Source of the DNA: Methylorubrum populi
GTDB taxonomy: Bacteria > Pseudomonadota > Alphaproteobacteria > Rhizobiales > Beijerinckiaceae
Assembly: GCF_002355515.1 (NCBI RefSeq)
Contig: NZ_AP014809.1
Location: forward strand, 2,070,501 to 2,134,500
Direction of reading: 5' to 3'
DNA length: 64,000 nucleotides
Shown here: positions 1 to 64,000 of the stretch, piece after piece
Position numbering within the stretch: the first letter of the stretch is position 1
How the letters are laid out: each line of letters begins with the position of its first letter
Program-made: the position numbers and the translations under genes
The notes under the pieces: model-generated
Told to the model about the DNA's origin: nothing
Databases searched by the model: none
What the model saw: the letters and a program-made list of their open reading frames with translations, nothing else

Positions 1-542
1 CCGTGCCAGCTCTTGGCGGCGCGGGCGGCGGCCGGATTGCGTTCGAGCCGGCGATGCAGGCGCATCTCGGGGGTCTCGCTGACGAGGACCTCTGCGACGG
101 GATCAACGACGGCAGGCTCAAGGATCGGCCGGCTAGCGAGGAGGCGATCGAGGCCGCGGGCGATCGGGGCGGCCAAGCTGACGCCGCTCCGCCGGATGCT
201 TTTCAGCGCGCCGTCACCGAGGGTTCGGATCGCTGCCGCATCGATCAGGCCGCCGGCGTCCGGATCGGCGATCATCTCGATCCGCACCGGCAGGTAGCGA
301 TAGGCGACGTTCGGCTGCCGAGGCTTGAGCGGCCCTGCCACGGTGCCGACCGCGAAGATGCAGCGGTGCGCCGCCCCCTGGCCGAACACATAGGCGTTGT
401 CGCCGGGACGGGTCTGGCCCGTTGCGCAGCGCCAGTCCTCGATGAAGGGGCCGTCGGCGGCGAAGCGGGCCAGGAGCCCGTCGACGTCGGCCTTTGGGAA
501 GCCGTCGTTCGGCTGCCAGACGAAGACGAAGTCCCGTGCCAT
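1..542 (-). CDS. EVE-like/HNH restriction endonuclease (3' end cut by window edge)
   Basis: The visible 180 residues start MARDFVFVWQPNDGF and hold an N-terminal domain of about 120 residues. It resembles EVE/PUA-like modules that recognise modified bases (WQPNDG, FAVGTVAGPLKP). The last visible stretch, RLERNPAAARAAKSWHG, matches the lead-in to the HNH domain of McrA-like nucleases (usually followed by CxxCGFDF). The catalytic HNH itself lies beyond position 1. The inferred role is cleavage of foreign DNA carrying modified bases. An upstream GGAG supports the ATG at 542. It is divergent from the next gene. The domain call is from pattern memory, so moderate confidence. Confidence 0.6.
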   Translation of the reverse strand, partial: MARDFVFVWQPNDGFPKADVDGLLARFAADGPFIEDWRCATGQTRPGDNAYVFGQGAAHRCIFAVGTVAGPLKPRQPNVAYRYLPVRIEMIADPDAGGLIDAAAIRTLGDGALKSIRRSGVSLAAPIARGLDRLLASRPILEPAVVDPVAEVLVSETPEMRLHRRLERNPAAARAAKSWH

Positions 543-590
543 CTTCCACGCTCCGTCGGGCTGAAGGCCGCGTTGGGTGCGACCCTCAGC

Positions 591-1448
591 ATGGTATCAG
601 AACAGCTTGTCAGAGAACCGCGTCTCCGTGTCCCGAAGCGGCCGCGATTCGACTCTTGCGAGACGAACCCTCAAGCTTTCCTGCGAAGCGATTTGCAGGA
701 GACCGTGGTGGACGATGCGCTCGATATTCACACCCGCCGACGTGTGGACGTCGTCTGGGCCCAGACCGAGTATGGACCGCTGTTGAGGCAACAGGATCCG
801 CTATTGCCGCGGTTTCTGTGCCCCCTTTGCCTGGGCGGGATGCACGTCGTCCGTCCAGCGCCAGAAAACGGCACGCCCCACTTCTCGCATCACAATGGCG
901 CGGTCTGCGACGCGGTCGAAGCGGGTCGGCTGCGCTATGCCGTCCTGCGTGATGGCGGCGAGGGGGACGTTGAACGATTGAAGGCAGAGTTTGCCGATCG
1001 CTGGCCCTGGATCTATAAGCGCCTCAACGAGATTGTTGGTAATCTTAGCTACAAAGAATTCATCGAAATTCTCGACATTTCCCTGCGAGATCGTGTTTGG
1101 GAGTATCACAACCTCGACATCGGGCAGCTCCCCTACGTCTTTGCTCTAACGATCGACTTCACGAAGAAGGGCGGTTTCCCGAGGCGGTCGAGATTTCGCC
1201 GCTTCTGGTTGTTGCCTGGCTTGCCCGGTCACTATTGGATGTGGCCCGAACAAGCCTCACAGCTCTGCCGCGGAGAGTTTACTACACCTCGCAACGGAGA
1301 TCGCCCGGGCGCAGCACATCTGATAGATTTCGATATCATCAATCCCAATCGAAATTACCTTGGTGCGAGGCGTCCGTACATTAATCCAGATATCGTTGAT
1401 ATCATGGGCCGCTGGCTACTGCGGAACGGTTTTCCAACCGATCTGTAA
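591..1448 (+). CDS. CoiA-like zinc-ribbon protein of unknown function
   Basis: A 285-residue protein beginning MVSEQLVREPRL. Around residues 75-105 it has CPLC, then about 15 residues on HFSHH and a further Cys, a Cys2/His/Cys arrangement like the zinc-binding N-terminus of CoiA-family competence/nuclease proteins. The rest is rich in aromatic residues (WPWIYKRLNEIVG, HYWMWPEQ) and I do not recognise it. The open frame continues upstream to position 3, but that part is the antisense of the HNH gene, so the ATG at 591 is chosen. It is divergent from the HNH gene with 48 bp between starts, and its last 47 bp overlap the convergent gene that follows. A defence or DNA-uptake role is only an inference from context. 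Confidence 0.5.
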   Translation: MVSEQLVREPRLRVPKRPRFDSCETNPQAFLRSDLQETVVDDALDIHTRRRVDVVWAQTEYGPLLRQQDPLLPRFLCPLCLGGMHVVRPAPENGTPHFSHHNGAVCDAVEAGRLRYAVLRDGGEGDVERLKAEFADRWPWIYKRLNEIVGNLSYKEFIEILDISLRDRVWEYHNLDIGQLPYVFALTIDFTKKGGFPRRSRFRRFWLLPGLPGHYWMWPEQASQLCRGEFTTPRNGDRPGAAHLIDFDIINPNRNYLGARRPYINPDIVDIMGRWLLRNGFPTDL

Positions 1449-1887
1449 TGATCGTGAGCAAAGCGATCGCCACACTTTCAATCTCAGATTTGGATGAAAA
1501 ACCGCTGTTCAGCACAGGCTCTTCGGTTTGCATGGTCGTGTAGATCGCGCTGGTTTCGCTGAAGAACACCGAGACCCGTCGTTCGTGTGGTCGCGGGTCT
1601 CTGGCGCGATCGTCGCTCAGCCAATCGTCCGCCGTTTCATGAACGGCGTGGACGCTCTCCAAGCCTCGAACGATCCGTTCTAACGAAGCAGGAACGGTGA
1701 AGACATCATCGGGGTCGGGACCGTCGGACTGCGATCCTTTCAACACGATCCATGGACCCGGCCCGTCATCGAATAGGCTCGCGTCGAAATCAGGACTTTC
1801 GAGATCGGCCAGTCCTACCTCCAACGCTGCCCAGCGACGGTCGATGTCGACCAAGGAAGTCTCGGCCTGATCCGGCGAATCGGTCAT
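1402..1887 (-). CDS. hypothetical protein
   Basis: A 161-residue acidic protein starting MTDSPDQAETSLVDID. No signal peptide or membrane segment is visible and I do not recognise a family. Sequence such as PWIVLKGSQSDGPDPDDVFTV and RRVSVFFSETSAIYTTM looks like real folded protein rather than a shadow frame. The open frame continues upstream of 1887, but the ATG at 1887 is the first position giving protein-like sequence. It lies 125 bp downstream of the exonuclease gene on the same strand and may share its transcript. Its 3' end overlaps the convergent CoiA-like gene by 47 bp. Confidence 0.5.
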   Translation of the reverse strand: MTDSPDQAETSLVDIDRRWAALEVGLADLESPDFDASLFDDGPGPWIVLKGSQSDGPDPDDVFTVPASLERIVRGLESVHAVHETADDWLSDDRARDPRPHERRVSVFFSETSAIYTTMQTEEPVLNSGFSSKSEIESVAIALLTIITDRLENRSAVASGP

Positions 1888-2012
1888 TGTGCGCGTCCTC
1901 GGAGATGCGATGACCATTCGTGCCGGACAGGCCTCCTGTCGTCCAGCCGGCCTGTTCGGTCGCGATGGTATGACAGAGGAAGGTCGCGCGCAGCGCGACC
2001 TCCAACGCGGTC

Positions 2013-2903
2013 TCAGAATAGCCGATCCGAGAAGCGGATATAGGCGTCGACCGCGGTCACGAGTGGTGCGATGTCGGGAAAATCGAGATCCTCCAGGAAG
2101 CAGAGCTCGGCCTCGACCTGGTCCACGTCGACCTCCCGGTGCCAGGCGCGGTAGCGCCCGTCCTGCCCGGCATTCCATCGGTAGCCGCGCTCGCGCAGGC
2201 GATCCTTGACCTCGAACGGGGTTCCGATAGCCCAGATTTTCCGGGTCTCTCGGCGGGCGGCGTCGAGGAGCGTCGTCATCGTGATCGCGTGGGTGCGCGG
2301 CAGCGGCATCTCAAGGAGTTCGAGCAGGGCGTAGCAATCGTCGAGGGCGCGATGGCCCTCGAACCAGAAGGCCTGCTGGTAGGCGACGTAGAACAGCTTG
2401 GTGCCCTCGACGCCTTCCTCGCGCCAGGGCACCTGGCTCATTGAGCAGGCCCAGGCCTTGTCGACAAAGACGGAGTTCAGGCGCTCGCAGAAGCGACGGT
2501 CGAAGGCGGCGTTGTGGGCGATCACGAGGTCGGCCGAGCCGACGAAGTCGCGCACGGCGTCATCGTCGATGCGCTGCCCCGCGACCATCGCGTCGGTGAT
2601 CCCGGTCAGCTGCGTGATGTGTCTGGGGATCGGCTTGGAGGGCTCGCGGAAGCTGTGGAACTCGGCGAGCGGGCCCAGGATGGTGCCGCTGGCCGTGTAG
2701 GCGAAGCGGAGCATGCCGAGTTCGATGATCTCGTTCTCGTGCGGATCGAGGCCGGTGGTCTCGGTGTCGACGATGACGCCGATCTTCACCTTGTCGGGCA
2801 GAGGCCACTCGTAGATGGGACGACGTTCGAGTTTGCGGAGAACCCGATAGTGGGGTGAGCCTTGCAGAGCGATCGCGTGCAGCTCGGCTTCGAAACGGTC
2901 CAT
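2013..2903 (-). CDS. DEDDh 3'-5' exonuclease, DNA polymerase III epsilon-like
   Basis: A 296-residue protein with a DnaQ-like exonuclease core. Motif I is DTETTG (Asp46, Glu48), motif II is HNAAFD near residue 132, and motif III is HRALDDC near residue 185, giving a complete DEDDh set. It therefore should degrade DNA from 3' ends. About 45 residues precede the core and about 100 follow it, including a segment (GTPFEVKDRLRERGYRW) found C-terminal in some prophage and mobile-element exonucleases. GGAGG sits 8 bp before the ATG. A perfect alphaproteobacterial LexA box lies about 87 bp upstream (2990-3004), so it is probably DNA-damage inducible. It is divergent from umuDC, consistent with a role beside error-prone repair. 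Confidence 0.85.
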   Translation of the reverse strand: MDRFEAELHAIALQGSPHYRVLRKLERRPIYEWPLPDKVKIGVIVDTETTGLDPHENEIIELGMLRFAYTASGTILGPLAEFHSFREPSKPIPRHITQLTGITDAMVAGQRIDDDAVRDFVGSADLVIAHNAAFDRRFCERLNSVFVDKAWACSMSQVPWREEGVEGTKLFYVAYQQAFWFEGHRALDDCYALLELLEMPLPRTHAITMTTLLDAARRETRKIWAIGTPFEVKDRLRERGYRWNAGQDGRYRAWHREVDVDQVEAELCFLEDLDFPDIAPLVTAVDAYIRFSDRLF

Positions 2904-2989
2904 TTTGGGCCTCCGGAATCCGAAAAGCCCGCGCCCGCTCCTGAGGATGTGGAGCGGTCCGCTGGGCTTCTGGTCCGGACGTTAACCAA

Positions 2990-3004
2990 GAACAAAAAGG
3001 GAAC
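2990..3004 (-). promoter_or_regulatory. LexA (SOS) box for the exonuclease gene
   Basis: On the minus strand the site reads GTTC-CCTTTTT-GTTC, an exact GTTC-N7-GTTC direct repeat, the LexA operator of Alphaproteobacteria. It lies 87 bp before the exonuclease start. Confidence 0.8.
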
Positions 3005-3210
3005 AAGACCCTGCCGAGATCGCGTTGCAACCGCGAATGGGTGCGCCGGACGGGGACTTAGCGGGAGGTCTGGACTCGCGTTCGTGGCGAATTCGGTCGG
3101 GCGTGGTACCCGCCTGGGTCGAACCGCTGTCCCCGATATCCACAGGCTTCCCCAGGCTCGCGAGATCGCTGCCGCCAGCGCTTGCCTCAGCCGGAACCGA
3201 CGGCGCATCT

Positions 3211-3225
3211 GTTCGCATTCTGTTC
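3211..3225 (+). promoter_or_regulatory. LexA (SOS) box for umuDC
   Basis: Reads GTTC-GCATTCT-GTTC, an exact GTTC-N7-GTTC repeat. It ends 18 bp before the umuD start and just before the GGGAGAGG ribosome site, so LexA binding here would block umuDC expression. Confidence 0.8.
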
Positions 3226-3243
3226 CAGAATGGGAGAGGCGTG

Positions 3244-3699
3244 GTGGGGATCGCACGGATCGACGAGCTCGTGCCCGGCAGCGCCGATGCGGTGCGGATC
3301 CCGCTGATCGGGCAGAGCCTGTGCGCCGGCTTCCCGTCGCCGGCCGACGATTTCCTGGAAGGCGCGCTCGAACTGCCGCGCTGGCTCGCGCCGAACCCGC
3401 CCGCGACCTTCCTCTGGCGCATCGCCGGCAACAGCATGCGAGGGGCAGGGATCTTCGACGGCGATCTCGCCTGCGTGGACCGCAGCTTGCAGCCCGCCGA
3501 CGGTAGCGTCGTCGTGGCGGCGATCGACGGCGAGATGTCGATCAAGCGCTACCGCCTGGAGGGCAACCGCGCCTGGCTCGCCTTCGAGAACCCGGACCTG
3601 CCGGTCTTCGCGGTCGAGGAGCTTCAGGACGGCGTGATCTGGGGCGTCGTGCGGTTCACGATCCACTGGCACACCGCGAAGGCGGCGCTGAAGCGATGA
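3244..3699 (+). CDS. umuD: UmuD-like SOS mutagenesis protease
   Basis: A 151-residue LexA/UmuD-type S24 peptidase. The cleavage site appears as Ala-Gly in [11 protein letters not shown] (Cys-Gly in E. coli UmuD, Ala-Gly in MucA), the nucleophile is Ser in [13 protein letters not shown] near residue 63, and the general base is Lys in SIKRYR near residue 100. RecA-stimulated self-cleavage would yield the active UmuD' partner of UmuC. The start is set at the second of two consecutive GTG codons (3241 or 3244), 7 bp after GGAG. A long in-frame extension to 3025 is rejected because it would enclose the LexA box. It overlaps umuC by 4 bp (ATGA), indicating translational coupling. Confidence 0.9.
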
Positions 3700-4985
3700 G
3701 CCGGGCGATCGCGCTCATCGACGGCAACAGCTTCTACTGCTCCTGCGAGCGGGTGTTCGACCCGAAGCTCGCGGGCAAGCCCGTCATCGTACTATCGAAC
3801 AACGACGGCTGCGCGATCGCCCGCACGGCCGAGGCCAAGGCGCTCGGCATCAAGATGGGCGCGCCGTACTTCCAGATCCGGGACATGTGCCAGTCTGAAG
3901 GCGTGCGCGTGTTCTCGTCGAACTACACGCTCTACGGCGATATGTCGGCGCGCACCAACGCGGTGTACCGCGACTTCGCGAAGGACGTGGAGATCTACTC
4001 GATCGACGAGAGCTTCTTGGACCTCTCCAACGTGCGCGAGCGGGACCGCTTCGCGCTCGCTCAGGATCTCAGGGCAACGGTGCGCGCCTGGACCGGCATC
4101 CCGACCTGCGTCGGTCTCGGGCCCACGAAGACGCTGGCCAAGCTCGCCAACCACATCGCCAAGACGGTGCCGGACCTTGGCGGCGTCTGCGACCTAACCG
4201 ATCCGGTCCAGTACGATCACTGGCTCTGCCGGATCCACGTCGGCGAGCTCTGGGGTATCGGCCGGGCCTCGCTCGCCAAGCTCGAGGCCATGGGCGTCGA
4301 CAGCGTCGCCGATCTGCGCGACCTCGATCCCCGACCGGTGCGCAAGGCGCTCACCGTCGTCGGCGAGCGCATGATCCACGAGCTGCGCGGGCTCTCCTGC
4401 CTGCCGCTCGAACTGCTGCCGGCGCGGCGCAAGGGCTGCGCGGTCACCCGCTCCTTCTCAGGCCGTGTGAGCGACCGGGCGACGCTGGAAGAGGCGGTCG
4501 CCGCCCACGCAGCGCGGCTCGGCGAGAAGCTGCGACGCGACGGGCTCGGCACCGATCAGGTGACGGTCTTCTACCACACGAGCGAGCATGACCGCGGCGA
4601 GCCCATGCGCTCGGTCTCGACCGTGGTCAGCCTGCCCGAGGCGACGAACGACAGCCTCGCCTTGATCAAGGCCGCGACACACGGCGTCGCCAAGACCTGG
4701 CGCGAACCCGGCCATGTGCCCTGGCGCTACTCCAAGGCCGGGGTGATCACCACCGATCTCGTGCCGCTGGCTGAGAGCCCACGGGCTCTCATCGGCCGCC
4801 TCGACCGCGAGCGGTCCGCGCCGCTGATGGCGGCGCTCGACGCCTGCAACGCCCGATGGGGCCGCGGTGCCGTCGTACCGGCACGTGCCGGGCTCACGAC
4901 GAAGCGGGACTGGAACACGAAGTTCGAGATGCGCACGCCCCGGTACACGACGCAGGTGTCGGATTTGCCGGTCGCGTGCGCGTGA
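3696..4985 (+). CDS. umuC: UmuC-like Y-family DNA polymerase V subunit
   Basis: A 429-residue protein with normal UmuC length. Catalytic carboxylates are visible in [13 protein letters not shown] (Asp9) and [10 protein letters not shown] (Asp/Glu near 103), followed by the thumb helix-hairpin-helix region ([19 protein letters not shown]) and a C-terminal little-finger domain. With UmuD' it forms an error-prone translesion polymerase acting at stalled forks. Its ATG overlaps the umuD stop, so the two are made together under the LexA box at 3211. umuDC pairs are common cargo on plasmids and integrative elements, in line with its place in a transposon. Confidence 0.95.
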
Positions 4986-5053
4986 AAGGCCAAGCAACGC
5001 TTGGTCGAGATCCGCGTTAACCTTGTCGTGCAAGGGTGAATATCGAAAATCCG

Positions 5054-6310
5054 ATGTCGAACGGGATCGAGCCGGCGCAGTCGCCGGAGCGGAAGCGCAT
5101 TGCCGTGTTCCTCGACGGGACGTGGAACACGCTCGACGACAACACCAATGTCTGGCGACTGAAGGCGTTGTGCGCGCAACGCGGCACCGACGGTATCCGT
5201 CAGGTCGGCTACTACAGCCGGGGCGTCGGGACGACGGTCGGCGAGAAGGTCCGGGGTGGCGTCCTCGGCGTTGGCATCGATCGCAATGTCGCCCGCGCGT
5301 ACGAATGGCTCGTCGAGACTTACGAGCCGGGCGATGAGATCTTCATCTTCGGCTTTAGCCGAGGGGCCTACACGGCGCGCAGCCTCGCCGGGTTCATCGC
5401 CCTATGCGGCGTGTTGAAGCCCGGGGCCCCACTTGGGACCAGCCAGCTATTCGACCGGTACCGCCGGGGCGACGAGCGGCGCACGGTCCGGTGGCTGCTG
5501 GCGCGCGCCGGGGACGGCACGCTGACTGACGCCTCGCCCGAGGAGCGCTGGATGGCCACCTACGCGATGCCGGTTTCGGTCAAGATGGTCGGCGTCTGGG
5601 ACACGGTCGGTTCGCTCGGCGTGCCGACGACGAGCCCCGGCCTCGCTAGGATCCCGGGCCTGAGCCGGTCGGGTTACGCCTTCCTGCACACGGGGCTGCG
5701 GCTGCCGATCGAGAACGGCTACCACGCGCTCGCCATCGACGAGCACCGGGCGGCGTTCGCGCCGACGCTGTGGACGAAGAAGTTTCGCGAGGGCGTCCCG
5801 CTGACCGAAATGGCACCCCCCCGTCCGGTCGCAAACGTCGAGCAGCGCTGGTTCGTCGGCGCACACGCCAATGTGGGCGGCGGATACCGGGACGACCTCC
5901 TCAGCCAGCTCCCGCTCAGGTGGATCATGGAGAAGGCGGCCGGCCATGGATTGGCGTTCCGCGCAGACGTCGTCCTCGAACCGGGTGTGTTGGAGGTGCG
6001 CCCGCGGGACAGCTACGGCGAGTTCGCGGGGGGTCTGTACCGCTACGTCGCCCAGCCGTTCTACCGCCCGATCGGCGCGCCGCCGGAGGTCTCGCAAGGC
6101 GAACGCGACGAGATCGTCAACGAGACGATCGATGCGTCGGTGTTCGAGCGCTGGCGCGCGGATCGGGGCTACCGGCCTCAGAATCTCGAAACCTGGGGGC
6201 AGCGCTACAAGGTGGAGCCCGGCGCGCTGACGGAGGCCGTCTTCGCCCACGATCCACACAGCGTCGTACCCGTGCTCACGAAGGTTGAGAGTGATGTCCC
6301 GGCCGCCTAA
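5054..6310 (+). CDS. DUF2235 alpha/beta-hydrolase (Tle1-like phospholipase family)
   Basis: A protein of about 418 residues. It has the N-terminal RIAVFLDGTWN block typical of DUF2235, the GFSRGAYTARSLAGF elbow (GxSxG nucleophile near residue 100), and a late WFVGAHANVGGGY block carrying the likely catalytic His. DUF2235 includes type VI secretion phospholipase effectors (Tle1) and many uncharacterised hydrolases. No secretion adaptor (PAAR, VgrG) is nearby. A GTG at 5036 is an alternative start. It overlaps the next gene by 17 bp, which suggests a functional pair. A lipase role in defence or competition is inferred only. Confidence 0.8.
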   Translation: MSNGIEPAQSPERKRIAVFLDGTWNTLDDNTNVWRLKALCAQRGTDGIRQVGYYSRGVGTTVGEKVRGGVLGVGIDRNVARAYEWLVETYEPGDEIFIFGFSRGAYTARSLAGFIALCGVLKPGAPLGTSQLFDRYRRGDERRTVRWLLARAGDGTLTDASPEERWMATYAMPVSVKMVGVWDTVGSLGVPTTSPGLARIPGLSRSGYAFLHTGLRLPIENGYHALAIDEHRAAFAPTLWTKKFREGVPLTEMAPPRPVANVEQRWFVGAHANVGGGYRDDLLSQLPLRWIMEKAAGHGLAFRADVVLEPGVLEVRPRDSYGEFAGGLYRYVAQPFYRPIGAPPEVSQGERDEIVNETIDASVFERWRADRGYRPQNLETWGQRYKVEPGALTEAVFAHDPHSVVPVLTKVESDVPAA

Positions 6311-6788
6311 GAATGCCGTCCATGTGAACTGGACGGTCTTCAGCTGGGACATCGGATATCGTCGCGCACCGGATGCGGACGTTCGCGTGTGGATCGATAT
6401 CGATGCTTTTGATCGCTGTTGGTTTCTGTCGGACCAGTACATTGCGGTCCCCGGCGATGCTTCAGACGACAACTCGAACAGATTTGCCAAGGCGGGCAAA
6501 CGATTTCTCGCCGGCGAGCCGATGTGGATGCCGGAAGTCTCCGTAGAGCGGCACGGAGCGCTCAGCTTCCGCGATGGCCGCCACCGCTATCTTTGGATGC
6601 GGGAGCATGGCGCGCTGTCGATGGAGGTCGCGGTGGCGAGGAGCCAAGCGCCGGCCGTGCGAAGACTCTGCGGCACGCGTCGCCGGACGTCGTGGTTCAT
6701 CCCACCGCGTTCACGGGTTCCGACGGCCTTGGTGCTTGGGGTGCTCGGCTTGGCGGCGGCTGGCCTTGTGGCCGTGGCCCGTTCCTGA
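6294..6788 (+). CDS. small protein with GRHR motif and C-terminal membrane anchor
   Basis: 164 residues starting MSRPPKNAVHVNW. The middle contains SFRDGRHRYLWMREHG, a motif shared with ParB-like/plasmid fertility inhibition factor proteins, where it forms part of the phosphate-binding site. The C-terminus (ALVLGVLGLAAAGLVAVA) is a single hydrophobic helix, so the protein probably sits in the inner membrane with the soluble part inside. It overlaps the DUF2235 gene by 17 bp. The arrangement is compatible with a hydrolase plus membrane-bound inhibitor or partner, but the function is not known. Confidence 0.55.
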   Translation: MSRPPKNAVHVNWTVFSWDIGYRRAPDADVRVWIDIDAFDRCWFLSDQYIAVPGDASDDNSNRFAKAGKRFLAGEPMWMPEVSVERHGALSFRDGRHRYLWMREHGALSMEVAVARSQAPAVRRLCGTRRRTSWFIPPRSRVPTALVLGVLGLAAAGLVAVARS

Positions 6789-7191
6789 CCTATTGTCAGA
6801 ATCGTCGGTTTTGTCAGCCGGGTACGACGGACGCTATAAGATTTGCCGGAGGCTGTGTTGGTCAGACGCGTCTGACAATAGGGACGAAAGCGACACAAGC
6901 TGTGGTGTTCGGGAGCTCCGCTCGGACTGTCGTACCCTTCGAGCATTCGACCTGAGAGGGTGAATCGCAGACTGGGTGTAAATTTGCGGACCTGCTGAGC
7001 TTGGCGTAGCTTAGCTTTGCGTTCGAGCGGATGGCCGAGCGGTAGTGACGCGACGCCCTATCGACTGCACGCTGGCCTCGGATGGAGGCCTCATCCGCCC
7101 AGGTGCGGTGCGTGACAGGTGTCTGTGTTGCGGGGAGGCCAGGAACGGAGATTAGCTACCTCTCGCCCTGAGCCTCCCTCGCCACGCTCGC
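6789..7191. other. 403-bp non-coding gap between convergent operons
   Basis: No convincing gene. It contains the first copy of the TTGTCAG-ended repeat (6790-6881), the 16-bp perfect palindrome GTCAGACGCGTCTGAC at 6861-6876, a GTCGTACCC motif at 6929-6937, and a tRNA-like fold at 7027-7101 that lacks a T-loop. The flanking genes end here from both sides. Confidence 0.5.
6790..6881. repeat. TTGTCAG-ended short inverted element, copy 1
   Basis: The ends are a perfect 10-bp inverted repeat, CTATTGTCAG (6790-6799) and CTGACAATAG (6872-6881). The inside has TCGTCGGTTTTGTC and GGGTACGAC (6820-6828), both shared with copy 2 at 14231. The copies differ in sequence elsewhere. Confidence 0.55.
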
Positions 7192-8271
7192 TTACGCGGC
7201 GATCGTCCGCACCTTCTGACCAAGCGCTGCAGTCACAGCATCGGCGACGGCATCGGCATTGATCCGGAACCACTCGGTCGCGCTGTGAGGCGTGCCGTCC
7301 GGTCCCGTGACCTTCAGTGCGACGTGGTAGGGCCGCAGCTGCTTGTGAACCAGTCGCTCGGCCTCTTGGGCCGAGTGTCCCTTGAACTCGTAGGTGTCGA
7401 CGATCTCGACGTCGGCATAGAGGTAGGTCGCTTGCGTGGCGGCGCGGCTGATCCGATCTTCGACCCGCCCGGCGGTCGTACCCACCTTCAAAAGCCCGGC
7501 GACCTCGGGGCGCGGGGACAGCGACCTAAGCACGTAGACGTACCCGGTCGACGCGCCCTCAAAAAGTGGGCCTGCGCTTGTTGTCGGAATCCGTCGGGCA
7601 TCCTTATCCTCGTAGAGCCGGCGTACCAGTGACGACATCAGGAGATTGGACTCGGTGCCGTTCTCGAAAACGACACGCAGACGCGCGTCATCCTTGCCGT
7701 TGCGTCGGTGGGGATCGCGGACGTCTGCGACCTGGAGCATCTGGCCCTTGAGGACGAAGAACTCGCCGATCTCGACCCGTTCCTGGCTGAATGGCACGGG
7801 CTTTCTCAGGCGCTCCTTCACGCTCTGGCGCACACTGTCGAACAGGCCCTCGAACCGATCGAAGTCCTGGCAGGGCACGCGATCCGCGACGTAGTCCGGC
7901 GTGGCGCGCGGCTGGAGGGCATCGCGGACTTGGAAGATGTCGGTCCCGTCGGCGAGCAACGGATCGTCCATGGGATCCACCGCCTGGCCTGTCACGAACA
8001 CGAGCCCGTGGACGTCGAAGGGCTCGAGGCCCGTGAGGGCCGCCCTGGACGCGCGCAGTCCTGCGAGCTCGTTCGCGAGCATGCGTTCCAGCACGCTCCG
8101 GCCCTTCTGGGAGACCGGCTCCGTCCCGTTCTCGGCGTAGAAGGCGTTGATGCGCGCCAGAACCTCGGCGGCCTGCTCGACGACCGGCGTGCGCGCAGCC
8201 CGGACCTTCTCATCGGGCGTCGCGAGGAGCGGGTCGTTCAGATAATCGATGGCGTCCGGGATCTCAGCCAT
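7192..8271 (-). CDS. GIY-YIG (T5orf172/MUG113-type) nuclease-family protein
   Basis: A 359-residue protein. The last ~110 residues carry a GIY-YIG nuclease core of the T5orf172 subgroup: GYVYVLRS, LLKVGTT, the Arg of GRVEDRI, the Glu of QEAERLVHKQLRPYHV, and ATEWFRI. The first ~240 residues are unfamiliar and probably mediate partner contact. The start is put at MAEIPDAIDYL (8271), overlapping the helicase stop by 8 bp; an ATG at 8298 is possible. As the third gene of a methylase-helicase-nuclease operon it is the likely DNA-cutting component. Confidence 0.8.
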   Translation of the reverse strand: MAEIPDAIDYLNDPLLATPDEKVRAARTPVVEQAAEVLARINAFYAENGTEPVSQKGRSVLERMLANELAGLRASRAALTGLEPFDVHGLVFVTGQAVDPMDDPLLADGTDIFQVRDALQPRATPDYVADRVPCQDFDRFEGLFDSVRQSVKERLRKPVPFSQERVEIGEFFVLKGQMLQVADVRDPHRRNGKDDARLRVVFENGTESNLLMSSLVRRLYEDKDARRIPTTSAGPLFEGASTGYVYVLRSLSPRPEVAGLLKVGTTAGRVEDRISRAATQATYLYADVEIVDTYEFKGHSAQEAERLVHKQLRPYHVALKVTGPDGTPHSATEWFRINADAVADAVTAALGQKVRTIAA

Positions 8272-10357
8272 TGGCGGCTCCAGCGGTGCGGCCGGCATCG
8301 GCCCCGGCGAGATCGGCCCGCCGTTGCCGGGCGAGCTTGCGCATGAAAGCGAGGGCGTCGGCGAGACGGACCTCGCGCCCGTTCGGCGAGTTCAGGTTCG
8401 GCTCGCGGCCTTCGCGGGCGAGGAATTCCTTGATGCGCGGCATCAGCTTCTCGGCCTCCTCCTGGGTCATCGCCACCTTCATCGCGCGGACCTCGCCGTG
8501 GAGGCGGGCGAGGATGTCCTCGTTGAGCTCCTTCGACAGGATCTCGTAGGCGTCGACGAACTCGCGCCGCCCGCCGAGGAGATCGACCTGGAGATCGCGC
8601 ACGTCGAGGAACTTGTGCGTCGCCCGGATGAAATTGTCTCCGCCGCCGGGGAGTTGGGGGTCCTGAGGCTCCTGGCCCCCGGATGTCGGCGCAGGGTCGT
8701 CCAGGTCGAGGCTCATGGTCTGGATGACGCTGGGATCCTCCTTCACGGCTCGCCCGAGTTCGGTGCGAGCCCCAAACAGCGTGACGACGTCCTGGATGAC
8801 ACTCTCGGGCTGGTGGGGATATCGCCGGCGGACGATGTCGGTGGTGATGACGTCGTGCATCACGTCGGCATGGTGTGCGTCTGGGTTGAGCATAACCGTG
8901 ATCGTCCGGGGATCGCTCTGCACGTTGGCGACGAGATCCGGGAAATCGGCGTCGATGATGCGCTTGGCCTCATCCGATACCATGGGGCCGTTGATGACCT
9001 CGATCTCGCCCACGTTCGTCACGGGCTCGGGCTTGCCCGTCTGAGGCTGCTGCCCGGTCATGTCGTCCGACCCCTTGTGGGTGCGAAACTTGAAGGTCGG
9101 GGCCATCACCTGCTCCATGAGCAGGGACACCGAGATCGCCTTCAGCATGTCGTTGACGGCGCGTGAGACGACGTCGTCCTTCGCGAAGGGAGCTGACACG
9201 AGATTGGTGAAACGCGCCTCGGTCTTGCCCGGGGCATCGCGGGTCGCGCGGCCGATGATCTGGACCACCTCTGTGAGCGAGCCGCGGTAGCCGACCGTTA
9301 GGACGTGCTCGCACCAGATCCAGTCGAAACCTTCCTTGGCCATGCCAAGGGCGATGATGACGTCGACGTCGTCGCGGGATTTGACCTTGCGGAGCGAGGC
9401 CATGACCTTCTCTCGGCCGGGGCCGTCATCCACGAGGTTGGCGATCTTCAGGATGCGCCGGCCGTTGCGCACCTTCACGAAGCCGGTGACCGGATCGCTG
9501 CCGAGCGGATCGCCAAGCGTGTCGACGATGGCGTCGACCTCGAACATCTTGTCGGCGACGGCCTCGCTCGATCCCACATGCGGGATATGGACGATGGTCT
9601 TCAGAGCTGGATCCAGGGCCTCGCCCATCCGGTCGAGATAGCGCCCCTGGTAGAAGCGGAAGCCGATGTGCAGCGTCTTGAGGTACTCGTAGCCGTTGAG
9701 CTGCTCGTAGTAGGTGTAGATGACCCGCTCGAACCGAGCCTCATCCTCGGGGTGGAGGATCGCTTCCGTGTCGCCCCGGAAGTAGGAGCCCGTCATCGCC
9801 AGGACGTGGGCGCTGCCGCGGTCCATCAGGCCGCGCAGGAGGGAGCCCAGCTTGTTCTCGTCGTTCGACGAGGCATGGTGCAGTTCGTCCACGCAGATGA
9901 GAGCGCCGTCGAAGACCTCGATGCCGGCCCTGGTGAAGGCGAAGCGCAGCGTCGCGTGCGTGCACAGGGCGATGCTCTCGCCGCTGGAGCCGAGGAACTC
10001 GATGAGCTCGGCGACCTTCGAGCCGGTCTCCGACCCGACGCCGCACAGATCGCGGTCGAGCTTCCAGTCCCTGTAGAAGCCCCCGGCGGTCAGCTTTGTG
10101 TCGCGGAACGACGCGCCGATAGAGCGCTCGGGCACGGCGACGACGACCTTGCGAAGCCCCTGGTTCTGGAGCTTGTCCAGACCGATGAACATGGCCGCGC
10201 GCGACTTGCCGGACGCCGGCGGCGACTTCACCAGGATGTACTGGCTGTCGCGCACGTCCCAGACGCGGCGCTGCATGACGCGCATGCCAAGCGCGTCCGT
10301 GCGTTTCGAGGATCCGTCCGCCGCATAGCGGAGGGTCGTGTCAGAGAGTTCAGCCAC
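8264..10357 (-). CDS. SF2 DEAD/DEAH-type helicase/ATPase
   Basis: A 697-residue protein with ordered SF2 motifs: Walker A PPASGKS near residue 47, motif II VDELHH near 156, motif III AMTGSY near 190, and motif VI QIIGRATRD near 370. This is a two-RecA-domain engine like those in type I/III restriction and DISARM-like systems. About 300 C-terminal residues show no motif I recognise. It lies 11 bp after the methylase stop and overlaps the GIY-YIG gene by 8 bp, so the three genes form one operon. It likely translocates on DNA for the system. Confidence 0.85.
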   Translation of the reverse strand: MAELSDTTLRYAADGSSKRTDALGMRVMQRRVWDVRDSQYILVKSPPASGKSRAAMFIGLDKLQNQGLRKVVVAVPERSIGASFRDTKLTAGGFYRDWKLDRDLCGVGSETGSKVAELIEFLGSSGESIALCTHATLRFAFTRAGIEVFDGALICVDELHHASSNDENKLGSLLRGLMDRGSAHVLAMTGSYFRGDTEAILHPEDEARFERVIYTYYEQLNGYEYLKTLHIGFRFYQGRYLDRMGEALDPALKTIVHIPHVGSSEAVADKMFEVDAIVDTLGDPLGSDPVTGFVKVRNGRRILKIANLVDDGPGREKVMASLRKVKSRDDVDVIIALGMAKEGFDWIWCEHVLTVGYRGSLTEVVQIIGRATRDAPGKTEARFTNLVSAPFAKDDVVSRAVNDMLKAISVSLLMEQVMAPTFKFRTHKGSDDMTGQQPQTGKPEPVTNVGEIEVINGPMVSDEAKRIIDADFPDLVANVQSDPRTITVMLNPDAHHADVMHDVITTDIVRRRYPHQPESVIQDVVTLFGARTELGRAVKEDPSVIQTMSLDLDDPAPTSGGQEPQDPQLPGGGDNFIRATHKFLDVRDLQVDLLGGRREFVDAYEILSKELNEDILARLHGEVRAMKVAMTQEEAEKLMPRIKEFLAREGREPNLNSPNGREVRLADALAFMRKLARQRRADLAGADAGRTAGAANG

Positions 10358-10368
10358 GGCGTTTCCCC

Positions 10369-13077
10369 TTACGCTCTTCTGCCGGGTTCGTCGGCGATGG
10401 CGCGCTCGTAGAGCTGGAGCATATGCTCGATGCGGTCAGCATCCGAGCGGTATCTGCGCGAGCCGAAGATGGCCTCGACGGTCTCATCGAGTTCCTCGTG
10501 CGCCCGGCGCAGATCCGGCGGCATCGTCTTGGGAACGTAGAGATCGCCTAGGGTTCGGCTGAACCCGGCTTCTTTGCGGGCCCGATCGATTTCCCACCAG
10601 TGCTCTTCGAGCTCGTCCTTCCTACGGTCCGACAGAGCCGGCAGCGGGAAGGTGTTCCAAACCAGCTGGTTCGAATAGGAGGGATCCTCTTTGAGCCGGC
10701 CACCGACGGTCTCCAGCCATAGACGATGAAGGCGCGACGAGAGGATGGCCGCCTGCCACACCGATCCGTCGTAGATCGCATAGATCTTGTTGTTGGGAAC
10801 TGCAGAGCTTGGCATCACGTCGATGGGCAGCCAGATCCGGTTCTCGGACGTGATCGCGGGCACCATGATGGTGTGAGATCGGCTCGCGTTCTGCTCTCGA
10901 AACTGCCAAGGTGTCTCCGCCATCTTACGTGCGGCCGCATCCGTGCTGCCGATACGCATCAACCGCACCTGCTCGATACGCTCAGCAATGCCCGGAATCT
11001 TGACCGCTTTCGGAGCCTGATCGGGAGTAATCCAGAGGCACCACCGTTCGAGCCCCTTCATCATCTCTTGGCTACCGTACAGGCGTCGTATGAGGGGACC
11101 TGCTTCTGCATGCCGGCGCAGCATCGCATCGCGCTCGTTGCGATCGAGAAGCAGATGTCCACCATCGACCGGCTTGTTGCCGAAAGTCATCGGCTCAACG
11201 GAGCCGATGGGCTTGCGCCGCTTTTGAACGATCGCCCCGGTGCCTTCAGCAAGGTAGGGCCCGATGCTCGAGACTGACTTTTCGGTGTTGCCATCGAACA
11301 GTCGTTTCGGCGTGGCGTTTGGCGGTCCAAGTCCGACAATAACGCAGATCACGCCCGCATTCCGGGAAGCCAGGTTCGTCCATTTGAAGGAGCGATGTGC
11401 GAATTGGATCTCCAGCTTCTTGAGAAGACGAGGCCAGAGCGCGGCGACCTGCACGCCCTGCACGAGCGAGTTCGTCGAGACAAACGCGTACGGAGATCCC
11501 GTACGCTCGGAATAGAGCGTCGCTTTCATGAACCAAATTGCGACGTAGTCGAGTTCTCCCGAACTCGGCACTTCACCCTGAAAAACCGATTGCACATCGG
11601 CCTTCTGGTCGCGTGACTGCCAAGTCACGCCACGGAATGGCGGATTGCCAACGATATAGGTTTCAGCCGCTTCGTCGGGTGGGCAAACATCCAGCCAATT
11701 CGTCCGGGCGGAATTCAAACAAACGATCCGTCCGGCCGCTGTAAGCGGGAGCGCCGGTGGAGCTTTGCCCATTTCGCGGCGGAAGATCTCGTTGACCTGA
11801 TACTCGGCGATCCACAGACCGAGGCGAGCCGTCTGGCATGCGAAGTCGTCGATTTCGATCCCGTAAAAGTTCTCAAGTTTGACGACCGGATGCGGCAGCT
11901 CACCGAGCCGCCGAAACACCTCCATCTCAACTGAACGAATATCCTTGTAGGCCAGGATCAGGAAGTTGCCGGATCCGCATGCAGGATCAAACATCCTGAT
12001 GCGTCCGAGGCGTTTCAGGAGTTCATGAAGACGACCCCTGTTCGATCCGGCTTTCTCAAGAGATGCGCGGAGGTCGTCGAGCAGGATCGGGTTGAGAACT
12101 TTGGCAATGTTCGATGGAGATGTGTAGTGCATCCCCATCTCGCCGCGCTTCTCGACGTCGACGACGGCTTGCAGCATCGATCCGAAAATATCGGGGTTAA
12201 TCGTCCTCCAGTTCAGCTTGGTGCAGGCAATCAGCTGCTTGCGGCAGCGGCTATCGAGCGTCGGCATCGGCGACGTCTCTTCGAACAGACCGCCGTTCAC
12301 GTAGGGCAGCTTCGCCCAGCCCCGAGCAGCCTTCGGACGTTTTTCAGGCTCAGTCGCCATGTGGAGGAACGCGCCGTCGAGGAAGGCGGCGAGATCGGAG
12401 CCGTCGACCTGGGTCGACTGGATCAGGGCGCTCTTGAAGAGGTCGGCCTCGAAGATACCGACATCTTCCGCGAACAGACAGAACAGGACCCGGACCATGA
12501 ATAGGTTCAGGGAATGCCGGTCGGCTTCGGTAGTCCAACCGGGGTTCGCATCGCGCACGGCATCGAAGAACCGCGAGATGTGCTTGGTCGCCCGCACATC
12601 CGCCTGACGCTCGGGTGCCGGGACATACCGTTCGTGTCCGCCGAGGGGAAAGAAAAACTCCGCCTCCATCGGCAGGACATCGACACCCTCATGGATGTCA
12701 TCGCCGATCTTCGTGTCGTGGGCGGCGATGCCTTCCCCATCATAGGCCAGCAGCAGGCGAGGGCGCTTCGTCTTGGACGCGCTCGCAGCTTCAGTTTTCA
12801 TCCGCTCGAGCGTGCGGTCGGCATCGCCGAGAGCCACGGTCTCGAACCGCAGCATGCGGGTCCAAGAGAAGGATCCCGTGGCGGCTTCGTCCTTCAGCTT
12901 GGTGATGGTGGCGCGCGGCGCGCCAACTGCCTCCATCAGGGCCAAGCCGAACTCGCCGCCGGCCAGCTTCTGCTGCGCGAGCGCGTCGAAGTTCTCGTAA
13001 ATCTCACTTGGGCTGAGCATGCGGCCTGGGCTGTGAACCACGGTTCTGGGCGGCTCCGTCGATACCACGCCGGTCAT
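10369..13077 (-). CDS. MmeI-like class I SAM-dependent DNA (adenine) methyltransferase
   Basis: A 902-residue protein (ATG at 13020, MLSPSEIYENF, is an alternative start). Motif I FDPACGSGNF lies near residue 366 and catalytic motif IV NPPF near 479, the signature of N6-adenine DNA methylases. LFCLFAEDVGIFE and the PYVNGGLFEE block are typical of the MmeI-like helical spacer, and a long C-terminal region would hold target recognition. MmeI itself has a PD-(D/E)XK nuclease at its N-terminus. I see no clear one in the first 150 residues here, which fits a separate nuclease encoded downstream. It is the first gene of the methylase-helicase-GIY-YIG operon. Confidence 0.85.
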   Translation of the reverse strand: MTGVVSTEPPRTVVHSPGRMLSPSEIYENFDALAQQKLAGGEFGLALMEAVGAPRATITKLKDEAATGSFSWTRMLRFETVALGDADRTLERMKTEAASASKTKRPRLLLAYDGEGIAAHDTKIGDDIHEGVDVLPMEAEFFFPLGGHERYVPAPERQADVRATKHISRFFDAVRDANPGWTTEADRHSLNLFMVRVLFCLFAEDVGIFEADLFKSALIQSTQVDGSDLAAFLDGAFLHMATEPEKRPKAARGWAKLPYVNGGLFEETSPMPTLDSRCRKQLIACTKLNWRTINPDIFGSMLQAVVDVEKRGEMGMHYTSPSNIAKVLNPILLDDLRASLEKAGSNRGRLHELLKRLGRIRMFDPACGSGNFLILAYKDIRSVEMEVFRRLGELPHPVVKLENFYGIEIDDFACQTARLGLWIAEYQVNEIFRREMGKAPPALPLTAAGRIVCLNSARTNWLDVCPPDEAAETYIVGNPPFRGVTWQSRDQKADVQSVFQGEVPSSGELDYVAIWFMKATLYSERTGSPYAFVSTNSLVQGVQVAALWPRLLKKLEIQFAHRSFKWTNLASRNAGVICVIVGLGPPNATPKRLFDGNTEKSVSSIGPYLAEGTGAIVQKRRKPIGSVEPMTFGNKPVDGGHLLLDRNERDAMLRRHAEAGPLIRRLYGSQEMMKGLERWCLWITPDQAPKAVKIPGIAERIEQVRLMRIGSTDAAARKMAETPWQFREQNASRSHTIMVPAITSENRIWLPIDVMPSSAVPNNKIYAIYDGSVWQAAILSSRLHRLWLETVGGRLKEDPSYSNQLVWNTFPLPALSDRRKDELEEHWWEIDRARKEAGFSRTLGDLYVPKTMPPDLRRAHEELDETVEAIFGSRRYRSDADRIEHMLQLYERAIADEPGRRA

Positions 13078-13212
13078 GTGAGGGCAGCCGCTGTTCGGCT
13101 CAGCTTCGAACCATCTGCCAGCTGATCCACAGATAAGTATCTGTGATCGTTGAACAATATTATCATGGAGAGGCCCATCGAGTGGCTGCGCGACGCGTCG
13201 CTAAATCGCGCA

Positions 13213-13878
13213 TCACACGAAGCCTTCGTCGACGAGGCGTGCGCCGGCGGACGTGATCTCGTGCCGCTGTCCGGAGCCTTCGACGACCCTGCACCAGCTC
13301 TCGGCGACGAGACGCGCATTCGCGCCGTCCGCAGCCAGCCGGTAGGCGAAACCTCCGTACATGCCCGGGACGGCGAACCAGGCGGGTTCTGCGTCGATGC
13401 GGGTTTCGAGGAGGTGCGCGATCTCCGGCAGTCGTAGCCGTCCATCGCGAACGAGGTCGTCGGCACGGCCCCGGATCACGGTGTGGAAGTGCTCCTGGAT
13501 CTTGCGCAGCACGCCGAAGGGGACGCGCGACAGTCGCACGGGCTGCAAGATCGCCGCGAGCCGGTCGTGGCCAAGGCGCTCGGCGACATCGACCGCGCGC
13601 TCGCCTCGGGCGTTCTCCAGCGTCCGCCAGGCCCCCAGGCGGATCAGAGCTTCGCAGACCTCCTGCGGCGCATTCCCGTGTGCAGCCTGATGGAGGGGCG
13701 CGTACAACGATTCTCCGTCGGGCCGTGTGGTGTTGGCGAGGGACTGATCCGCCTCAAGGAGAGAGAGGACCCTCGTCCAATCATAGCCCTTCGCTGCATC
13801 GGCGAGCGCGTGCCGGCGAGCGGCATGGTCCTCATGGAGAACCTGCCGTGCTGTGATGCCGTCCCAGACAACCGACAC
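13213..13878 (-). CDS. ankyrin-repeat protein
   Basis: A 221-residue protein starting MSVVWDGITARQVLHEDHAARRHALADAAK. Residues 35-110 contain two to three ankyrin-like repeats (SLYAPLHQAAHGNAPQEVCEALIRLGA, ERAVDVAERLGHDRLAAIL). The C-terminal half (WFAVPGMYGGFAYRLAADGANARLVAESWCRVVEGSG) looks like a compact extra domain of unknown role. It precedes the methylase operon on the same strand with a 135-bp gap, so it may have its own transcript. Ankyrin proteins often mediate protein-protein contact, and nothing here shows the partner. Confidence 0.75.
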   Translation of the reverse strand: MSVVWDGITARQVLHEDHAARRHALADAAKGYDWTRVLSLLEADQSLANTTRPDGESLYAPLHQAAHGNAPQEVCEALIRLGAWRTLENARGERAVDVAERLGHDRLAAILQPVRLSRVPFGVLRKIQEHFHTVIRGRADDLVRDGRLRLPEIAHLLETRIDAEPAWFAVPGMYGGFAYRLAADGANARLVAESWCRVVEGSGQRHEITSAGARLVDEGFV

Positions 13879-14027
13879 TCACCGGACCCCTGTGTGGCAG
13901 CGACATGCCACCTTCTGAGGGTGACGGATGCGCCTGATGGCGACCTGAAGTTTCAGGCCGCGGTCGTGATCACGCAATTGCGAGCGCGCAACACCACGGT
14001 CGCATTGCGAGCTGAGGGCGACGATGG

Positions 14028-14190
14028 CGTGGCCGGCGCGATTGCTTCTGTCTATCGTCCGAAGCCGCAAACCTGCACGACTACGCGGAGTGGGACGAAG
14101 ATTCGATCACAGCCCGCGGCGCGGCCTTGTTTAAGGTGGCGGCGCTGCTCTGGCAGGACCCGCCCCACCTGCTCAGAACGCATAGGGAGG
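14028..14190 (+). pseudogene. C-terminal remnant, possibly of a GmrSD-type/DUF1524 endonuclease
   Basis: The third forward frame reads NLHDYAEWDEDSITARGAAL then FKVAALLWQDPP with no start upstream. The pattern W-(D/E)-x-x-x-I-x-x-R-x3-L-x3-A-x2-x-W resembles the extreme C-terminus of DUF262/DUF1524 (GmrSD) type IV restriction proteins. Nothing upstream in any frame continues the protein, so this is a truncated relic of an older defence gene. The family assignment is tentative. Confidence 0.3.
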
Positions 14191-14230
14191 GCGACATCCT
14201 GACCGCCTCTGCGTCCTGCCACCCCGACCA

Positions 14231-14340
14231 ATTGTCAGGACTGTCGGTTTCGTCGAACCGCTCCGCATCGTGGCGATGGAGAAAAAGGGTACGACAGACG
14301 GGCAGGTTTCGGGCCTGTCCGTCCTTCGGTGGCTGACAAT
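14231..14340. repeat. TTGTCAG-ended short inverted element, copy 2
   Basis: Ends ATTGTCAG (14231-14238) and CTGACAAT (14333-14340) form an 8-bp inverted repeat, followed by AG as in copy 1. Internally it shares TGTCGGTTTCGTC and GGGTACGAC (14287-14295) with copy 1. Confidence 0.5.
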
Positions 14341-14366
14341 AGCGCCGGTAGCGCCGAAAGCCTGGC

Positions 14367-16028
14367 TCAGGCGGCTTCTTCGGTCGTCTCGCTTTGGGGA
14401 GAGGCGTCCACGACCGTGGGTTCCTGCGGGAAGATCACCCGGGCGTTGACGCGGTACTCCTCGCGCTCGCGGCCCTTGGTGGTGCCCTCCCGGTCGGGCT
14501 TCCAGTAGAGGAGGCCGGCCTCGACGAGGAGGGCGCAGGCGTCCTTGCGGAGCCGGGTGTTCGCGAGCCGTCCACTGGCGACACGCTGGAGCTGCCGCCC
14601 GGTGAAGCAATCGCGCCAGTCGCGTTCGCGCAGGATCGCGAGCACGGCGCGGGCATCGGCCTCTCCATCGCCGACGGTCGCCGTCTGCCGGACGCGCTTG
14701 GCCTGTTCGAGGAAGTAGGCGTCCATCAGGTGGATCGCCTCGGCCATGCGGTCAGCGTCGATCGTCGTCGGCGATTCTGCGTCCTCCGCCCCGCCGCTCC
14801 ACTGCAGGAACGTCAGGACGGCGCTGAGGCGCAGAGCCTGGCCGGGAGCCTTGTTGAGCGTTGAGGCGTACCACGCGCTCTTGCCCCGGGCGTCGTCCAT
14901 CATCCTCTGGCCGAAGGCCTGGAGGAGGTCGGTAGCCTCCTCGGACACCGCGACCTCGTCGGGCCGGTTCTTCACCCGCGTCGATAAGTCGTCGATCGCG
15001 ATCAGCGCCGCGCGGGCCCGGTCGTCATCGGCCCGCGCGTGCGTGTCGGACTTGCGCGGTATCCGGAAGCTGGTCGGGCCCTCGGGCCACATCCACAGGA
15101 AGCGATGGGCGAGGCCGTCGTCGGACTTCGTCAGGAAGTCGCGCAGCGGCTCTGGCTGGACGCTGCCGATGACGCCGATCGATAGGTGCGGGATCTCGAC
15201 CGGTGCGCGCACGCCGTTCTTCAGGTCGCCGCCCTTGCGAATCACGGTGTAGGGATCACCGTCGTAGGCCTTCAGCCAGAACGGCCGGTCGGCGCTGACG
15301 CCCTTGGCGCGATAGCGGTCGAAGCCGCCGAACCAGCCCGCGAGCTCGTCGGAGAATTGCAGCAGCCCGCGCGGCGAGCCGGCGGCGGTCGTGATCAGGC
15401 CTTCGGTCGTAGCGTCGACCACGTGCAGGACCGGCATCACCGGCGTCGCCGGGATCTCGGCGTCCTCGGGCCACTCGGGCGGCGGCTTGTCCTGGGCGAG
15501 CGCCTCTTCGACGGCGCGCCGCCACGCCTTGTCCTTGAGGTCAGCGACGACGGCCTTCAGGCGATGGGCCGCCCCCTCGCCGTCGATGGTGGCGGCACGC
15601 TTGGCCTCGATCTGGTTGATCAGACGACGCACCGGGCGCATGCCGGGGCTCTTGGCGGTCGAGGGATTGCCGACGAGACCGATCCACAGCACGCTCGGGT
15701 GTTCCCAGACGCCCTCGACGTTGGGCCAGCGCACATTGCCGAGCAGCGCCCCGACGGTCGCGAGCAGGGTGCCGGCAGTGTAGTCGACCGGGGCGTTCGC
15801 GGCCCGAGCCGATTGCTCGACCCAGGTCTGCCAGAAAGGGCCGAGCACCTCGACCGGAAATCGGGGGGCGTCGTCGAAGCTGGTCCTCAGCAGCGACGTG
15901 TCCGGATCGGCCCACCGGGACTTGGTCGGCTTCGCGTCGGTCTGGAACGCCGCTTTCAGCGCCTCCTGCTGCGCATGGGCGTCCCCTGGCTCGGGGTTCT
16001 CATTGGCGGGGTCGTTCGGATCGGACAT
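14367..16028 (-). CDS. DUF3987 (YfjI-like) primase/ATPase-associated protein
   Basis: A 553-residue protein. DUF3987 features are visible: RFPVEVLGPFWQTWVEQSA and APVDYTAGTLLATVGALLGN near the start, GNPSTAKSPGM near residue 118 as a P-loop-like stretch, VVDATTEGLI, and SDELAGWFGGFDRY. This family is found in prophages, plasmids and integrative elements, often fused or adjacent to toprim/primase domains, and is thought to act in replication of the element; its activity is uncertain. No separate primase gene is next to it. A motif GTCGTACCC at 16091-16099 precedes it and recurs near the TTGTCAG elements. Confidence 0.8.
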   Translation of the reverse strand: MSDPNDPANENPEPGDAHAQQEALKAAFQTDAKPTKSRWADPDTSLLRTSFDDAPRFPVEVLGPFWQTWVEQSARAANAPVDYTAGTLLATVGALLGNVRWPNVEGVWEHPSVLWIGLVGNPSTAKSPGMRPVRRLINQIEAKRAATIDGEGAAHRLKAVVADLKDKAWRRAVEEALAQDKPPPEWPEDAEIPATPVMPVLHVVDATTEGLITTAAGSPRGLLQFSDELAGWFGGFDRYRAKGVSADRPFWLKAYDGDPYTVIRKGGDLKNGVRAPVEIPHLSIGVIGSVQPEPLRDFLTKSDDGLAHRFLWMWPEGPTSFRIPRKSDTHARADDDRARAALIAIDDLSTRVKNRPDEVAVSEEATDLLQAFGQRMMDDARGKSAWYASTLNKAPGQALRLSAVLTFLQWSGGAEDAESPTTIDADRMAEAIHLMDAYFLEQAKRVRQTATVGDGEADARAVLAILRERDWRDCFTGRQLQRVASGRLANTRLRKDACALLVEAGLLYWKPDREGTTKGREREEYRVNARVIFPQEPTVVDASPQSETTEEAA

Positions 16029-16187
16029 CGCGTAGGCCTGGTGGGTTCGAGACGAACCTTAGGAGGCGCGGCCAAACCTAACGCAGCCCTGTCGTACCCG
16101 CTGTCCCCAGGTCCCTAGCGGAGATTGGTCTCCACTATCCTGAACCTGCGGTTTCCAAACATGCGCTTCTTGGAAGTTCCGAATTGT

Positions 16188-16901
16188 TTAGTTTGGTGGA
16201 AATGCAAATACCAGATGCAGGATGGAGATGTCCGGGAGTTCGAGGGCTGGTCTCGGCACTCCAGAATGCAGTGCGATGCCGAACTGAGGCTGAACGGCAT
16301 GCAGCGTCGCTCCGTATTCGCCGCCGCGCAGAGCGCCTTCAATCAGATTGGCCCACGGCGGATGCTCCTGAGCCGCAGAGTACGCGAACATGAGCGCTAC
16401 GCGCTCGCGGGTGTAGGTCGAGTCTGTCGTGAGAAAGCAGCCGAGCCCATCTTCGCCGAGATAGGCAGACGTGACGTCGCCGTGCTGTCGGAGGAGCTTG
16501 GCCTCGACGGCCAGGGAGGCTGTGCGACGGCTTCCGAACCGGCGCTTGATCCGGAAGTCCATGCGCCGTGCTGTTGGCCCGCGTCGTGTGCGGCTTTCCA
16601 CGGGAAGCTCGGGGACGAATTCAATGTCCCGAAGAGGATTGTCGATCCTAAATCTGTCTTTGAGACGGTCGATCTCATGGAAGATGGCGACCGAGATGTC
16701 GACTTCCCCCATTTTCTTCTCAGGCCTAATGGCACGCTGTGCGTCCCAAGCCTTCTGACGTCGCAGGCGCTTGTAGGCGATGGCGACGGCACGAAGAGAC
16801 GTGACCGTCAGGGCGCTCCAGATGCTGGCTTCGTCGCGGACCATTCCGGCCGCCATGAACGTCTCGATGAGAGCGGCTTGCCTCTTGGTCTGGGCGATCA
16901 T
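16188..16901 (-). CDS. PD-(D/E)XK-like nuclease subunit of a three-gene R-M operon
   Basis: A 237-residue protein starting MIAQTKRQAALIETFMAAGMV. Residues ~120-150 read RMDFRIKRRFGSRRTASLAVEAKLL, a spaced D...VEAK arrangement typical of PD-(D/E)XK endonucleases. The following text (YLGEDGLGCFLTTDSTYTRERVALMFAYSA) fits a restriction-like core. The ATG overlaps the stop of the Eco57I-type methylase by 4 bp, so synthesis is coupled to it. The frame is open well upstream, but that part is antisense or shadow sequence within the methylase gene. It is inferred to be the cutting subunit. Confidence 0.65.
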   Translation of the reverse strand: MIAQTKRQAALIETFMAAGMVRDEASIWSALTVTSLRAVAIAYKRLRRQKAWDAQRAIRPEKKMGEVDISVAIFHEIDRLKDRFRIDNPLRDIEFVPELPVESRTRRGPTARRMDFRIKRRFGSRRTASLAVEAKLLRQHGDVTSAYLGEDGLGCFLTTDSTYTRERVALMFAYSAAQEHPPWANLIEGALRGGEYGATLHAVQPQFGIALHSGVPRPALELPDISILHLVFAFPPN

Positions 16902-19861
16902 GCGTGGGGCGCGAGGATACCGGCCGCGACGCGATCCGCGTCGATGAAGGCTTGGGCAATCGTCCAGTGGTGGGCCTCGGACGGCTTGACCAGGACGAGG
17001 CGCGCGGCATCGGGATCGCGCCAGTAGAACAGGCTGTCTTCGAACGCCGCTCCAGCGTTCTGATCGTAGGATCGCAGCGCCGGTTCCAAATCGAAGCTCT
17101 GGGAGGGCACGCCGGGATCGAGCGAGGTCTGCACGACGGTGACGTTGCGAACCGGATCTCGAAACTCGCATTCCGGTCCGACGCCAGCGACACCGATCAG
17201 GCGCTTGCGGATGGTCTGCACGTAGGTCGTGTGAGCAGCCTCCTCGGCGTCCAAGAAGGCTTCCTCTGGAACCTTGGCGTTCGCGAACAGGCGACGATAA
17301 TCCAGAAATTCCTCGATGGCAGAGCGGAACTCGCCAGTGATCCCGAGAAGATCGTAGCAGGCTGCATCGAGATCGGTCTGGGACTGCTCGAAGAAGCGCT
17401 CGAGCCGCGGATCCTCGGGGCCCCGGAAGGGCAGCGGCAGCGACGTGAGATCACCGAGGCTCAAGCGGGGGCGATCCATCATCGCGGAGGGGGCGTGCAG
17501 GGTCAGGTAGTACTGGGCCCAACGGCTGTTCAGCACCAGGGTGATCGCTCGCAAGAGTGTCCGTCCGTGGTCGGCTTTGGGCTCTTTGAGGCCGATGCCG
17601 ATGAGTGTCGTGTTGAACGCGACGGGCCGCGTCGCCAGGGCTGCCGGTCCTTGCTTGCGCGGTACGAGGACGACGTCGTTCAGGAAGAGCGAACGATACT
17701 GGCCCTTGATGCCCTTCTGAACCGCCTTGGCCAGGGGGTAGATGCCCTCGGTATCGCCGAGCTTCAGTGCCGAACCGGCACCGACGAAGTTCATATAGTC
17801 CGTCCGAGCATCGCCGCGTGTCGTCAGCGTATGGTCCATGGGTACGCCCGAATAGCGTGTCTCGGCCCCGAGCTTCACCACGAGTTCTGGTGTCAGGGAC
17901 CCGAGGGTCGCGAACCGCTGACGGGCGATATGTCCGTCGACATAGTTCATGATCAGGCGATCGACCGATCGCCCGTTGATCCCGCGGACCCAAGCCGTGT
18001 CTGTGTCGAGTTCCGCCTGTGGGATGCCGACGCTCTCGCCTGGATCGAGGACGAGCGTCCAAGCCGCGGTGCGCCGCTTGACCGGCTGAGAGATCGCCGT
18101 CGGCGCGTCGAAGCGGACGAGGTGATCAGGCTCGGCCACGCTGATTGACATGATCAGGATCGCGGCGGCCTGTTCGGCTTCCTTGAAGAGTTCGCGTCGG
18201 AACGGGGCAAGGTTCGTCACACTGACGATTTGGTACGCCGTCATGGCATGCCGGAACGGCGCGGCGCGATCGTTGCCGAAGGAACTGGCGGGCAGCAGAT
18301 AGGCGGCGATGCCCGTAGGCGCGATCGCACGATCGAGCGTTTCAAGAACGAAGACCTGGGCGGCCTGAGCGTTCTCGACCTTGTCCTTCCACCGAAGCGC
18401 AGCCTTCTTCAGCCATTCGGCATCGCTGCGAAGCGCATTGCCCCACGGCGGATTGCCCACGACGATATCGAACGGGGCTGAGAAGCGCGTGCTTGGCGCG
18501 AAGAAGTCATCGGCGATGAGGTTCGTGCCGACGAGCGGAGGGAACAGCTTCTTGGCAGCCCCGCGCTTGCCGAGGGAGAACGCCATGATCTCCTCCTCGG
18601 CGAGGTAGTCGAGGAGGGTGAGATACAAGCTAAAGGCTGCGACGTGACAGGCCTGCGGCTCGAGTTCGGCTCCGAAGATACCGGTCGTCAGGATCATCTG
18701 GAGGCGTTCGGCCGGCAGGACAGACTGCCGTTCGGCGACGAGCGCGTTCTCGATCTTGCGCCGGTATGCGCCGACGAGAAAGACACCTGAGCCGCAGGCC
18801 GGATCGAGAACGCGGTCGTGCTCCGTCAGGAGCTTCCGGTCCTCAACGGCGTCCAGGATGAAGTCAGCGAGGAACGGCGGGGTGTAGAACGCGCCGTCGG
18901 CCTTCTTCCGCTTCGGGTTTGTCTTGGCGAGGAACAGTTCATAGACGGCCGAAAGCGTCTCGATCCGGATTGAGCCGAGATCGATCTCGAACAGGGCGAG
19001 TTGGAGGCTGCCGTCGCTGTTGGCCCGGCCGAGCCTGATCGCGTCGCGCAAGTAGGTGAGATGCGCGGCTTCGATGATCGCGGGATCCGTCGTAAGCGGG
19101 AAGATGGTCCCGTTGAAGACCCCATCGAGCTTTGCGTTGAGGGCGAGAAATGTCTCGACCGGCCAGGGATGATACGGCTCGACGACGGCGCGGCGGTCCT
19201 GCTTCTGGTGCTCGAACCAGGCTTCATTCAGGATGCCCCGATCAACCAGCATGTAGATGTAAATCATCCGCCCGATGAGCGCATGGGCGAGCTGGATCGG
19301 CAGCTTGCTGAGCCCGGCCTGTCCCCTCGTCAGAACGTCGGAGAGGCTGCCAAGGTTCTTCAGCAGCACCTCGTCGACGCCGGTTTCCGAGACGGCATAG
19401 TCGCGCCACGTCACGCGCGAGCGCAACGCGTGAGCGTGCAGCTTGGGAAACACGGTATCGCTTGGGCCTGCGAGGTCGTCGACCGCGACCCTTTTGCGCG
19501 TGCGTTGCTCGCGCGTGTCCGATGAGAAGCCGAACCCGTCGCAAAGCCAAGCGCTCTGAGGCGTGACCACGATCAGATACGGTACCAGTCCCTGGCTCCA
19601 GACGCGCCGGTGCAGGTTCAGAACTGCGCTGTCGTCCTCGGCTTGTGCGATCAGGACGAGCGGCTTGAAGCGGGGACGGTGGTGGGACGGGCGAAGACCG
19701 AACGCCGCGACCACCTGCATGCGGGCTGCGGCCGTCGCGAGCGCCGCGCGATGAGAGCCGAGAGCATCAAAGGCTTCGGCCCAGACCAGACCGTTGGCCT
19801 CGCTGTAGCCGAGCCGCTCGATGACCGCATGGACGGTCGCGGATACAGGGAGCGCGCTCAT
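16898..19861 (-). CDS. Eco57I-type DNA adenine methyltransferase, large subunit
   Basis: A 987-residue protein. KADGAFYTPPFLADFILD near residue 325 is the usual lead-in, motif I is DPACGSGVF near 353, and motif IV is NPPWGN near 468. These are characteristic of Eco57I/type IIG and PglX-like N6-adenine methylases. The N-terminal 300 residues and C-terminal 400 residues hold specificity and spacer regions (a TRD-like stretch around LSLGDLTSLPLPFRG). No nuclease motif is obvious inside, consistent with the separate nuclease next door. It overlaps the D12 methylase gene by 4 bp at one end and the nuclease gene by 4 bp at the other. Confidence 0.85.
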   Translation of the reverse strand: MSALPVSATVHAVIERLGYSEANGLVWAEAFDALGSHRAALATAAARMQVVAAFGLRPSHHRPRFKPLVLIAQAEDDSAVLNLHRRVWSQGLVPYLIVVTPQSAWLCDGFGFSSDTREQRTRKRVAVDDLAGPSDTVFPKLHAHALRSRVTWRDYAVSETGVDEVLLKNLGSLSDVLTRGQAGLSKLPIQLAHALIGRMIYIYMLVDRGILNEAWFEHQKQDRRAVVEPYHPWPVETFLALNAKLDGVFNGTIFPLTTDPAIIEAAHLTYLRDAIRLGRANSDGSLQLALFEIDLGSIRIETLSAVYELFLAKTNPKRKKADGAFYTPPFLADFILDAVEDRKLLTEHDRVLDPACGSGVFLVGAYRRKIENALVAERQSVLPAERLQMILTTGIFGAELEPQACHVAAFSLYLTLLDYLAEEEIMAFSLGKRGAAKKLFPPLVGTNLIADDFFAPSTRFSAPFDIVVGNPPWGNALRSDAEWLKKAALRWKDKVENAQAAQVFVLETLDRAIAPTGIAAYLLPASSFGNDRAAPFRHAMTAYQIVSVTNLAPFRRELFKEAEQAAAILIMSISVAEPDHLVRFDAPTAISQPVKRRTAAWTLVLDPGESVGIPQAELDTDTAWVRGINGRSVDRLIMNYVDGHIARQRFATLGSLTPELVVKLGAETRYSGVPMDHTLTTRGDARTDYMNFVGAGSALKLGDTEGIYPLAKAVQKGIKGQYRSLFLNDVVLVPRKQGPAALATRPVAFNTTLIGIGLKEPKADHGRTLLRAITLVLNSRWAQYYLTLHAPSAMMDRPRLSLGDLTSLPLPFRGPEDPRLERFFEQSQTDLDAACYDLLGITGEFRSAIEEFLDYRRLFANAKVPEEAFLDAEEAAHTTYVQTIRKRLIGVAGVGPECEFRDPVRNVTVVQTSLDPGVPSQSFDLEPALRSYDQNAGAAFEDSLFYWRDPDAARLVLVKPSEAHHWTIAQAFIDADRVAAGILAPHA

Positions 19862-20601
19862 CGCGCGTCTCGGTTCAGCAACGGCGTGTCCGCAGAGCGC
19901 CCGGCATCGTGCAGACGGCTGGCGACGGAGAGAAACACGGATGTGTCGGCTGCGGCGAGTTCCTCGAGCATGGCGAGCCGTTCCGGCGTAGGCAGAGCTT
20001 GGATGCGGCTCAGAACCCGGCTGCGACGCCGCCGGATTTGCTCGCGCTCACGGAATGTCGCTCCGATGTGTTGATAATCATGCAGGTGGTCGGAGGGGGT
20101 GTAATTCACCCAGAGCGATTCGACCACAGCGCCGGCCTGGCTCCAGCCGGGAACGTCGATGCGCTGCCAGCCAGGCAGCAGATCCGTATAGAGATCCGAT
20201 GCGTAGCCGGACAGGATGACCGGGCAGGGTAGGTTGCGGAGAACTGTCAGGGCCGCAACGTGCTCGGCCTCGCTGTAATCGTGGCGGTAGATCCGACTTC
20301 GCGATCGCCGGGTCGCGGCGAGATAGGGCGGATCGCAGTAGACGAGTTCCTCGCCGGTGAAGCGCCGCTCCTTCAGGTGCGCGATCCCGTCGCCGACCTG
20401 GATCGTGCAACCCCGCGGCGTGCGGTCTCCCCACCACGCGATGACGGTCGGGTCCAGATCGTAGCCGAAGCTCTCGTGCGCAGGTTTCTTGTGCCGCAGC
20501 ACTGCGCCGTGGCCGAGATGGGTCTCGATGTACGTGCGATGCGGCGGCATCAGCGAGATGATCCGCTTGTAGCACCGCCCTTTTCCACCCGGGTACGTCA
20601 T
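19858..20601 (-). CDS. D12-class (Dam-like) N6-adenine DNA methyltransferase
   Basis: A 247-residue protein starting MTYPGGKGRCYKRIISLMP. YPGGKG is the Dam-family SAM-binding motif, YIETHLGHGAV follows, and LVYCDPPYLAATRR is the catalytic DPPY. Dam-like enzymes methylate adenine in short palindromic sites. The frame extends to 20640, but the start at 20601 is preferred because homologues begin at the PGGKG block and because a perfect hairpin (20609-20630) sits just before it. It is the first gene of a three-gene operon with 4-bp overlaps throughout. Confidence 0.85.
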   Translation of the reverse strand: MTYPGGKGRCYKRIISLMPPHRTYIETHLGHGAVLRHKKPAHESFGYDLDPTVIAWWGDRTPRGCTIQVGDGIAHLKERRFTGEELVYCDPPYLAATRRSRSRIYRHDYSEAEHVAALTVLRNLPCPVILSGYASDLYTDLLPGWQRIDVPGWSQAGAVVESLWVNYTPSDHLHDYQHIGATFREREQIRRRRSRVLSRIQALPTPERLAMLEELAAADTSVFLSVASRLHDAGRSADTPLLNRDAR

Positions 20602-20608
20602 GCCCGCA

Positions 20609-20630
20609 CCATCGCCAAAAATGGCGATGG
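20609..20630 (-). promoter_or_regulatory. perfect 9-bp inverted repeat covering the leader of the D12 methylase
   Basis: CCATCGCCA and TGGCGATGG flank a 4-base A/T loop. The hairpin ends 7 bp before the chosen ATG and would hide the ribosome-binding region if formed in mRNA. It could also be a repressor operator. Confidence 0.6.
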
Positions 20631-20718
20631 ACGCAAGCACGCCAGAAGCTCTGTCCCGTGGCTGATGTGTGACACCCCGGGCCGGCTACAAATCCGTCTG
20701 CCTGAGTGAGGGGCGTTG

Positions 20719-21630
20719 TCACGATCCATTGCGTGTCGCGGCCTCTAAGATGGCCGCCGTCGGCGCAGGATCTCGACCAATCGCTCTGAGCGCTTCGACG
20801 AGATGGCGAGCGCGTTCGGTGCAAACGCGATTTACGCATGCGCCGGCTCCTCGACGGGCTTCCGTCAGGGCGTGAACCGCATGCCGCTCCGGCGCTGGCA
20901 CGGCGACGGGAATGCCGGGGCCGTGCAAGACGAGGGATTGCACCGGGTTATCGATCAGGATGCCGGTGAGGTCTGATGTCTCGTCGTTGGCCTGATCGAG
21001 GCCGACGACGGCGACCTGCACGCCGGTCGCCGAACGGCAGAGGCCAAGGTCCTCGGGCCCGGAGGCGAAGCTGGGATCCATCGTGCGGAGGGCGTCGAGG
21101 ATGCCGCCGACCCGGCCGGGATCCCGGAGGGCGATCTCGACCGCGGGATCATCCCTGGTTCGCTGTGGGCGCTTGGGGAAGCGCACGCCGAGGACGCCGT
21201 CGTAGGTCTGGAAGGCGGCCTCTCCGAGGAGCACGGCGTGGTCGGGAAACAGGCCGGCGCGCGCGAGCGCCTCGATGATCCGGCCGGTGATCCGGTCGGG
21301 CCGCGGCATCCCGGCTCCGATCAGGGCGCTCACCGTCGTTGCGCGCTCGGCGCGCACTGTCTTCACCCGCTGAAACCGCGCGATCCGTGCCACGACGTCA
21401 GGATCGTCGGCGCGCCCGAGATAGCGGGCGTAGCGCTGGCCTCGGCCGGCATCACCGGCGGCGGGGCGGTAACCCTGGTAGTAGGCGTGGTCGGCTGGCG
21501 CGCCGGCGCGGTTCGACCGGACCAGGATGCTGCCGTTCTCCGGCATCTCCGGATCGAATAGATCATCGATCCCCTGGTCGAGAAGGTCAGCGTACAGCGT
21601 ATGCTGGGCGAGCGAGAGCGGTCGGACCAT
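20719..21630 (-). CDS. GSU2403-family nucleotidyltransferase-fold protein
   Basis: A 303-residue protein starting MVRPLSLAQHTLYADLLDQ. It has the layout of the GSU2403 nucleotidyltransferase family: a helical N-terminus with QGYRPAAG and RGQRYARYLGRADDP, then LARAGLFPDHAVLLGEAAFQTYDGVLGVRFP, where the nucleotidyltransferase-fold core would lie. Residue-level catalytic acids are not certain to me. Relatives are common in mobile islands and some nucleotidyltransferases act as toxins in abortive infection (AbiEii); that role is not shown here. The ATG at 21630 lies 11 bp after a perfect 10-bp inverted repeat. The longer frame to 21882 crosses the divergent control region and is rejected. Confidence 0.65.
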   Translation of the reverse strand: MVRPLSLAQHTLYADLLDQGIDDLFDPEMPENGSILVRSNRAGAPADHAYYQGYRPAAGDAGRGQRYARYLGRADDPDVVARIARFQRVKTVRAERATTVSALIGAGMPRPDRITGRIIEALARAGLFPDHAVLLGEAAFQTYDGVLGVRFPKRPQRTRDDPAVEIALRDPGRVGGILDALRTMDPSFASGPEDLGLCRSATGVQVAVVGLDQANDETSDLTGILIDNPVQSLVLHGPGIPVAVPAPERHAVHALTEARRGAGACVNRVCTERARHLVEALRAIGRDPAPTAAILEAATRNGS

Positions 21631-21640
21631 CGTGGGCGAT

Positions 21641-21671
21641 GATGTATGCAAAAACGCAATATGCATACATC
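21641..21671 (-). promoter_or_regulatory. 10-bp perfect inverted repeat (operator candidate) before the nucleotidyltransferase gene
   Basis: Arms GATGTATGCA (21641-21650) and TGCATACATC (21662-21671) are separated by 11 bp. The site is AT-richer than its surroundings and sits directly before the start codon, as expected for a dimeric repressor site. Confidence 0.6.
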
Positions 21672-21703
21672 GCGAAGAGCGGGCGGGCACGCCCTGTGCA
21701 TGA

Positions 21704-21801
21704 CCTTTTGTCAGGATCGTCGCTTTGGTTGGCGATCTCACACCTTTGGCGGATCGCAGAAGGGTTCGCAGCCGACCTCCGCTCAGTCCTTCTGACAGTA
21801 G
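21704..21801. repeat. TTGTCAG-ended short inverted element, copy 3 (diverged)
   Basis: Left end CCTTTTGTCAGGATCGTCG and right end CTGACAGTAG (21792-21801) match copies 1 and 2, with one or two differences. GGGTTCG replaces the GGGTACG inside. It lies between the nucleotidyltransferase and the next, divergent gene. Confidence 0.4.
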
Positions 21802-21936
21802 GTGCGTTAGCGACGATAGGCTCGGACTTGGCCCTCGATTGGCCCGAAGCGCCTGCAATCGCCGCCCCTGCAGGGCCCGCATCCTTCCTGCCTCAGTCGC
21901 AGTGTGGTTCAGTCAGTGAGGGGCAAGGGGGATCAC

Positions 21937-22950
21937 ATGGTGGGATGGCGTCCGGGCGGCGAGATCTGTCCGGTCTGCGGCGGTGAGGGACGGGGATCGG
22001 TCTCCTATCCCGCCGCGATCTGCCGGGATTGCGAAGGCCGCCTCGTTGACTGGGCCGACCGACCGGTCGACATCACGAACACATCGTTCCTCGGAACGGG
22101 CATCCAAGTTTCGAACGGCGAGGATGTCGTCGCCAATGACGACACCCCGATCTTCGTCGACGGGATTGCGTGCTGGGCGCGGGAAGCCCGCTTTGGGGGT
22201 GTGGTGGTCCAACCCGTGGCGGGTTGGCTCATGCCGCCGTTTCCGAGCGACACGCCAGATGAATGCAAGACTCTTGCTGCGTTCGGGTACGATGGGCGGG
22301 CGGTGCTGGATTTTCTGATCGCCGCATCCCCATGGGGATCGATCGATCAAGCGATCGCGTCCCTGTCGCTCTTCGCTCATCCCGACGTTGTCACGGCGAC
22401 CGGACGCCGAGCCGTCTTCCGCACGGTACGGGGTCGGACGGCCGACCGGGGCACGATCGTCGACGGCGTGATGGTCGATGACAATGCGAGCCCGGCGGCC
22501 GCCTTCGAGTGGAGCACGGGTTTGAAGCGCGCGACGACACGCGACCTGACCTGCTGCCACCTCTACGCGAGTTCGAGCGACCCGGAGGCCTACACGGACC
22601 TCCGCAACATCTTCTACGCGCCGAGCTTCATCGCGAAGCTGACCGACAGCCAAGCTCGATCGCTTCCGGAGGTGCATGCCCTCCACATTCTACGGTATCG
22701 CGCATTCGCCCTGCACGGCTATTGTGGGCCGGGCAGCACGATCCGACCACCGAAGCCACAGAACTACGATGCCCTGACATGGGCCGATCCAGCGGGCGCG
22801 GGTGCGAGCGCGGACCAAGTGCAAGCCACACTTCGCGCTCGGCTTGCCCAGAAGCCGAAAGACCGGATCACCAAATCGGTCGCGCGATGCGGCTGGGTGT
22901 TCACGGGCGGACACCCGGACCCGCTGGTGGTCTATGACGGGCGTTCATAA
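21937..22950 (+). CDS. zinc-ribbon protein of unknown function
   Basis: A 337-residue protein starting MVGWRPGGEICPVCGGEGRG. CPVC and CRDC about 19 residues apart near the N-terminus form one zinc site. The rest is soluble and not recognised (DDTPIFVDGIACWAREARFGGVVVQPV; SPWGSIDQAIASLSLFAHPDVV). The ATG at 21937 follows AAGGGGG at a good distance, so it is preferred over the upstream start at 21904. It is divergent from the nucleotidyltransferase and ends before the relic of the transposition gene. It is presumably cargo; no function is proposed. Confidence 0.6.
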   Translation: MVGWRPGGEICPVCGGEGRGSVSYPAAICRDCEGRLVDWADRPVDITNTSFLGTGIQVSNGEDVVANDDTPIFVDGIACWAREARFGGVVVQPVAGWLMPPFPSDTPDECKTLAAFGYDGRAVLDFLIAASPWGSIDQAIASLSLFAHPDVVTATGRRAVFRTVRGRTADRGTIVDGVMVDDNASPAAAFEWSTGLKRATTRDLTCCHLYASSSDPEAYTDLRNIFYAPSFIAKLTDSQARSLPEVHALHILRYRAFALHGYCGPGSTIRPPKPQNYDALTWADPAGAGASADQVQATLRARLAQKPKDRITKSVARCGWVFTGGHPDPLVVYDGRS

Positions 22951-23293
22951 CCTGCGCCGATCGTTCTCGGCCGTCGTAGGTTCTGATCGAGGTGGTAGGC
23001 GATCGCCGCCTCGGACCCGATCACCACCTTGCCAAGCGCAGGAACGGGCTGACCCCTGATTCACTCTGACTCAGGGGTGACGTCGCTGGAGCCTCTTGTC
23101 TCGCCGTCGTGGGATGCCACCTTCGACGTCATGATGGACTGCCGTGGAGATACGGCGGACCATCATTGCATCCCAGCCTGTTGCGAAGTGGATGGCCGAT
23201 GGTTCGTGCTTTGACGTCGGCAAGAGAAAGCGTCACCGGGGACGTCCGAGTGCTAGACGGGCGTTACCCGGTGATCGCGTCCATTCTAATCCA
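22951..23293. other. 343-bp gap with a gene relic and a hairpin
   Basis: It holds a degenerate piece of the adjacent transposition gene (about 22985-23055) and an 8-bp hairpin, ACCCCTGA/TCAGGGGT at 23052-23078 with an 11-nt loop and no T-run. The remaining 23080-23293 shows nothing recognisable. Confidence 0.5.
22985..23055 (-). pseudogene. degenerate second copy of the 3' end of the fifth transposition gene
   Basis: A 27-bp stretch (22990-23016) is identical to 23331-23357 inside the neighbouring gene and encodes SEAAIAYHL in both. Just upstream in the reading direction, PFLRLARWW matches TFLRWARWT of the intact gene, but about 20 intervening residues are missing. So this is a truncated, internally deleted copy of the C-terminus. 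Confidence 0.6.
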
Positions 23294-24463
23294 TCATAGC
23301 TTCTTTGCCTGATCTTTGGCCTTACCGGATAGGTGGTAGGCGATCGCCGCCTCGGACAGAGGCTGGTGCCCGTGCCGGCCGGGGAACGCCCAGGGGCCGG
23401 GTCGACTGCTCCAACCCGATGTCCATCTGGCCCAGCGCAGGAATGTGCTGGCGAACGGTTCTTCGAGGACGATCGCCTCGGCCGCCGGCCACAGCGTGAC
23501 GCTGTTGCGGGTGACCACGATCTCGTCGCGCCGAAGCGTGAGAACGCGGGTCATCGGCAGGGCGTAGATCCTGGCGAGGAGCAGGATGAGCATGGCCCGT
23601 GCCTCGCCGGCGCTGCGCGGCTTTGCAAGGCGCTTCCGCCAGGCTTTGATCTCGGCGCGCAGCCGCTTCTCCTGAGCGACCGGACTGAGAGGGCGCGGCT
23701 TGGGCGAGGTCAGGGCCGGCCCGCCCTGGGTGGCGACGAAGCTGAGAAAGCCCTGAAGCGCGGCCCGGTGCCCGGGGCTTTTGCGCAGCGCACGTGCGAG
23801 GTGGCGCTGGCTCAAGTCGCCCAGCGGGGCGTCGCCGAGTTCGGCGAGGAGGGCGAGGGCGGCCGTGAGCGAGGTCCGCTGGGTGATGGGCTTCCGGTTC
23901 CGGGCCGCGAGGCTGTCGCGGTACCGGCGCAGGAGGGACGCGTGCGGGCTGTCCCGATGCGCGGTCAGGATCGCGTCGACTCGCTCGTTCTCGATCAGGA
24001 CCTGAAGCCGGGTCCGGTCCCAGTCGAGCACGCCGACATCGCTCATGAAGGCGATCAGGGGTGCGACGCGTCTCGCGCCGTCAGCGCCGAGCGCGGCGTG
24101 GACCGCGTCGGTGGTGAGGCGACCGTAGGTGGGATCCCTCACCGCGATCGCGCGGCATGCGTCTGCCGTCCGGGCGATGCGCTCGGCGGCGAGGCCGTTG
24201 TCGAGGGGGATGCGGCCGCTCTCGCAGAAGGCGATAAACATCCCGGACATCCACTGGATCGGGATCGTTGCGGCCTCCTCACCGATCTGGCGCTCGGAAC
24301 GGCGTCGCTGGCTGCAGGGGTAGCAGGGAGCGTGGCCGCTTCCGGGTATGACGGCCTGGCAGATCGGGCACGTGTGGGTGATCCCGACCGAGCAGGGGAA
24401 GCAGATCCGGTCGTCCGCCATCACGGGGCGATGGCGGCGACAGATTCGGCAGGTCGCCTTCAT
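23294..24463 (-). CDS. fifth Tn7-module protein: zinc-ribbon plus tyrosine-recombinase-like fold (TniE-like candidate)
   Basis: A 389-residue protein. The N-terminus has four CxxC pairs (Cys 5/8, 21/24, 32/35, 47/50), enough for two zinc ribbons. The middle is helical (LTAALALLAELGDAPLGDLSQRHLARAL resembles a SAM-like/core-binding domain). The C-terminus (LLLARIYALPMTRVLTLRRDEIVV, WPAAEAIVLEEPF) looks like the catalytic fold of phage integrases but lacks a clear catalytic Arg, HxxR or Tyr set. It overlaps tniQ by 4 bp, so it is part of the transposition operon. Comparison with tniCABDE of Tn6022/AbaR suggests a TniE-like accessory or targeting role; this is inference. Confidence 0.6.
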   Translation of the reverse strand: MKATCRICRRHRPVMADDRICFPCSVGITHTCPICQAVIPGSGHAPCYPCSQRRRSERQIGEEAATIPIQWMSGMFIAFCESGRIPLDNGLAAERIARTADACRAIAVRDPTYGRLTTDAVHAALGADGARRVAPLIAFMSDVGVLDWDRTRLQVLIENERVDAILTAHRDSPHASLLRRYRDSLAARNRKPITQRTSLTAALALLAELGDAPLGDLSQRHLARALRKSPGHRAALQGFLSFVATQGGPALTSPKPRPLSPVAQEKRLRAEIKAWRKRLAKPRSAGEARAMLILLLARIYALPMTRVLTLRRDEIVVTRNSVTLWPAAEAIVLEEPFASTFLRWARWTSGWSSRPGPWAFPGRHGHQPLSEAAIAYHLSGKAKDQAKKL

Positions 24464-25515
24464 CGGCGTTGGGCCGTGGCGTCGAGCAGGCGAGCGGCAC
24501 GCACGCGCCGGTACCCGGCACGGTTCTGGCGGCGGAGGCGTTTGAGGTCGCGGTCCTGGAGCACGGGGACGAAGGTTCGATCGCGGGCAAACCCTTCGGG
24601 CAGGCGCAGGATCTGGAGCGCGAGGTCGCCGGGTTGGGCGACCTTGCGGAAGCTGCGTTGGGTCAGCCCGGCGCTGCCGGCCGCGACGAAGAAGCGGTTC
24701 GGCCAGTCACTGAGCCAGTGACCGACGGTCTCGAGGATGACGGCGCGATCGCCGGCGCGCATCCGCTCGAACCGGGTCACCGGGATCGCCGCGGCGTCGA
24801 GCCCAAGGGCGCAGCGCAGCAGGGGCAGCACATCGGGATGCCGCGCCACCGTCACAAGGCTGCGCACGCCCCGAAAAGCAGCATCCCCCTGCCAAGGCCC
24901 GACCGTCGTACCCGGGTCGTTCGCGAGCACCGCGAGCAGGCGGGTCTGTAACTCGTTCACGGCCGGCAGGACCACCGCGGGATGCGGATCGCGATGGGCG
25001 AGATCGAGCCCGCACGCGTGGCAGGCGTCCAGTCGCCAGCGGTAGCTGCGATGGGGCACGATGGCGGCCCCGCAATGGGGGCAGGCATCGCGGAGCGGTG
25101 TCATGCAGGTCGGGCAGGCGAGCACGAAGCTGTAGCGCCACGTGCGGCGCATGTACGGCTCACCGTCACCAAGACACCGCGGACAGATCTGAACCGCGTG
25201 TCGCATCCGTGTGCGGTGAAAAATCCCGGCGGACAGGATCAGCGCCGTATCGCCCGATCCCCGGCCGAACCGGCGGCGCGGGGCGTCGAGCGTCATCGCC
25301 TGCACCCGTTCGAGGGTGAGACCGGCGCGGTTCGCGAGATCGGCGAGCCAGGCGGTATCTTCGCCGCGGTCGAGATCGCGGTTCCAGACCGGTCGGTCCG
25401 GCCACCATTGGGCAGCGAACACGGTTGGTGGCAGGCGGTGCCGGAACGCGGCGCGTGCGAGGTACGAGCTCAGGATCTCGTCGTCGTAGGGGGTTGAGGG
25501 CAGGGGCCAGCGCAT
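24460..25515 (-). CDS. tniQ: TniQ-family target-selection protein
   Basis: A 351-residue protein starting MRWPLPSTPYDDEILSSYLARAAFRHRLPP, the classical opening of the TniQ domain. Zinc ligands follow in CPRC, CPTC, CPHC and CHAC between residues ~108 and ~170. In Tn7-like elements TniQ/TnsD proteins link a DNA target to TnsC. The C-terminal region (WPNRFFVAAGSAGLTQRSFRKV) probably includes a helix-turn-helix. The start at 25515 is 7 bp after the tnsC stop; upstream in-frame starts overlap tnsC and are less likely. It is followed with a 4-bp overlap by the fifth gene. Confidence 0.9.
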   Translation of the reverse strand: MRWPLPSTPYDDEILSSYLARAAFRHRLPPTVFAAQWWPDRPVWNRDLDRGEDTAWLADLANRAGLTLERVQAMTLDAPRRRFGRGSGDTALILSAGIFHRTRMRHAVQICPRCLGDGEPYMRRTWRYSFVLACPTCMTPLRDACPHCGAAIVPHRSYRWRLDACHACGLDLAHRDPHPAVVLPAVNELQTRLLAVLANDPGTTVGPWQGDAAFRGVRSLVTVARHPDVLPLLRCALGLDAAAIPVTRFERMRAGDRAVILETVGHWLSDWPNRFFVAAGSAGLTQRSFRKVAQPGDLALQILRLPEGFARDRTFVPVLQDRDLKRLRRQNRAGYRRVRAARLLDATAQRR

Positions 25516-25522
25516 GGCACCC

Positions 25523-26425
25523 TCAGCCGGCTGCGCGACGCCGTTCCCCGCCATACGGCAACCGCGACGCAGCCTCGATAAGCCCGAGATCGACCCGAGG
25601 CTTGCCGGCCTCGATCGCGGTCTCGGTCGCTCGCTGGATGACCCGAACGACCCGGCCGACGGTGCCTTCGGACACATTGAACAGGGCCGTCAGGGGCTCC
25701 TTGTCGGCGAGGTTCGAAGGCTCGGGCATTGGCAAAAGCCGCTCGTAGCTCGCCACGAACGAGCGAAATTCCTGGTTCAATCGCCAGCGCGGCAATACGA
25801 ACGGCTCGAACCGGTTGGCGGTCTGCTCGTCGGTCTTGAGCGCGGCCTCGGCGTCGCGTGTTCCCGCCGCGACGATGGGCAGACGCAGGCGATTGCTCAG
25901 GCTCTTGAGCAGGAGCAGCCGGTCGCGCTGGGCGCGCGGGGGCAGGCGCGTGATGTTGTGCAACTCATCGATCATCAGCATGCGCACCGCGAGCTGATCG
26001 AGGATTGCGCAGGTGTAGCGCATCAGGTTCTCGCTCCGCCGGGGCGGCGCGCAGCGCATGCGTTCCAAGATCGCTTCCCAGAACAGGGCCTCGTTGGCCT
26101 CCTTCGGCATCTCGATCAGGACGACGGACAGCGGCCGATGCCCGGTCAGCCCATTGGGTTCTCGCAGGCGCACCGGATCGCCGTGACGCGCAGCGAACGT
26201 CTCCAGGATGGTGCTCTTGCCGTTGTTGCTGTCCCCGATCAGCAGGCAGTTTTCCATCCGCCGAGCCCGGGCGTGATGGAGGATGCTCTCCAGGCGATCC
26301 ATCGCCGCCGTCGCCGCCGGGTAGCCGATCCACTGATCGGACTGGACGAACGCGATCCGCTCCTGGCGCGAGCGTTCCACGAGGAGCCGGACATCCGGCT
26401 GGAGGTGGGGATAGCGCTCGGACAT
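25523..26425 (-). CDS. tnsC: TnsC/TniB-type AAA+ transposition regulator
   Basis: A 300-residue ATPase. Walker A is GDSNNGKST near residue 68, Walker B is MLMIDELHN near residue 150, and sensor-like LPIVAAGTRDAEAAL follows. The size and the opening IGYPAATAAMDRLESILHHARARRMENCLLIGD are typical of TniB/short TnsC. It connects the TniQ-bound target to the TnsAB transposase. It is separated from tnsB by 250 bp, unusual for these operons, so it may have its own promoter; the spacer contains AT-rich TTTTGTTCTAATCT at about 26451. Confidence 0.9.
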   Translation of the reverse strand: MSERYPHLQPDVRLLVERSRQERIAFVQSDQWIGYPAATAAMDRLESILHHARARRMENCLLIGDSNNGKSTILETFAARHGDPVRLREPNGLTGHRPLSVVLIEMPKEANEALFWEAILERMRCAPPRRSENLMRYTCAILDQLAVRMLMIDELHNITRLPPRAQRDRLLLLKSLSNRLRLPIVAAGTRDAEAALKTDEQTANRFEPFVLPRWRLNQEFRSFVASYERLLPMPEPSNLADKEPLTALFNVSEGTVGRVVRVIQRATETAIEAGKPRVDLGLIEAASRLPYGGERRRAAG

Positions 26426-26675
26426 CGGCGGCCTCGCAGATCGAGTTCCTGTTTTGTTCTAATCTGGGACGGTGTTCAACGGGCTTGGGCCCGTTGTCCT
26501 CAGGCCTGTGGAGAGTGGGGAGAACGAGGACAGAGGTGCCGAGCGGCTAGGATCGCGCCTCGCCGGCATCCAAGCGGCCGCGCAGAATTGTCAGCAGCGA
26601 CGGCGCAGAACGACCAATAGGCCCTTGGGCGGGAGGCCACGGCAGACACTCGAGCATGGTCTGTTGCACCCCATG
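26426..26675. other. 250-bp spacer between tnsB and tnsC
   Basis: No protein is supported on either strand. It contains a TTGTCAG at about 26587 related to the ends of the short repeats, and an AT-rich patch at 26450-26465 that could be a promoter for tnsC. Confidence 0.4.
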
Positions 26676-28574
26676 TCAGCGCTGAAACTCGGCCGGCTCG
26701 ATGTCGCCGTAGATGACCGGCGGCGTATCGAAGAGCCCGTCGTCCTCGCGTGGGCTCGGCGTGCTCGGCTGACGTTCCTGCACCGGCGCTGCCGCCGGGG
26801 CAGGCTTCACCTGCGAAGCACGGTGGAACTCACGGCGCGCCGCCTTGGTCTTGGCTCGCGCTTCCTCGGCATAACCCTCCCGGCGAGCGATGGCCTTGAA
26901 CAGCTGGTCCTCATCGACGTCGAGAACGCCCTGGCGTTTGAGTTCCGCCTTCGCCGCCTTGATCTGCCACAGGCTCACCGACGGGTGGCTGAGATCGCGA
27001 TAGGGGATCGCGAAGTATCGCTGGATCTCAGGGTCCCAGAACCAGATCCGGCTGACGTCGCGGGGATCCCGGCGGAACTCGAACTGTCGCGGCCGCTTCG
27101 GATCGTCCGGATCGGTCGCGCCGGCCCAGCGATACAGGACCTCGTCCTGGTAGCCGATCTTGTCCATCTCGACGCCGTAGCGCTGGATCGTGCGCTCAAG
27201 GCACGGCGTGAAGTCGAGCCGGAGCTTCTCCGCGTCGGCGATCTTTTCAGGCAACCCTGCCCCGGGTTGGACCCCGTCGCCCAGCAGACCCACCTGCCAC
27301 CTGCGCCGCGGCGTCATCGCGATCTCGCTGTGCAGGCGCATGTGATAGGTCGTGGTGAGAAAGTCGACGAGGTACCGCTCGACCTCGCCGAGGGTCATGC
27401 TGGCCATACCCTCGGAGTTGTAGCCCTCGCGCTGGCGCGTGTTCGAGAACGTCGCGCCGTCGAGCTTGCGCACCTCGTTGGCGGTCGTTCCCATCAGGCG
27501 CTCGATGTGACCGCCGTAATGCGGGGTCTTCACCGGTCGGAAATCGAGATCGATGCCCCAGTCCCGGCACGCCCGCGCGAGCAGCTTGCCGCGAAACTCC
27601 TTGGCGTTGTCCGCCATCACCTTCGCCAACCGCCCGTAGACCGGCCACTCGCCGGGCACGCCCAGCGCCTCCAGCACCGGCCCTTTGGGCAGCATGCTCA
27701 TGGACAGGCACAGCCCGACCGCGTTGGCGTTCGGTCGCTCCATCGACAGGTGGTAGCCCGTCACCATGCGCGAATACACGTCGATCGCGAGCGTCAGCCA
27801 CGGCCGACCCATCGGCAGCCGCGTCGTCTCCTCGACCACGATCACATCGAGCTGCGTGTGATCGATCTGGACGACCGCCAACGGCTTGTCCGCGCCCGGA
27901 AAATGTCCGCGGACCGGCTTGCCGAGGTTGTCCGCCTTCGCCCGCTCGCCGCGGCGGCGCAGCACCAGTTGCGGATGCAGCGCCGCGATCCGCGCCCGCA
28001 CCGTGTTCTTACCCGGGACCGGCAGCTTCGCCTGGCGGCAGGCCGCTTCGACCTTCTCGATGATGTCGGAGGGCTTCAGCTTCTGCCGGGTCAGAAACGC
28101 GTCCTCGATCGCGCCAGCGATCACTGCCTCGACTTCCGGCGACAGCGACGTCCGGCCCGGCGGGCGGCCTGCCGTCGTCGGAGCCAAGCTCGAGAGATGC
28201 CCCGAGTGGCTGTAATCCGAGAGCCACCGGTAGATCGTGCTCGGATCGACTTTCGCCTGGGCCGCGACGGCCTCAACCTCGGCGCGTGGGATGATGCCGC
28301 GGTCCACCAGCGGCTTGATGATCGCCCAGCGCTGCTCGGCGACCGACCACGCCTTGTCCGAGATGTCGCTCGCCCGGCGCTGCTTCTCGGCCGGCCCGCC
28401 GGCAACCGGCTGCACCGCCTCGATGTCGGCGACCTTGAGCCGCTTGCGCTCCCCCGTCGCGACGTTCTCGCCTAGGACGCTGTCGAGATCGATCTCATGG
28501 GTGATGCGATACGTCGCCTCTCCGCAGCGGACCTCACAAGAGGGCGCAAGGCGTATGAATGCGGATCGCTCCAT
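26676..28574 (-). CDS. tnsB: TnsB/TniA-type DDE transposase
   Basis: A 632-residue protein with DNA-binding helix-turn-helix regions in the first 200 residues (AKVDPSTIYRWLSDY; LKPSDIIEKVEAACRQAKLPVPGKNTVRARI) and an RNase-H-fold core. The catalytic triad is visible as Asp in VVQIDHTQLDVI (about 235), Asp in VMADNAKEF (about 321) and Glu in GGHIERLMGT (about 356). It joins the 3' ends of the element to target DNA. The start at 28574 overlaps the tnsA 3' end by 103 bp; no later in-frame start fits the conserved N-terminal segment YRITHEIDLDSVLG. Confidence 0.93.
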   Translation of the reverse strand: MERSAFIRLAPSCEVRCGEATYRITHEIDLDSVLGENVATGERKRLKVADIEAVQPVAGGPAEKQRRASDISDKAWSVAEQRWAIIKPLVDRGIIPRAEVEAVAAQAKVDPSTIYRWLSDYSHSGHLSSLAPTTAGRPPGRTSLSPEVEAVIAGAIEDAFLTRQKLKPSDIIEKVEAACRQAKLPVPGKNTVRARIAALHPQLVLRRRGERAKADNLGKPVRGHFPGADKPLAVVQIDHTQLDVIVVEETTRLPMGRPWLTLAIDVYSRMVTGYHLSMERPNANAVGLCLSMSMLPKGPVLEALGVPGEWPVYGRLAKVMADNAKEFRGKLLARACRDWGIDLDFRPVKTPHYGGHIERLMGTTANEVRKLDGATFSNTRQREGYNSEGMASMTLGEVERYLVDFLTTTYHMRLHSEIAMTPRRRWQVGLLGDGVQPGAGLPEKIADAEKLRLDFTPCLERTIQRYGVEMDKIGYQDEVLYRWAGATDPDDPKRPRQFEFRRDPRDVSRIWFWDPEIQRYFAIPYRDLSHPSVSLWQIKAAKAELKRQGVLDVDEDQLFKAIARREGYAEEARAKTKAARREFHRASQVKPAPAAAPVQERQPSTPSPREDDGLFDTPPVIYGDIEPAEFQR

Positions 28575-29344
28575 GTCGTGGCCTCGTCCTCGGCGACCCA
28601 GATCGGGGTCTTCATCGTCAGGTCCAGGGTGAGATCAGCCTCGATCCGACCCTGCGCAAGTAAGCGCCACAGGTGCGGGAGTGCCTGCAAGCGGCTGGGC
28701 TCGTCGGAGAAACTCGCGAGCAGCACGATCTCGGGCGTGGCCTCCTCGTAGGCCATCAGCGTCGCGATCAACGTCTCCTCGAACCCGTCGTGCTCCGCGC
28801 GCCGGAGGTACGGGCGCAGGAAGGTCACGTTGGCGAGAAGCGGCGTGCGGATCTCGGTCTCGGTTAGAATCCTGAACGTCGCCCTCTGCTCGCGCGCATA
28901 GGCGCGCGCCGCCAGGAACGCCGGCTTCAGGCGCGGCCACTGCGCGAACAGGTCCGCGCGGTACTTCACCTCGTAGATCATCGGCGTCGCCGCGGCGGCC
29001 GAAGGCTGGGCGGCCGTCGGCCCCACGAAGTCCACTGCCACGTCCGGCGTGTACCGGCGGGACTTGTGGGTGACAGGATCGCGGAAGGTAATCGTGATGG
29101 GTTGCCCGCGGACGCGCTGGGCCGAGGGCAGGAAGTCCAGGATCGTCAGAAGGTCGCGTTCGAGCGTACTCTCATGGGCGATCGACGCGCCTTTCACCTG
29201 GACCGTGCCGCGAACCGAGCGGTGGCCCATGCCGATGGTGCGCGCCGGCGCGCCTGTGGGCGCGGAGGCGACGGGCGTCACGTGGGGTGCTGGCGGCACG
29301 GGCGAATCGGTTCGCGCCGAGGATTTCGGGGACGGACGTGGCAT
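28472..29344 (-). CDS. tnsA: TnsA-type endonuclease
   Basis: A 290-residue protein starting MPRPSPKSSARTDSP, with about 50 disordered Pro/Ala-rich residues. The TnsA nuclease core follows: Glu in HESTLERDLL (about 60), Asp in YTPDVAVDF (about 100) and EVKY (about 125), a PD-(D/E)XK-type set. TnsA cuts the 5' strands, giving cut-and-paste movement rather than cointegrates. It is the gene nearest the right end. An upstream in-frame Met at 29425 is possible but would run into the TnsB-site region. Confidence 0.88.
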   Translation of the reverse strand: MPRPSPKSSARTDSPVPPAPHVTPVASAPTGAPARTIGMGHRSVRGTVQVKGASIAHESTLERDLLTILDFLPSAQRVRGQPITITFRDPVTHKSRRYTPDVAVDFVGPTAAQPSAAAATPMIYEVKYRADLFAQWPRLKPAFLAARAYAREQRATFRILTETEIRTPLLANVTFLRPYLRRAEHDGFEETLIATLMAYEEATPEIVLLASFSDEPSRLQALPHLWRLLAQGRIEADLTLDLTMKTPIWVAEDEATTWSDPHSYALRPLVRSAAERRRIASPMRSISTAS

Positions 29345-29442
29345 GCGCGGGAGTGTCCCGAAGCGGAGGGAGCATGGAAAGGGAGGCGGGATCGCGAAAA
29401 ATCGGCGGTCCCGGCGCGGCCTCACGGGGCGGCAAAACCCGG

Positions 29443-29574
29443 TCGCGGAATTTCCTGGAAAACAAGATCCAGTCGCGGAATTTATGGGTGTAGAGTCTTG
29501 GGATTTGGGGGTGAAAACCCGGTTAAGTCTTTGTTTTTGCTAGGTTTTAGTCGCGGCATTGGGTGGAAGTGACA
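29443..29574. repeat. right transposon end with TnsB-binding-site repeats
   Basis: Direct repeats start at 29443 (TCGCGGAATTT), 29473 (TCGCGGAATTT, preceded by CCAG) and 29551 (TCGCGGCATT, preceded by TTAG). Spacing is 30 and 78 bp. The element should end in ...ACA at 29574, as Tn7-like ends are TGT...ACA. Protein binding is inferred. Confidence 0.65.
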
Positions 29575-30272
29575 GCGGGCTCAACGCTCGGCCGGGCGAG
29601 GCTTCGCTCGCCCATGGCGGCGTGCTGTTCCTCGATGAGCTGCCCGAGTTCACGCCCCAGGTGCTCGATTCCCTGCGCCAGCCGATGGAGACGGGCGAGA
29701 TCATGATCGCGCGGGCGAACCACCGGGTGACCTACCCGGCCCGCTTCCAGCTCGTGGCGGCGATGAATCCGTGCCGCTGCGGCATGGCGCTGGAGCCCGG
29801 CTACGCCTGCCGCCGGGGGCCGAACGAGCGCTGCGTCGCCCAGTACGGCGCCCGGATCTCCGGGCCGCTGCTCGATCGGATCGACCTGCGCATCGAGGTC
29901 GCCGCGGTCACCGCCGCCGACCTGATCCTGCCGCCGCCCGCCGAGGGCTCGGCCGAGGCCGCCGCGCGGGTTGCCGCGGCCCGCGCCCTCCAGAGCGCGC
30001 GCTACGCCGCCCTCGGCCTGCCGGCCGCGACCACCAACGCCACCTGCCCGGCCACCGTGATCGAGACAGCGGCCGCGCCCGACGCCGAGGGGACGGCGCT
30101 GATCCGCCACGCGGCGGAGACCATGCGGCTCTCCGCCCGCGGCTTCCACCGCATCCTGCGCGTCGCCCGAACCCTGGCCGATCTCGACGGTGAGGCGCAG
30201 GTGCGGCGGCCGCATCTGGCCGAGGCGCTGTCCTACCGGGCGCGCGGAGAGCCGCCCGCGGCCGCGGCGTAA
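29575..30272 (+). pseudogene. comM: comM/yifB Mg-chelatase-like ATPase, 3' part interrupted by the transposon
   Basis: The frame reads RPGEASLAHGGVLFLDELPEF, then LVAAMNPCRCG and the C-terminal Mg-chelatase domain to a normal stop. The first ~270 residues, including Walker A, are absent because the transposon joins just before the PGEASLAH block. ComM is a hexameric helicase promoting branch migration during natural transformation. The 5' half should lie beyond the unseen left end of the element. The remaining 232 codons cannot make a functional protein. Confidence 0.9.
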
Positions 30273-30370
30273 GCGGCGCCTGTCGACAACCACCCATTGC
30301 CACGCCTCTTCGCCGGGCACATAGTCGTGCACAATATGTCAGGGGCGGCCGGCCTGCCGGAACAGACCCC

Positions 30371-31582
30371 GTGCGAGGGAGTGAGGCGGTGGCGTACGGC
30401 ACGCAGATGCGGCGGCATCTGTGCGGGATCCAGACGGCCTGGACGGATGCGGGCGAGGCGGAGGCCGCGGTCGCGGCCGTGGCGGGGGCCCTCGACCGGG
30501 CGGCGATCGGCCACCTCATCGTGTTCTTCTCGCCGGCCTACGAGGCGGAAACCCTCACCGCTTCGCTCGCCGCGCAGTTTCCCGGCGTCGGGCTCACCGG
30601 CTGCTCGACCTCCGGCGGGATCAGCCCGGCGGGCTCGATCGATCGCGGCCTCGTCGCCATCGCCTTTCCCCGGCAGGGCTTCCGCATCGTCTCGGGCCTG
30701 CTCACCGACATCGCCCGGCTCGACGTGGAGGGGGCGGCCGCGACCGTCCGGTCCTTGCGCCGGACCCTCGATGCGGGGCGGCCGGACGGCGGCGGCCACC
30801 GCTTCGCCCTGTCCCTGATCGACTCGCTCGCCAATGCCGAGGAGACCGTGGTCTCGGCCGCGGCCTGGGCGCTTGACGGCATCCCGCTGATCGGCGGCTC
30901 GGCCGGCGACGATCTCGCCTTCCGCAGTACGGTGCTGATGCACGAGGGCCGGCTCTGCCGCGACGCGGCGGTAATCCTGCTGGTCGAGACCGATTTCCCG
31001 ATCCGCATCTTCAAGAGCGACAATTTCGAGCCGACGAACCGCAAGTTCGTGGTGACCGCCGCCTGCGAGGAGGAGCGGCGCGTCACCGAACTCAACGCCG
31101 AGCCCGCGGCGCGCGAATACGCCATGGCGGTCGGGCTCGATCCGGAAAACCTCTCGACGATGTCGTTTGCCTCCTATCCGCTCGCGGTGAAGATCGGCGG
31201 TGAGTATTACTGCCGCTCGATCAGCCGGGTGGAGCCGGACGGCTCGTTGACCTTCTTCTGCGCCATCGGCGAGGGGGTGGTGCTGACGCTGGCCCAGCCG
31301 CGCGACATCGTCGAGGCGACCCGGGCCGAGCTGGAAAGCCTCGACGCGTCGCTCGGCGGACTCGATCTCGTGATCGGCTTCGACTGCGTGTTCCGCCGTC
31401 TCGATGCCGAGAGCCGGCAGGTGCATCACCGCATCGCCGAGCTGTACCGGCGCTACGGCGTGGTCGGCTTCGAGACCTACGGCGAGCAGTACCGCTCGAT
31501 GCACCTCAACCAGACCTTCACGGGCATCGCCATCGGCCGGGCCGAAGGGCCGGAAGGTCGGGGCGCGAAGACCGCGCGATGA
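30371..31582 (+). CDS. FIST domain sensor protein
   Basis: A 403-residue cytosolic protein made of FIST N and FIST C domains. IGHLIVFFSPAYEAETL, GLTGCSTSGGISPAGSIDRG and PLIGGSAGDDLAF are the N-domain signature; FCAIGEGVVLTL and VVGFETYGEQYRSMHLNQTFTGIAIG close the C domain. FIST proteins are thought to bind small ligands and feed them to a partner signalling protein. The start is GTG at 30371, with GTG 30389 (after a GAGGGAG) possible. It overlaps the histidine kinase gene by 4 bp, a very common pairing. Confidence 0.9.
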   Translation: MRGSEAVAYGTQMRRHLCGIQTAWTDAGEAEAAVAAVAGALDRAAIGHLIVFFSPAYEAETLTASLAAQFPGVGLTGCSTSGGISPAGSIDRGLVAIAFPRQGFRIVSGLLTDIARLDVEGAAATVRSLRRTLDAGRPDGGGHRFALSLIDSLANAEETVVSAAAWALDGIPLIGGSAGDDLAFRSTVLMHEGRLCRDAAVILLVETDFPIRIFKSDNFEPTNRKFVVTAACEEERRVTELNAEPAAREYAMAVGLDPENLSTMSFASYPLAVKIGGEYYCRSISRVEPDGSLTFFCAIGEGVVLTLAQPRDIVEATRAELESLDASLGGLDLVIGFDCVFRRLDAESRQVHHRIAELYRRYGVVGFETYGEQYRSMHLNQTFTGIAIGRAEGPEGRGAKTAR

Positions 31583-32943
31583 ACCGCCCGACCCTCTGGG
31601 CGGAGCCGCAGAGCGAGCCGCAGACCATCGAGTCCCTGACGCATCGCGTGGCCAAGCTCGAGCGCATCAACGCGGCGCTGATGGCCCATGTCGAGCGCAC
31701 CATGGACCAGCAGGGCGGCGCCTACTCGCTGTTCCAGACCGCGATCATGCTGGAAGGCCGCGTCCGCGCCCGCACCGAGGAACTGACCGGGCTGATGCGC
31801 AGCCTGGAGCGCTCGAACGAGGCGATGCAGGCGGCGAAAGAAGAGGCCGAGACCGCCAACCGCTCGAAGACGCGCTTCCTGGCGGCGGCGAGCCACGACC
31901 TGCTCCAGCCCCTCAACGCCGCCCGCCTCTCGCTCTCGGCGCTGACCGACCTCGCCCCGGGCCCGGAGGCGAAGGCGGTCGCCCGGCAGGTCGAGCGCGG
32001 CTTGGAGACGATCGAGGACCTGATCAAGGCGCTCATCGACATCTCGAAGCTCGATGCCGGCATCGTCCGCCCCGTGGTCAAGCCGGTGCGTCTCGCCGAT
32101 CTCGTCGCCGGGATCGAAGCGAGCTTCCGGCCCTTCGCCGAGCGCAAGGAACTGCGCTTGGTCACCCGCTGCGCCGATCTCGTGGTGGAGACCGACGGGG
32201 TCCTGCTCCAGCGCATCCTGCAGAACCTCGTTTCCAACGCGATCCGCTACACCGAGAGCGGCGGCGTGCTGATCGCGGCACGGCGCCGGGACAAGCTCTG
32301 CCGGATCGACGTGGTCGATACCGGCTGCGGCATTCCCGAGAGCGAGCGGGCGCTCGTCTTCGAGGAATTCTTCCGCGGCGGGCGCGAGGGTGACGATGGC
32401 GGTGTCGGCCTCGGGCTCGGGCTGTCGATCGTGCAGCGCATGGCCTCGACGCTGGGCCACGCCATCGAACTGCATTCCCGCACCGGCCACGGCACGCGCC
32501 TGAGCCTGACCCTGCCGCTGGCCGCGCAGCGCCCGGACGCGCGTGTGACGCTGGCGCCGCTGGCCACGGCACTGACGGGCGCCCGTGTGCTGGCGATCGA
32601 GAACGACACCTCGACGGCGGAGGCGCTGCAGCGGCTCCTGCGCAGCTGGGATGCCGAGGTTCAGGTGTTTCGCGATCTTGCCGGTGTCGTCGCCGCGCTT
32701 GGGAGCGGGCTGGCGCGGCCGGACGTGATGGTGATCGACTACCACCTCGACAACGGCGCTTGCGGCCTCGACGTGGTGGATTACCTGCGGCGCAACCGGG
32801 GCTGGGTGACGCCGGTGATCCTCACCACCGCCGACCACGGCGCCGACATCGCCGCCCGCGCCCAGGCCACGGGGGCCGAACTCGTCCACAAGCCGATCAA
32901 GCCGGCGCAGCTGCGCTCGCTGCTGGCCTACATGCTGGCGTGA
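31579..32943 (+). CDS. hybrid histidine kinase with C-terminal receiver domain (NahK/ErcS'-like)
   Basis: A 454-residue cytosolic kinase. A coiled-coil N-terminus (SLTHRVAKLERINAALMAHVERTM) leads to HisKA with AAASHDLLQPLNAARL (His near 106), then HATPase_c with NLVSNAIRYT, DTGCGIPE and GVGLGLGLSIV. A receiver domain follows with the phosphoacceptor Asp in VMVIDYHLD near 387 and the Lys of VHKPIKPAQL. The H-box variant with LLQPLNAARL is typical of kinases paired with FIST proteins. It has no transmembrane segment, so the signal probably comes from the overlapping FIST gene product. Confidence 0.92.
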   Translation: MNRPTLWAEPQSEPQTIESLTHRVAKLERINAALMAHVERTMDQQGGAYSLFQTAIMLEGRVRARTEELTGLMRSLERSNEAMQAAKEEAETANRSKTRFLAAASHDLLQPLNAARLSLSALTDLAPGPEAKAVARQVERGLETIEDLIKALIDISKLDAGIVRPVVKPVRLADLVAGIEASFRPFAERKELRLVTRCADLVVETDGVLLQRILQNLVSNAIRYTESGGVLIAARRRDKLCRIDVVDTGCGIPESERALVFEEFFRGGREGDDGGVGLGLGLSIVQRMASTLGHAIELHSRTGHGTRLSLTLPLAAQRPDARVTLAPLATALTGARVLAIENDTSTAEALQRLLRSWDAEVQVFRDLAGVVAALGSGLARPDVMVIDYHLDNGACGLDVVDYLRRNRGWVTPVILTTADHGADIAARAQATGAELVHKPIKPAQLRSLLAYMLA

Positions 32944-32964
32944 TCGGCGAGAGGGGCCGAGCGG

Positions 32965-33291
32965 TCAGAGCGCGCTGAGGCGCCGCTCGCCCATCAGCCG
33001 GTCGCGGGCGCGGGCGACGAGGGCAGGGCGGATGCGGGCGACATCGTCGCCGTCGAGAAGCGGCGAGCCGGCCAGGGCGCCGAGATAGGCCTCTTCCCGG
33101 TCCCGGCAGGTGGTGACCGCCTTGGTCGCGGCGAAGCTCCGGCTCGTGGTGCGGACCTGATCCGAGAAGGCCTCGTCGAGACAGGCCTGCCAAGCGGCGT
33201 GGCGCGCACCCTCCGGGCTCTCCTCCGCCCGCACGGGGCCGGCAGCGAGAAGGGGGAGAGCGGACAGGCTGGCGAGGAGGACGCGACGCAT
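32965..33291 (-). CDS. small exported protein
   Basis: A 108-residue protein. The signal peptide is MRRVLLASLSALPLLAAGPVRA, with cleavage after ARA/VRA. The mature part has two cysteines (WQACLDEAF, VTTCRDREEAY) that could form a disulfide, and is charged and helical. I do not recognise a family. It ends 22 bp after the convergent histidine kinase gene. Confidence 0.7.
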   Translation of the reverse strand: MRRVLLASLSALPLLAAGPVRAEESPEGARHAAWQACLDEAFSDQVRTTSRSFAATKAVTTCRDREEAYLGALAGSPLLDGDDVARIRPALVARARDRLMGERRLSAL

Positions 33292-33468
33292 GGGACGAGC
33301 AGACCCTGGGACGGCGAACCTGAGGCACGGACGGGGTTTTCCGGAACGGGGCGCGCCCGCGGAAACCTCTCGTCAACCTTGGCTGCCGGCCCGTTAAAGC
33401 CTGCTAACGCGCGAGGTGCGGATCCGGTCCCATTTCGGGACCGGGAAAAGTTTCGCGAAGTGTTCCGT

Positions 33469-34143
33469 TCAGCGGTTGGCTGCCGTGAGCGGCGAGGCGT
33501 CGCGGCCGAGCGCCATCCAGCCCACCGCGTCTTGGCTCTCGCGCTTGACGAAGGTGTAGCCGGTCTGGGTCCAGGGCAGCACCGCGTTGGTCTTGTTGTC
33601 GAGGATCAGGTCGCCGCGGCTGGTGATGAGAGTGAGGACGGCGTGGCCCTCGCCCTTCTCGTCGATCACCACCGTCATCCGCATCGCCCGGCGCGGCAGT
33701 CCGGCCTCGACCAGCAGCCGGCGCTTGAGGAGCTGGAAATCCTCGCAATCGCCGCGGCCGTCCTCGGCGAGGTCCCAGCGGTCGGCGGCGCGCCAGTGCT
33801 CCTGATCGGTCACCGCCTCCACCGCCCGGTTGATCCGGCGGTTGACCGCGTTGATCGTCTGCCACAGCGCCGGCGTCAGGGTGATGCTGGCCGGCTCGGT
33901 GCGATCGACCGCGCATTCGGACGGGTAGCGCTCGCAGAACTCGGCCCAGGCGGCGATCGGCCGGGCCGGGCCGGTGGTGGTCGCCGACAGGCTCATCGCC
34001 GGCAGCGCGGCCGTCGGCTGCGCCGCGGCCTGCGGGGCCGGTGCCGTGAGGAAGGCCCCGGCCAGGGCGAGGCCCGCCAGAAGGCGGGTCGCGAACGAGC
34101 GGGCGGGCCGAACGACACAGAGCTTGGAGAACGCGATACGCAT
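33469..34143 (-). CDS. periplasmic transglutaminase-like cysteine peptidase (DUF920/BTLCP)
   Basis: A 224-residue protein with an N-terminal signal region (LLAGLALAGAFLTAPAPQAAA). The catalytic Cys is in GRGDCEDFQLLKRRLL, the His in GEGHAVLTLITSRGD, and the Asp in LILDNKTNAVLPW, giving the Cys-His-Asp triad of bacterial transglutaminase-like cysteine proteinases. Relatives include LapG, which cuts surface adhesins, but many Rhizobiales copies are orphan. No lapD-like gene is close by, so the substrate is open. Confidence 0.88.
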   Translation of the reverse strand: MRIAFSKLCVVRPARSFATRLLAGLALAGAFLTAPAPQAAAQPTAALPAMSLSATTTGPARPIAAWAEFCERYPSECAVDRTEPASITLTPALWQTINAVNRRINRAVEAVTDQEHWRAADRWDLAEDGRGDCEDFQLLKRRLLVEAGLPRRAMRMTVVIDEKGEGHAVLTLITSRGDLILDNKTNAVLPWTQTGYTFVKRESQDAVGWMALGRDASPLTAANR

Positions 34144-34387
34144 GGCCCTGACCGAGCAGTTAAGCTTCCGTTAATGAAGCTCTCACAGCCGCCCGCCGGC
34201 CGCAATCTCCGGGTTAAAAATCGGTTAACGCGATCCGTCGCATTTGAGCGAACCCTGGTCGGGGCGCCCGGCCGAACCCGGTGGACCGGCAGGAAACAGG
34301 TCCGCAGCACCGTCACCGGGCGCGGTGGTCCGGCCGGCACGGCACCTGCTACGCTTGGCCCGACCTGAACCTTCGTAAAGCCTTCCG

Positions 34388-34807
34388 ATGACGAGCGAAC
34401 TGCCTTCCACCGAGCCGGCGCAGCCCACCGATCGCGGGCCGCCGGTGATCCGCACCGTGGCGATGCCGACCGACACGAACCCGGCCGGCGACATCTTCGG
34501 CGGCTGGCTGATGGCGCATATGGACATGGCCGCGGGCAACGTCGCCGCGCGCCGGGCACGGGGGCGCTGCGCCACGATCTCGGCGGAGGCGATGACCTTC
34601 CACCGCCCGGTCTTCGTCGGCGACGAGGTGAGCTTCTATGCCTGGATCGTGAAGACCGGCCGCACCTCGATGGGCATCCAGGTCGAGGTCTGGCGCCGGG
34701 AGCGCGAGGGCGAGGCCACGATGAAGGTGACGGAGGGGTTCTTCACCTTCGTCGCCATCGGGCCGGACCGGCGGCCGCGCCCGATCCCGGAGGAACGGGC
34801 GGTCTGA
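34388..34807 (+). CDS. acyl-CoA thioesterase, hotdog fold (YciA-like)
   Basis: A 139-residue protein. NPAGDIFGGWLMAHMDMAAGNVA is the conserved helix and active-site stretch of BFIT/YciA thioesterases, with the Asp/Glu and Gly pattern intact. RPVFVGDEVSFYAWIVKTGRTSMGIQVEVW is the core strand pair. It hydrolyses acyl-CoA in the cytoplasm, maintaining the CoA pool. It stands alone, in divergent orientation to the transglutaminase-like gene. Confidence 0.9.
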   Translation: MTSELPSTEPAQPTDRGPPVIRTVAMPTDTNPAGDIFGGWLMAHMDMAAGNVAARRARGRCATISAEAMTFHRPVFVGDEVSFYAWIVKTGRTSMGIQVEVWRREREGEATMKVTEGFFTFVAIGPDRRPRPIPEERAV

Positions 34808-34900
34808 CCGACGGGCTCGTTTCTTGTTTTGTGCATCGTCTTTTCCCGAAAGCCGGCGGTCACCTTTCGGGACGATGCTGGAGCGAGCGCGGGTCGGACC

Positions 34901-35806
34901 TCAATGCATCGTCAGCGTGGTGAGCCGGCGGGCACCTGCGTGCTGGTGGAGGAAGGCGCTCATCTCGGCGAGCACCGGCGCCTTGCGGCGGAAGCTGACG
35001 GAGAGCGCGAGCAGCGTGTCGGAATGGTCGAGCCCCTCGTAGATCCGCTCCTGCACCGGCACCCGGGCGGTGCGCAGGCGCGCGGCGAGGCTCGCCGTGT
35101 TGCGGGGCTTCACCACCGTGTCCTTGTCGCCGGTGGCGAGGAAGGTCGGCGGCGAGTGTGCGCCCGCGAAGGAGACGGGCTGCGTCGCCTCCGGATCGGG
35201 CGCCTGTCCGAACACCTCGATCGAGGTCTTCTGGTCGAAGGGCAGGAAGTCGTAGGGGCCCGACAGGCCGGCCACCGCCCGCACCGCCCGCGGGTCGACG
35301 CCGGCCTGGCGCAGATATTCCGGGTCAAGCCCGAGCATCGCCGCGTTGTAGGCCCCCGCCGAATGGCCGGCGAGCACGATCCGGCTGGGGTCGCCGCCCT
35401 GCGCGGCGATGTTGTCGCGCACCCAGGCGATGGCCGCGGCCCCGTCCTTCAGGAAATCGGGAAAGCGTGCCTGCGGGTAGAGCCGGTAGTCCGGCAGCAC
35501 CGTGACGAAGCCCTGCGCGGCGAAGGCCTGGGCGGCGAAGGCGTAGTCGTCCTTGCTGCCGCTGTTCCACGAGCCGCCGTAGAAGAACACCAGCACCGGC
35601 GCTCGCTCCACCGGAACGGTGGGCACGAACACGTCGAGGCGCTGGCGCGGATCGGCGCCGTAGGCCGCATCGCGAACCGCGAGCCGCCCGCCCTTGTCCC
35701 GCGGCCCCAGCGCGTCGAACAGCGCCAGCGGCGAGCAGCCGCTCAGGCCCAGGGCGGTGAGCCCGAGGCAGACCAGGGAGACGAGGGAGACGAATGCCTT
35801 GATCAT
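34901..35806 (-). CDS. alpha/beta-hydrolase lipoprotein (carboxylesterase type)
   Basis: A 301-residue protein. The N-terminus MIKAFVSLVSLVCLGLTALGLSGCSPLAL has a lipobox (LSGC), so it is probably an inner- or outer-membrane lipoprotein. FFYGGSWNSGS supplies the oxyanion hole, GHSAGAYNAAM the catalytic Ser, and GLDHSDTL the likely His. The carboxylesterase/HSL-like layout fits short-acyl esters; the true substrate is unknown. It is convergent with the thioesterase gene. Confidence 0.85.
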   Translation of the reverse strand: MIKAFVSLVSLVCLGLTALGLSGCSPLALFDALGPRDKGGRLAVRDAAYGADPRQRLDVFVPTVPVERAPVLVFFYGGSWNSGSKDDYAFAAQAFAAQGFVTVLPDYRLYPQARFPDFLKDGAAAIAWVRDNIAAQGGDPSRIVLAGHSAGAYNAAMLGLDPEYLRQAGVDPRAVRAVAGLSGPYDFLPFDQKTSIEVFGQAPDPEATQPVSFAGAHSPPTFLATGDKDTVVKPRNTASLAARLRTARVPVQERIYEGLDHSDTLLALSVSFRRKAPVLAEMSAFLHQHAGARRLTTLTMH

Positions 35807-35884
35807 GTGACTCGTGATTGACGCGGCGGTCGCGGCGGTTTCATGGCCGAGCGGTGGCGACGTTGGGAGTTATGTCCTCGGGAT

Positions 35885-36793
35885 TCATGTCCTCAGGACG
35901 ATGCAGGCGCCGCCGACGCCGCGGATCTTCTGGCACAGGCCGTCGGCCGCGCCGCGGCTCTCGGCCGGGATGCGCACGCGGTAGAAGGTGCGGGTGCCGC
36001 GGAAGCGCAGGCGCGTGCCGATGATCATCGGGCGAACCTCGCCGATCACGCTGGTGTAGCGCGTGCGCGCCCGCTGGAAGCTCGCCAGCGCCAGGGACTT
36101 GGAGAAGTTGCCGGCGAGCTGCACGCCCCAGGGCGCGGCCGGGCCGCCCTCGACCGAGAGGGCGAAGCGGTCCCCGCGCGACGGGATGCGCAGGGCCGCG
36201 GTGACCTGAAGGCAGGTTTGCGTCTCCGCCTCCGGCGGGGGCGGCTTCGCCTCGGATTTCGCCTCGGACGTCTTCGGATCGGACCCTTCCGGCATCTCGA
36301 CGCCGGCATTCGGCCGCCAGTCTTCCGCCGGCCGGCCGGTGATGCCGATGACGTAGGCCCGCGTCTCCGCCGGCAGGCCGCCGCTGCCGGCGAGCCAGGC
36401 CGAGACCCGCCCCGGTCCGCCGTTATAGGCCGCCGCGGCGAGCCCGAGATTGCCGAACTGCCGCTTCAGATCGGCCAGGAAATGCGCCGCGTGCGGGATC
36501 GCCTGCTCGGGGTCGAACGGATCCGTGAGGCCGCGCTCCCGTGCCGTGCCCGGCATGAACTGCGCCACGCCCTGGGCGCCCGCCGGGCTCACCACGCCGA
36601 CGCGGAACGAGCTCTCGCGCCAGATCAGCCGGGTCAGGAACGGGACCGGCAGCTGTCGCGCCTTGGCGGAATCCTCGATCAGCCGGCACAAAGCCTGCTC
36701 CACCGTCTCGCTCTCGGGCGAGGGAGCCGCACGAGACGGGCCGGTGCAGGCGACGAGAACAGCCGGCAGCAGGGTGAAAGCGAGGCGGTGCAC
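35885..36793 (-). CDS. lytic murein transglycosylase with C-terminal SPOR-like domain
   Basis: With the GTG at 36793 the protein has about 302 residues and begins MHRLAFTLLPAVLVACTGPS, a lipoprotein-type signal; a longer reading to ATG 36886 lacks such a start. The SLT domain has the catalytic Glu in LIWRESSFRVGVVSPAGAQGVAQFMPGTA and AAAYNGGPGRVSAWL. After a Pro/Glu-rich linker the C-terminus (FYRVRIPAESRGAADGLCQKIRGVGGACIVL) resembles a SPOR peptidoglycan-binding domain. It cleaves glycan strands during cell-wall turnover, probably near septa. Confidence 0.87.
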   Translation of the reverse strand: MHRLAFTLLPAVLVACTGPSRAAPSPESETVEQALCRLIEDSAKARQLPVPFLTRLIWRESSFRVGVVSPAGAQGVAQFMPGTARERGLTDPFDPEQAIPHAAHFLADLKRQFGNLGLAAAAYNGGPGRVSAWLAGSGGLPAETRAYVIGITGRPAEDWRPNAGVEMPEGSDPKTSEAKSEAKPPPPEAETQTCLQVTAALRIPSRGDRFALSVEGGPAAPWGVQLAGNFSKSLALASFQRARTRYTSVIGEVRPMIIGTRLRFRGTRTFYRVRIPAESRGAADGLCQKIRGVGGACIVLRT

Positions 36794-37028
36794 AGCGCCT
36801 GATCTAGGGCGCCGTCCCGCGAAGGGGATGCGTGAGGGAAGGATTGCGAGCGCACCTGACGCAATCCGCCGGCTGCCCGGCATCATCGTGCAAGCATTGG
36901 CCCCGCGCGGGAGGGTTGTAGTTGAGGGCGCTTCTTAGAATCGCACTATTTTTCTCATGCCCCGCGCGTTAGGCTCAACCCTTGCAAGGAGCCGGACACC
37001 AAGATCCGGCCGCATGAGGAGGAATACC

Positions 37029-39209
37029 ATGCTCGAAGAGCGCATCTCGGAGATCGATGCCGAGGCGGCCGCCAAGACGGCGTCCGAGGCCGTCACCCGG
37101 CTCGGTGCCTGCCCGCACGACTGCCCCGACACCTGCTCGATGATCTACACCGTCGAGAGTGGGCGGCTCACCGACGTGCGCGGCAACCCCGACCACCCGA
37201 TGACCCGCGGCGCGCTCTGCGGCAAGCTCAAGGATTTCGACCGGCACCACTACAATCCCGACCGTATCCTCTACCCGATGCGCCGCGCCGGCCCGAAGGG
37301 CAGCGGCCAGTTCGAGCGGATCACCTGGGACGAGGCTTTGTCCGAGATCCATCGCCGGTTCAGCACGATCATCGAGACGCACGGAGCGGAGGCGATCCTT
37401 CCCTACAACTACCTCGGCAACGAGGGCGTGGTGCAGGGGCTCACCGTGGGTGACGCCTTCTTCAACCGCCTCGGGGCGACGGTGGCCGAGAAGACGTTCT
37501 GCGGCTCGGGCTCCTGCACGGCGTGGCTGCTCACCGTCGGCCCGACCAACGGCACCGACCCGATGAGCTTCACGCAGTCGAATCTCATCGTGATCTGGGG
37601 CTGCAACTCGGTCTCGACCAACATCCACCACTGGCACGTGGTGAAGGAGGCGCAGCGCAACGGCGCGAAGGTCGTCGTGATCGACCCCTACCGCTCGCGC
37701 ACCGCCGCGCAGGCCGACTGGCACCTGATGCCGAAGCCCGGCACCGACGGCGCGCTCGCCATGGCAATGATCCACGTGATCATCGCCGAAGGGCTGACCG
37801 ACGACGACTACATCGCCCGCCACACCGTCGGCTTCGAGCCGCTGAAAGAGCGGGCCCAGGCCTTCACGCCGGAATACGCCGCCGAGATCTGCGGCATCCC
37901 GGCCGAGGACATCCGGCACCTCGCGCGGGAATACGCCACCACCCGCAACGCGGCCCTTCGGCCCGGCGTGGCGGTGGAGCGGAGTGCCGGCGGTGCCCAG
38001 GCGCTGCGCGCCATCTTCTCGCTGCCCGCCCTGACGGGATCTTGGAAGGATCCCGGCGGCGGCATCTACCAGATGCCGCTGTGGGAGTTCCCGGTGCACT
38101 GGGACCGGGTCTGCCGGCCGGACCTGATCCCCGAGGGCACGCGGGTCATCAACGTGCTCAAGCTCGGCGAGGTGCTGACCGGCGAGGCGGGAATCAATCC
38201 CGGCATTCACGCTCTTATGGTCTACAACGCCAACCCGGTCTCGAACTCGACCGAGACCGCCAAGATCAAGCGCGGGCTCGCCCGCGAGGATCTGTTCACG
38301 GTCGTCAGCGAGCACTTCGTCACCGACACCGCCCGCTACGCCGACATCCTGCTTCCCGCCACCATGGCGGCCGAGCACGACGACATGATGTTCTCCTGGG
38401 GGCACTTCTTCTTCACCCTGAACCAGAAGGCGATCGAGCCGCCGGGCGAGACGGTGTCGAATGCCGAGCTGTTCCGGCGGCTGGCCAAGACCTTCGGCTT
38501 CACCGAGCCGCAATTCTCCATGAGCGAGGCCGAGCTCATGGAATGGTATCTCGACTGGGAGAGCCCGAAGCTCGGCGGCATCTCCATGGACCATTTCCGC
38601 CAGCACGGCTGGTATCGCCTCAACGTCGGCGATCCGGAGACGCGCACGCCGCACGCGGAGGGCAACTTCCCCACCCCCTCGGGCAAGTGCGAGTTCTACT
38701 CGGAAGCGGCCGTCACCGGCGGCAACTTCGTCGCCCCGCCCTTCCGGCAGATGTACGAGCAGTTCCAGGGTGGCGAGCCCCTCGACCCGCTGCCGGGCTA
38801 CGTGCCGGCCAACGAGCGTCCGGAGACAAATCCGAGCCAAGCCGAGCGCTATCCCCTCAACATCGTCTCGCCGAAGAGCCACGGCTTCCTCAACTCGCAA
38901 TACGCCAACGAGGCGCACAAGGTCCGGGCGCAGGGGGAGCAGACGATCCTGATCAACCCGGCCGACGCGGCGAGCCGCGAGATCGGCGAGGGTGCGCTGG
39001 TGCGGGTGTTCAACGACCGCGGCGCCTTCCATGGCCAGGCGCGGGTCACCGACGACGTACCGCAGGGGCTGGTGATCGCCTCGCTCGGCTACTGGCACTC
39101 GCTCAACCGCGACGGGGCGGTGAACGTGATCAGCGCCTCGACCTATGGCGGCATGGGCCACTCGCCGACCTTCAGCGACAACCTCGTGCAGGTCGGGCTG
39201 GCGCAGTGA
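37029..39209 (+). CDS. molybdopterin-dependent oxidoreductase with [4Fe-4S] N-terminus
   Basis: A 726-residue protein starting MLEERISEIDAEAAAK, directly after a strong GAGGAGG ribosome site. CPHDCPDTC with a later Cys in RGALCGK binds an iron-sulfur cluster. The Moco domains follow (IWGCNSVSTNIHHWHV, VVIDPYRSRTA, TPSGKCEFYSEAAV, and a C-terminal molydop-binding barrel). It belongs to the DMSO-reductase superfamily, in the cytosolic branch without a Tat signal. The substrate cannot be told from sequence, and no partner electron-transfer subunit is adjacent. Confidence 0.88.
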   Translation: MLEERISEIDAEAAAKTASEAVTRLGACPHDCPDTCSMIYTVESGRLTDVRGNPDHPMTRGALCGKLKDFDRHHYNPDRILYPMRRAGPKGSGQFERITWDEALSEIHRRFSTIIETHGAEAILPYNYLGNEGVVQGLTVGDAFFNRLGATVAEKTFCGSGSCTAWLLTVGPTNGTDPMSFTQSNLIVIWGCNSVSTNIHHWHVVKEAQRNGAKVVVIDPYRSRTAAQADWHLMPKPGTDGALAMAMIHVIIAEGLTDDDYIARHTVGFEPLKERAQAFTPEYAAEICGIPAEDIRHLAREYATTRNAALRPGVAVERSAGGAQALRAIFSLPALTGSWKDPGGGIYQMPLWEFPVHWDRVCRPDLIPEGTRVINVLKLGEVLTGEAGINPGIHALMVYNANPVSNSTETAKIKRGLAREDLFTVVSEHFVTDTARYADILLPATMAAEHDDMMFSWGHFFFTLNQKAIEPPGETVSNAELFRRLAKTFGFTEPQFSMSEAELMEWYLDWESPKLGGISMDHFRQHGWYRLNVGDPETRTPHAEGNFPTPSGKCEFYSEAAVTGGNFVAPPFRQMYEQFQGGEPLDPLPGYVPANERPETNPSQAERYPLNIVSPKSHGFLNSQYANEAHKVRAQGEQTILINPADAASREIGEGALVRVFNDRGAFHGQARVTDDVPQGLVIASLGYWHSLNRDGAVNVISASTYGGMGHSPTFSDNLVQVGLAQ

Positions 39210-39221
39210 TTTACATCGACC

Positions 39222-39366
39222 CTCCCCCCTCTGCGGGGGAGGGTGCCTGCGGAGCAGGCGGGAGAGGGGCAGCGACGGTGCCGTTCTCAGTTCCTCGGTC
39301 CAGTGGAAGCGGCGCTCCCCGCACCCGCCCCCTTCGGGGGCCCCTCTCCCGCAGAGGGGAGAGGGA
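39222..39366. repeat. dispersed palindromic intergenic repeat, copy 1
   Basis: Begins CCCTCCCCCCTCTGCGGGG and ends in a reverse-oriented CTCTCCCGCAGAGGGGAGAGG block, with GCACCCGCCCCCTTCGGGGG between. Parts fold as strong hairpins and may terminate the oxidoreductase transcript. Related copies lie at 54299 and 55180. Confidence 0.7.
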
Positions 39367-39476
39367 TGTGCCGCACCCGGAGGACGATTCGCGTGTGAGA
39401 GCCCGCGCGCTATAACCCCTCCGCTCGCCTGCCCGACATGGGCGCATCGCGGGCCGATTTTCATCGCCGGGGTTCG

Positions 39477-41105
39477 ATGTCCGATACGCTGCTGACCGTC
39501 GAGGATCTCTCGGTCGCCTTCCGGAACGGTGCGCGCGAGACGCGGGCGGTGGACCGGGTCAGCTTCGCCATCGAGCGGGGCGAGACCCTGGCGCTGGTGG
39601 GGGAATCCGGCTCCGGCAAGTCGGTCACCGCCCTGTCGATCCTGCGCCTGCTCGACGGCGCGGCACATCATCCGGGCGGAAAAATCCTGTTCAAGGGGCG
39701 CGATCTCCTGACGCTGCCGGAGCGCGAGATGCGCGTGGTGCGCGGCGCGGACATCACCATGGTGTTCCAGGAGCCGATGACCTCGCTCAACCCGCTCCAC
39801 ACCATCCAACGGCAGATCGGCGAGGTGCTGGAGATCCATCGCGGCCTCAAGGGGAAGGCCGCGCGCAGCAGAATCCTCGAACTGCTCGACCTCGTCGGCA
39901 TCCGCGATGCCGAGCGGCGGCTCGGCGCCTATCCGCACGAATTGTCCGGCGGCCAGCGCCAGCGGGTGATGATCGCCATGGCGCTGGCCTGCGAGCCCGA
40001 CCTGCTCGTGGCCGACGAACCCACCACCGCCCTCGACGTCACCGTGCAGGCGCAGATCCTGGCGCTGCTGGCCGACCTGCAGAAGCGGCTCGGCATGGCG
40101 ATGCTGTTCATCACCCACGACCTCGGCATCGTGCGGCGCATCGCCAACCGGGTCTGCGTGATGCTCGCCGGCCGGATCGTCGAGGCGGGGCCGGTGGCGC
40201 AGGTCTTCACCCGGCCCCAGCACGAATACACGCAGCGCCTGCTGGCCGCCGAGCCCTCGGGCCGCGCCAACCCCGTGCCCACCGGCGCGGCGGAACTGGT
40301 GGAGGCCGGCCCGCTCAAGGTGTGGTTCCCCCTGAAAGCAGGGCTGCTCCGGCGCACCGTCGGCCACGTCAAGGCGGTGGACGGCGTGCGGCTCACGGTG
40401 CGGGCGGGCGAGACCGTCGGCGTGGTCGGCGAATCCGGTTCGGGCAAGACCACGCTCGGCCTCGCCCTGCTGCGCCTCACCGAGTCCGAGGGGCCGATCG
40501 TGTTCCTTGGCCAGCGGATCGAGGGGCGCGGCCCCGCCCTGATGCGGCCCCTGCGCAAGGACATGCAGGTGGTCTTCCAGGATCCCTACGGCTCGCTCTC
40601 GCCGCGCATGTCGGTGGGCGACATCGTCGCCGAGGGGCTGGCGGTGCAGGGGCAGGTGAAGGGAGGCGCCGAGCGCCGCGCCCTGGTGGCGAAGGCGCTG
40701 ACCGATGTCGGCCTCGACCCGGCGGCGATGGACCGCTACCCGCACGAATTCTCCGGCGGCCAGCGCCAGCGCATCGCGATTGCCCGCGCCATCGTCCTCA
40801 AGCCCCGCTTCGTCGTCCTCGACGAGCCGACCTCGGCGCTGGACCGCTCGGTCCAGGCGCAGATCGTGACGCTGCTGCGCGACCTGCAGCGGGAGCGGGG
40901 CATCGCCTACCTGTTCATCAGCCACGACCTCAAGGTGGTCCGCGCGCTGTCGAACTACGTCATGGTGATGCAGCACGGCCAGGTCGTCGAGGAGGGGCCG
41001 GCAGAGGAGATCTTCTCGGCGCCCAAGACCGAGTACACCCGCGCCCTGTTCGCGGCGGCCTTCGAGATGGATGCGGCGACCACCGCCGAGATCGAGCCGG
41101 CCTGA
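39477..41105 (+). CDS. oligopeptide-type ABC transporter, fused double ATPase (YejF/DppD-DppF-like)
   Basis: A 542-residue protein with two complete ABC modules. Module 1 has [17 protein letters not shown] and [11 protein letters not shown]; module 2 has [18 protein letters not shown] and [10 protein letters not shown]. Fused ATPases of this kind power microcin C/oligopeptide importers (YejABEF type). The permease and binding-protein genes are not in the neighbourhood, which is unusual; they may be elsewhere. The start [15 protein letters not shown] at 39477 is preferred over ATG 39438. It is followed after 3 bp by deoB. Confidence 0.9.
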
Positions 41106-41108
41106 GCC

Positions 41109-42329
<1,221 letters not shown>

Positions 42330-42342
42330 GAGGCGTGTTCGC

Positions 42343-42368
42343 CCCTCTCCCCGCATGTGGGGAGAGGG
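42343..42368. terminator. bidirectional hairpin between convergent deoB and ettA
   Basis: A perfect 10-bp stem, CCCTCTCCCC (42343-42352) and GGGGAGAGGG (42359-42368), with a 6-nt loop. It lies in the 45-bp space between the two stop codons. No clear T-run is present. Confidence 0.65.
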
Positions 42369-42374
42369 AGGCTG

Positions 42375-44027
42375 TCAGCGCGAAAACTTCTTGTACTTCA
42401 GCTTCTTCGGGATGAGCGAGTCGGTCCCGAGCCGGCGCTTCTTGTCGGCCTCGTAGTCCGAGAAGTTGCCCTCGAACCACTCGACATGGCTGTCGCCCTC
42501 GAAGGCGAGGATGTGGGTCGCGATGCGGTTCAGGAACCAGCGATCGTGGCTGATGATGACCGCGCAACCCGCGTAATCCTCCAGGCCCTCTTCGAGCGCC
42601 CGCAGGGTCTCCATGTCGAGGTCGTTGGTCGGCTCGTCCAGCAGCAGGACGTTGCCGCCCTTGCGCAGGGTCGCGGCGAGGTGGACGCGGTTGCGCTCAC
42701 CGCCCGAGAGCGTACCGACCTTCTTCTGCTGGTCGCCGCCCTTGAAGGCGAAGGCCGCGCAATAGGCGCGGGAATTGATCTCGCGCTTGTTGAAGTAGAG
42801 GATGTCGTTGCCGCCCGAGATCTCCTGCCAGACCGTCGCGTTCGGGTCGAGCGCGTCGCGGGACTGGTCGACGTAGCCGAGATGCACGCTCTCGCCGATC
42901 TCGATCGCGCCGCCGTCGGGCTTCTCGGTGCCGGTGATCATCTTGAACAGGGTGGTCTTGCCGGCGCCGTTCGGGCCGATCACGCCGACGATGCCGCCCG
43001 GCGGCAGCTTGAACGAGAGATCCTCGATCAGCAGCCGGTCGCCGTAGGCCTTGTTCAGGTGCTTGAACTCAATGACGTTCTGTCCGAGCCGCTCGGTGAT
43101 CGGGATGACGATCTGCGCGGTCGCATCGACCTTCTGCTGCTGCTTGGCGACCAGCTCCTCGTAGCGCGTGATACGCGCCTTGGACTTGCTCTGGCGGGCC
43201 TTGGGCGAGGCCGAGATCCACTCCGTCTCGCGGGCGATGGCGCGCTGGCGGGCCATGTCCTCGCGGCCCTCCTGCTCCAGGCGCTTCTGCTTCTGCACCA
43301 GCCAGGAGGAGTAGTTGCCCTCGTAGGGAATGCCCTTGCCGCGATCGAGCTCGAGGATCCAGCTCGTCACGTTGTCGAGGAAGTAGCGGTCGTGGGTCAC
43401 GATCAGGATCGCGCCCGGATACTGGCGCAGGTGCCCTTCGAGCCAGTTCACCGTCTCGGCGTCGAGGTGGTTGGTCGGCTCGTCGAGGAGGAGCAGTTCC
43501 GGCTCCCACAGCAGCAGCTTGCACAGGGCGACGCGGCGGCGCTCGCCGCCCGAGAGAGTCGCCACCGGCTGCTCGTCGCTCGGGCAGCCGAGCGCTTCCA
43601 TCGCCTGATCGACCTTCGAATCGAGCTCCCAGAGGTTCTGCGCCTCGATCTGGTCCTGGAGGGCGGTCATCTCGTCCGCCGTCTCCTCGGAATAGTTCAT
43701 GGCGAGTTCGTTGTAGCGGTCGAGCAGCGCCTGCTTCTCGGCCACGCCCTCCATCACGTTCTCGCGCACCGACTTGTTCGGATCGAGCTGCGGCTCCTGC
43801 GGCAGGTAGCCGACGCGCGCTCCTTGAGCGACGAAGCCCTCGCCGGTCCAGTCCTTGTCGATGCCCGCCATGATCTTGAGCAGCGTCGACTTGCCGGCGC
43901 CGTTGATGCCGAGCACGCCGATCTTGGCATCGGGGTAGAAGGACAGGTTGACGTTATCGAGGACCTTCTTGCCCCCGACATAGGTCTTGGTCAGACCCCG
44001 CATGTGGTAGATGAATTCGCGGGCCAT
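42375..44027 (-). CDS. ettA: energy-dependent translational throttle protein (ABC-F)
   Basis: A 550-residue protein starting [23 protein letters not shown], the EttA opening. Two ATPase sites are intact: GINGAGKST with [11 protein letters not shown] and [11 protein letters not shown], then GPNGAGKTT with [11 protein letters not shown] and [11 protein letters not shown]. The linker (P-site tRNA-interacting motif) lies between them, around residues 240-320. It binds the ribosomal E site and gates the first elongation step according to the ATP/ADP ratio. A longer frame to 44204 is rejected because homologues start at MAREF. Confidence 0.96.
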
Positions 44028-44261
44028 GTGCGTTCGTCCTGCGTGAAGCGTGGAAGCCGGTCGGGCCGGCGGTCGCGGATGCGTGGTCTCTCGCGCGCGG
44101 CTGGCCGGATCGAGCGACGGGCTCGAACCGTGCCACGCGGGGCGCCGTCCGCCTGCGGATGAAGAATTTGCTGTCCGACTATCAGGGCCGCCCGGCAGGG
44201 GCAAGGCGAAGCCCGGACGGGCGAGGGTCGGATATCCGTTCTGATATGAGGCTGGCGCCGC

Positions 44262-44549
44262 TCAAGCGAAAGGGTTGCGCACCGTCTCCGACGCTTCCGG
44301 CTCGTCGGGCACGGCTTCGGGAAGATCCTCGGCTTCGAGGGTGGCGACCACCGCGTCGAGCAGGCCTTTCAGTGCACGCGCCCGCGCCAGGCCCGCCCGG
44401 TCGCGGGTCAGGTCGAGGCTGCCGTGCAGGGCGATGCGGCGGGTGCCGTTCTCGATGGAGAATTCGCCGAAGGTCTGCACGCCCGTATCCTCGGCGAAGG
44501 GGCGGAAGGGCAGGGTCTCGGCCGGATGATCGGCTTTACGGCGCGGCAT
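44262..44549 (-). CDS. conserved hypothetical protein
   Basis: 95 residues, MPRRKADHPAETLPFRPFAEDTGVQTFGEFSIENGTRRIALHG and a helical, acidic C-terminus. No signal peptide. The central GEFSIENGTRRIALHGSLDLTRDRAGLARARAL suggests a small beta-strand/helix fold, possibly a DNA- or partner-binding adaptor. I do not recognise the family. It is preceded and followed by same-strand genes with short gaps. Confidence 0.6.
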   Translation of the reverse strand: MPRRKADHPAETLPFRPFAEDTGVQTFGEFSIENGTRRIALHGSLDLTRDRAGLARARALKGLLDAVVATLEAEDLPEAVPDEPEASETVRNPFA

Positions 44550-44576
44550 TCGGGGCCCCCGTCTCGGAAGGACGTT

Positions 44577-45452
44577 TCAGAAGATCGCGCGCATCAGCTC
44601 GCGCCACAGCCGGCGCAGGATGTCGGCGGCCAGCTGCTTGAGGAAGCCGGCGAAGGATTCCTGGCGGTCGCGGGAGAATTCATGGGGCTCGGGCAGGTCC
44701 ATCGCCTTGGCCTTGGCCGCCTCCGGCAGCGCCGGGAACACGTCGAGCCCGCTCCGGTCGCGCAGGGCCGCGAGCGAGACCGCGCGCCACTCGGCCCCCG
44801 CCGCGTTCGCCACGAGATAGGCGCCGGCCTCGCCGGTGCGCGGGTCGTAGATCGCCTTGAACAGCTCGGTCGGCACCAGCACCCGCCCCTTGATCGCGCC
44901 GACCGAGCGGCCCTCGAAGATCGGGCCGGTCACAACGAAGAGTTCGCCGCGCTCGGTGGCGAGCCGGCGCACGCTCTCCTCGATCGCCGCCCACAGGCCG
45001 CGGTTCAGCGCCCGGTTCTGGGGCACGATGTTGGCGAGGCTGAAGGATTCGGCCTGGGCGGTCGGGGTCGGCATGTCGCCGGCGGGGGCGAGGTGGCCGC
45101 GGTCGTAGCCGCTGCGGACGTAGTCGGAGAGGGTCGCCCGGTCGTCCTCGGGCAGGCGATCCTCGTCGTGGAAGGCGTCGGCGCGCTCGACCCGGCGGGC
45201 GGCGGACACGCTCCGGCGCGTCAGGCGCTCCGCGGCGTAGAGCGGCGTGCGGGAAGCACCCGAATGCAGCACGGCGAAGGCCTCGAAGCAGAGCGGGACG
45301 GCTCTGTCCGCAAGCTTCGGGTTGGCGAGAACCGGCGCCTGCCCCTCCGCGAACAGGACGGGGCAGGCGGGCGCGTCCTGCAGGGCCTGGGCTGTCCCCG
45401 CTTGGGCGACGACGAGGAGCAGGAGGGCGGGAAGGACGGATCGCAGCGCCAT
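44577..45452 (-). CDS. secreted DNA/RNA non-specific endonuclease (NUC1 family)
   Basis: A 291-residue protein with an N-terminal signal peptide (LPALLLLVVAQAGTAQA). The Serratia-nuclease-type active site is visible as YDRGHLAPAGDM (His base), followed by NIVPQNRALNRGLW with the metal-binding Asn. FVVTGPIF and the C-terminal helices complete the beta-beta-alpha-metal fold. It degrades DNA and RNA in the periplasm or outside the cell. It is 7 bp downstream of the small exported gene and could share its transcript. Confidence 0.93.
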   Translation of the reverse strand: MALRSVLPALLLLVVAQAGTAQALQDAPACPVLFAEGQAPVLANPKLADRAVPLCFEAFAVLHSGASRTPLYAAERLTRRSVSAARRVERADAFHDEDRLPEDDRATLSDYVRSGYDRGHLAPAGDMPTPTAQAESFSLANIVPQNRALNRGLWAAIEESVRRLATERGELFVVTGPIFEGRSVGAIKGRVLVPTELFKAIYDPRTGEAGAYLVANAAGAEWRAVSLAALRDRSGLDVFPALPEAAKAKAMDLPEPHEFSRDRQESFAGFLKQLAADILRRLWRELMRAIF

Positions 45453-45459
45453 CGCCGGT

Positions 45460-45699
45460 TCAGTAACAGACCCGGACGCGGCGGGTCCCGGACGGCGTCT
45501 CGCGCCAGCGGAAGCCGCAGGGGCGCCCGAGCGGGTCGATCAGCGGGCGGATATCCTGGTCCGGCGGTCCCGGCGGGCGTCGGCAGCGGGCGTCGTCGAG
45601 GCAGGCCGCCGCTCGGGAGCGGGCCGGGCGGGCATCCGCCGCCTGGGCCGCGCCTCCGGCGATCAGGGCAAGCGTCAGCGCAGCCATGATCGGTTTCAT
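45460..45699 (-). CDS. small exported cysteine-containing protein
   Basis: 79 residues starting MKPIMAALTLALIAGGAAQAADA, a clear signal peptide. The mature part is short, Arg/Pro-rich, and holds cysteines (AACLDDARCRR, GRPCGFRWRE, VRVCY) that could pair. An in-frame ATG at 45714 is possible. The function is not recognised. It lies upstream of the secreted nuclease gene on the same strand, so it may be an export partner, but no evidence supports this beyond position. Confidence 0.6.
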   Translation of the reverse strand: MKPIMAALTLALIAGGAAQAADARPARSRAAACLDDARCRRPPGPPDQDIRPLIDPLGRPCGFRWRETPSGTRRVRVCY

Positions 45700-45714
45700 T
45701 GCGGCGAAAGGCAT

Positions 45715-46030
45715 CGGGCGGCGGCCTCGGGACGGGCGAGATGTTGATCAACGCAGCCTTCATCCATAATTGGAGGCGCGTCACGCGTGAAATGGCGCGG
45801 CTGCCTTAACTCTGAAGGCAGACAAGGCGGTCGAATCCTCTGAAAGGCGCGCCGCTGTTGCAGCGAGATCATGGTATCCCGTGATCGGTTTGCGCTAGAA
45901 CGATCGTTCATACGTCCCGGGGCACGCTGTTTCCGGGGGCGGGCGAGATCCGACGACAGGGCCGCGTTCGAGGATTCGGGCATTTGGCCTTGCAAGAGCC
46001 GCCTGCCGACGGGAACGCATTGAGAGACGG
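45715..46030. promoter_or_regulatory. 316-bp divergent upstream region of dxs with a 12-bp palindrome
   Basis: No gene seen. It contains the perfect palindrome GAACGATCGTTC at 45898-45909, which resembles small-repressor (TetR-type) operators, about 120 bp before dxs. Which gene it serves is not known. Confidence 0.4.
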
Positions 46031-48010
46031 GTGAAGGCATTGGCACTAGCGGACACGACGATCCTCGAGGGTCTTGAGACGCCGGATCGTCTCCGGCTAC
46101 TGCCGGAGAGCGAGCTGCAGCGGGTGGCTGACGCGGTGCGCGCCGAGATGATCGACGCCGTGTCGATCACCGGCGGCCATCTCGGCTCGGGGCTCGGCGT
46201 GGTCGAACTCACGGTGGCGCTCCACCACGTCTTCGACACGCCTGACGACCGCATCGTCTGGGACGTCGGCCACCAGTGCTACCCGCACAAGATCCTCACC
46301 GGCCGCCGCGACCGCATCCGCACCCTGCGCCAGGGCGGCGGCCTGTCCGGCTTCACCAAGCGCTCGGAGAGCGAATACGACCCCTTCGGCGCGGCCCACT
46401 CCTCGACCTCGATCTCCGCCGCGCTCGGCATGGCGGTCGCCCGCGACCTCGACGATGCCGAGACCAAGGCCCGGGGCGAGGCGCCGAAGAAGCGCCGCAA
46501 CATGGTCGCGGTGATCGGCGACGGCTCGATGTCGGCGGGCATGGCCTATGAAGCCATGAACAATGCCGGCGCGCTGCACTCGCGCCTCATCGTCATCCTC
46601 AACGACAACGACATGTCGATCGCGCCCCCCGTCGGCGCGATGTCGGCCTACCTCGCCCGGCTGGCTTCCGGCGGCACCTACCGGAGCTTGCGCGAGACCG
46701 CCAAGCAGCTGGGAAAACTGCTGCCGAAGGCGCTCTACCAGCGCGCGGCCGCCGCGGAAGAATATGCCCGCTCGCTGATCGTGGGCGGCGGCACGATGTT
46801 CGAGGAGATGGGCTTCCATTATGTGGGGCCGGTCGACGGGCACAACCTCGACCACCTGCTGCCGGTCCTCAAGAACGTGCGCGACTCGGATCAGGGCCCG
46901 ATCCTGCTCCACGTGGTGACGCAGAAGGGCAAGGGCTACGCCCCGGCCGAGGCCTCAGCCGACCGCTACCACGGCGTGGTCAAGTTCGACGTGGTGTCGG
47001 GCGTGCAGGCCAAGGCGAAGGCCAACGCCCCGGCCTATACCCGGGTGTTCGGCGAGAGCCTGATCAAGGCGGCCGATGCCGATCCGAAGGTGGTGGCGAT
47101 CACCGCGGCGATGCCCGGCGGCACCGGCATCGACCTGTTCGGCAAGGCGCATCCCGACAAGACCTTCGACGTGGGCATCGCCGAGCAGCACGCGGTGACG
47201 TTTGCCGGGGGACTGGCCACCGAGGGCTACAAGCCGTTCGTGGCGATCTACTCGACCTTCCTGCAGCGGGCCTACGATCAGGTCGTGCACGATGTGGCGC
47301 TGCAGAACCTGCCGGTGCGGTTCTGCCTGGACCGCGCCGGTCTGGTGGGCGCGGACGGCGCCACGCATGCGGGCGCCTTCGATCTGGCCTATCTCTGCTG
47401 CCTGCCGAACATGACGGTGATGGCGGCGGCCGACGAGGCGGAGCTGGTGCACATGGTGGCGACCGCCCACGCGCATGACAGCGGGCCGATCGCCCTGCGC
47501 TACCCGCGCGGCGAGGGGGTGGGCGTGGAACTGCCGGAGACCGGCGAGCCGCTCGCCATCGGCCGCGGCCGCGTGGTGCGCCGTCCAGAGGGGGCGCGGG
47601 TGGCGCTGCTGTCGCTCGGCACGCGCCTGTCGGAGGCGCTGAAGGCGGCCGACGCGCTGGAGGCGGAGGGCGTGGCGGTGAGCGTGGCGGATGCGCGCTT
47701 TGCCAAGCCGCTGGATGCCGAGCTGATCGTGGATCTGGCGGGTAGCCACGAGGTTCTGGTGACGATCGAGGAGGGCTCGGTCGGCGGCTTCGGGACGATG
47801 GTGCTGCACCTTCTCGCGGAGCGGGGCGTTCTGGATGCGGGCCGGGTCCGGGTGCGCACGCTGACGCTGCCCGACACCTACCAGGACCACGACAAGCCGG
47901 AGAAGATGTACGCCGAGGCCGGTCTCGATGCCGAGGGCATCCTCAAGGCCGTCCGCGCCGCACTGCCGGAGAAGAAGGGCAGCCGGGCCGGACGCCTGCG
48001 TCTCGCCTGA
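46031..48010 (+). CDS. dxs: 1-deoxy-D-xylulose-5-phosphate synthase
   Basis: A 659-residue thiamine-diphosphate enzyme of full DXS length. [35 protein letters not shown] (metal/ThDP site, near residue 163) and [17 protein letters not shown] (catalytic Glu, near 384) are intact. It condenses pyruvate and glyceraldehyde-3-phosphate in the first MEP-pathway step to isoprenoids. The start is GTG at 46031. It lies 157 bp upstream of hpnA on the same strand, so isoprenoid supply and hopanoid synthesis are physically linked. Confidence 0.97.
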
Positions 48011-48167
48011 TCCGATCGGGCGCGGTGCTTGCCGCACCGCGCCATCAGTGAGACAAGCGCCGCGCCGTCCGACCCCGAAGCGGGTGCGTCGACGGAGCGG
48101 CGCTTCCGCTCGTCTGCTGGTCCCATGACTGGCGGGCGAGACCCTCCCGTCAAGTCACGCGAGCACG

Positions 48168-49193
48168 ATGACAGAGCCGACCCAAAGCGGCCCGTTCCCG
48201 GCGGGGCCGGTGCTGATCACCGGTGCCAGCGGCTTCCTGGGCGCCGCCCTGGTCGACGTCTTCCGCGCGGCCGGCTTCACCGTGCGCATCTCGGTGCGCG
48301 CCTCCTCGCCGCGCACGAATCTCACCTGGCCCGATGTCGAGATCGTCGAGGCCGACATGCGCGACCGGGCAGCGGTGGCGAGCGCCATGCGCGGCCAGCG
48401 CTACCTCGTTCACGCCGCGGCCGATTACCGGCTCTGGGCGCCGGACATGGAGGAGATCGTCCGCACCAACCGCGACGGCACCCGCATCCTGATGGAGGAG
48501 GCGCTGAAGGCCGGCGTCGAGCGGATCGTCTACACGTCGAGCGTCGCCACCATCAAACCGCACGCCGACGGCACCCCCGCCGACGAGACCCGGCCGCTGA
48601 CGCCGGAGACCGCCATCGGCGCCTACAAGCGCAGCAAGGTCGTGGCCGAGCGCGTGGTCGACGAGATGGTGGCCCGGGACGGCCTGCCGGCCGTCATCGT
48701 GAACCCGTCCACGCCGATCGGCCCCCGCGACGTCAAGCCGACGCCGACCGGCCGCATCATCCTCGACGCGGCCCAGGGAAAGATCCCGGCCTTCGTCGAT
48801 ACCGGCCTCAACCTCGCCCATGTCGACGATGTGGCCGCCGGCCACCTGATGGCCCTGCGCAAGGGCCGGATCGGCGAGCACTACATCCTCGGCGGCGAGG
48901 ACGTGATGCTGGCGGCTATGCTCGCCGACATCGCCGCCATCGTCGGCCGCAAGGCGCCGACGACGCGGCTGCCCTACGCGGTGATCTACCCGATCGCCTT
49001 CATCTCCGAGCAGATCGCGCGGGTGACCGGCAAGGCGCCGCTCGCCACCATCGACGGCGTGCGCATGTCGAAGTACCGGATGTTCTTCTCCGACGCCAAG
49101 GCGCGGGCGGAACTCGGCTATTCCGCGCGGCCCTATCGCCAGGGGCTGGAGGACGCCATCGCGTGGTTCCGTCAGGCGGGATACATGAAATGA
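48168..49193 (+). CDS. hpnA: hopanoid-associated sugar epimerase/dehydrogenase HpnA
   Basis: A 341-residue extended SDR. The Rossmann motif is LITGASGFLGAAL near residue 20, followed by HAAADYRLWAPDMEEIVRTNRDGTRIL, typical of HpnA, and a catalytic Tyr-Lys pair in GAYKRSK. YILGGEDVML marks the C-terminal substrate side. It is thought to act on the sugar or side-chain part of extended hopanoids. It overlaps hpnC by 4 bp (ATGA) and heads a tightly packed operon. Confidence 0.93.
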   Translation: MTEPTQSGPFPAGPVLITGASGFLGAALVDVFRAAGFTVRISVRASSPRTNLTWPDVEIVEADMRDRAAVASAMRGQRYLVHAAADYRLWAPDMEEIVRTNRDGTRILMEEALKAGVERIVYTSSVATIKPHADGTPADETRPLTPETAIGAYKRSKVVAERVVDEMVARDGLPAVIVNPSTPIGPRDVKPTPTGRIILDAAQGKIPAFVDTGLNLAHVDDVAAGHLMALRKGRIGEHYILGGEDVMLAAMLADIAAIVGRKAPTTRLPYAVIYPIAFISEQIARVTGKAPLATIDGVRMSKYRMFFSDAKARAELGYSARPYRQGLEDAIAWFRQAGYMK

Positions 49194-50089
49194 GCGCCCC
49201 GCTTCAGACCGCCAGCGACGCCCGCACCGGCAAGGGGCAGCACGACGAGAACTTTCCCGTCGCCTCGCACCTGATCCACCCGCGCAACCGCGGCGCGATC
49301 CTCGCCTTCTACAACTACGTGCGGGCGGGCGACGACGTCGCCGATCACACCGGCCTCTCGCCCGAGCGCAAGATCGAGATGCTGGACGCGCTCGCCGACG
49401 CGCTCACCGGCAAGGGCGGCTCCGACCCCTCGGTCGAGCCGCTCAAGCGCGAGCTGGCCGCGCATGGCCAGCCGCCGACTCACGCCCTCGAACTGCTCGA
49501 CGCCTTCCGCATGGACGCGCGCAAGTCGCGCTACGCGGATTGGGACGAGCTGATCCACTATTGCCGCTACTCGGCGATGCCGGTCGGGCGCTTCGTCCTC
49601 GACGTGCACGGTGAGGATCCGGCGCGGGTCTATCCGACCTCGGACGCGATCTGCGCCGCGCTGCAGGTGCTCAACCACCTCCAGGATTGCGGCAAGGATT
49701 TCCGCAATCTCGACCGGGTCTACATCCCCCTCGACGTGATGCGGAAGCACGGCGCCGACGTGTCGATGCTTGGCGCCGACCGGGCGAGCCCGCAACTGCG
49801 CGCCGTGATCCGCGAACTCGCCGAGCGCACGCTGGTGCTCTTGGAGGAAGGCGCGCCGCTGCCGAACCGGATCGACGATTTCCGCCTCAGCCTGGAGATC
49901 GCCGCGATCCATCGGCTGGCCGTCGTCCTGACCAAGGGCCTGCTGACCCGCGACCCGCTCTCGGAAAAGGTCCATCACGGCAAGGCCGCCTTCGCGCTCA
50001 CCGCGCTCGGCGGCATCGCCGCCACTCTGGTGCGCCGCCCGTTTCGGTCGCGCGCGCCCCGTCCCGCCGCTGCCGGAGCCGGCCGATGA
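49190..50089 (+). CDS. hpnC: squalene synthase-like HpnC
   Basis: A 299-residue trans-isoprenyl diphosphate synthase-fold protein. FYNYVRAGDDVADHTG is the first Asp-rich motif, and QVLNHLQDCGKDFRNLDRVYIPLD the second. HpnC works with HpnD and HpnE to make squalene from farnesyl diphosphate by the presqualene diphosphate/hydroxysqualene route; HpnC converts presqualene diphosphate to hydroxysqualene. The start ATG 49190 overlaps the hpnA stop, and its own end overlaps hpnD by 4 bp. Confidence 0.93.
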   Translation: MSAPLQTASDARTGKGQHDENFPVASHLIHPRNRGAILAFYNYVRAGDDVADHTGLSPERKIEMLDALADALTGKGGSDPSVEPLKRELAAHGQPPTHALELLDAFRMDARKSRYADWDELIHYCRYSAMPVGRFVLDVHGEDPARVYPTSDAICAALQVLNHLQDCGKDFRNLDRVYIPLDVMRKHGADVSMLGADRASPQLRAVIRELAERTLVLLEEGAPLPNRIDDFRLSLEIAAIHRLAVVLTKGLLTRDPLSEKVHHGKAAFALTALGGIAATLVRRPFRSRAPRPAAAGAGR

Positions 50090-50937
50090 GCGCCACCGCA
50101 AGCCCGATTCCGGGTGAGACCGCCGAGGCGCCCGCCCTGCCGGCCGCCGGCTCGTCCTTCTACACCGCGATGCGCCTGCTGCCGAAGGAGCGGCGCGAGG
50201 CGATGTACGCCGTCTACGCCTTCTGCCGCTCCGTCGACGACGTCGCCGATGACGGCGGTGCGCGGGAGGTCCGCGCGGCCGAGCTCGACCGCTGGCGGGC
50301 CGATATCGACGCGCTCTATGCCGGCAACCCGCCGCCGCGGGTGAAGCCGCTCGAAGAGCCGATGCGCCGGTTCGGGCTCAAGCGCGAGGATTTTCAGGCG
50401 GTCATCGACGGCATGGCGATGGACGCCGAGGAGGACATCGTCGCGCCTTCCGAGGCCAAGCTCGACCTCTATTGCGACCGGGTCGCGAGCGCCGTCGGCC
50501 GGCTCTCGGTGCGCATCTTCGGCATGCCGGAGCAGGACGGCATCCGGCTCGCGTGGCACCAGGGCCGGGCGCTTCAGCTCACCAACATCCTGCGCGACAT
50601 CGACGAGGACGCGGCGCGCGGCCGCCTCTACCTGCCGATGGAGAAATTCCACAAGATCGGGCTGATGACCCCGACGCCCGAAACGGCCCTGGCGCATCCG
50701 CGTCTCGGCGAGGTCTGCGCGGCGGTCGCGGCGGAGGCGGAGGAGCATTACCGCCAGACCTGGGCGATCATCGCGCGCAGCCCGCGGCAGGCCACCAAGG
50801 CGGCCCGCCTGATGGCGGCAGCCTACCGGCTCTACCTCGACGCCGTGGTGAAGCGCGGCTGGGCCGCCCCGCGGGCGCGGGTGAAGCCCGGCAAGCTCTC
50901 CCTCCTTCGCGTCGCCCTGCGCCACGGGATCTTCTGA
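50086..50937 (+). CDS. hpnD: presqualene diphosphate synthase HpnD
   Basis: A 283-residue protein of the squalene/phytoene synthase family. The first Asp-rich motif is YAFCRSVDDVADD, the second LTNILRDIDEDAARGRLYLP. Together with RLSVRIFG these are the HpnD hallmarks. It joins two farnesyl diphosphates head to head into presqualene diphosphate. It overlaps hpnC by 4 bp and hpnE by one base (TGATG). Confidence 0.95.
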   Translation: MSATASPIPGETAEAPALPAAGSSFYTAMRLLPKERREAMYAVYAFCRSVDDVADDGGAREVRAAELDRWRADIDALYAGNPPPRVKPLEEPMRRFGLKREDFQAVIDGMAMDAEEDIVAPSEAKLDLYCDRVASAVGRLSVRIFGMPEQDGIRLAWHQGRALQLTNILRDIDEDAARGRLYLPMEKFHKIGLMTPTPETALAHPRLGEVCAAVAAEAEEHYRQTWAIIARSPRQATKAARLMAAAYRLYLDAVVKRGWAAPRARVKPGKLSLLRVALRHGIF

Positions 50938-52238
50938 TGTCGGGTACGGTTCACGTCGTCGGCGCCGGGCTCGCCGGCCTCTCGGCCGCCGCCTCGCTGG
51001 CGGAGGCAGGGCAGCGCGTCGTGCTGCACGAGGCCGCCAAGCAGGCGGGCGGGCGCTGCCGCTCCTATTTCGACCCGTCGCTCGGGCTGACCATCGACAA
51101 CGGCAATCACCTGCTCCTGTCGGGCAACCGCTCGTCTCTCGACTTCCTGCAACTGATCGGGGCGCCGGACGACGCCCTGACCGGTCCCGATGAGGCTGTC
51201 TTCCCCTTCGCCGATCTCCGCACCGGCGAGCGCTGGACCCTGCGCCCGAACGAGGGCCGTCTGCCCTGGTGGGTGCTGCGGGCGGGCCGGCGCGTGCCGG
51301 GCACCCGGGCGCGGGACTATCTCGCGCCGCTCTCGCTGATGATGGCCGCCTCCGGCAACAAGCCGGGCCAGAGCGGCACGATCGGCGAAAAGATGTCCTG
51401 CGAGGGGCCGCTCTACGAGCGGCTCTGGCGCCCGGTCCTGCTCGCCGCCCTCAACACCGATCCGCGCGAGAGCGATGTCGGGCTTGCCGCCACCATCCTG
51501 CGCGAGACCCTCGGGGCCGGCGGGCGCGCTTGCCGCCCGCTCATCGCGGTCGAGGGCCTGTCCACCGCCTTCGTCGATCCGGCCCTGCGCTATCTCGAGA
51601 GCCGCGGTGCCGAGATCCGCTACGGCCGGCGCCTGCGGGCGCTGAGCCTCGGGCAGAGCCGAATCGAGCGCCTCGACTTCACCGACGAGCCGACCGTGGT
51701 CGGGTCCGATGACGCCGTGGTTCTGGCCCTGCCGCCCTGGGTGGCGACCGATCTGCTGCCCGGCACGCCGGCGCCGCAGGAATTCCGCTCCATCGTTAAC
51801 GCGCATTTCGCCGTGCGTCCCCCTGAGGGCGCGCCGCTGATCCTCGGCGTCGTCGGCGGTCTGACCGAGTGGCTGTTCGCCTATCCGGATCGCTTCTCGG
51901 TGACCATCAGCGGCGCCGACCACTTGCTGGACGAGGGCCGCGAGGATCTTGCGCGTCGGATCTGGGTTGAGATTGCGGAACTCAACGGACTTGCACGGGA
52001 ATTGCCTAGCTGGCAGATCGTCAAGGAGAAGCGGGCGACCTTCGCGGCGACGCCCGCTGAAGCCGCGCGCCGTCCCGGCGTAGCGACGCGCTACCGGAAT
52101 CTGGTTCTGGCCGGCGATTGGACGGAGACGGGGCTGCCCTCGACCATCGAGGGCGCGATCCGATCCGGCACGAATGCCGCACAAGCCCTGTTCCGCACCG
52201 GCATGTGCGGACGGGCACAGGCACAGGGAGTCGCTTGA
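50937..52238 (+). CDS. hpnE: hydroxysqualene reductase/desaturase HpnE
   Basis: A 433-residue FAD-dependent amine-oxidase-type protein. The dinucleotide fold is VHVVGAGLAGLSAAASLAEAG, followed by GGRCRSYFDPSLGLTIDNGNHLLLSGN. The C-terminus LVLAGDWTETGLPSTIEGAIRSG contacts FAD. HpnE completes squalene synthesis by reducing hydroxysqualene. Its start overlaps the hpnD stop. Confidence 0.94.
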   Translation: MSGTVHVVGAGLAGLSAAASLAEAGQRVVLHEAAKQAGGRCRSYFDPSLGLTIDNGNHLLLSGNRSSLDFLQLIGAPDDALTGPDEAVFPFADLRTGERWTLRPNEGRLPWWVLRAGRRVPGTRARDYLAPLSLMMAASGNKPGQSGTIGEKMSCEGPLYERLWRPVLLAALNTDPRESDVGLAATILRETLGAGGRACRPLIAVEGLSTAFVDPALRYLESRGAEIRYGRRLRALSLGQSRIERLDFTDEPTVVGSDDAVVLALPPWVATDLLPGTPAPQEFRSIVNAHFAVRPPEGAPLILGVVGGLTEWLFAYPDRFSVTISGADHLLDEGREDLARRIWVEIAELNGLARELPSWQIVKEKRATFAATPAEAARRPGVATRYRNLVLAGDWTETGLPSTIEGAIRSGTNAAQALFRTGMCGRAQAQGVA

Positions 52239-52243
52239 ACGAT

Positions 52244-54286
52244 ATGACGACGGCATCGAGACAGTCGAGCGAGGCGAGAACGATGCGAGAGGCGGCCGCG
52301 AGCAAGGTCGAGACGCTGCAGCGTCTCAAGACCCGCGACGTGTCCCTCGACGATGTCGAGCGTGGCGTCCAGAGCGCCACCCGCGCGCTCACCGACATGA
52401 CGCAGGCCGATGGCCACATCTGCTTCGAACTCGAGGCGGATGCCACCATCCCCTCCGAGTACATCCTGTTCCACCATTTCCGCGGGACCGAGCCGCGGCC
52501 GGGGCTGGAAGCCAAGATCGGCAACTACCTGCGCCGCACGCAGTCGAAGGCGCATGGCGGCTGGGCGCTGGTCCATGATGGCCCGTTCGACATGAGCGCG
52601 TCGGTGAAGGCCTATTTCGCCCTCAAGATGATCGGCGACGACATCGAGGCGCCGCACATGCGCGCGGTGCGCAAGGCGATCCTGCAGCGGGGCGGTGCCG
52701 CCAACGCCAACGTCTTCACCCGCATCCTGCTCGCCCTCTACGGCGAGGTGCCGTGGACGGCGGTGCCGGTGATGCCGGTGGAGGTGATGCACCTGCCGAA
52801 GTGGTTCCCGTTCCACCTCGACAAGGTGTCCTACTGGGCCCGCTGCACCATGGTGCCGCTGTTCGTGATTCAGGCCAAGAAGCCGCGGGCGAAGAACCCG
52901 CGCGGCGTCGGCGTGGCCGAACTGTTCGTGACCCCGCCCGATTCAGTGCGGGTCTGGCCGGGCTCGCCCCACGCCACCTGGCCGTGGACGCCGATCTTCG
53001 GCGCGATCGACCGCGTGCTGCAGAAGACGCAGGACCACTTCCCCAAGGTGCCGCGCCAGCGCGCCATCGACAAGGCGGTGGCCTGGGTCTCCGAGCGCCT
53101 GAACGGCGAGGACGGCCTCGGCGCCATCTTCCCGTCGATGGTCAATTCGGTGCTGATGTACGAGGTGCTCGGCTATCCGCCGGACCATCCGCAGGTGAAG
53201 ATCGCGCTCGAAGCCATCGAGAAGCTCGTCGCCGAGAAGGACGACGAGGCCTATGTCCAGCCCTGCCTCTCGCCGGTCTGGGACACGGCGCTGACCAGCC
53301 ACGCCATGCTGGAGGCCGGCGGCGATGCGGCCGAAGCCAATGCCCGCGCCGGCCTCGACTGGCTCAAGCCGCTCCAGATCCTCGACATCAAGGGCGACTG
53401 GGCCGAGACCAAGCCGAACGTGCGCCCCGGCGGCTGGGCCTTCCAATATGCCAACCCGCACTATCCCGACCTCGACGACACCGCCGTGGTCGTGATGGCG
53501 ATGGACCGTGCCCAGCGCCAGCACGGGCTGGTCAGCGGCATGCCGGATTACTCGGCCTCGATCGCCCGCGCCCGCGAATGGGTCGAGGGGCTGCAGAGCG
53601 CCGATGGCGGCTGGGCGGCGTTCGACGCCGACAACAACCACCACTACCTCAACCACATCCCGTTCTCGGATCACGGCGCGCTGCTCGATCCGCCGACCGC
53701 GGACGTCACCGCCCGCGTCGTCTCGATGCTGTCGCAGCTCGGCGAGACCCGCGAGACCAGCCGGGCGCTCGACCGCGGCGTGACCTACCTGCTCAACGAC
53801 CAGGAGAAGGACGGGAGCTGGTACGGCCGCTGGGGCATGAACTTCATCTACGGCACGTGGTCGGTGCTCTGCGCGCTCAACGCCGCCGGCGTCGATCCGC
53901 AGAGCCCGGAGATCCGCAAGGCCGTGGCGTGGCTCATCCGCATCCAGAACCCGGATGGCGGCTGGGGCGAGGACGCCTCCTCCTACAAGCTCAACCCCGA
54001 ATTCGAGCCGGGCTACTCCACCGCCTCGCAGACGGCCTGGGCGCTGCTCGCGCTCATGGCGGTGGGCGAGGTGGACGACCCGGCGGTCGCCCGCGGCGTC
54101 AACTACCTGATGCGCACGCAGGGGCAGGACGGGCTGTGGAGCGAGGAGCGCTACACCGCGACCGGCTTCCCGCGGGTGTTCTACCTGCGCTACCACGGCT
54201 ACCCGAAGTTCTTCCCGCTCTGGGCGATGGCCCGCTTCCGCAACCTGAAGAAGGGCAACAGCCGTCAGGTGCAGTTCGGGATGTAG
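52244..54286 (+). CDS. shc: squalene-hopene cyclase
   Basis: A 680-residue class II terpene cyclase. The protonating Asp motif appears as DLDDTAVV near residue 410 (a DxDD variant of the usual DVDDTA), and several QW-type repeats such as GGWAFQYAN, DGGWAAFDADNN and DGGWGEDASSY run through it. It folds squalene into hopene in the cytoplasmic-side membrane. The ATG at 52244 is chosen; TTG 52235 would overlap the hpnE stop. It ends the hopanoid operon, just before a palindromic repeat. Confidence 0.96.
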   Translation: MTTASRQSSEARTMREAAASKVETLQRLKTRDVSLDDVERGVQSATRALTDMTQADGHICFELEADATIPSEYILFHHFRGTEPRPGLEAKIGNYLRRTQSKAHGGWALVHDGPFDMSASVKAYFALKMIGDDIEAPHMRAVRKAILQRGGAANANVFTRILLALYGEVPWTAVPVMPVEVMHLPKWFPFHLDKVSYWARCTMVPLFVIQAKKPRAKNPRGVGVAELFVTPPDSVRVWPGSPHATWPWTPIFGAIDRVLQKTQDHFPKVPRQRAIDKAVAWVSERLNGEDGLGAIFPSMVNSVLMYEVLGYPPDHPQVKIALEAIEKLVAEKDDEAYVQPCLSPVWDTALTSHAMLEAGGDAAEANARAGLDWLKPLQILDIKGDWAETKPNVRPGGWAFQYANPHYPDLDDTAVVVMAMDRAQRQHGLVSGMPDYSASIARAREWVEGLQSADGGWAAFDADNNHHYLNHIPFSDHGALLDPPTADVTARVVSMLSQLGETRETSRALDRGVTYLLNDQEKDGSWYGRWGMNFIYGTWSVLCALNAAGVDPQSPEIRKAVAWLIRIQNPDGGWGEDASSYKLNPEFEPGYSTASQTAWALLALMAVGEVDDPAVARGVNYLMRTQGQDGLWSEERYTATGFPRVFYLRYHGYPKFFPLWAMARFRNLKKGNSRQVQFGM

Positions 54287-54298
54287 CTCTTCCAAAAA

Positions 54299-54470
54299 AT
54301 CCCTCCCCCTTCTGCGGGGGAGGGTGCCTCGCGGATGCGAGGCGGGAGAGGGGAGCGACGGTGCCGGATAAGGCGTCCGTCATCCGACGTAACGACCTCT
54401 TCTGAACCGTCGCTCCTCTCACCCGACCCCCTTCGGGGCCACCCTCTGCCGTAGAGGGGAGAGGGCGTGC
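54299..54470. repeat. dispersed palindromic intergenic repeat, copy 2
   Basis: Opens CCCTCCCCCTTCTGCGGGGG, continues with GCCTCGCGGATGCGAGGC and ends with GTAGAGGGGAGAGGG. It is a long imperfect inverted repeat related to 39222 and 55180 and could terminate the hopanoid transcript. Confidence 0.7.
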
Positions 54471-54485
54471 AGGGCTGCGAATTTC

Positions 54486-55157
54486 ATGATCCCCTGGGAG
54501 CATCTCGACACCGCCCCGATCCCCGGCGAGGCGGGCACCCTGCGCCTGATGCGTCGGGGCAGCGAATTCTCGATTCAGCTCGACCGCAACGAACTGATGA
54601 ACAGCCGCCTCAGCGGCTCGGAGGAGGCGCTGGCCCGGCTCTCCGCCGAGCGCATCGCGGGCGTGAAGGCGCCGCGGGTGCTGATCGGCGGCTACGGCAT
54701 GGGTTTTACCCTGCGCGCGGCACTGGGCGTTCTGCCGGAAACGGCCCAGGTGACGGTGGCCGAGATCGTGCCGGCGGTGCTGGCCTGGGCGCGCGGGCCG
54801 ATGGCCGACCTGACCGGCTCGAGCCTCGACGATCCGCGCGTGACGATCCGCGAGGCGGATGTCGCCGCGGTGATCCGCGAGCGGCCGGGTGCCTTCGACG
54901 CGATCCTGCTCGACGTCGACAACGGCCCCGACGGCCTCACGCGCACGGCGAACGACCGCCTCTACGACGCCGCCGGGCTCGGCGCGGCCCGCGCGGCCCT
55001 GCGTCCCCGCGGCGTGCTGGCGGTGTGGTCGGCCCATCCCGACGCCGCCTTCACCCGGCGGTTGGGCCAAGCGGGGTTTTCGGTGGAGGAGGTCGCGACC
55101 CGGGCGCGCGGAAAACGCGGCGCGCGGCACGTGATCTGGCTGGCCGGGCGGGGTTAG
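54486..55157 (+). CDS. spermidine-synthase-like methyltransferase-fold protein
   Basis: A 223-residue protein. The SAM/dcSAM-binding fold shows PRVLIGGYGMGFTLRAALGVLP near residue 63, VTVAEIVPAVLAWAR (acidic end of strand 2), and DAILLDVDNGPDGL near 140, the polyamine-synthase-type loop. It lacks the N-terminal tetramer domain of true spermidine synthases, so it may be a related enzyme with another substrate. It starts at ATG 54486, 16 bp after the repeat. Confidence 0.8.
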   Translation: MIPWEHLDTAPIPGEAGTLRLMRRGSEFSIQLDRNELMNSRLSGSEEALARLSAERIAGVKAPRVLIGGYGMGFTLRAALGVLPETAQVTVAEIVPAVLAWARGPMADLTGSSLDDPRVTIREADVAAVIRERPGAFDAILLDVDNGPDGLTRTANDRLYDAAGLGAARAALRPRGVLAVWSAHPDAAFTRRLGQAGFSVEEVATRARGKRGARHVIWLAGRG

Positions 55158-55179
55158 AGGGAAGTTGGGCTGCGCGTGT

Positions 55180-55318
55180 CCCTCTCCCCTCTGCGGGAGA
55201 GGGTGGCCCCCGAAGGGGGGTGGGTGAGGGGCTCGCTCAGGTTCTTCCGGAAGCGTCGCTCCCCTCTCCCGCCTCGCATCCACGAGGCACCCTCCCCCGC
55301 AGAGGGGGGAGGGTTGGG
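55180..55318. repeat. dispersed palindromic intergenic repeat, copy 3
   Basis: Contains CCCTCTCCCCTCTGCGGGAG at one end and CACCCTCCCCCGCAGAGGGG at the other, in opposite orientation to the copy at 54299. It fills the space between convergent genes and is a plausible bidirectional terminator. Confidence 0.7.
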
Positions 55319-55325
55319 AGCGCGA

Positions 55326-56696
55326 TTAGGCTCCCCGGCGGGCCATCAGCTGCTCGATCAGCGTCGCGCCGGTCTCCAGCGCCGACAGCTCCTCCGCCAC
55401 CGTGGCCACCGTCTGCGCGATCTGCTCCGGCATGTGCTCGGAGGTCATGAAGAAGCGCAGGCGCGAGGAGCGCTCCGGCACCGCCGGGTGGATGATCGGC
55501 TGCACGTTGATGCCGCGCTTGAACAGCCGGTCGGACAGCGTCACCGCCTTGAGCGAATCGCCGACGATGATTGGGATCACGGCCAGACCCAGGCTCGAAC
55601 CCGTGTTCAGCCCATGCTTCTTGGCGAGCGCCAGGAACTGGTTGCCGTTGCGGCGCAGCCGCTCCACCCGCTCCGGCTCGGCCTGCATCACCGAGAGCGC
55701 GGCCTCGGCCGCGGCGGCGAGCGGTGGCGACATGCCGACGCTGTAGACGAAGCCGCCCGCGGTGCATTTCAGGTACTCGATCAGCGCCGAGGGGCCGCAG
55801 ATATAGCCGCCGCAGGACGACAGCGTCTTCGAGAGCGTGCCCATCCAGATGTCGACGTCCGAGGCATCGACCCCACAATGCTCGTGCAGGCCGGCGCCGG
55901 TGCGGCCGAGAACGCCGAGCCCGTGGGCGTCGTCCACCATCAGCCAGCAATCGTAGCGGCGCTTCAGCTCGACGAAGGCGGCCAGATCCGGCGCGTCGCC
56001 GTCCATGCTGTACAGGCCTTCGATCACGATCAGCGCGCGGCGGTGCTCGTGCCGGGTCGCCTCGAGGAGCTTTTCGAGGGCGGCTGGGTCGTTATGGGCG
56101 AAGGAGCGGCGTTGCGCCCCGGAGAGCTGCGCGCCCGTCACCACGCTGTTGTGGATCAGCGCGTCGTGGAAGATCACGTCCGGCGCTTCCAGGATCGCGC
56201 CGATGGCGGTGACGTTGGTGGCGTGGCCGCTCACCAGGACCACGCAGGCATCCGTGCCGTAATGGGCGGCGAGCGCCCGCTCCAGCTTGAGATGCCCGGG
56301 CCGCTCGCCCGCCACGATCCGGCTCGCGGAGGCCGAGGTGCCGAAGGACTCGATCGCCTTGCGCGCCGCCCCGCTCACCGACGGGTGCCCGTTGAGGCCG
56401 AGATAATCGTAGGAGGAGTAGTTCGAGTAGGCTTGGCCCTCGATGCGGGTCTGCGCGCCGGCGCGGGTCTCGTGCACCCGGAAGAACGGGTTGCCGAGGC
56501 CGATCAGGTCGGCGGCCGAGCGCTGTAGGCGCAGCTCGCGGTAGCCGGTCAGCTTCTCGAAATCCTGCGCCGATTCGTTGGCCGGCGGCGCCTTAGTCTC
56601 GGCGGGGGCCGGCCGCGCATTGGTGCGGCCGAGCCGGTTGGTGACGAAGCTCGCGAGCGCGGCCCGGCCGTCCTGCGGGCGTGACGGCTGGGTCAT
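55326..56696 (-). CDS. PLP-dependent alpha-oxoamine synthase (serine palmitoyltransferase-like)
   Basis: A 456-residue fold-type I aminotransferase of the AONS/KBL/SPT family. Around the cofactor are NYSSYDYLGLNGHP, VSGHATNVTAIGAI, VDDAHGLGVLGRTG and the PLP-Lys in GTLSKTLSSCGGYI near residue 290. These enzymes join an acyl thioester and an amino acid with loss of CO2, giving a 2-amino ketone. About 65 extra N-terminal residues precede the core. Its ATG overlaps the polyketide synthase stop by 4 bp, so the acyl donor is probably the ACP-bound polyketide. The amino-acid substrate is not visible. Confidence 0.88.
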   Translation of the reverse strand: MTQPSRPQDGRAALASFVTNRLGRTNARPAPAETKAPPANESAQDFEKLTGYRELRLQRSAADLIGLGNPFFRVHETRAGAQTRIEGQAYSNYSSYDYLGLNGHPSVSGAARKAIESFGTSASASRIVAGERPGHLKLERALAAHYGTDACVVLVSGHATNVTAIGAILEAPDVIFHDALIHNSVVTGAQLSGAQRRSFAHNDPAALEKLLEATRHEHRRALIVIEGLYSMDGDAPDLAAFVELKRRYDCWLMVDDAHGLGVLGRTGAGLHEHCGVDASDVDIWMGTLSKTLSSCGGYICGPSALIEYLKCTAGGFVYSVGMSPPLAAAAEAALSVMQAEPERVERLRRNGNQFLALAKKHGLNTGSSLGLAVIPIIVGDSLKAVTLSDRLFKRGINVQPIIHPAVPERSSRLRFFMTSEHMPEQIAQTVATVAEELSALETGATLIEQLMARRGA

Positions 56697-59600
56697 GGCA
56701 AGATCTCTTTGATGTCCGCGACGTTCTTCTCGACGAGCTCGTTGAACGGAACGAGCGTGGCGGCATCGAGATCGCCGGCATGCTTGGTGGCGAGGGTCAT
56801 GGTCACCCCGGCGGCGTCGTCCACCGGCGTCGCCACCGCCTGGATCAGGGTCTCCGTCAACTCGTTGACGGTGAGCCCCGAGGAGATGCCGGCCGGCGGT
56901 GCATCGAGGGCGAAGCGCTCCTGCAGGCTCGCCCCCAGCTCCACGCCCATCAGCGAATCGAGGCCGATCTCCGAGAGCTGGCGCACGCGGCTGATGTCGT
57001 CCTTCGGCAGGCGCAGGATGCGGGCGATGTCCTCGACGATGGCGTCGGAGACGGTCTTGCGCACCGCGTCGATGTCCTGCGACCGCAGCAGCGCGCCGAT
57101 ATTGATGGCGGCCACCGTGCCGGACTCCGCCTGCTGGTCGCTGCCGAGGCTGGCGTAGCTCGGCGAGCGCAGGGTGCTGAGACGCTCGCGCGCCTTGCCC
57201 CAATGCATCGCGGCAATCGCGATCACGCCCTCGTCGCTGGCGCCGGTCTGGCCCTCCAGCGCCTCGGCCATCAGGTCGAGGCAGAGACGGGCGTCCATCG
57301 GCGTGACGCCGACGCGGGAGGACAGCGTCTCCATCACCGCCTTGTTGCGGGCGAGCACGCCGACATCGCCGATGGCGCCCCAGGCGACCGCGAGCGCCGG
57401 CAGGCCGAGGCGGCGGCGCTGGCGGGCCAGCCCCTCCATGAAGCCGTTGGCGGCGACGTAGGAGCCCTGGCCGGGATTGCCGATGAAGGTCGTGGCCGAG
57501 GAGAACAGCACGAAGTAGTCGAGTTTTCGCCCGCGGGTGGCGGCGTCCAGGTGCTGTGCGCCGATCACCTTCGGCGCGATCACCGCTTCCAGGGTCTCGG
57601 GCTCGATCGCCGAGATCAGGCCGTCCTGCAGCACCATGGCGCCGTGGATCACGCCCGCGAGTTTGCTGCCCGCGGTCTCGATGCCGTCGATCAGCTTCTC
57701 GACCGCCCGGCGGCTGGTGATGTCGCAGGCCTTGGTCTCGACCCGCACGCCCCGGGCCGTGAGTTCGGCGATGACCGCCTGGCCCTCTTCGTTCGGCTTG
57801 CCCGAGCGGCCGACGAGCACGATGCGCTTGGCGCCGCGATCGGCGAGCCAGCGCGCCGCCTCGATGCCGAAGCCGCCGAGGCCGCCGGTGACGAGGTGGA
57901 CGCCCTTGTCGCTGACCGCGAAGGCGTTGCGCTGGACCCGCGCCACGGAGCCGGGCGCCGGCGGCGTGACGACGATCTTACCGACATGCCCCGATTGCTG
58001 CATCAGCCGGAAGGCGTCCGAGGTCTCGTCGGCGGCGAACGGCTGGTAGGGCAGCGGTCGCAGGCCCCCTTCGGCGAAGAGCGCCATCACCTCGCGGAAC
58101 ATCCGCGCCCCGTCCTCGCCCTGGTGCTGGAGCACCTGATCGAGATCGACGCCGAAATAGGAGAGGTTCCGGCGGAACGGCCGCAGGCCGATATGGGTGT
58201 TGGCGACGTAGTCGCGCTTGCCCAGTTCGACGAAGCGCCCGAACGGCCGCAGGCAGTTCAGCGAGCGCTCCATCATCTCGCCGAACAGCGAGTTGAGCAC
58301 CACGTCGACGCCGTCGCCGGTGATGCGGCGGACATCGTCCACAAAGGCGAGCGAGCGGGAATCGAGCACGTGCTCGGCGCCCAGCGCGGCGACCAGCGCC
58401 CGCTTCTCCCGCGAGCCGGCGGTGGCAATGACCCGCGCGCCCTTCCACTTGGCGATCTGGAGCGCGGCCAGTCCCACGCCGCCCGCGCCGCCATGGACCA
58501 GCAGCCACTCGCCCTTGCGCAGCCGGGCGCAGGTGCAGAGCGCGTAGTAGGCGGTGAGGAAGGCGACCGGCACGGTCGCCGCCGCGGCCGGGTCGAGCCC
58601 GGCCGGCATCGGCGCGACGACCATTTCCGGCACGACCACGTGGGTGGCGAAGCCCGATTGGGCGAAGGCGACGACGGCGTCGCCCACCGCGAAGTCGACC
58701 ACGCCGGCACCGATGGCGGTGACGCGGCCGGAGACTTCGAGGCCGAGACGGGGACCGGCGAAGCCGTCCTCCAGGATCTCCTCCGGGAGCATCGAGAGCG
58801 CCCAGAGCACGTCGCGGAAGTTGAGGCCGGTGGCGGCCACCGCGATCTCGACCTCGCCGGGGCCGGGGGCGGCGCGTTCGGCCGGCCCCCAGACCATCTC
58901 GTTGAGGCCGCCCGTGTTCGAGCGCTCCAGCCGCGCGGCCGGAGCCGCCTCGCCGCCGGCATGGGCAGCACGGCCGGGATGGAACCGCACGACGCGGGTG
59001 GCGTCGGCGTCGAGCACGATCTCGGTCTCGTCGGTGCCCGACAGGATCAGCGCGCGCAGCCGCTCGGCCGCGTCCTTCGAGGACAGGGCCGGGGCGAGGT
59101 CGATCCGGCGCACGTCGAGGTTCGACGCCTCGTTGGCGAGCGTCCGGCTGAAGGCCCAGACGCCGGCCTCGACCGCGGCCGCCTCGCCGCCCGCATCGCG
59201 GGTGGCGCCGGGGGCGACGACCCAGAGCCGGGTCTGGCGGCTGCCGAGATGCTCGGCGCAGCGCTTCAAGCTGAGGCAGCGGTCGCGCAGGCGGGTGGCC
59301 GCCTCGCCCTCGCCGGCGAAGGCGCCGGCGAGGAACACCACGGTGTCGGGGGTCTCGCGCTCCAGTTCGCGCAGCGACTGCTCGGAATCGAGGATGATCG
59401 AGACGTGGACGCCGCTCGCCACCAGCAGGGTCGCCAGCGACGAGGCGGTCTCAGCGCCGAACTCGTCGTCGGAGCCGACCACGAAGGCGAAGGTCTGGCC
59501 GTGGCCGAGGGCCGGGCGCACCGGTGCCTCGGCGACGAGCAGCAGGTCGTCACCGTTGGCCGACGCCGCGCGGTCGGCGGAGACCCGCACGAGGCCCGAG

Positions 59601-62600
59601 GCGCTCAAGGTGCGCTGCCAGCCCGTCACGTCGTCGAGGCGCGAGAGCGGCATGCCGGCGACCGCCTCCTCGAACCAGTCCGGCGCGAGGCCGAAGACGA
59701 GGTCGCGGAACAGCGAGGCGCCGGGCTCGACGGCGACCAGCAGGCCGCCGGAGGCGAGGGCCGCAGCGAGTTGACCCGGGAGGGCCTTGTCGGAGCGGTG
59801 CAGCACGTCGCTGGCCAGAACGAGGTCGAAGGCGGCGGCGGGCAGGGCGTCGCCGGCCTCCGCCACCGTGACCGAGCCCGGCAGGGCGAGACGGGCGCGC
59901 TCGGCCAGCCGCCGGTCGGTCTCCAGCACGGTCAGCCGGGCATCGGCCTCGCGGGCCAGGGCGGCGGCGCGGGCCGAGAGCGGACCGAAGCCGACTTGCA
60001 GGATGCGCAGGGCGCGGTCGGACGGCAGCCGCTCACGGGCCTCCGCCACGATCTTCGCGACGACCTCGGCGGCGGCGCGCGCGGTGGCGCCGCGCAGGTG
60101 GAAGGCGTCGAGCGCGGCCGGCGGCAGGCTCGCGGCCGTCACCGCTTCACCCGCCACGATCCGGCCGACCAGCGCCGTGGTGTCGGCGAGCAGCACCAGT
60201 TCGGCGGCCAGCTCTGGATGATCGGCCGCGATCCAGCGCATGGTCTCTTCGGGCGCGGGCAGGGTCACGTCGCGGCGCAGGCGCCAGACTCCCTTGTCGA
60301 GCGTCGCGAGGCCGCTGCTCTCCAGGGCGTAGAGGGCGTTGGTCGCCCAGGCGTGGAGCGCATCCGGCAGACGGCCGTCGAGGGTCACCTTCCCGTTCTC
60401 GGACAGGCCCTCGGCCAGCCGGTAGGCGAGCGCCGTGGCCCAGCCCTCCAGCAGCAGGTGGCCCGGTCCGAGTTCGGCCGTGTCCGGCGCGGTCGCCGCG
60501 GCGAGGCTCGGGCGCAGACGCTCGGCGACGCTCGGGCGCCGCTCCAGCGGCAGGGCGGTCGGCTCGGTGGCGCGCTCGACGCCTTGGGTGATGGCGTAGG
60601 CGTCGAGGTCGCTGCCGCTGCGCGCGCGCAGGGCCTGGAAGCGGCCCTCGCGGATCGTCGCGATTACCTCGCCCTCGGCATCGGTGAGGGTGAAGTCGGC
60701 GAGGATCGAGCGCTCGTTGCAGCGCCGGGTGCGGATCTCCGCCCGGGCGATGGCGGCGCCGGGGCGCAGCAGGCGCACCTCGCCGAAGCGCACCGGCACG
60801 TAGGCCTTGGTGGCGCCCTCGCCCATCAACTCGGCGAAGAGCAGGATCAGACCGTGGAAGCAGGAATCGAGGCGCGCGGGCACGAGGCCGTAGCGGTCGT
60901 CGGCCTCGGCCGGGATCAACTCGGAGACGATGGTGGTCTCGTCGATCCGCGCGGAGGCCGCCACCTGCCTGAAGTTCTCGCCGAAGCCGAGACCGGAGGC
61001 GAGCGCCCGGCGGTAGAGGTTTTCACCCGCGATGGCATGCTCGGCCGGGATCGTGAGATCGCGAGCCGCGGGCGCCGGGAAATTACCCTCGATGATCTTG
61101 GCCGAGGCGTGGAGCTGCCACGGGGTCGGGGTCAGGCGCGGACGGCTGAGGATCTGGATCTGATTGCCGGAGCCGGACAGGCGCACCAGTACCTCGCGCA
61201 GGGAGTCCTCGGCGAAGACCATCGGCGAGAGGATCTCGACGTCGGCGAGCGTGACGGCGTCGGTGCGCAGGGCCTGACGGGCGACGTGCAGCGCCATCTC
61301 GACGAAGGCCGCGCCGGGCAGGATCACCTGGCCGTCGATGCGGTGGTCGTCGAGTTCGGGCACGAGGGCCGCGTCGAGATGGCCGTGCCATTCGAGGCCG
61401 TCGGGCGCGAGCCTGTTGCCGGCGAGCGGGTGGTAGGGCCGCGGCGCGGCACCCGCGCCTTCCGTCGTCTCGGCGAGGCGGAACGGGCGGCGCTGCCAGG
61501 GATAGAGCGGCAGGGCGACGATGCCGGCCGGATCGGCGCCGAACAGGCGCGCCTCGTCGACGGCGGCTCCGGCGACGAGGGCGGCGGCCACCGCCTTGGC
61601 GATCGGGTCGCCGCCCGCGGGCTTGCGGTGCATCACGCCGACCGAGGCGACCTCGATGGCGAGCGGCTCGATGGCGTCGCCGATATGCGGCAGCAGGGTC
61701 GCGCGCGGGCCGACCTCGACGAAGACGCGGGCGCCCTGGCGGGTCGCCTCCTGCAGCGCCTCGCAGAAACGCACCGGCTCGCGGATGTTGCGCCACCAGT
61801 AGCCGGCACCGAACTGGGCGCCGGGCAGCACCGTGCCGGTCACGGTCGAGACCATGGCGGTGTGGCCGGCGGCAGGCTTAAGCCCGTCGAGGTCGCGCAG
61901 CAGCGGACGCTCGGTCGGGTCCATCAGGCGGCCGTGGAAGGGGTATTCGAGGTCGAGCTTGCGCCCGCGGCGGCGCTTGCGCGCCAGCGCCTTCATCGCG
62001 GCCTCGATGTCGGCCTCGGGGCCGGCGACCGTGATCGCCTTCGGGCTGTTGTAGGCGGCGATGTCGAGGCTGGGATAATCGGCGAGGAACGCCTCCATCT
62101 CCTCGACCGGCCCGAGCAGCACGGCCATGGTGCCGAAGCCGCGGGTCGATTCCTGGTGCTTGCTGCGGAAGAAGATGACCCGCACCGCCTGTTCGAGGCT
62201 CAGGATGCCGGCAGCCTCGGCCGCAGCGATCTCACCGACGCTGTGGCCCAGCACATAGCGGGGCGCGAGGCCCTTGGCGCGGAGCGCCGCGGTCGAGGCG
62301 CTCTGGATCGCGAAGATCAGCGGCTGCGAGACGCGGGTGAGGGAGAGGCGCGCGTCGAGATCCTCGGCGAACATCGCCTCCTTGAGCGACCAGCCCGAGA
62401 GTTTTTCGAAGAGCGCGTCGGTCTGGTCAAAGCGGGCGCGGAAGGTCGCGCTCGCCTCGTAGGCCTCGCGGCCCATGCCGACCCACTGGCTGCCGTTGCC
62501 GGAATAGACAAAAGCGACCTCGGCCTGACGCTCGACCGCGGTGCCGATGACGGCCGCCTCGGTCTCCTCACCCTCGGCCAGGGCCCGCAGGGCGGCCGGG

Positions 62601-64000
62601 ACGTCGGTGCCGGGGGCGATCGGCAGGGCGAGCCGCGTCGAGAGACGCTCGCGGCGGTGGAAGGCCGCGGCCGCGACGCGGGCGGCCTCGTCCGGCGCGG
62701 CGCCGTCGAGGCGGGTGGCGTAGTCGAGGGCGAGGTCGTTGAGCGCCGCGCGGCTCTGGGCGGAGAGCAGCAGGATCTCGGGGGCGCGGCCGGCCTCGTC
62801 GTTCGCGGCGACGGGGGCCGGATCGGTCAGCACGACGTGGGCGTTGGTGCCGCCGAAGCCGAAGGAGTTCACGCCGGCGAAGCGCTCGGCCTTCGTGCGG
62901 GCGAGCGCCAGCGGCGCGCGGTTCACGGCGAGCTTCAGCGTCTCGAACGGGATCTCGGGGTTGAGTTCGGCCGCGTGCAGCGAGGGCGGCAGCAGGTCGT
63001 GCTCGAGGGCGAGGCTCGCCTTGAGCAGGCCGGCAAGGCCCGAGGTCGGTTCCGTATGGCCGATATTGGTCTTGATCGAGCCGATCGGCAGCGGAGCCTG
63101 CCGCGGCTTGCCGAGCTTGGAGCCGATGGCGCCGGCCTCGATCGGATCGCCGACCGGCGTGCCGGTGCCGTGCGCCTCGACGAAGGCGATGCGGTCGAGG
63201 TCGATCTCGGCCTCGCGGTAGACCTGCTCCAGCAGCGCGCCCTGCGCGTGGCCGGAGGGGAGCGAGATGCCGGTGGTGCGCCCGTCCGAGTTGACGCCGC
63301 TCGCCGCGATGACGCCGCGCACCGTCCGGCCGCTGCGGGCGGCGGCCTCGGCCGATTGCAGGATCAGCACCACGCCGCCCTCGGCGCGGACATAGCCGTC
63401 AGCGCTCGACGAGAAGGCCTGGCACAGGCCCGTGCGCGAGAGCATCTGCGCGTTGGAGAAGGAGATGAAGTTGAACGGGCTCGCCAGGATGTTGGCGCCG
63501 GCGACCACGGCGGTGTCGACCTGACCCGCCTCGATCGCCGCGATCGCCGCGTTGAGCGCGACCAGCGAGGACGAGCAGGCGGTGTCGAGGGTGAAGCTCG
63601 GGCCCTTCAGGTCGTAGATGTAGGAGATGCGGTTCGAGATGATCGAGAGCGTGTTGCCGGTGGCCGCGTAGGCGTCGCCCGAGGACGGGTCGAGGATGCG
63701 CAGGTTGCCGTAATCGAGGGCGGACGCGCCGACGAACACGCCGATATGGCTGCCGGCCACGGAGGACGGGCGCAGGCCCGCATCCTCGAACGCCTCCCAG
63801 GTCAGTTCCAGCAGCATGCGCTGCTGCGGGTCCATCTGCTCGGCCTCGCGGGGCGAGATGCCGAACACGCCCGGATCGAACGACCAGATGTCGTCGAGCA
63901 CGCCCGCCGCCCAGGTGTAGCTCTTGCCCCGCTCCTGCGCCCGCGGATGACCGAAGGCCGGCAGCGACCAGCGATCCTCGGGGATGCGCGAGACGGCGCA
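56693..64000 (-). CDS. highly reducing type I polyketide synthase (5' end beyond window)
   Basis: At least 2435 residues are visible; the frame runs off position 64000 within the ketosynthase. Counting from 63901, the ketosynthase has Cys in LDTACSSS (about 107), then EAHGTGTPVGDP and GHTEPTSGLAGLL. The acyltransferase has GHSVG (about 555). The dehydratase has DHRIDGQVILPG (about 853). A degenerate methyltransferase-like segment (FGPLSARAAALA) lies near 1305. The enoylreductase has VHGGAGGVGLAALQIA (about 1803). The ketoreductase has GGLGGFGIEAARWLADRGA (about 2007). The carrier protein has GLDSLMGVELG (about 2318). This full reducing set should make a saturated or partly branched fatty-like chain. 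No thioesterase follows; the coupled oxoamine synthase likely releases the chain. Confidence 0.93.
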   Translation of the reverse strand, partial: CAVSRIPEDRWSLPAFGHPRAQERGKSYTWAAGVLDDIWSFDPGVFGISPREAEQMDPQQRMLLELTWEAFEDAGLRPSSVAGSHIGVFVGASALDYGNLRILDPSSGDAYAATGNTLSIISNRISYIYDLKGPSFTLDTACSSSLVALNAAIAAIEAGQVDTAVVAGANILASPFNFISFSNAQMLSRTGLCQAFSSSADGYVRAEGGVVLILQSAEAAARSGRTVRGVIAASGVNSDGRTTGISLPSGHAQGALLEQVYREAEIDLDRIAFVEAHGTGTPVGDPIEAGAIGSKLGKPRQAPLPIGSIKTNIGHTEPTSGLAGLLKASLALEHDLLPPSLHAAELNPEIPFETLKLAVNRAPLALARTKAERFAGVNSFGFGGTNAHVVLTDPAPVAANDEAGRAPEILLLSAQSRAALNDLALDYATRLDGAAPDEAARVAAAAFHRRERLSTRLALPIAPGTDVPAALRALAEGEETEAAVIGTAVERQAEVAFVYSGNGSQWVGMGREAYEASATFRARFDQTDALFEKLSGWSLKEAMFAEDLDARLSLTRVSQPLIFAIQSASTAALRAKGLAPRYVLGHSVGEIAAAEAAGILSLEQAVRVIFFRSKHQESTRGFGTMAVLLGPVEEMEAFLADYPSLDIAAYNSPKAITVAGPEADIEAAMKALARKRRRGRKLDLEYPFHGRLMDPTERPLLRDLDGLKPAAGHTAMVSTVTGTVLPGAQFGAGYWWRNIREPVRFCEALQEATRQGARVFVEVGPRATLLPHIGDAIEPLAIEVASVGVMHRKPAGGDPIAKAVAAALVAGAAVDEARLFGADPAGIVALPLYPWQRRPFRLAETTEGAGAAPRPYHPLAGNRLAPDGLEWHGHLDAALVPELDDHRIDGQVILPGAAFVEMALHVARQALRTDAVTLADVEILSPMVFAEDSLREVLVRLSGSGNQIQILSRPRLTPTPWQLHASAKIIEGNFPAPAARDLTIPAEHAIAGENLYRRALASGLGFGENFRQVAASARIDETTIVSELIPAEADDRYGLVPARLDSCFHGLILLFAELMGEGATKAYVPVRFGEVRLLRPGAAIARAEIRTRRCNERSILADFTLTDAEGEVIATIREGRFQALRARSGSDLDAYAITQGVERATEPTALPLERRPSVAERLRPSLAAATAPDTAELGPGHLLLEGWATALAYRLAEGLSENGKVTLDGRLPDALHAWATNALYALESSGLATLDKGVWRLRRDVTLPAPEETMRWIAADHPELAAELVLLADTTALVGRIVAGEAVTAASLPPAALDAFHLRGATARAAAEVVAKIVAEARERLPSDRALRILQVGFGPLSARAAALAREADARLTVLETDRRLAERARLALPGSVTVAEAGDALPAAAFDLVLASDVLHRSDKALPGQLAAALASGGLLVAVEPGASLFRDLVFGLAPDWFEEAVAGMPLSRLDDVTGWQRTLSASGLVRVSADRAASANGDDLLLVAEAPVRPALGHGQTFAFVVGSDDEFGAETASSLATLLVASGVHVSIILDSEQSLRELERETPDTVVFLAGAFAGEGEAATRLRDRCLSLKRCAEHLGSRQTRLWVVAPGATRDAGGEAAAVEAGVWAFSRTLANEASNLDVRRIDLAPALSSKDAAERLRALILSGTDETEIVLDADATRVVRFHPGRAAHAGGEAAPAARLERSNTGGLNEMVWGPAERAAPGPGEVEIAVAATGLNFRDVLWALSMLPEEILEDGFAGPRLGLEVSGRVTAIGAGVVDFAVGDAVVAFAQSGFATHVVVPEMVVAPMPAGLDPAAAATVPVAFLTAYYALCTCARLRKGEWLLVHGGAGGVGLAALQIAKWKGARVIATAGSREKRALVAALGAEHVLDSRSLAFVDDVRRITGDGVDVVLNSLFGEMMERSLNCLRPFGRFVELGKRDYVANTHIGLRPFRRNLSYFGVDLDQVLQHQGEDGARMFREVMALFAEGGLRPLPYQPFAADETSDAFRLMQQSGHVGKIVVTPPAPGSVARVQRNAFAVSDKGVHLVTGGLGGFGIEAARWLADRGAKRIVLVGRSGKPNEEGQAVIAELTARGVRVETKACDITSRRAVEKLIDGIETAGSKLAGVIHGAMVLQDGLISAIEPETLEAVIAPKVIGAQHLDAATRGRKLDYFVLFSSATTFIGNPGQGSYVAANGFMEGLARQRRRLGLPALAVAWGAIGDVGVLARNKAVMETLSSRVGVTPMDARLCLDLMAEALEGQTGASDEGVIAIAAMHWGKARERLSTLRSPSYASLGSDQQAESGTVAAINIGALLRSQDIDAVRKTVSDAIVEDIARILRLPKDDISRVRQLSEIGLDSLMGVELGASLQERFALDAPPAGISSGLTVNELTETLIQAVATPVDDAAGVTMTLATKHAGDLDAATLVPFNELVEKNVADIKEILP

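Follow-up and report, generated by a model that had tools for sequence, protein, structure and literature searches.

Known TnsF systems and the transposition operon

The gene known as tniE or orf3 in Tn6022 of Acinetobacter was renamed TnsF by Faure et al. 2023, who describe its product as an inactivated tyrosine recombinase with zinc fingers, core-binding domains and a partial catalytic domain, which binds both TniQ and comM DNA at the Walker B stretch and directs insertion there (PMC10293859). TnsF was reported to be needed for the transposition of AjTn6022, which was impaired in its absence; deleting the 40-50 bp to the left or right of the point of insertion also lowered transposition, and binding required 10 bp of the Walker B stretch (PMC10293859). 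The supplement of that paper holds 1,099 TnsF homologues, and the protein described here may be among them.

The window (the whole stretch of DNA analysed, 64,000 nucleotides of Methylorubrum populi) carries a gene which, judged by sequence comparison, is a homologue of this TnsF, and the best explanation of the whole is that it very probably selects the target for a Tn7 transposon of the Tn6022 type. It follows four transposition genes that lie upstream of it and run in the same direction:

23294..24463 (-): tnsF, short form, 389 aa; ORF with its ATG overlapping the tniQ stop (ATGA)
24460..25515 (-): tniQ, 351 aa counted from its likely ATG (ORF as listed extends to 25677); PF06527, E 1.6e-21
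25523..26425 (-): tnsC, TniB-type AAA+ ATPase, 300 aa; PF05621, E 1.6e-55
26676..28574 (-): tnsB, DDE transposase, 632 aa; Mu-transpos_C above cut-off, IS481 transposase profile at E 3.5e-17, under its cut-off
28472..29425 (-): tnsA, endonuclease, 317 aa; PF08722 and PF08721 above cut-off

The ATGA overlap bears out the coupling to tniQ proposed in the preliminary description of this DNA, and the order tnsA-tnsB-tnsC-tniQ-X, which had been likened there to the tniCABDE module of Tn6022/AbaR, also holds. As in Tn6022 of A. johnsonii, tnsF is the final operon gene after tnsABC-tniQ and overlaps tniQ, the protein has N-terminal zinc fingers followed by a core-binding part and an incomplete catalytic domain that lacks the Tyr chamber, TniQ is short (351 aa here, 369 aa in Tn6022) and the element is inserted in comM near Walker B (PMC10293859). 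Compared by the paper's description and not letter by letter, Tn6022 TnsF, which is described with tandem core-binding domains, CB1 and CB2, has 498 aa against 389 aa in the window, where, unlike in Tn6022, the zinc array is cut to two ribbons; Tn6022 also carries an opposite-strand tnsE (PMC10293859), and no TnsE was recognised here. The hosts differ too, being Acinetobacter for Tn6022 and Methylobacterium/Methylorubrum here. The TnsF of Tsy elements (Zoogloea), as described by Faure et al. 2023, shares the zinc-finger N-terminus, the core-binding region and the comM target with the window protein, but its catalytic domain is still active and its partners are YRec and HTH proteins (PMC10293859), neither of which applies to the window TnsF.

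The mechanism is already in print (Faure et al. 2023, PMC10293859), and the window protein is a short and well-supported TnsF, not a new system. The preliminary description had suggested that a DNA-binding but non-cutting integrase fold would be an unusual reader of comM; the idea stood, but the word unusual did not, the arrangement having been published in 2023 (PMC10293859). New details are that the zinc array is short, that the hosts belong to another group, where exactly the element begins and ends, that solitary tnsF copies exist and that a 337-aa gene is conserved. No paper on TnsF in Methylobacterium was among the matches listed from the open-licence literature, and a term search of the main text of PMC8649781 found no mention of Methylobacterium or Alphaproteobacteria.

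The predicted protein and its relatives

The predicted TnsF can be divided by residue as follows:

1-50: two zinc ribbons
51-170: helical region
172-254: core-binding-like domain
259-380: partial catalytic domain

The four CxxC pairs reported from first inspection are all present in residues 1-50, a number reached by 0 of 100,000 shuffled sequences, and a Pfam and NCBIfam profile search with E up to 10 found no family for the 389-aa protein. Residues 172-380 of the predicted structure matched the fold of the tyrosine recombinases XerD, XerH, Cre and lambda Int, in the kind of comparison with integrases that the preliminary description had called for, but the window protein has no HxxR or Tyr segment; the predicted fold ends ahead of both and the partial catalytic domain was judged to be without an active site, which agrees with the recombinase-like core lacking catalytic residues that had been proposed. 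Pro303 occupies the catalytic Arg I column in a weak profile alignment. With the complete model, Foldseek TM-scores were low (about 0.1-0.3), and a PDB sequence search with query A2 returned no recombinase, its 6 rows (best E 0.098) being ribosomal proteins and zinc proteins that aligned to the ribbons.

Relatives of TnsF numbered 20 in 5.8 billion proteins (7,997 candidates scored), with no precomputed Pfam domain among them. A tblastn search against 72,556 plasmid records matched 9 records, 4 of which were opened, and three of these, from Acidovorax, Xanthomonas and Pseudomonas putida, have tnsABC-tniQ ahead of the match; in the Variovorax plasmid the match is preceded by genes for a tyrosine recombinase and an HTH protein, which is the Tsy arrangement. 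The Acidovorax TnsF aligned with the window protein at 22.7% over 90% (E 5e-7) and has the C-terminal end in common with it. The zinc array of the plasmid-record proteins is longer, the two ribbons of the window aligning with its last two, and eight Cys are invariant in 10/10 aligned TnsF rows. Query A2 matched 8/398 genomes of a phylum sample, the window's own included; in a class sample the single match in 385 genomes was the window's own, and 6/397 genomes of a family sample matched query A1 at E 0.001.

The element, its ends and the comM site

The element is 32,843 bp long and is bounded by 11-bp terminal inverted repeats and a 5-bp duplication, GCGGG, with the tnsA end adjoining the 3' half of comM:

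G000:C1:2067232 (window's genome): start of the left end TGTCACTTCCA, 3.3 kb ahead of the window
G000:C1:2066950-2067231 (or to 2067237) and upstream: comM 5' half
1..21882: cargo portion within the window, comprising the four genes that follow and others
3696-4985: impB/mucB-type polymerase
7192-8298: T5orf172-domain protein
10369-13077 (-): MmeI-like type IIG restriction-modification enzyme
16898-19861 (-): second N6-methylase protein
21937..22950 (+): 337-aa gene with two N-terminal CxxC pairs, convergent with tnsF
29564..29574: right terminal inverted repeat TGGAAGTGACA, 29574 being the final element base
29575..29579: 5-bp target duplication GCGGG, with the second copy at L006 2228-2232
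29575..30272 (+): comM 3' half (PF01078 and PF13335)

The element splits comM, the target given in the preliminary description, near Walker B: the Walker B codons (VLFLDE) begin at 29622, 47 bp beyond the last base of the element. This insertion point fits the target requirements reported for AjTn6022 (PMC10293859). The duplication reported for AbaR25 in Acinetobacter comM is accgc, and if the strand is so taken its reverse complement, GCGGT, resembles GCGGG and the other sites of the window type (PMC3691203).

Query A1 at E 1e-5 matched 11 of the 111 genomes in a genus sample, with six full-length matches in five genomes, and the full tnsABC-tniQ-tnsF operon was found in 4/111: the window's genome (G000), Methylorubrum zatmanii (G1198, locus L008), Methylobacterium sp. 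DB0501 (G1133, L009) and M. gregans (G1142, L010), genomes and loci being paired through their identical coordinates. In all four comM is cut at one shared place (profile 1-96 and 88/89-206), the 11-bp TIR is present and tnsF is intact; the elements measure, in the same order, 32.8, 38.1, 41.8 and 34.7 kb. The duplications are GCGGG, GCGGC, GCGGC and GGGGC, the two flanks being identical within each of 4/4, and since they are of three kinds they argue against a single inherited insertion. About 4.8 kb (L008, L010) or 7.2 kb (L009/L032) that is absent from the window element lies between tnsB and tnsC; the L010 insert (3247-8039), the sole one scanned, holds an IS605 OrfB-type gene at 4738-5922(-).

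The comM profile at E 1e-20, with 25 candidates scored per genome, matched 108/111 genus genomes and did not find comM in the other 3. Apart from 8 of the 108, in which comM was matched as one partial piece, a widely split comM occurred only in the 4 operon genomes (the comM of G1136 has a frame break and no insertion), which in this genus speaks against homologues being found equally in elements at other sites. TniQ was found at 61 places in 49/111 genus genomes (E 1e-10), 4 of these being beside tnsF and in comM and three of the other 57 falling in genomes where comM was not found.

Among the other seven matching genomes of the phylum sample, G1047, of another lineage, carries tnsABC-tniQ-tnsF and has comM cut at the window's point, its flanks GGGGC and GCGGC differing by one base. 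G948, likewise of another lineage and counted by a partial tnsF match and its comM, is cut at the same point with GAGGC on both sides, its comM halves lying on two contigs. G988 (L072, L083) also has tnsABC-tniQ-tnsF, with comM halves on two contigs and a break that lies upstream of the usual point by about 30 profile positions, perhaps through a shifted target or a later change. In G798 and G820, with the order YRec-HTH-TnsF of the Tsy kind, the break in comM falls immediately past Walker B; G1004 showed the 3' part of comM only, on a different contig from tnsF, and in G1059 it is tnsF that is broken and comM that is intact. A further relative, G088, has an intact comM together with a 5.5-kb contig bearing tnsBC-tniQ-tnsF; this is no evidence of another target, though its element may have one.

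Solitary full-length tnsF copies were found in G1170 (69% identical; L070 8437-9597) and as a second copy in the window's genome (50%; L028 11648-12841), and broken or partial ones in six genus genomes (G265, G300, G1146, G1154, G1174 and G1192). Because no match to tnsA, tnsB, tnsC or tniQ was found around them within the stretches fetched, these copies give no evidence of another target; comM is in one piece in 7 solitary-tnsF genomes, all but the window's own. The L028 copy was considered as a Tsy element and this was rejected, the preceding ORFs being an esterase and a DDE transposase piece. Beside the L070 copy lie an SNF2-type helicase and a DEAD-helicase protein of 1754 aa that has an MrfA-type zinc domain.

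The 337-aa gene occupies the tnsE place of Tn6022 and is kept at the same place, 84-99% conserved, in the other three genus elements. Four of the 23 database relatives of its protein have a named host, in each case Methylobacterium or Methylorubrum, and partial relatives lie on plasmids of M. extorquens AM1 (63.5% over 69%) and Tistrella (28.8% over 36%), where the 16.7 kb and 12.4 kb fetched, respectively, gave no hit to TnsF, TniQ or any of TnsA, B and C. TnsE is described as almost universal in comM-targeting elements (PMC11406308). Compared as a candidate TnsE, the product of the 337-aa gene did not significantly resemble the protein that Acidovorax has at the tnsE place; its structure model is poor (pLDDT 50.7). 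The TnsE_C profile (PF18623) had no match in the genome at E 10, this profile being a weak one that gives the Acidovorax tnsE-place protein just 13.2 bits.

Target selection and alternative readings

Most likely, a worn-down integrase-like TnsF steers this Tn7-like element into one fixed comM site. The zinc ribbons and core-binding-like domain would read the Walker B stretch of comM, and the truncated catalytic domain would cut no DNA and would serve as a dock for TniQ, which would then recruit TnsC, and TnsA/TnsB would then insert the element, always in one orientation and with a 5-bp duplication, at a point 47 bp ahead of Walker B, breaking comM. We infer the DNA binding, the docking on TniQ and the need for transposition by analogy with the published AjTn6022 experiments (PMC10293859).

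TnsF might instead be an active tyrosine recombinase of the Tsy kind, performing strand exchange itself, since the predicted fold belongs to the same superfamily and a Variovorax Tsy-type TnsF has the same eight Cys at 24-26% identity. This we consider extremely unlikely, as the window protein stops where the Tsy-type TnsF has a further 50 residues or so that include the Tyr segment, its neighbours are tnsABC-tniQ with no YRec or HTH genes beside tnsF, none of the 17 tyrosine-recombinase (PF00589) places of the genome is inside the element, and the junctions have 5-bp duplications and inverted terminal repeats. It is very unlikely, if a little less so, that TniQ alone selects comM, with the fifth gene acting as an accessory regulator or persisting as a carried-along relic: TniQ/TnsD proteins pick targets in other Tn7-like elements (PMC10293859, PMC11406308) and the window TniQ itself matches zinc ribbons weakly, under the cut-off, but at 351 aa it is short like the 369-aa TniQ of Tn6022 (PMC10293859), tnsF is kept intact in 4/4 elements with a dN/dS of 0.15-0.22 between the three comM-resident copies compared, and it was the removal of TnsF that impaired AjTn6022 transposition (PMC10293859).

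With TnsF as the target selector, it might be able to lose most of its zinc array and yet read the same comM site, so that the last two ribbons and the recombinase part would form a minimal comM reader, and the solitary intact tnsF copies in two genus genomes might be kept as comM-binding shields against such elements, an extension that we regard as unlikely. The findings take a target selector known in detail from Acinetobacter and add a short Methylobacterium form of it, for which the ends are exact and insertion has recurred at a single comM site, and the smaller TnsF could ease structure work on a dead integrase fold acting as a transposon's address reader.
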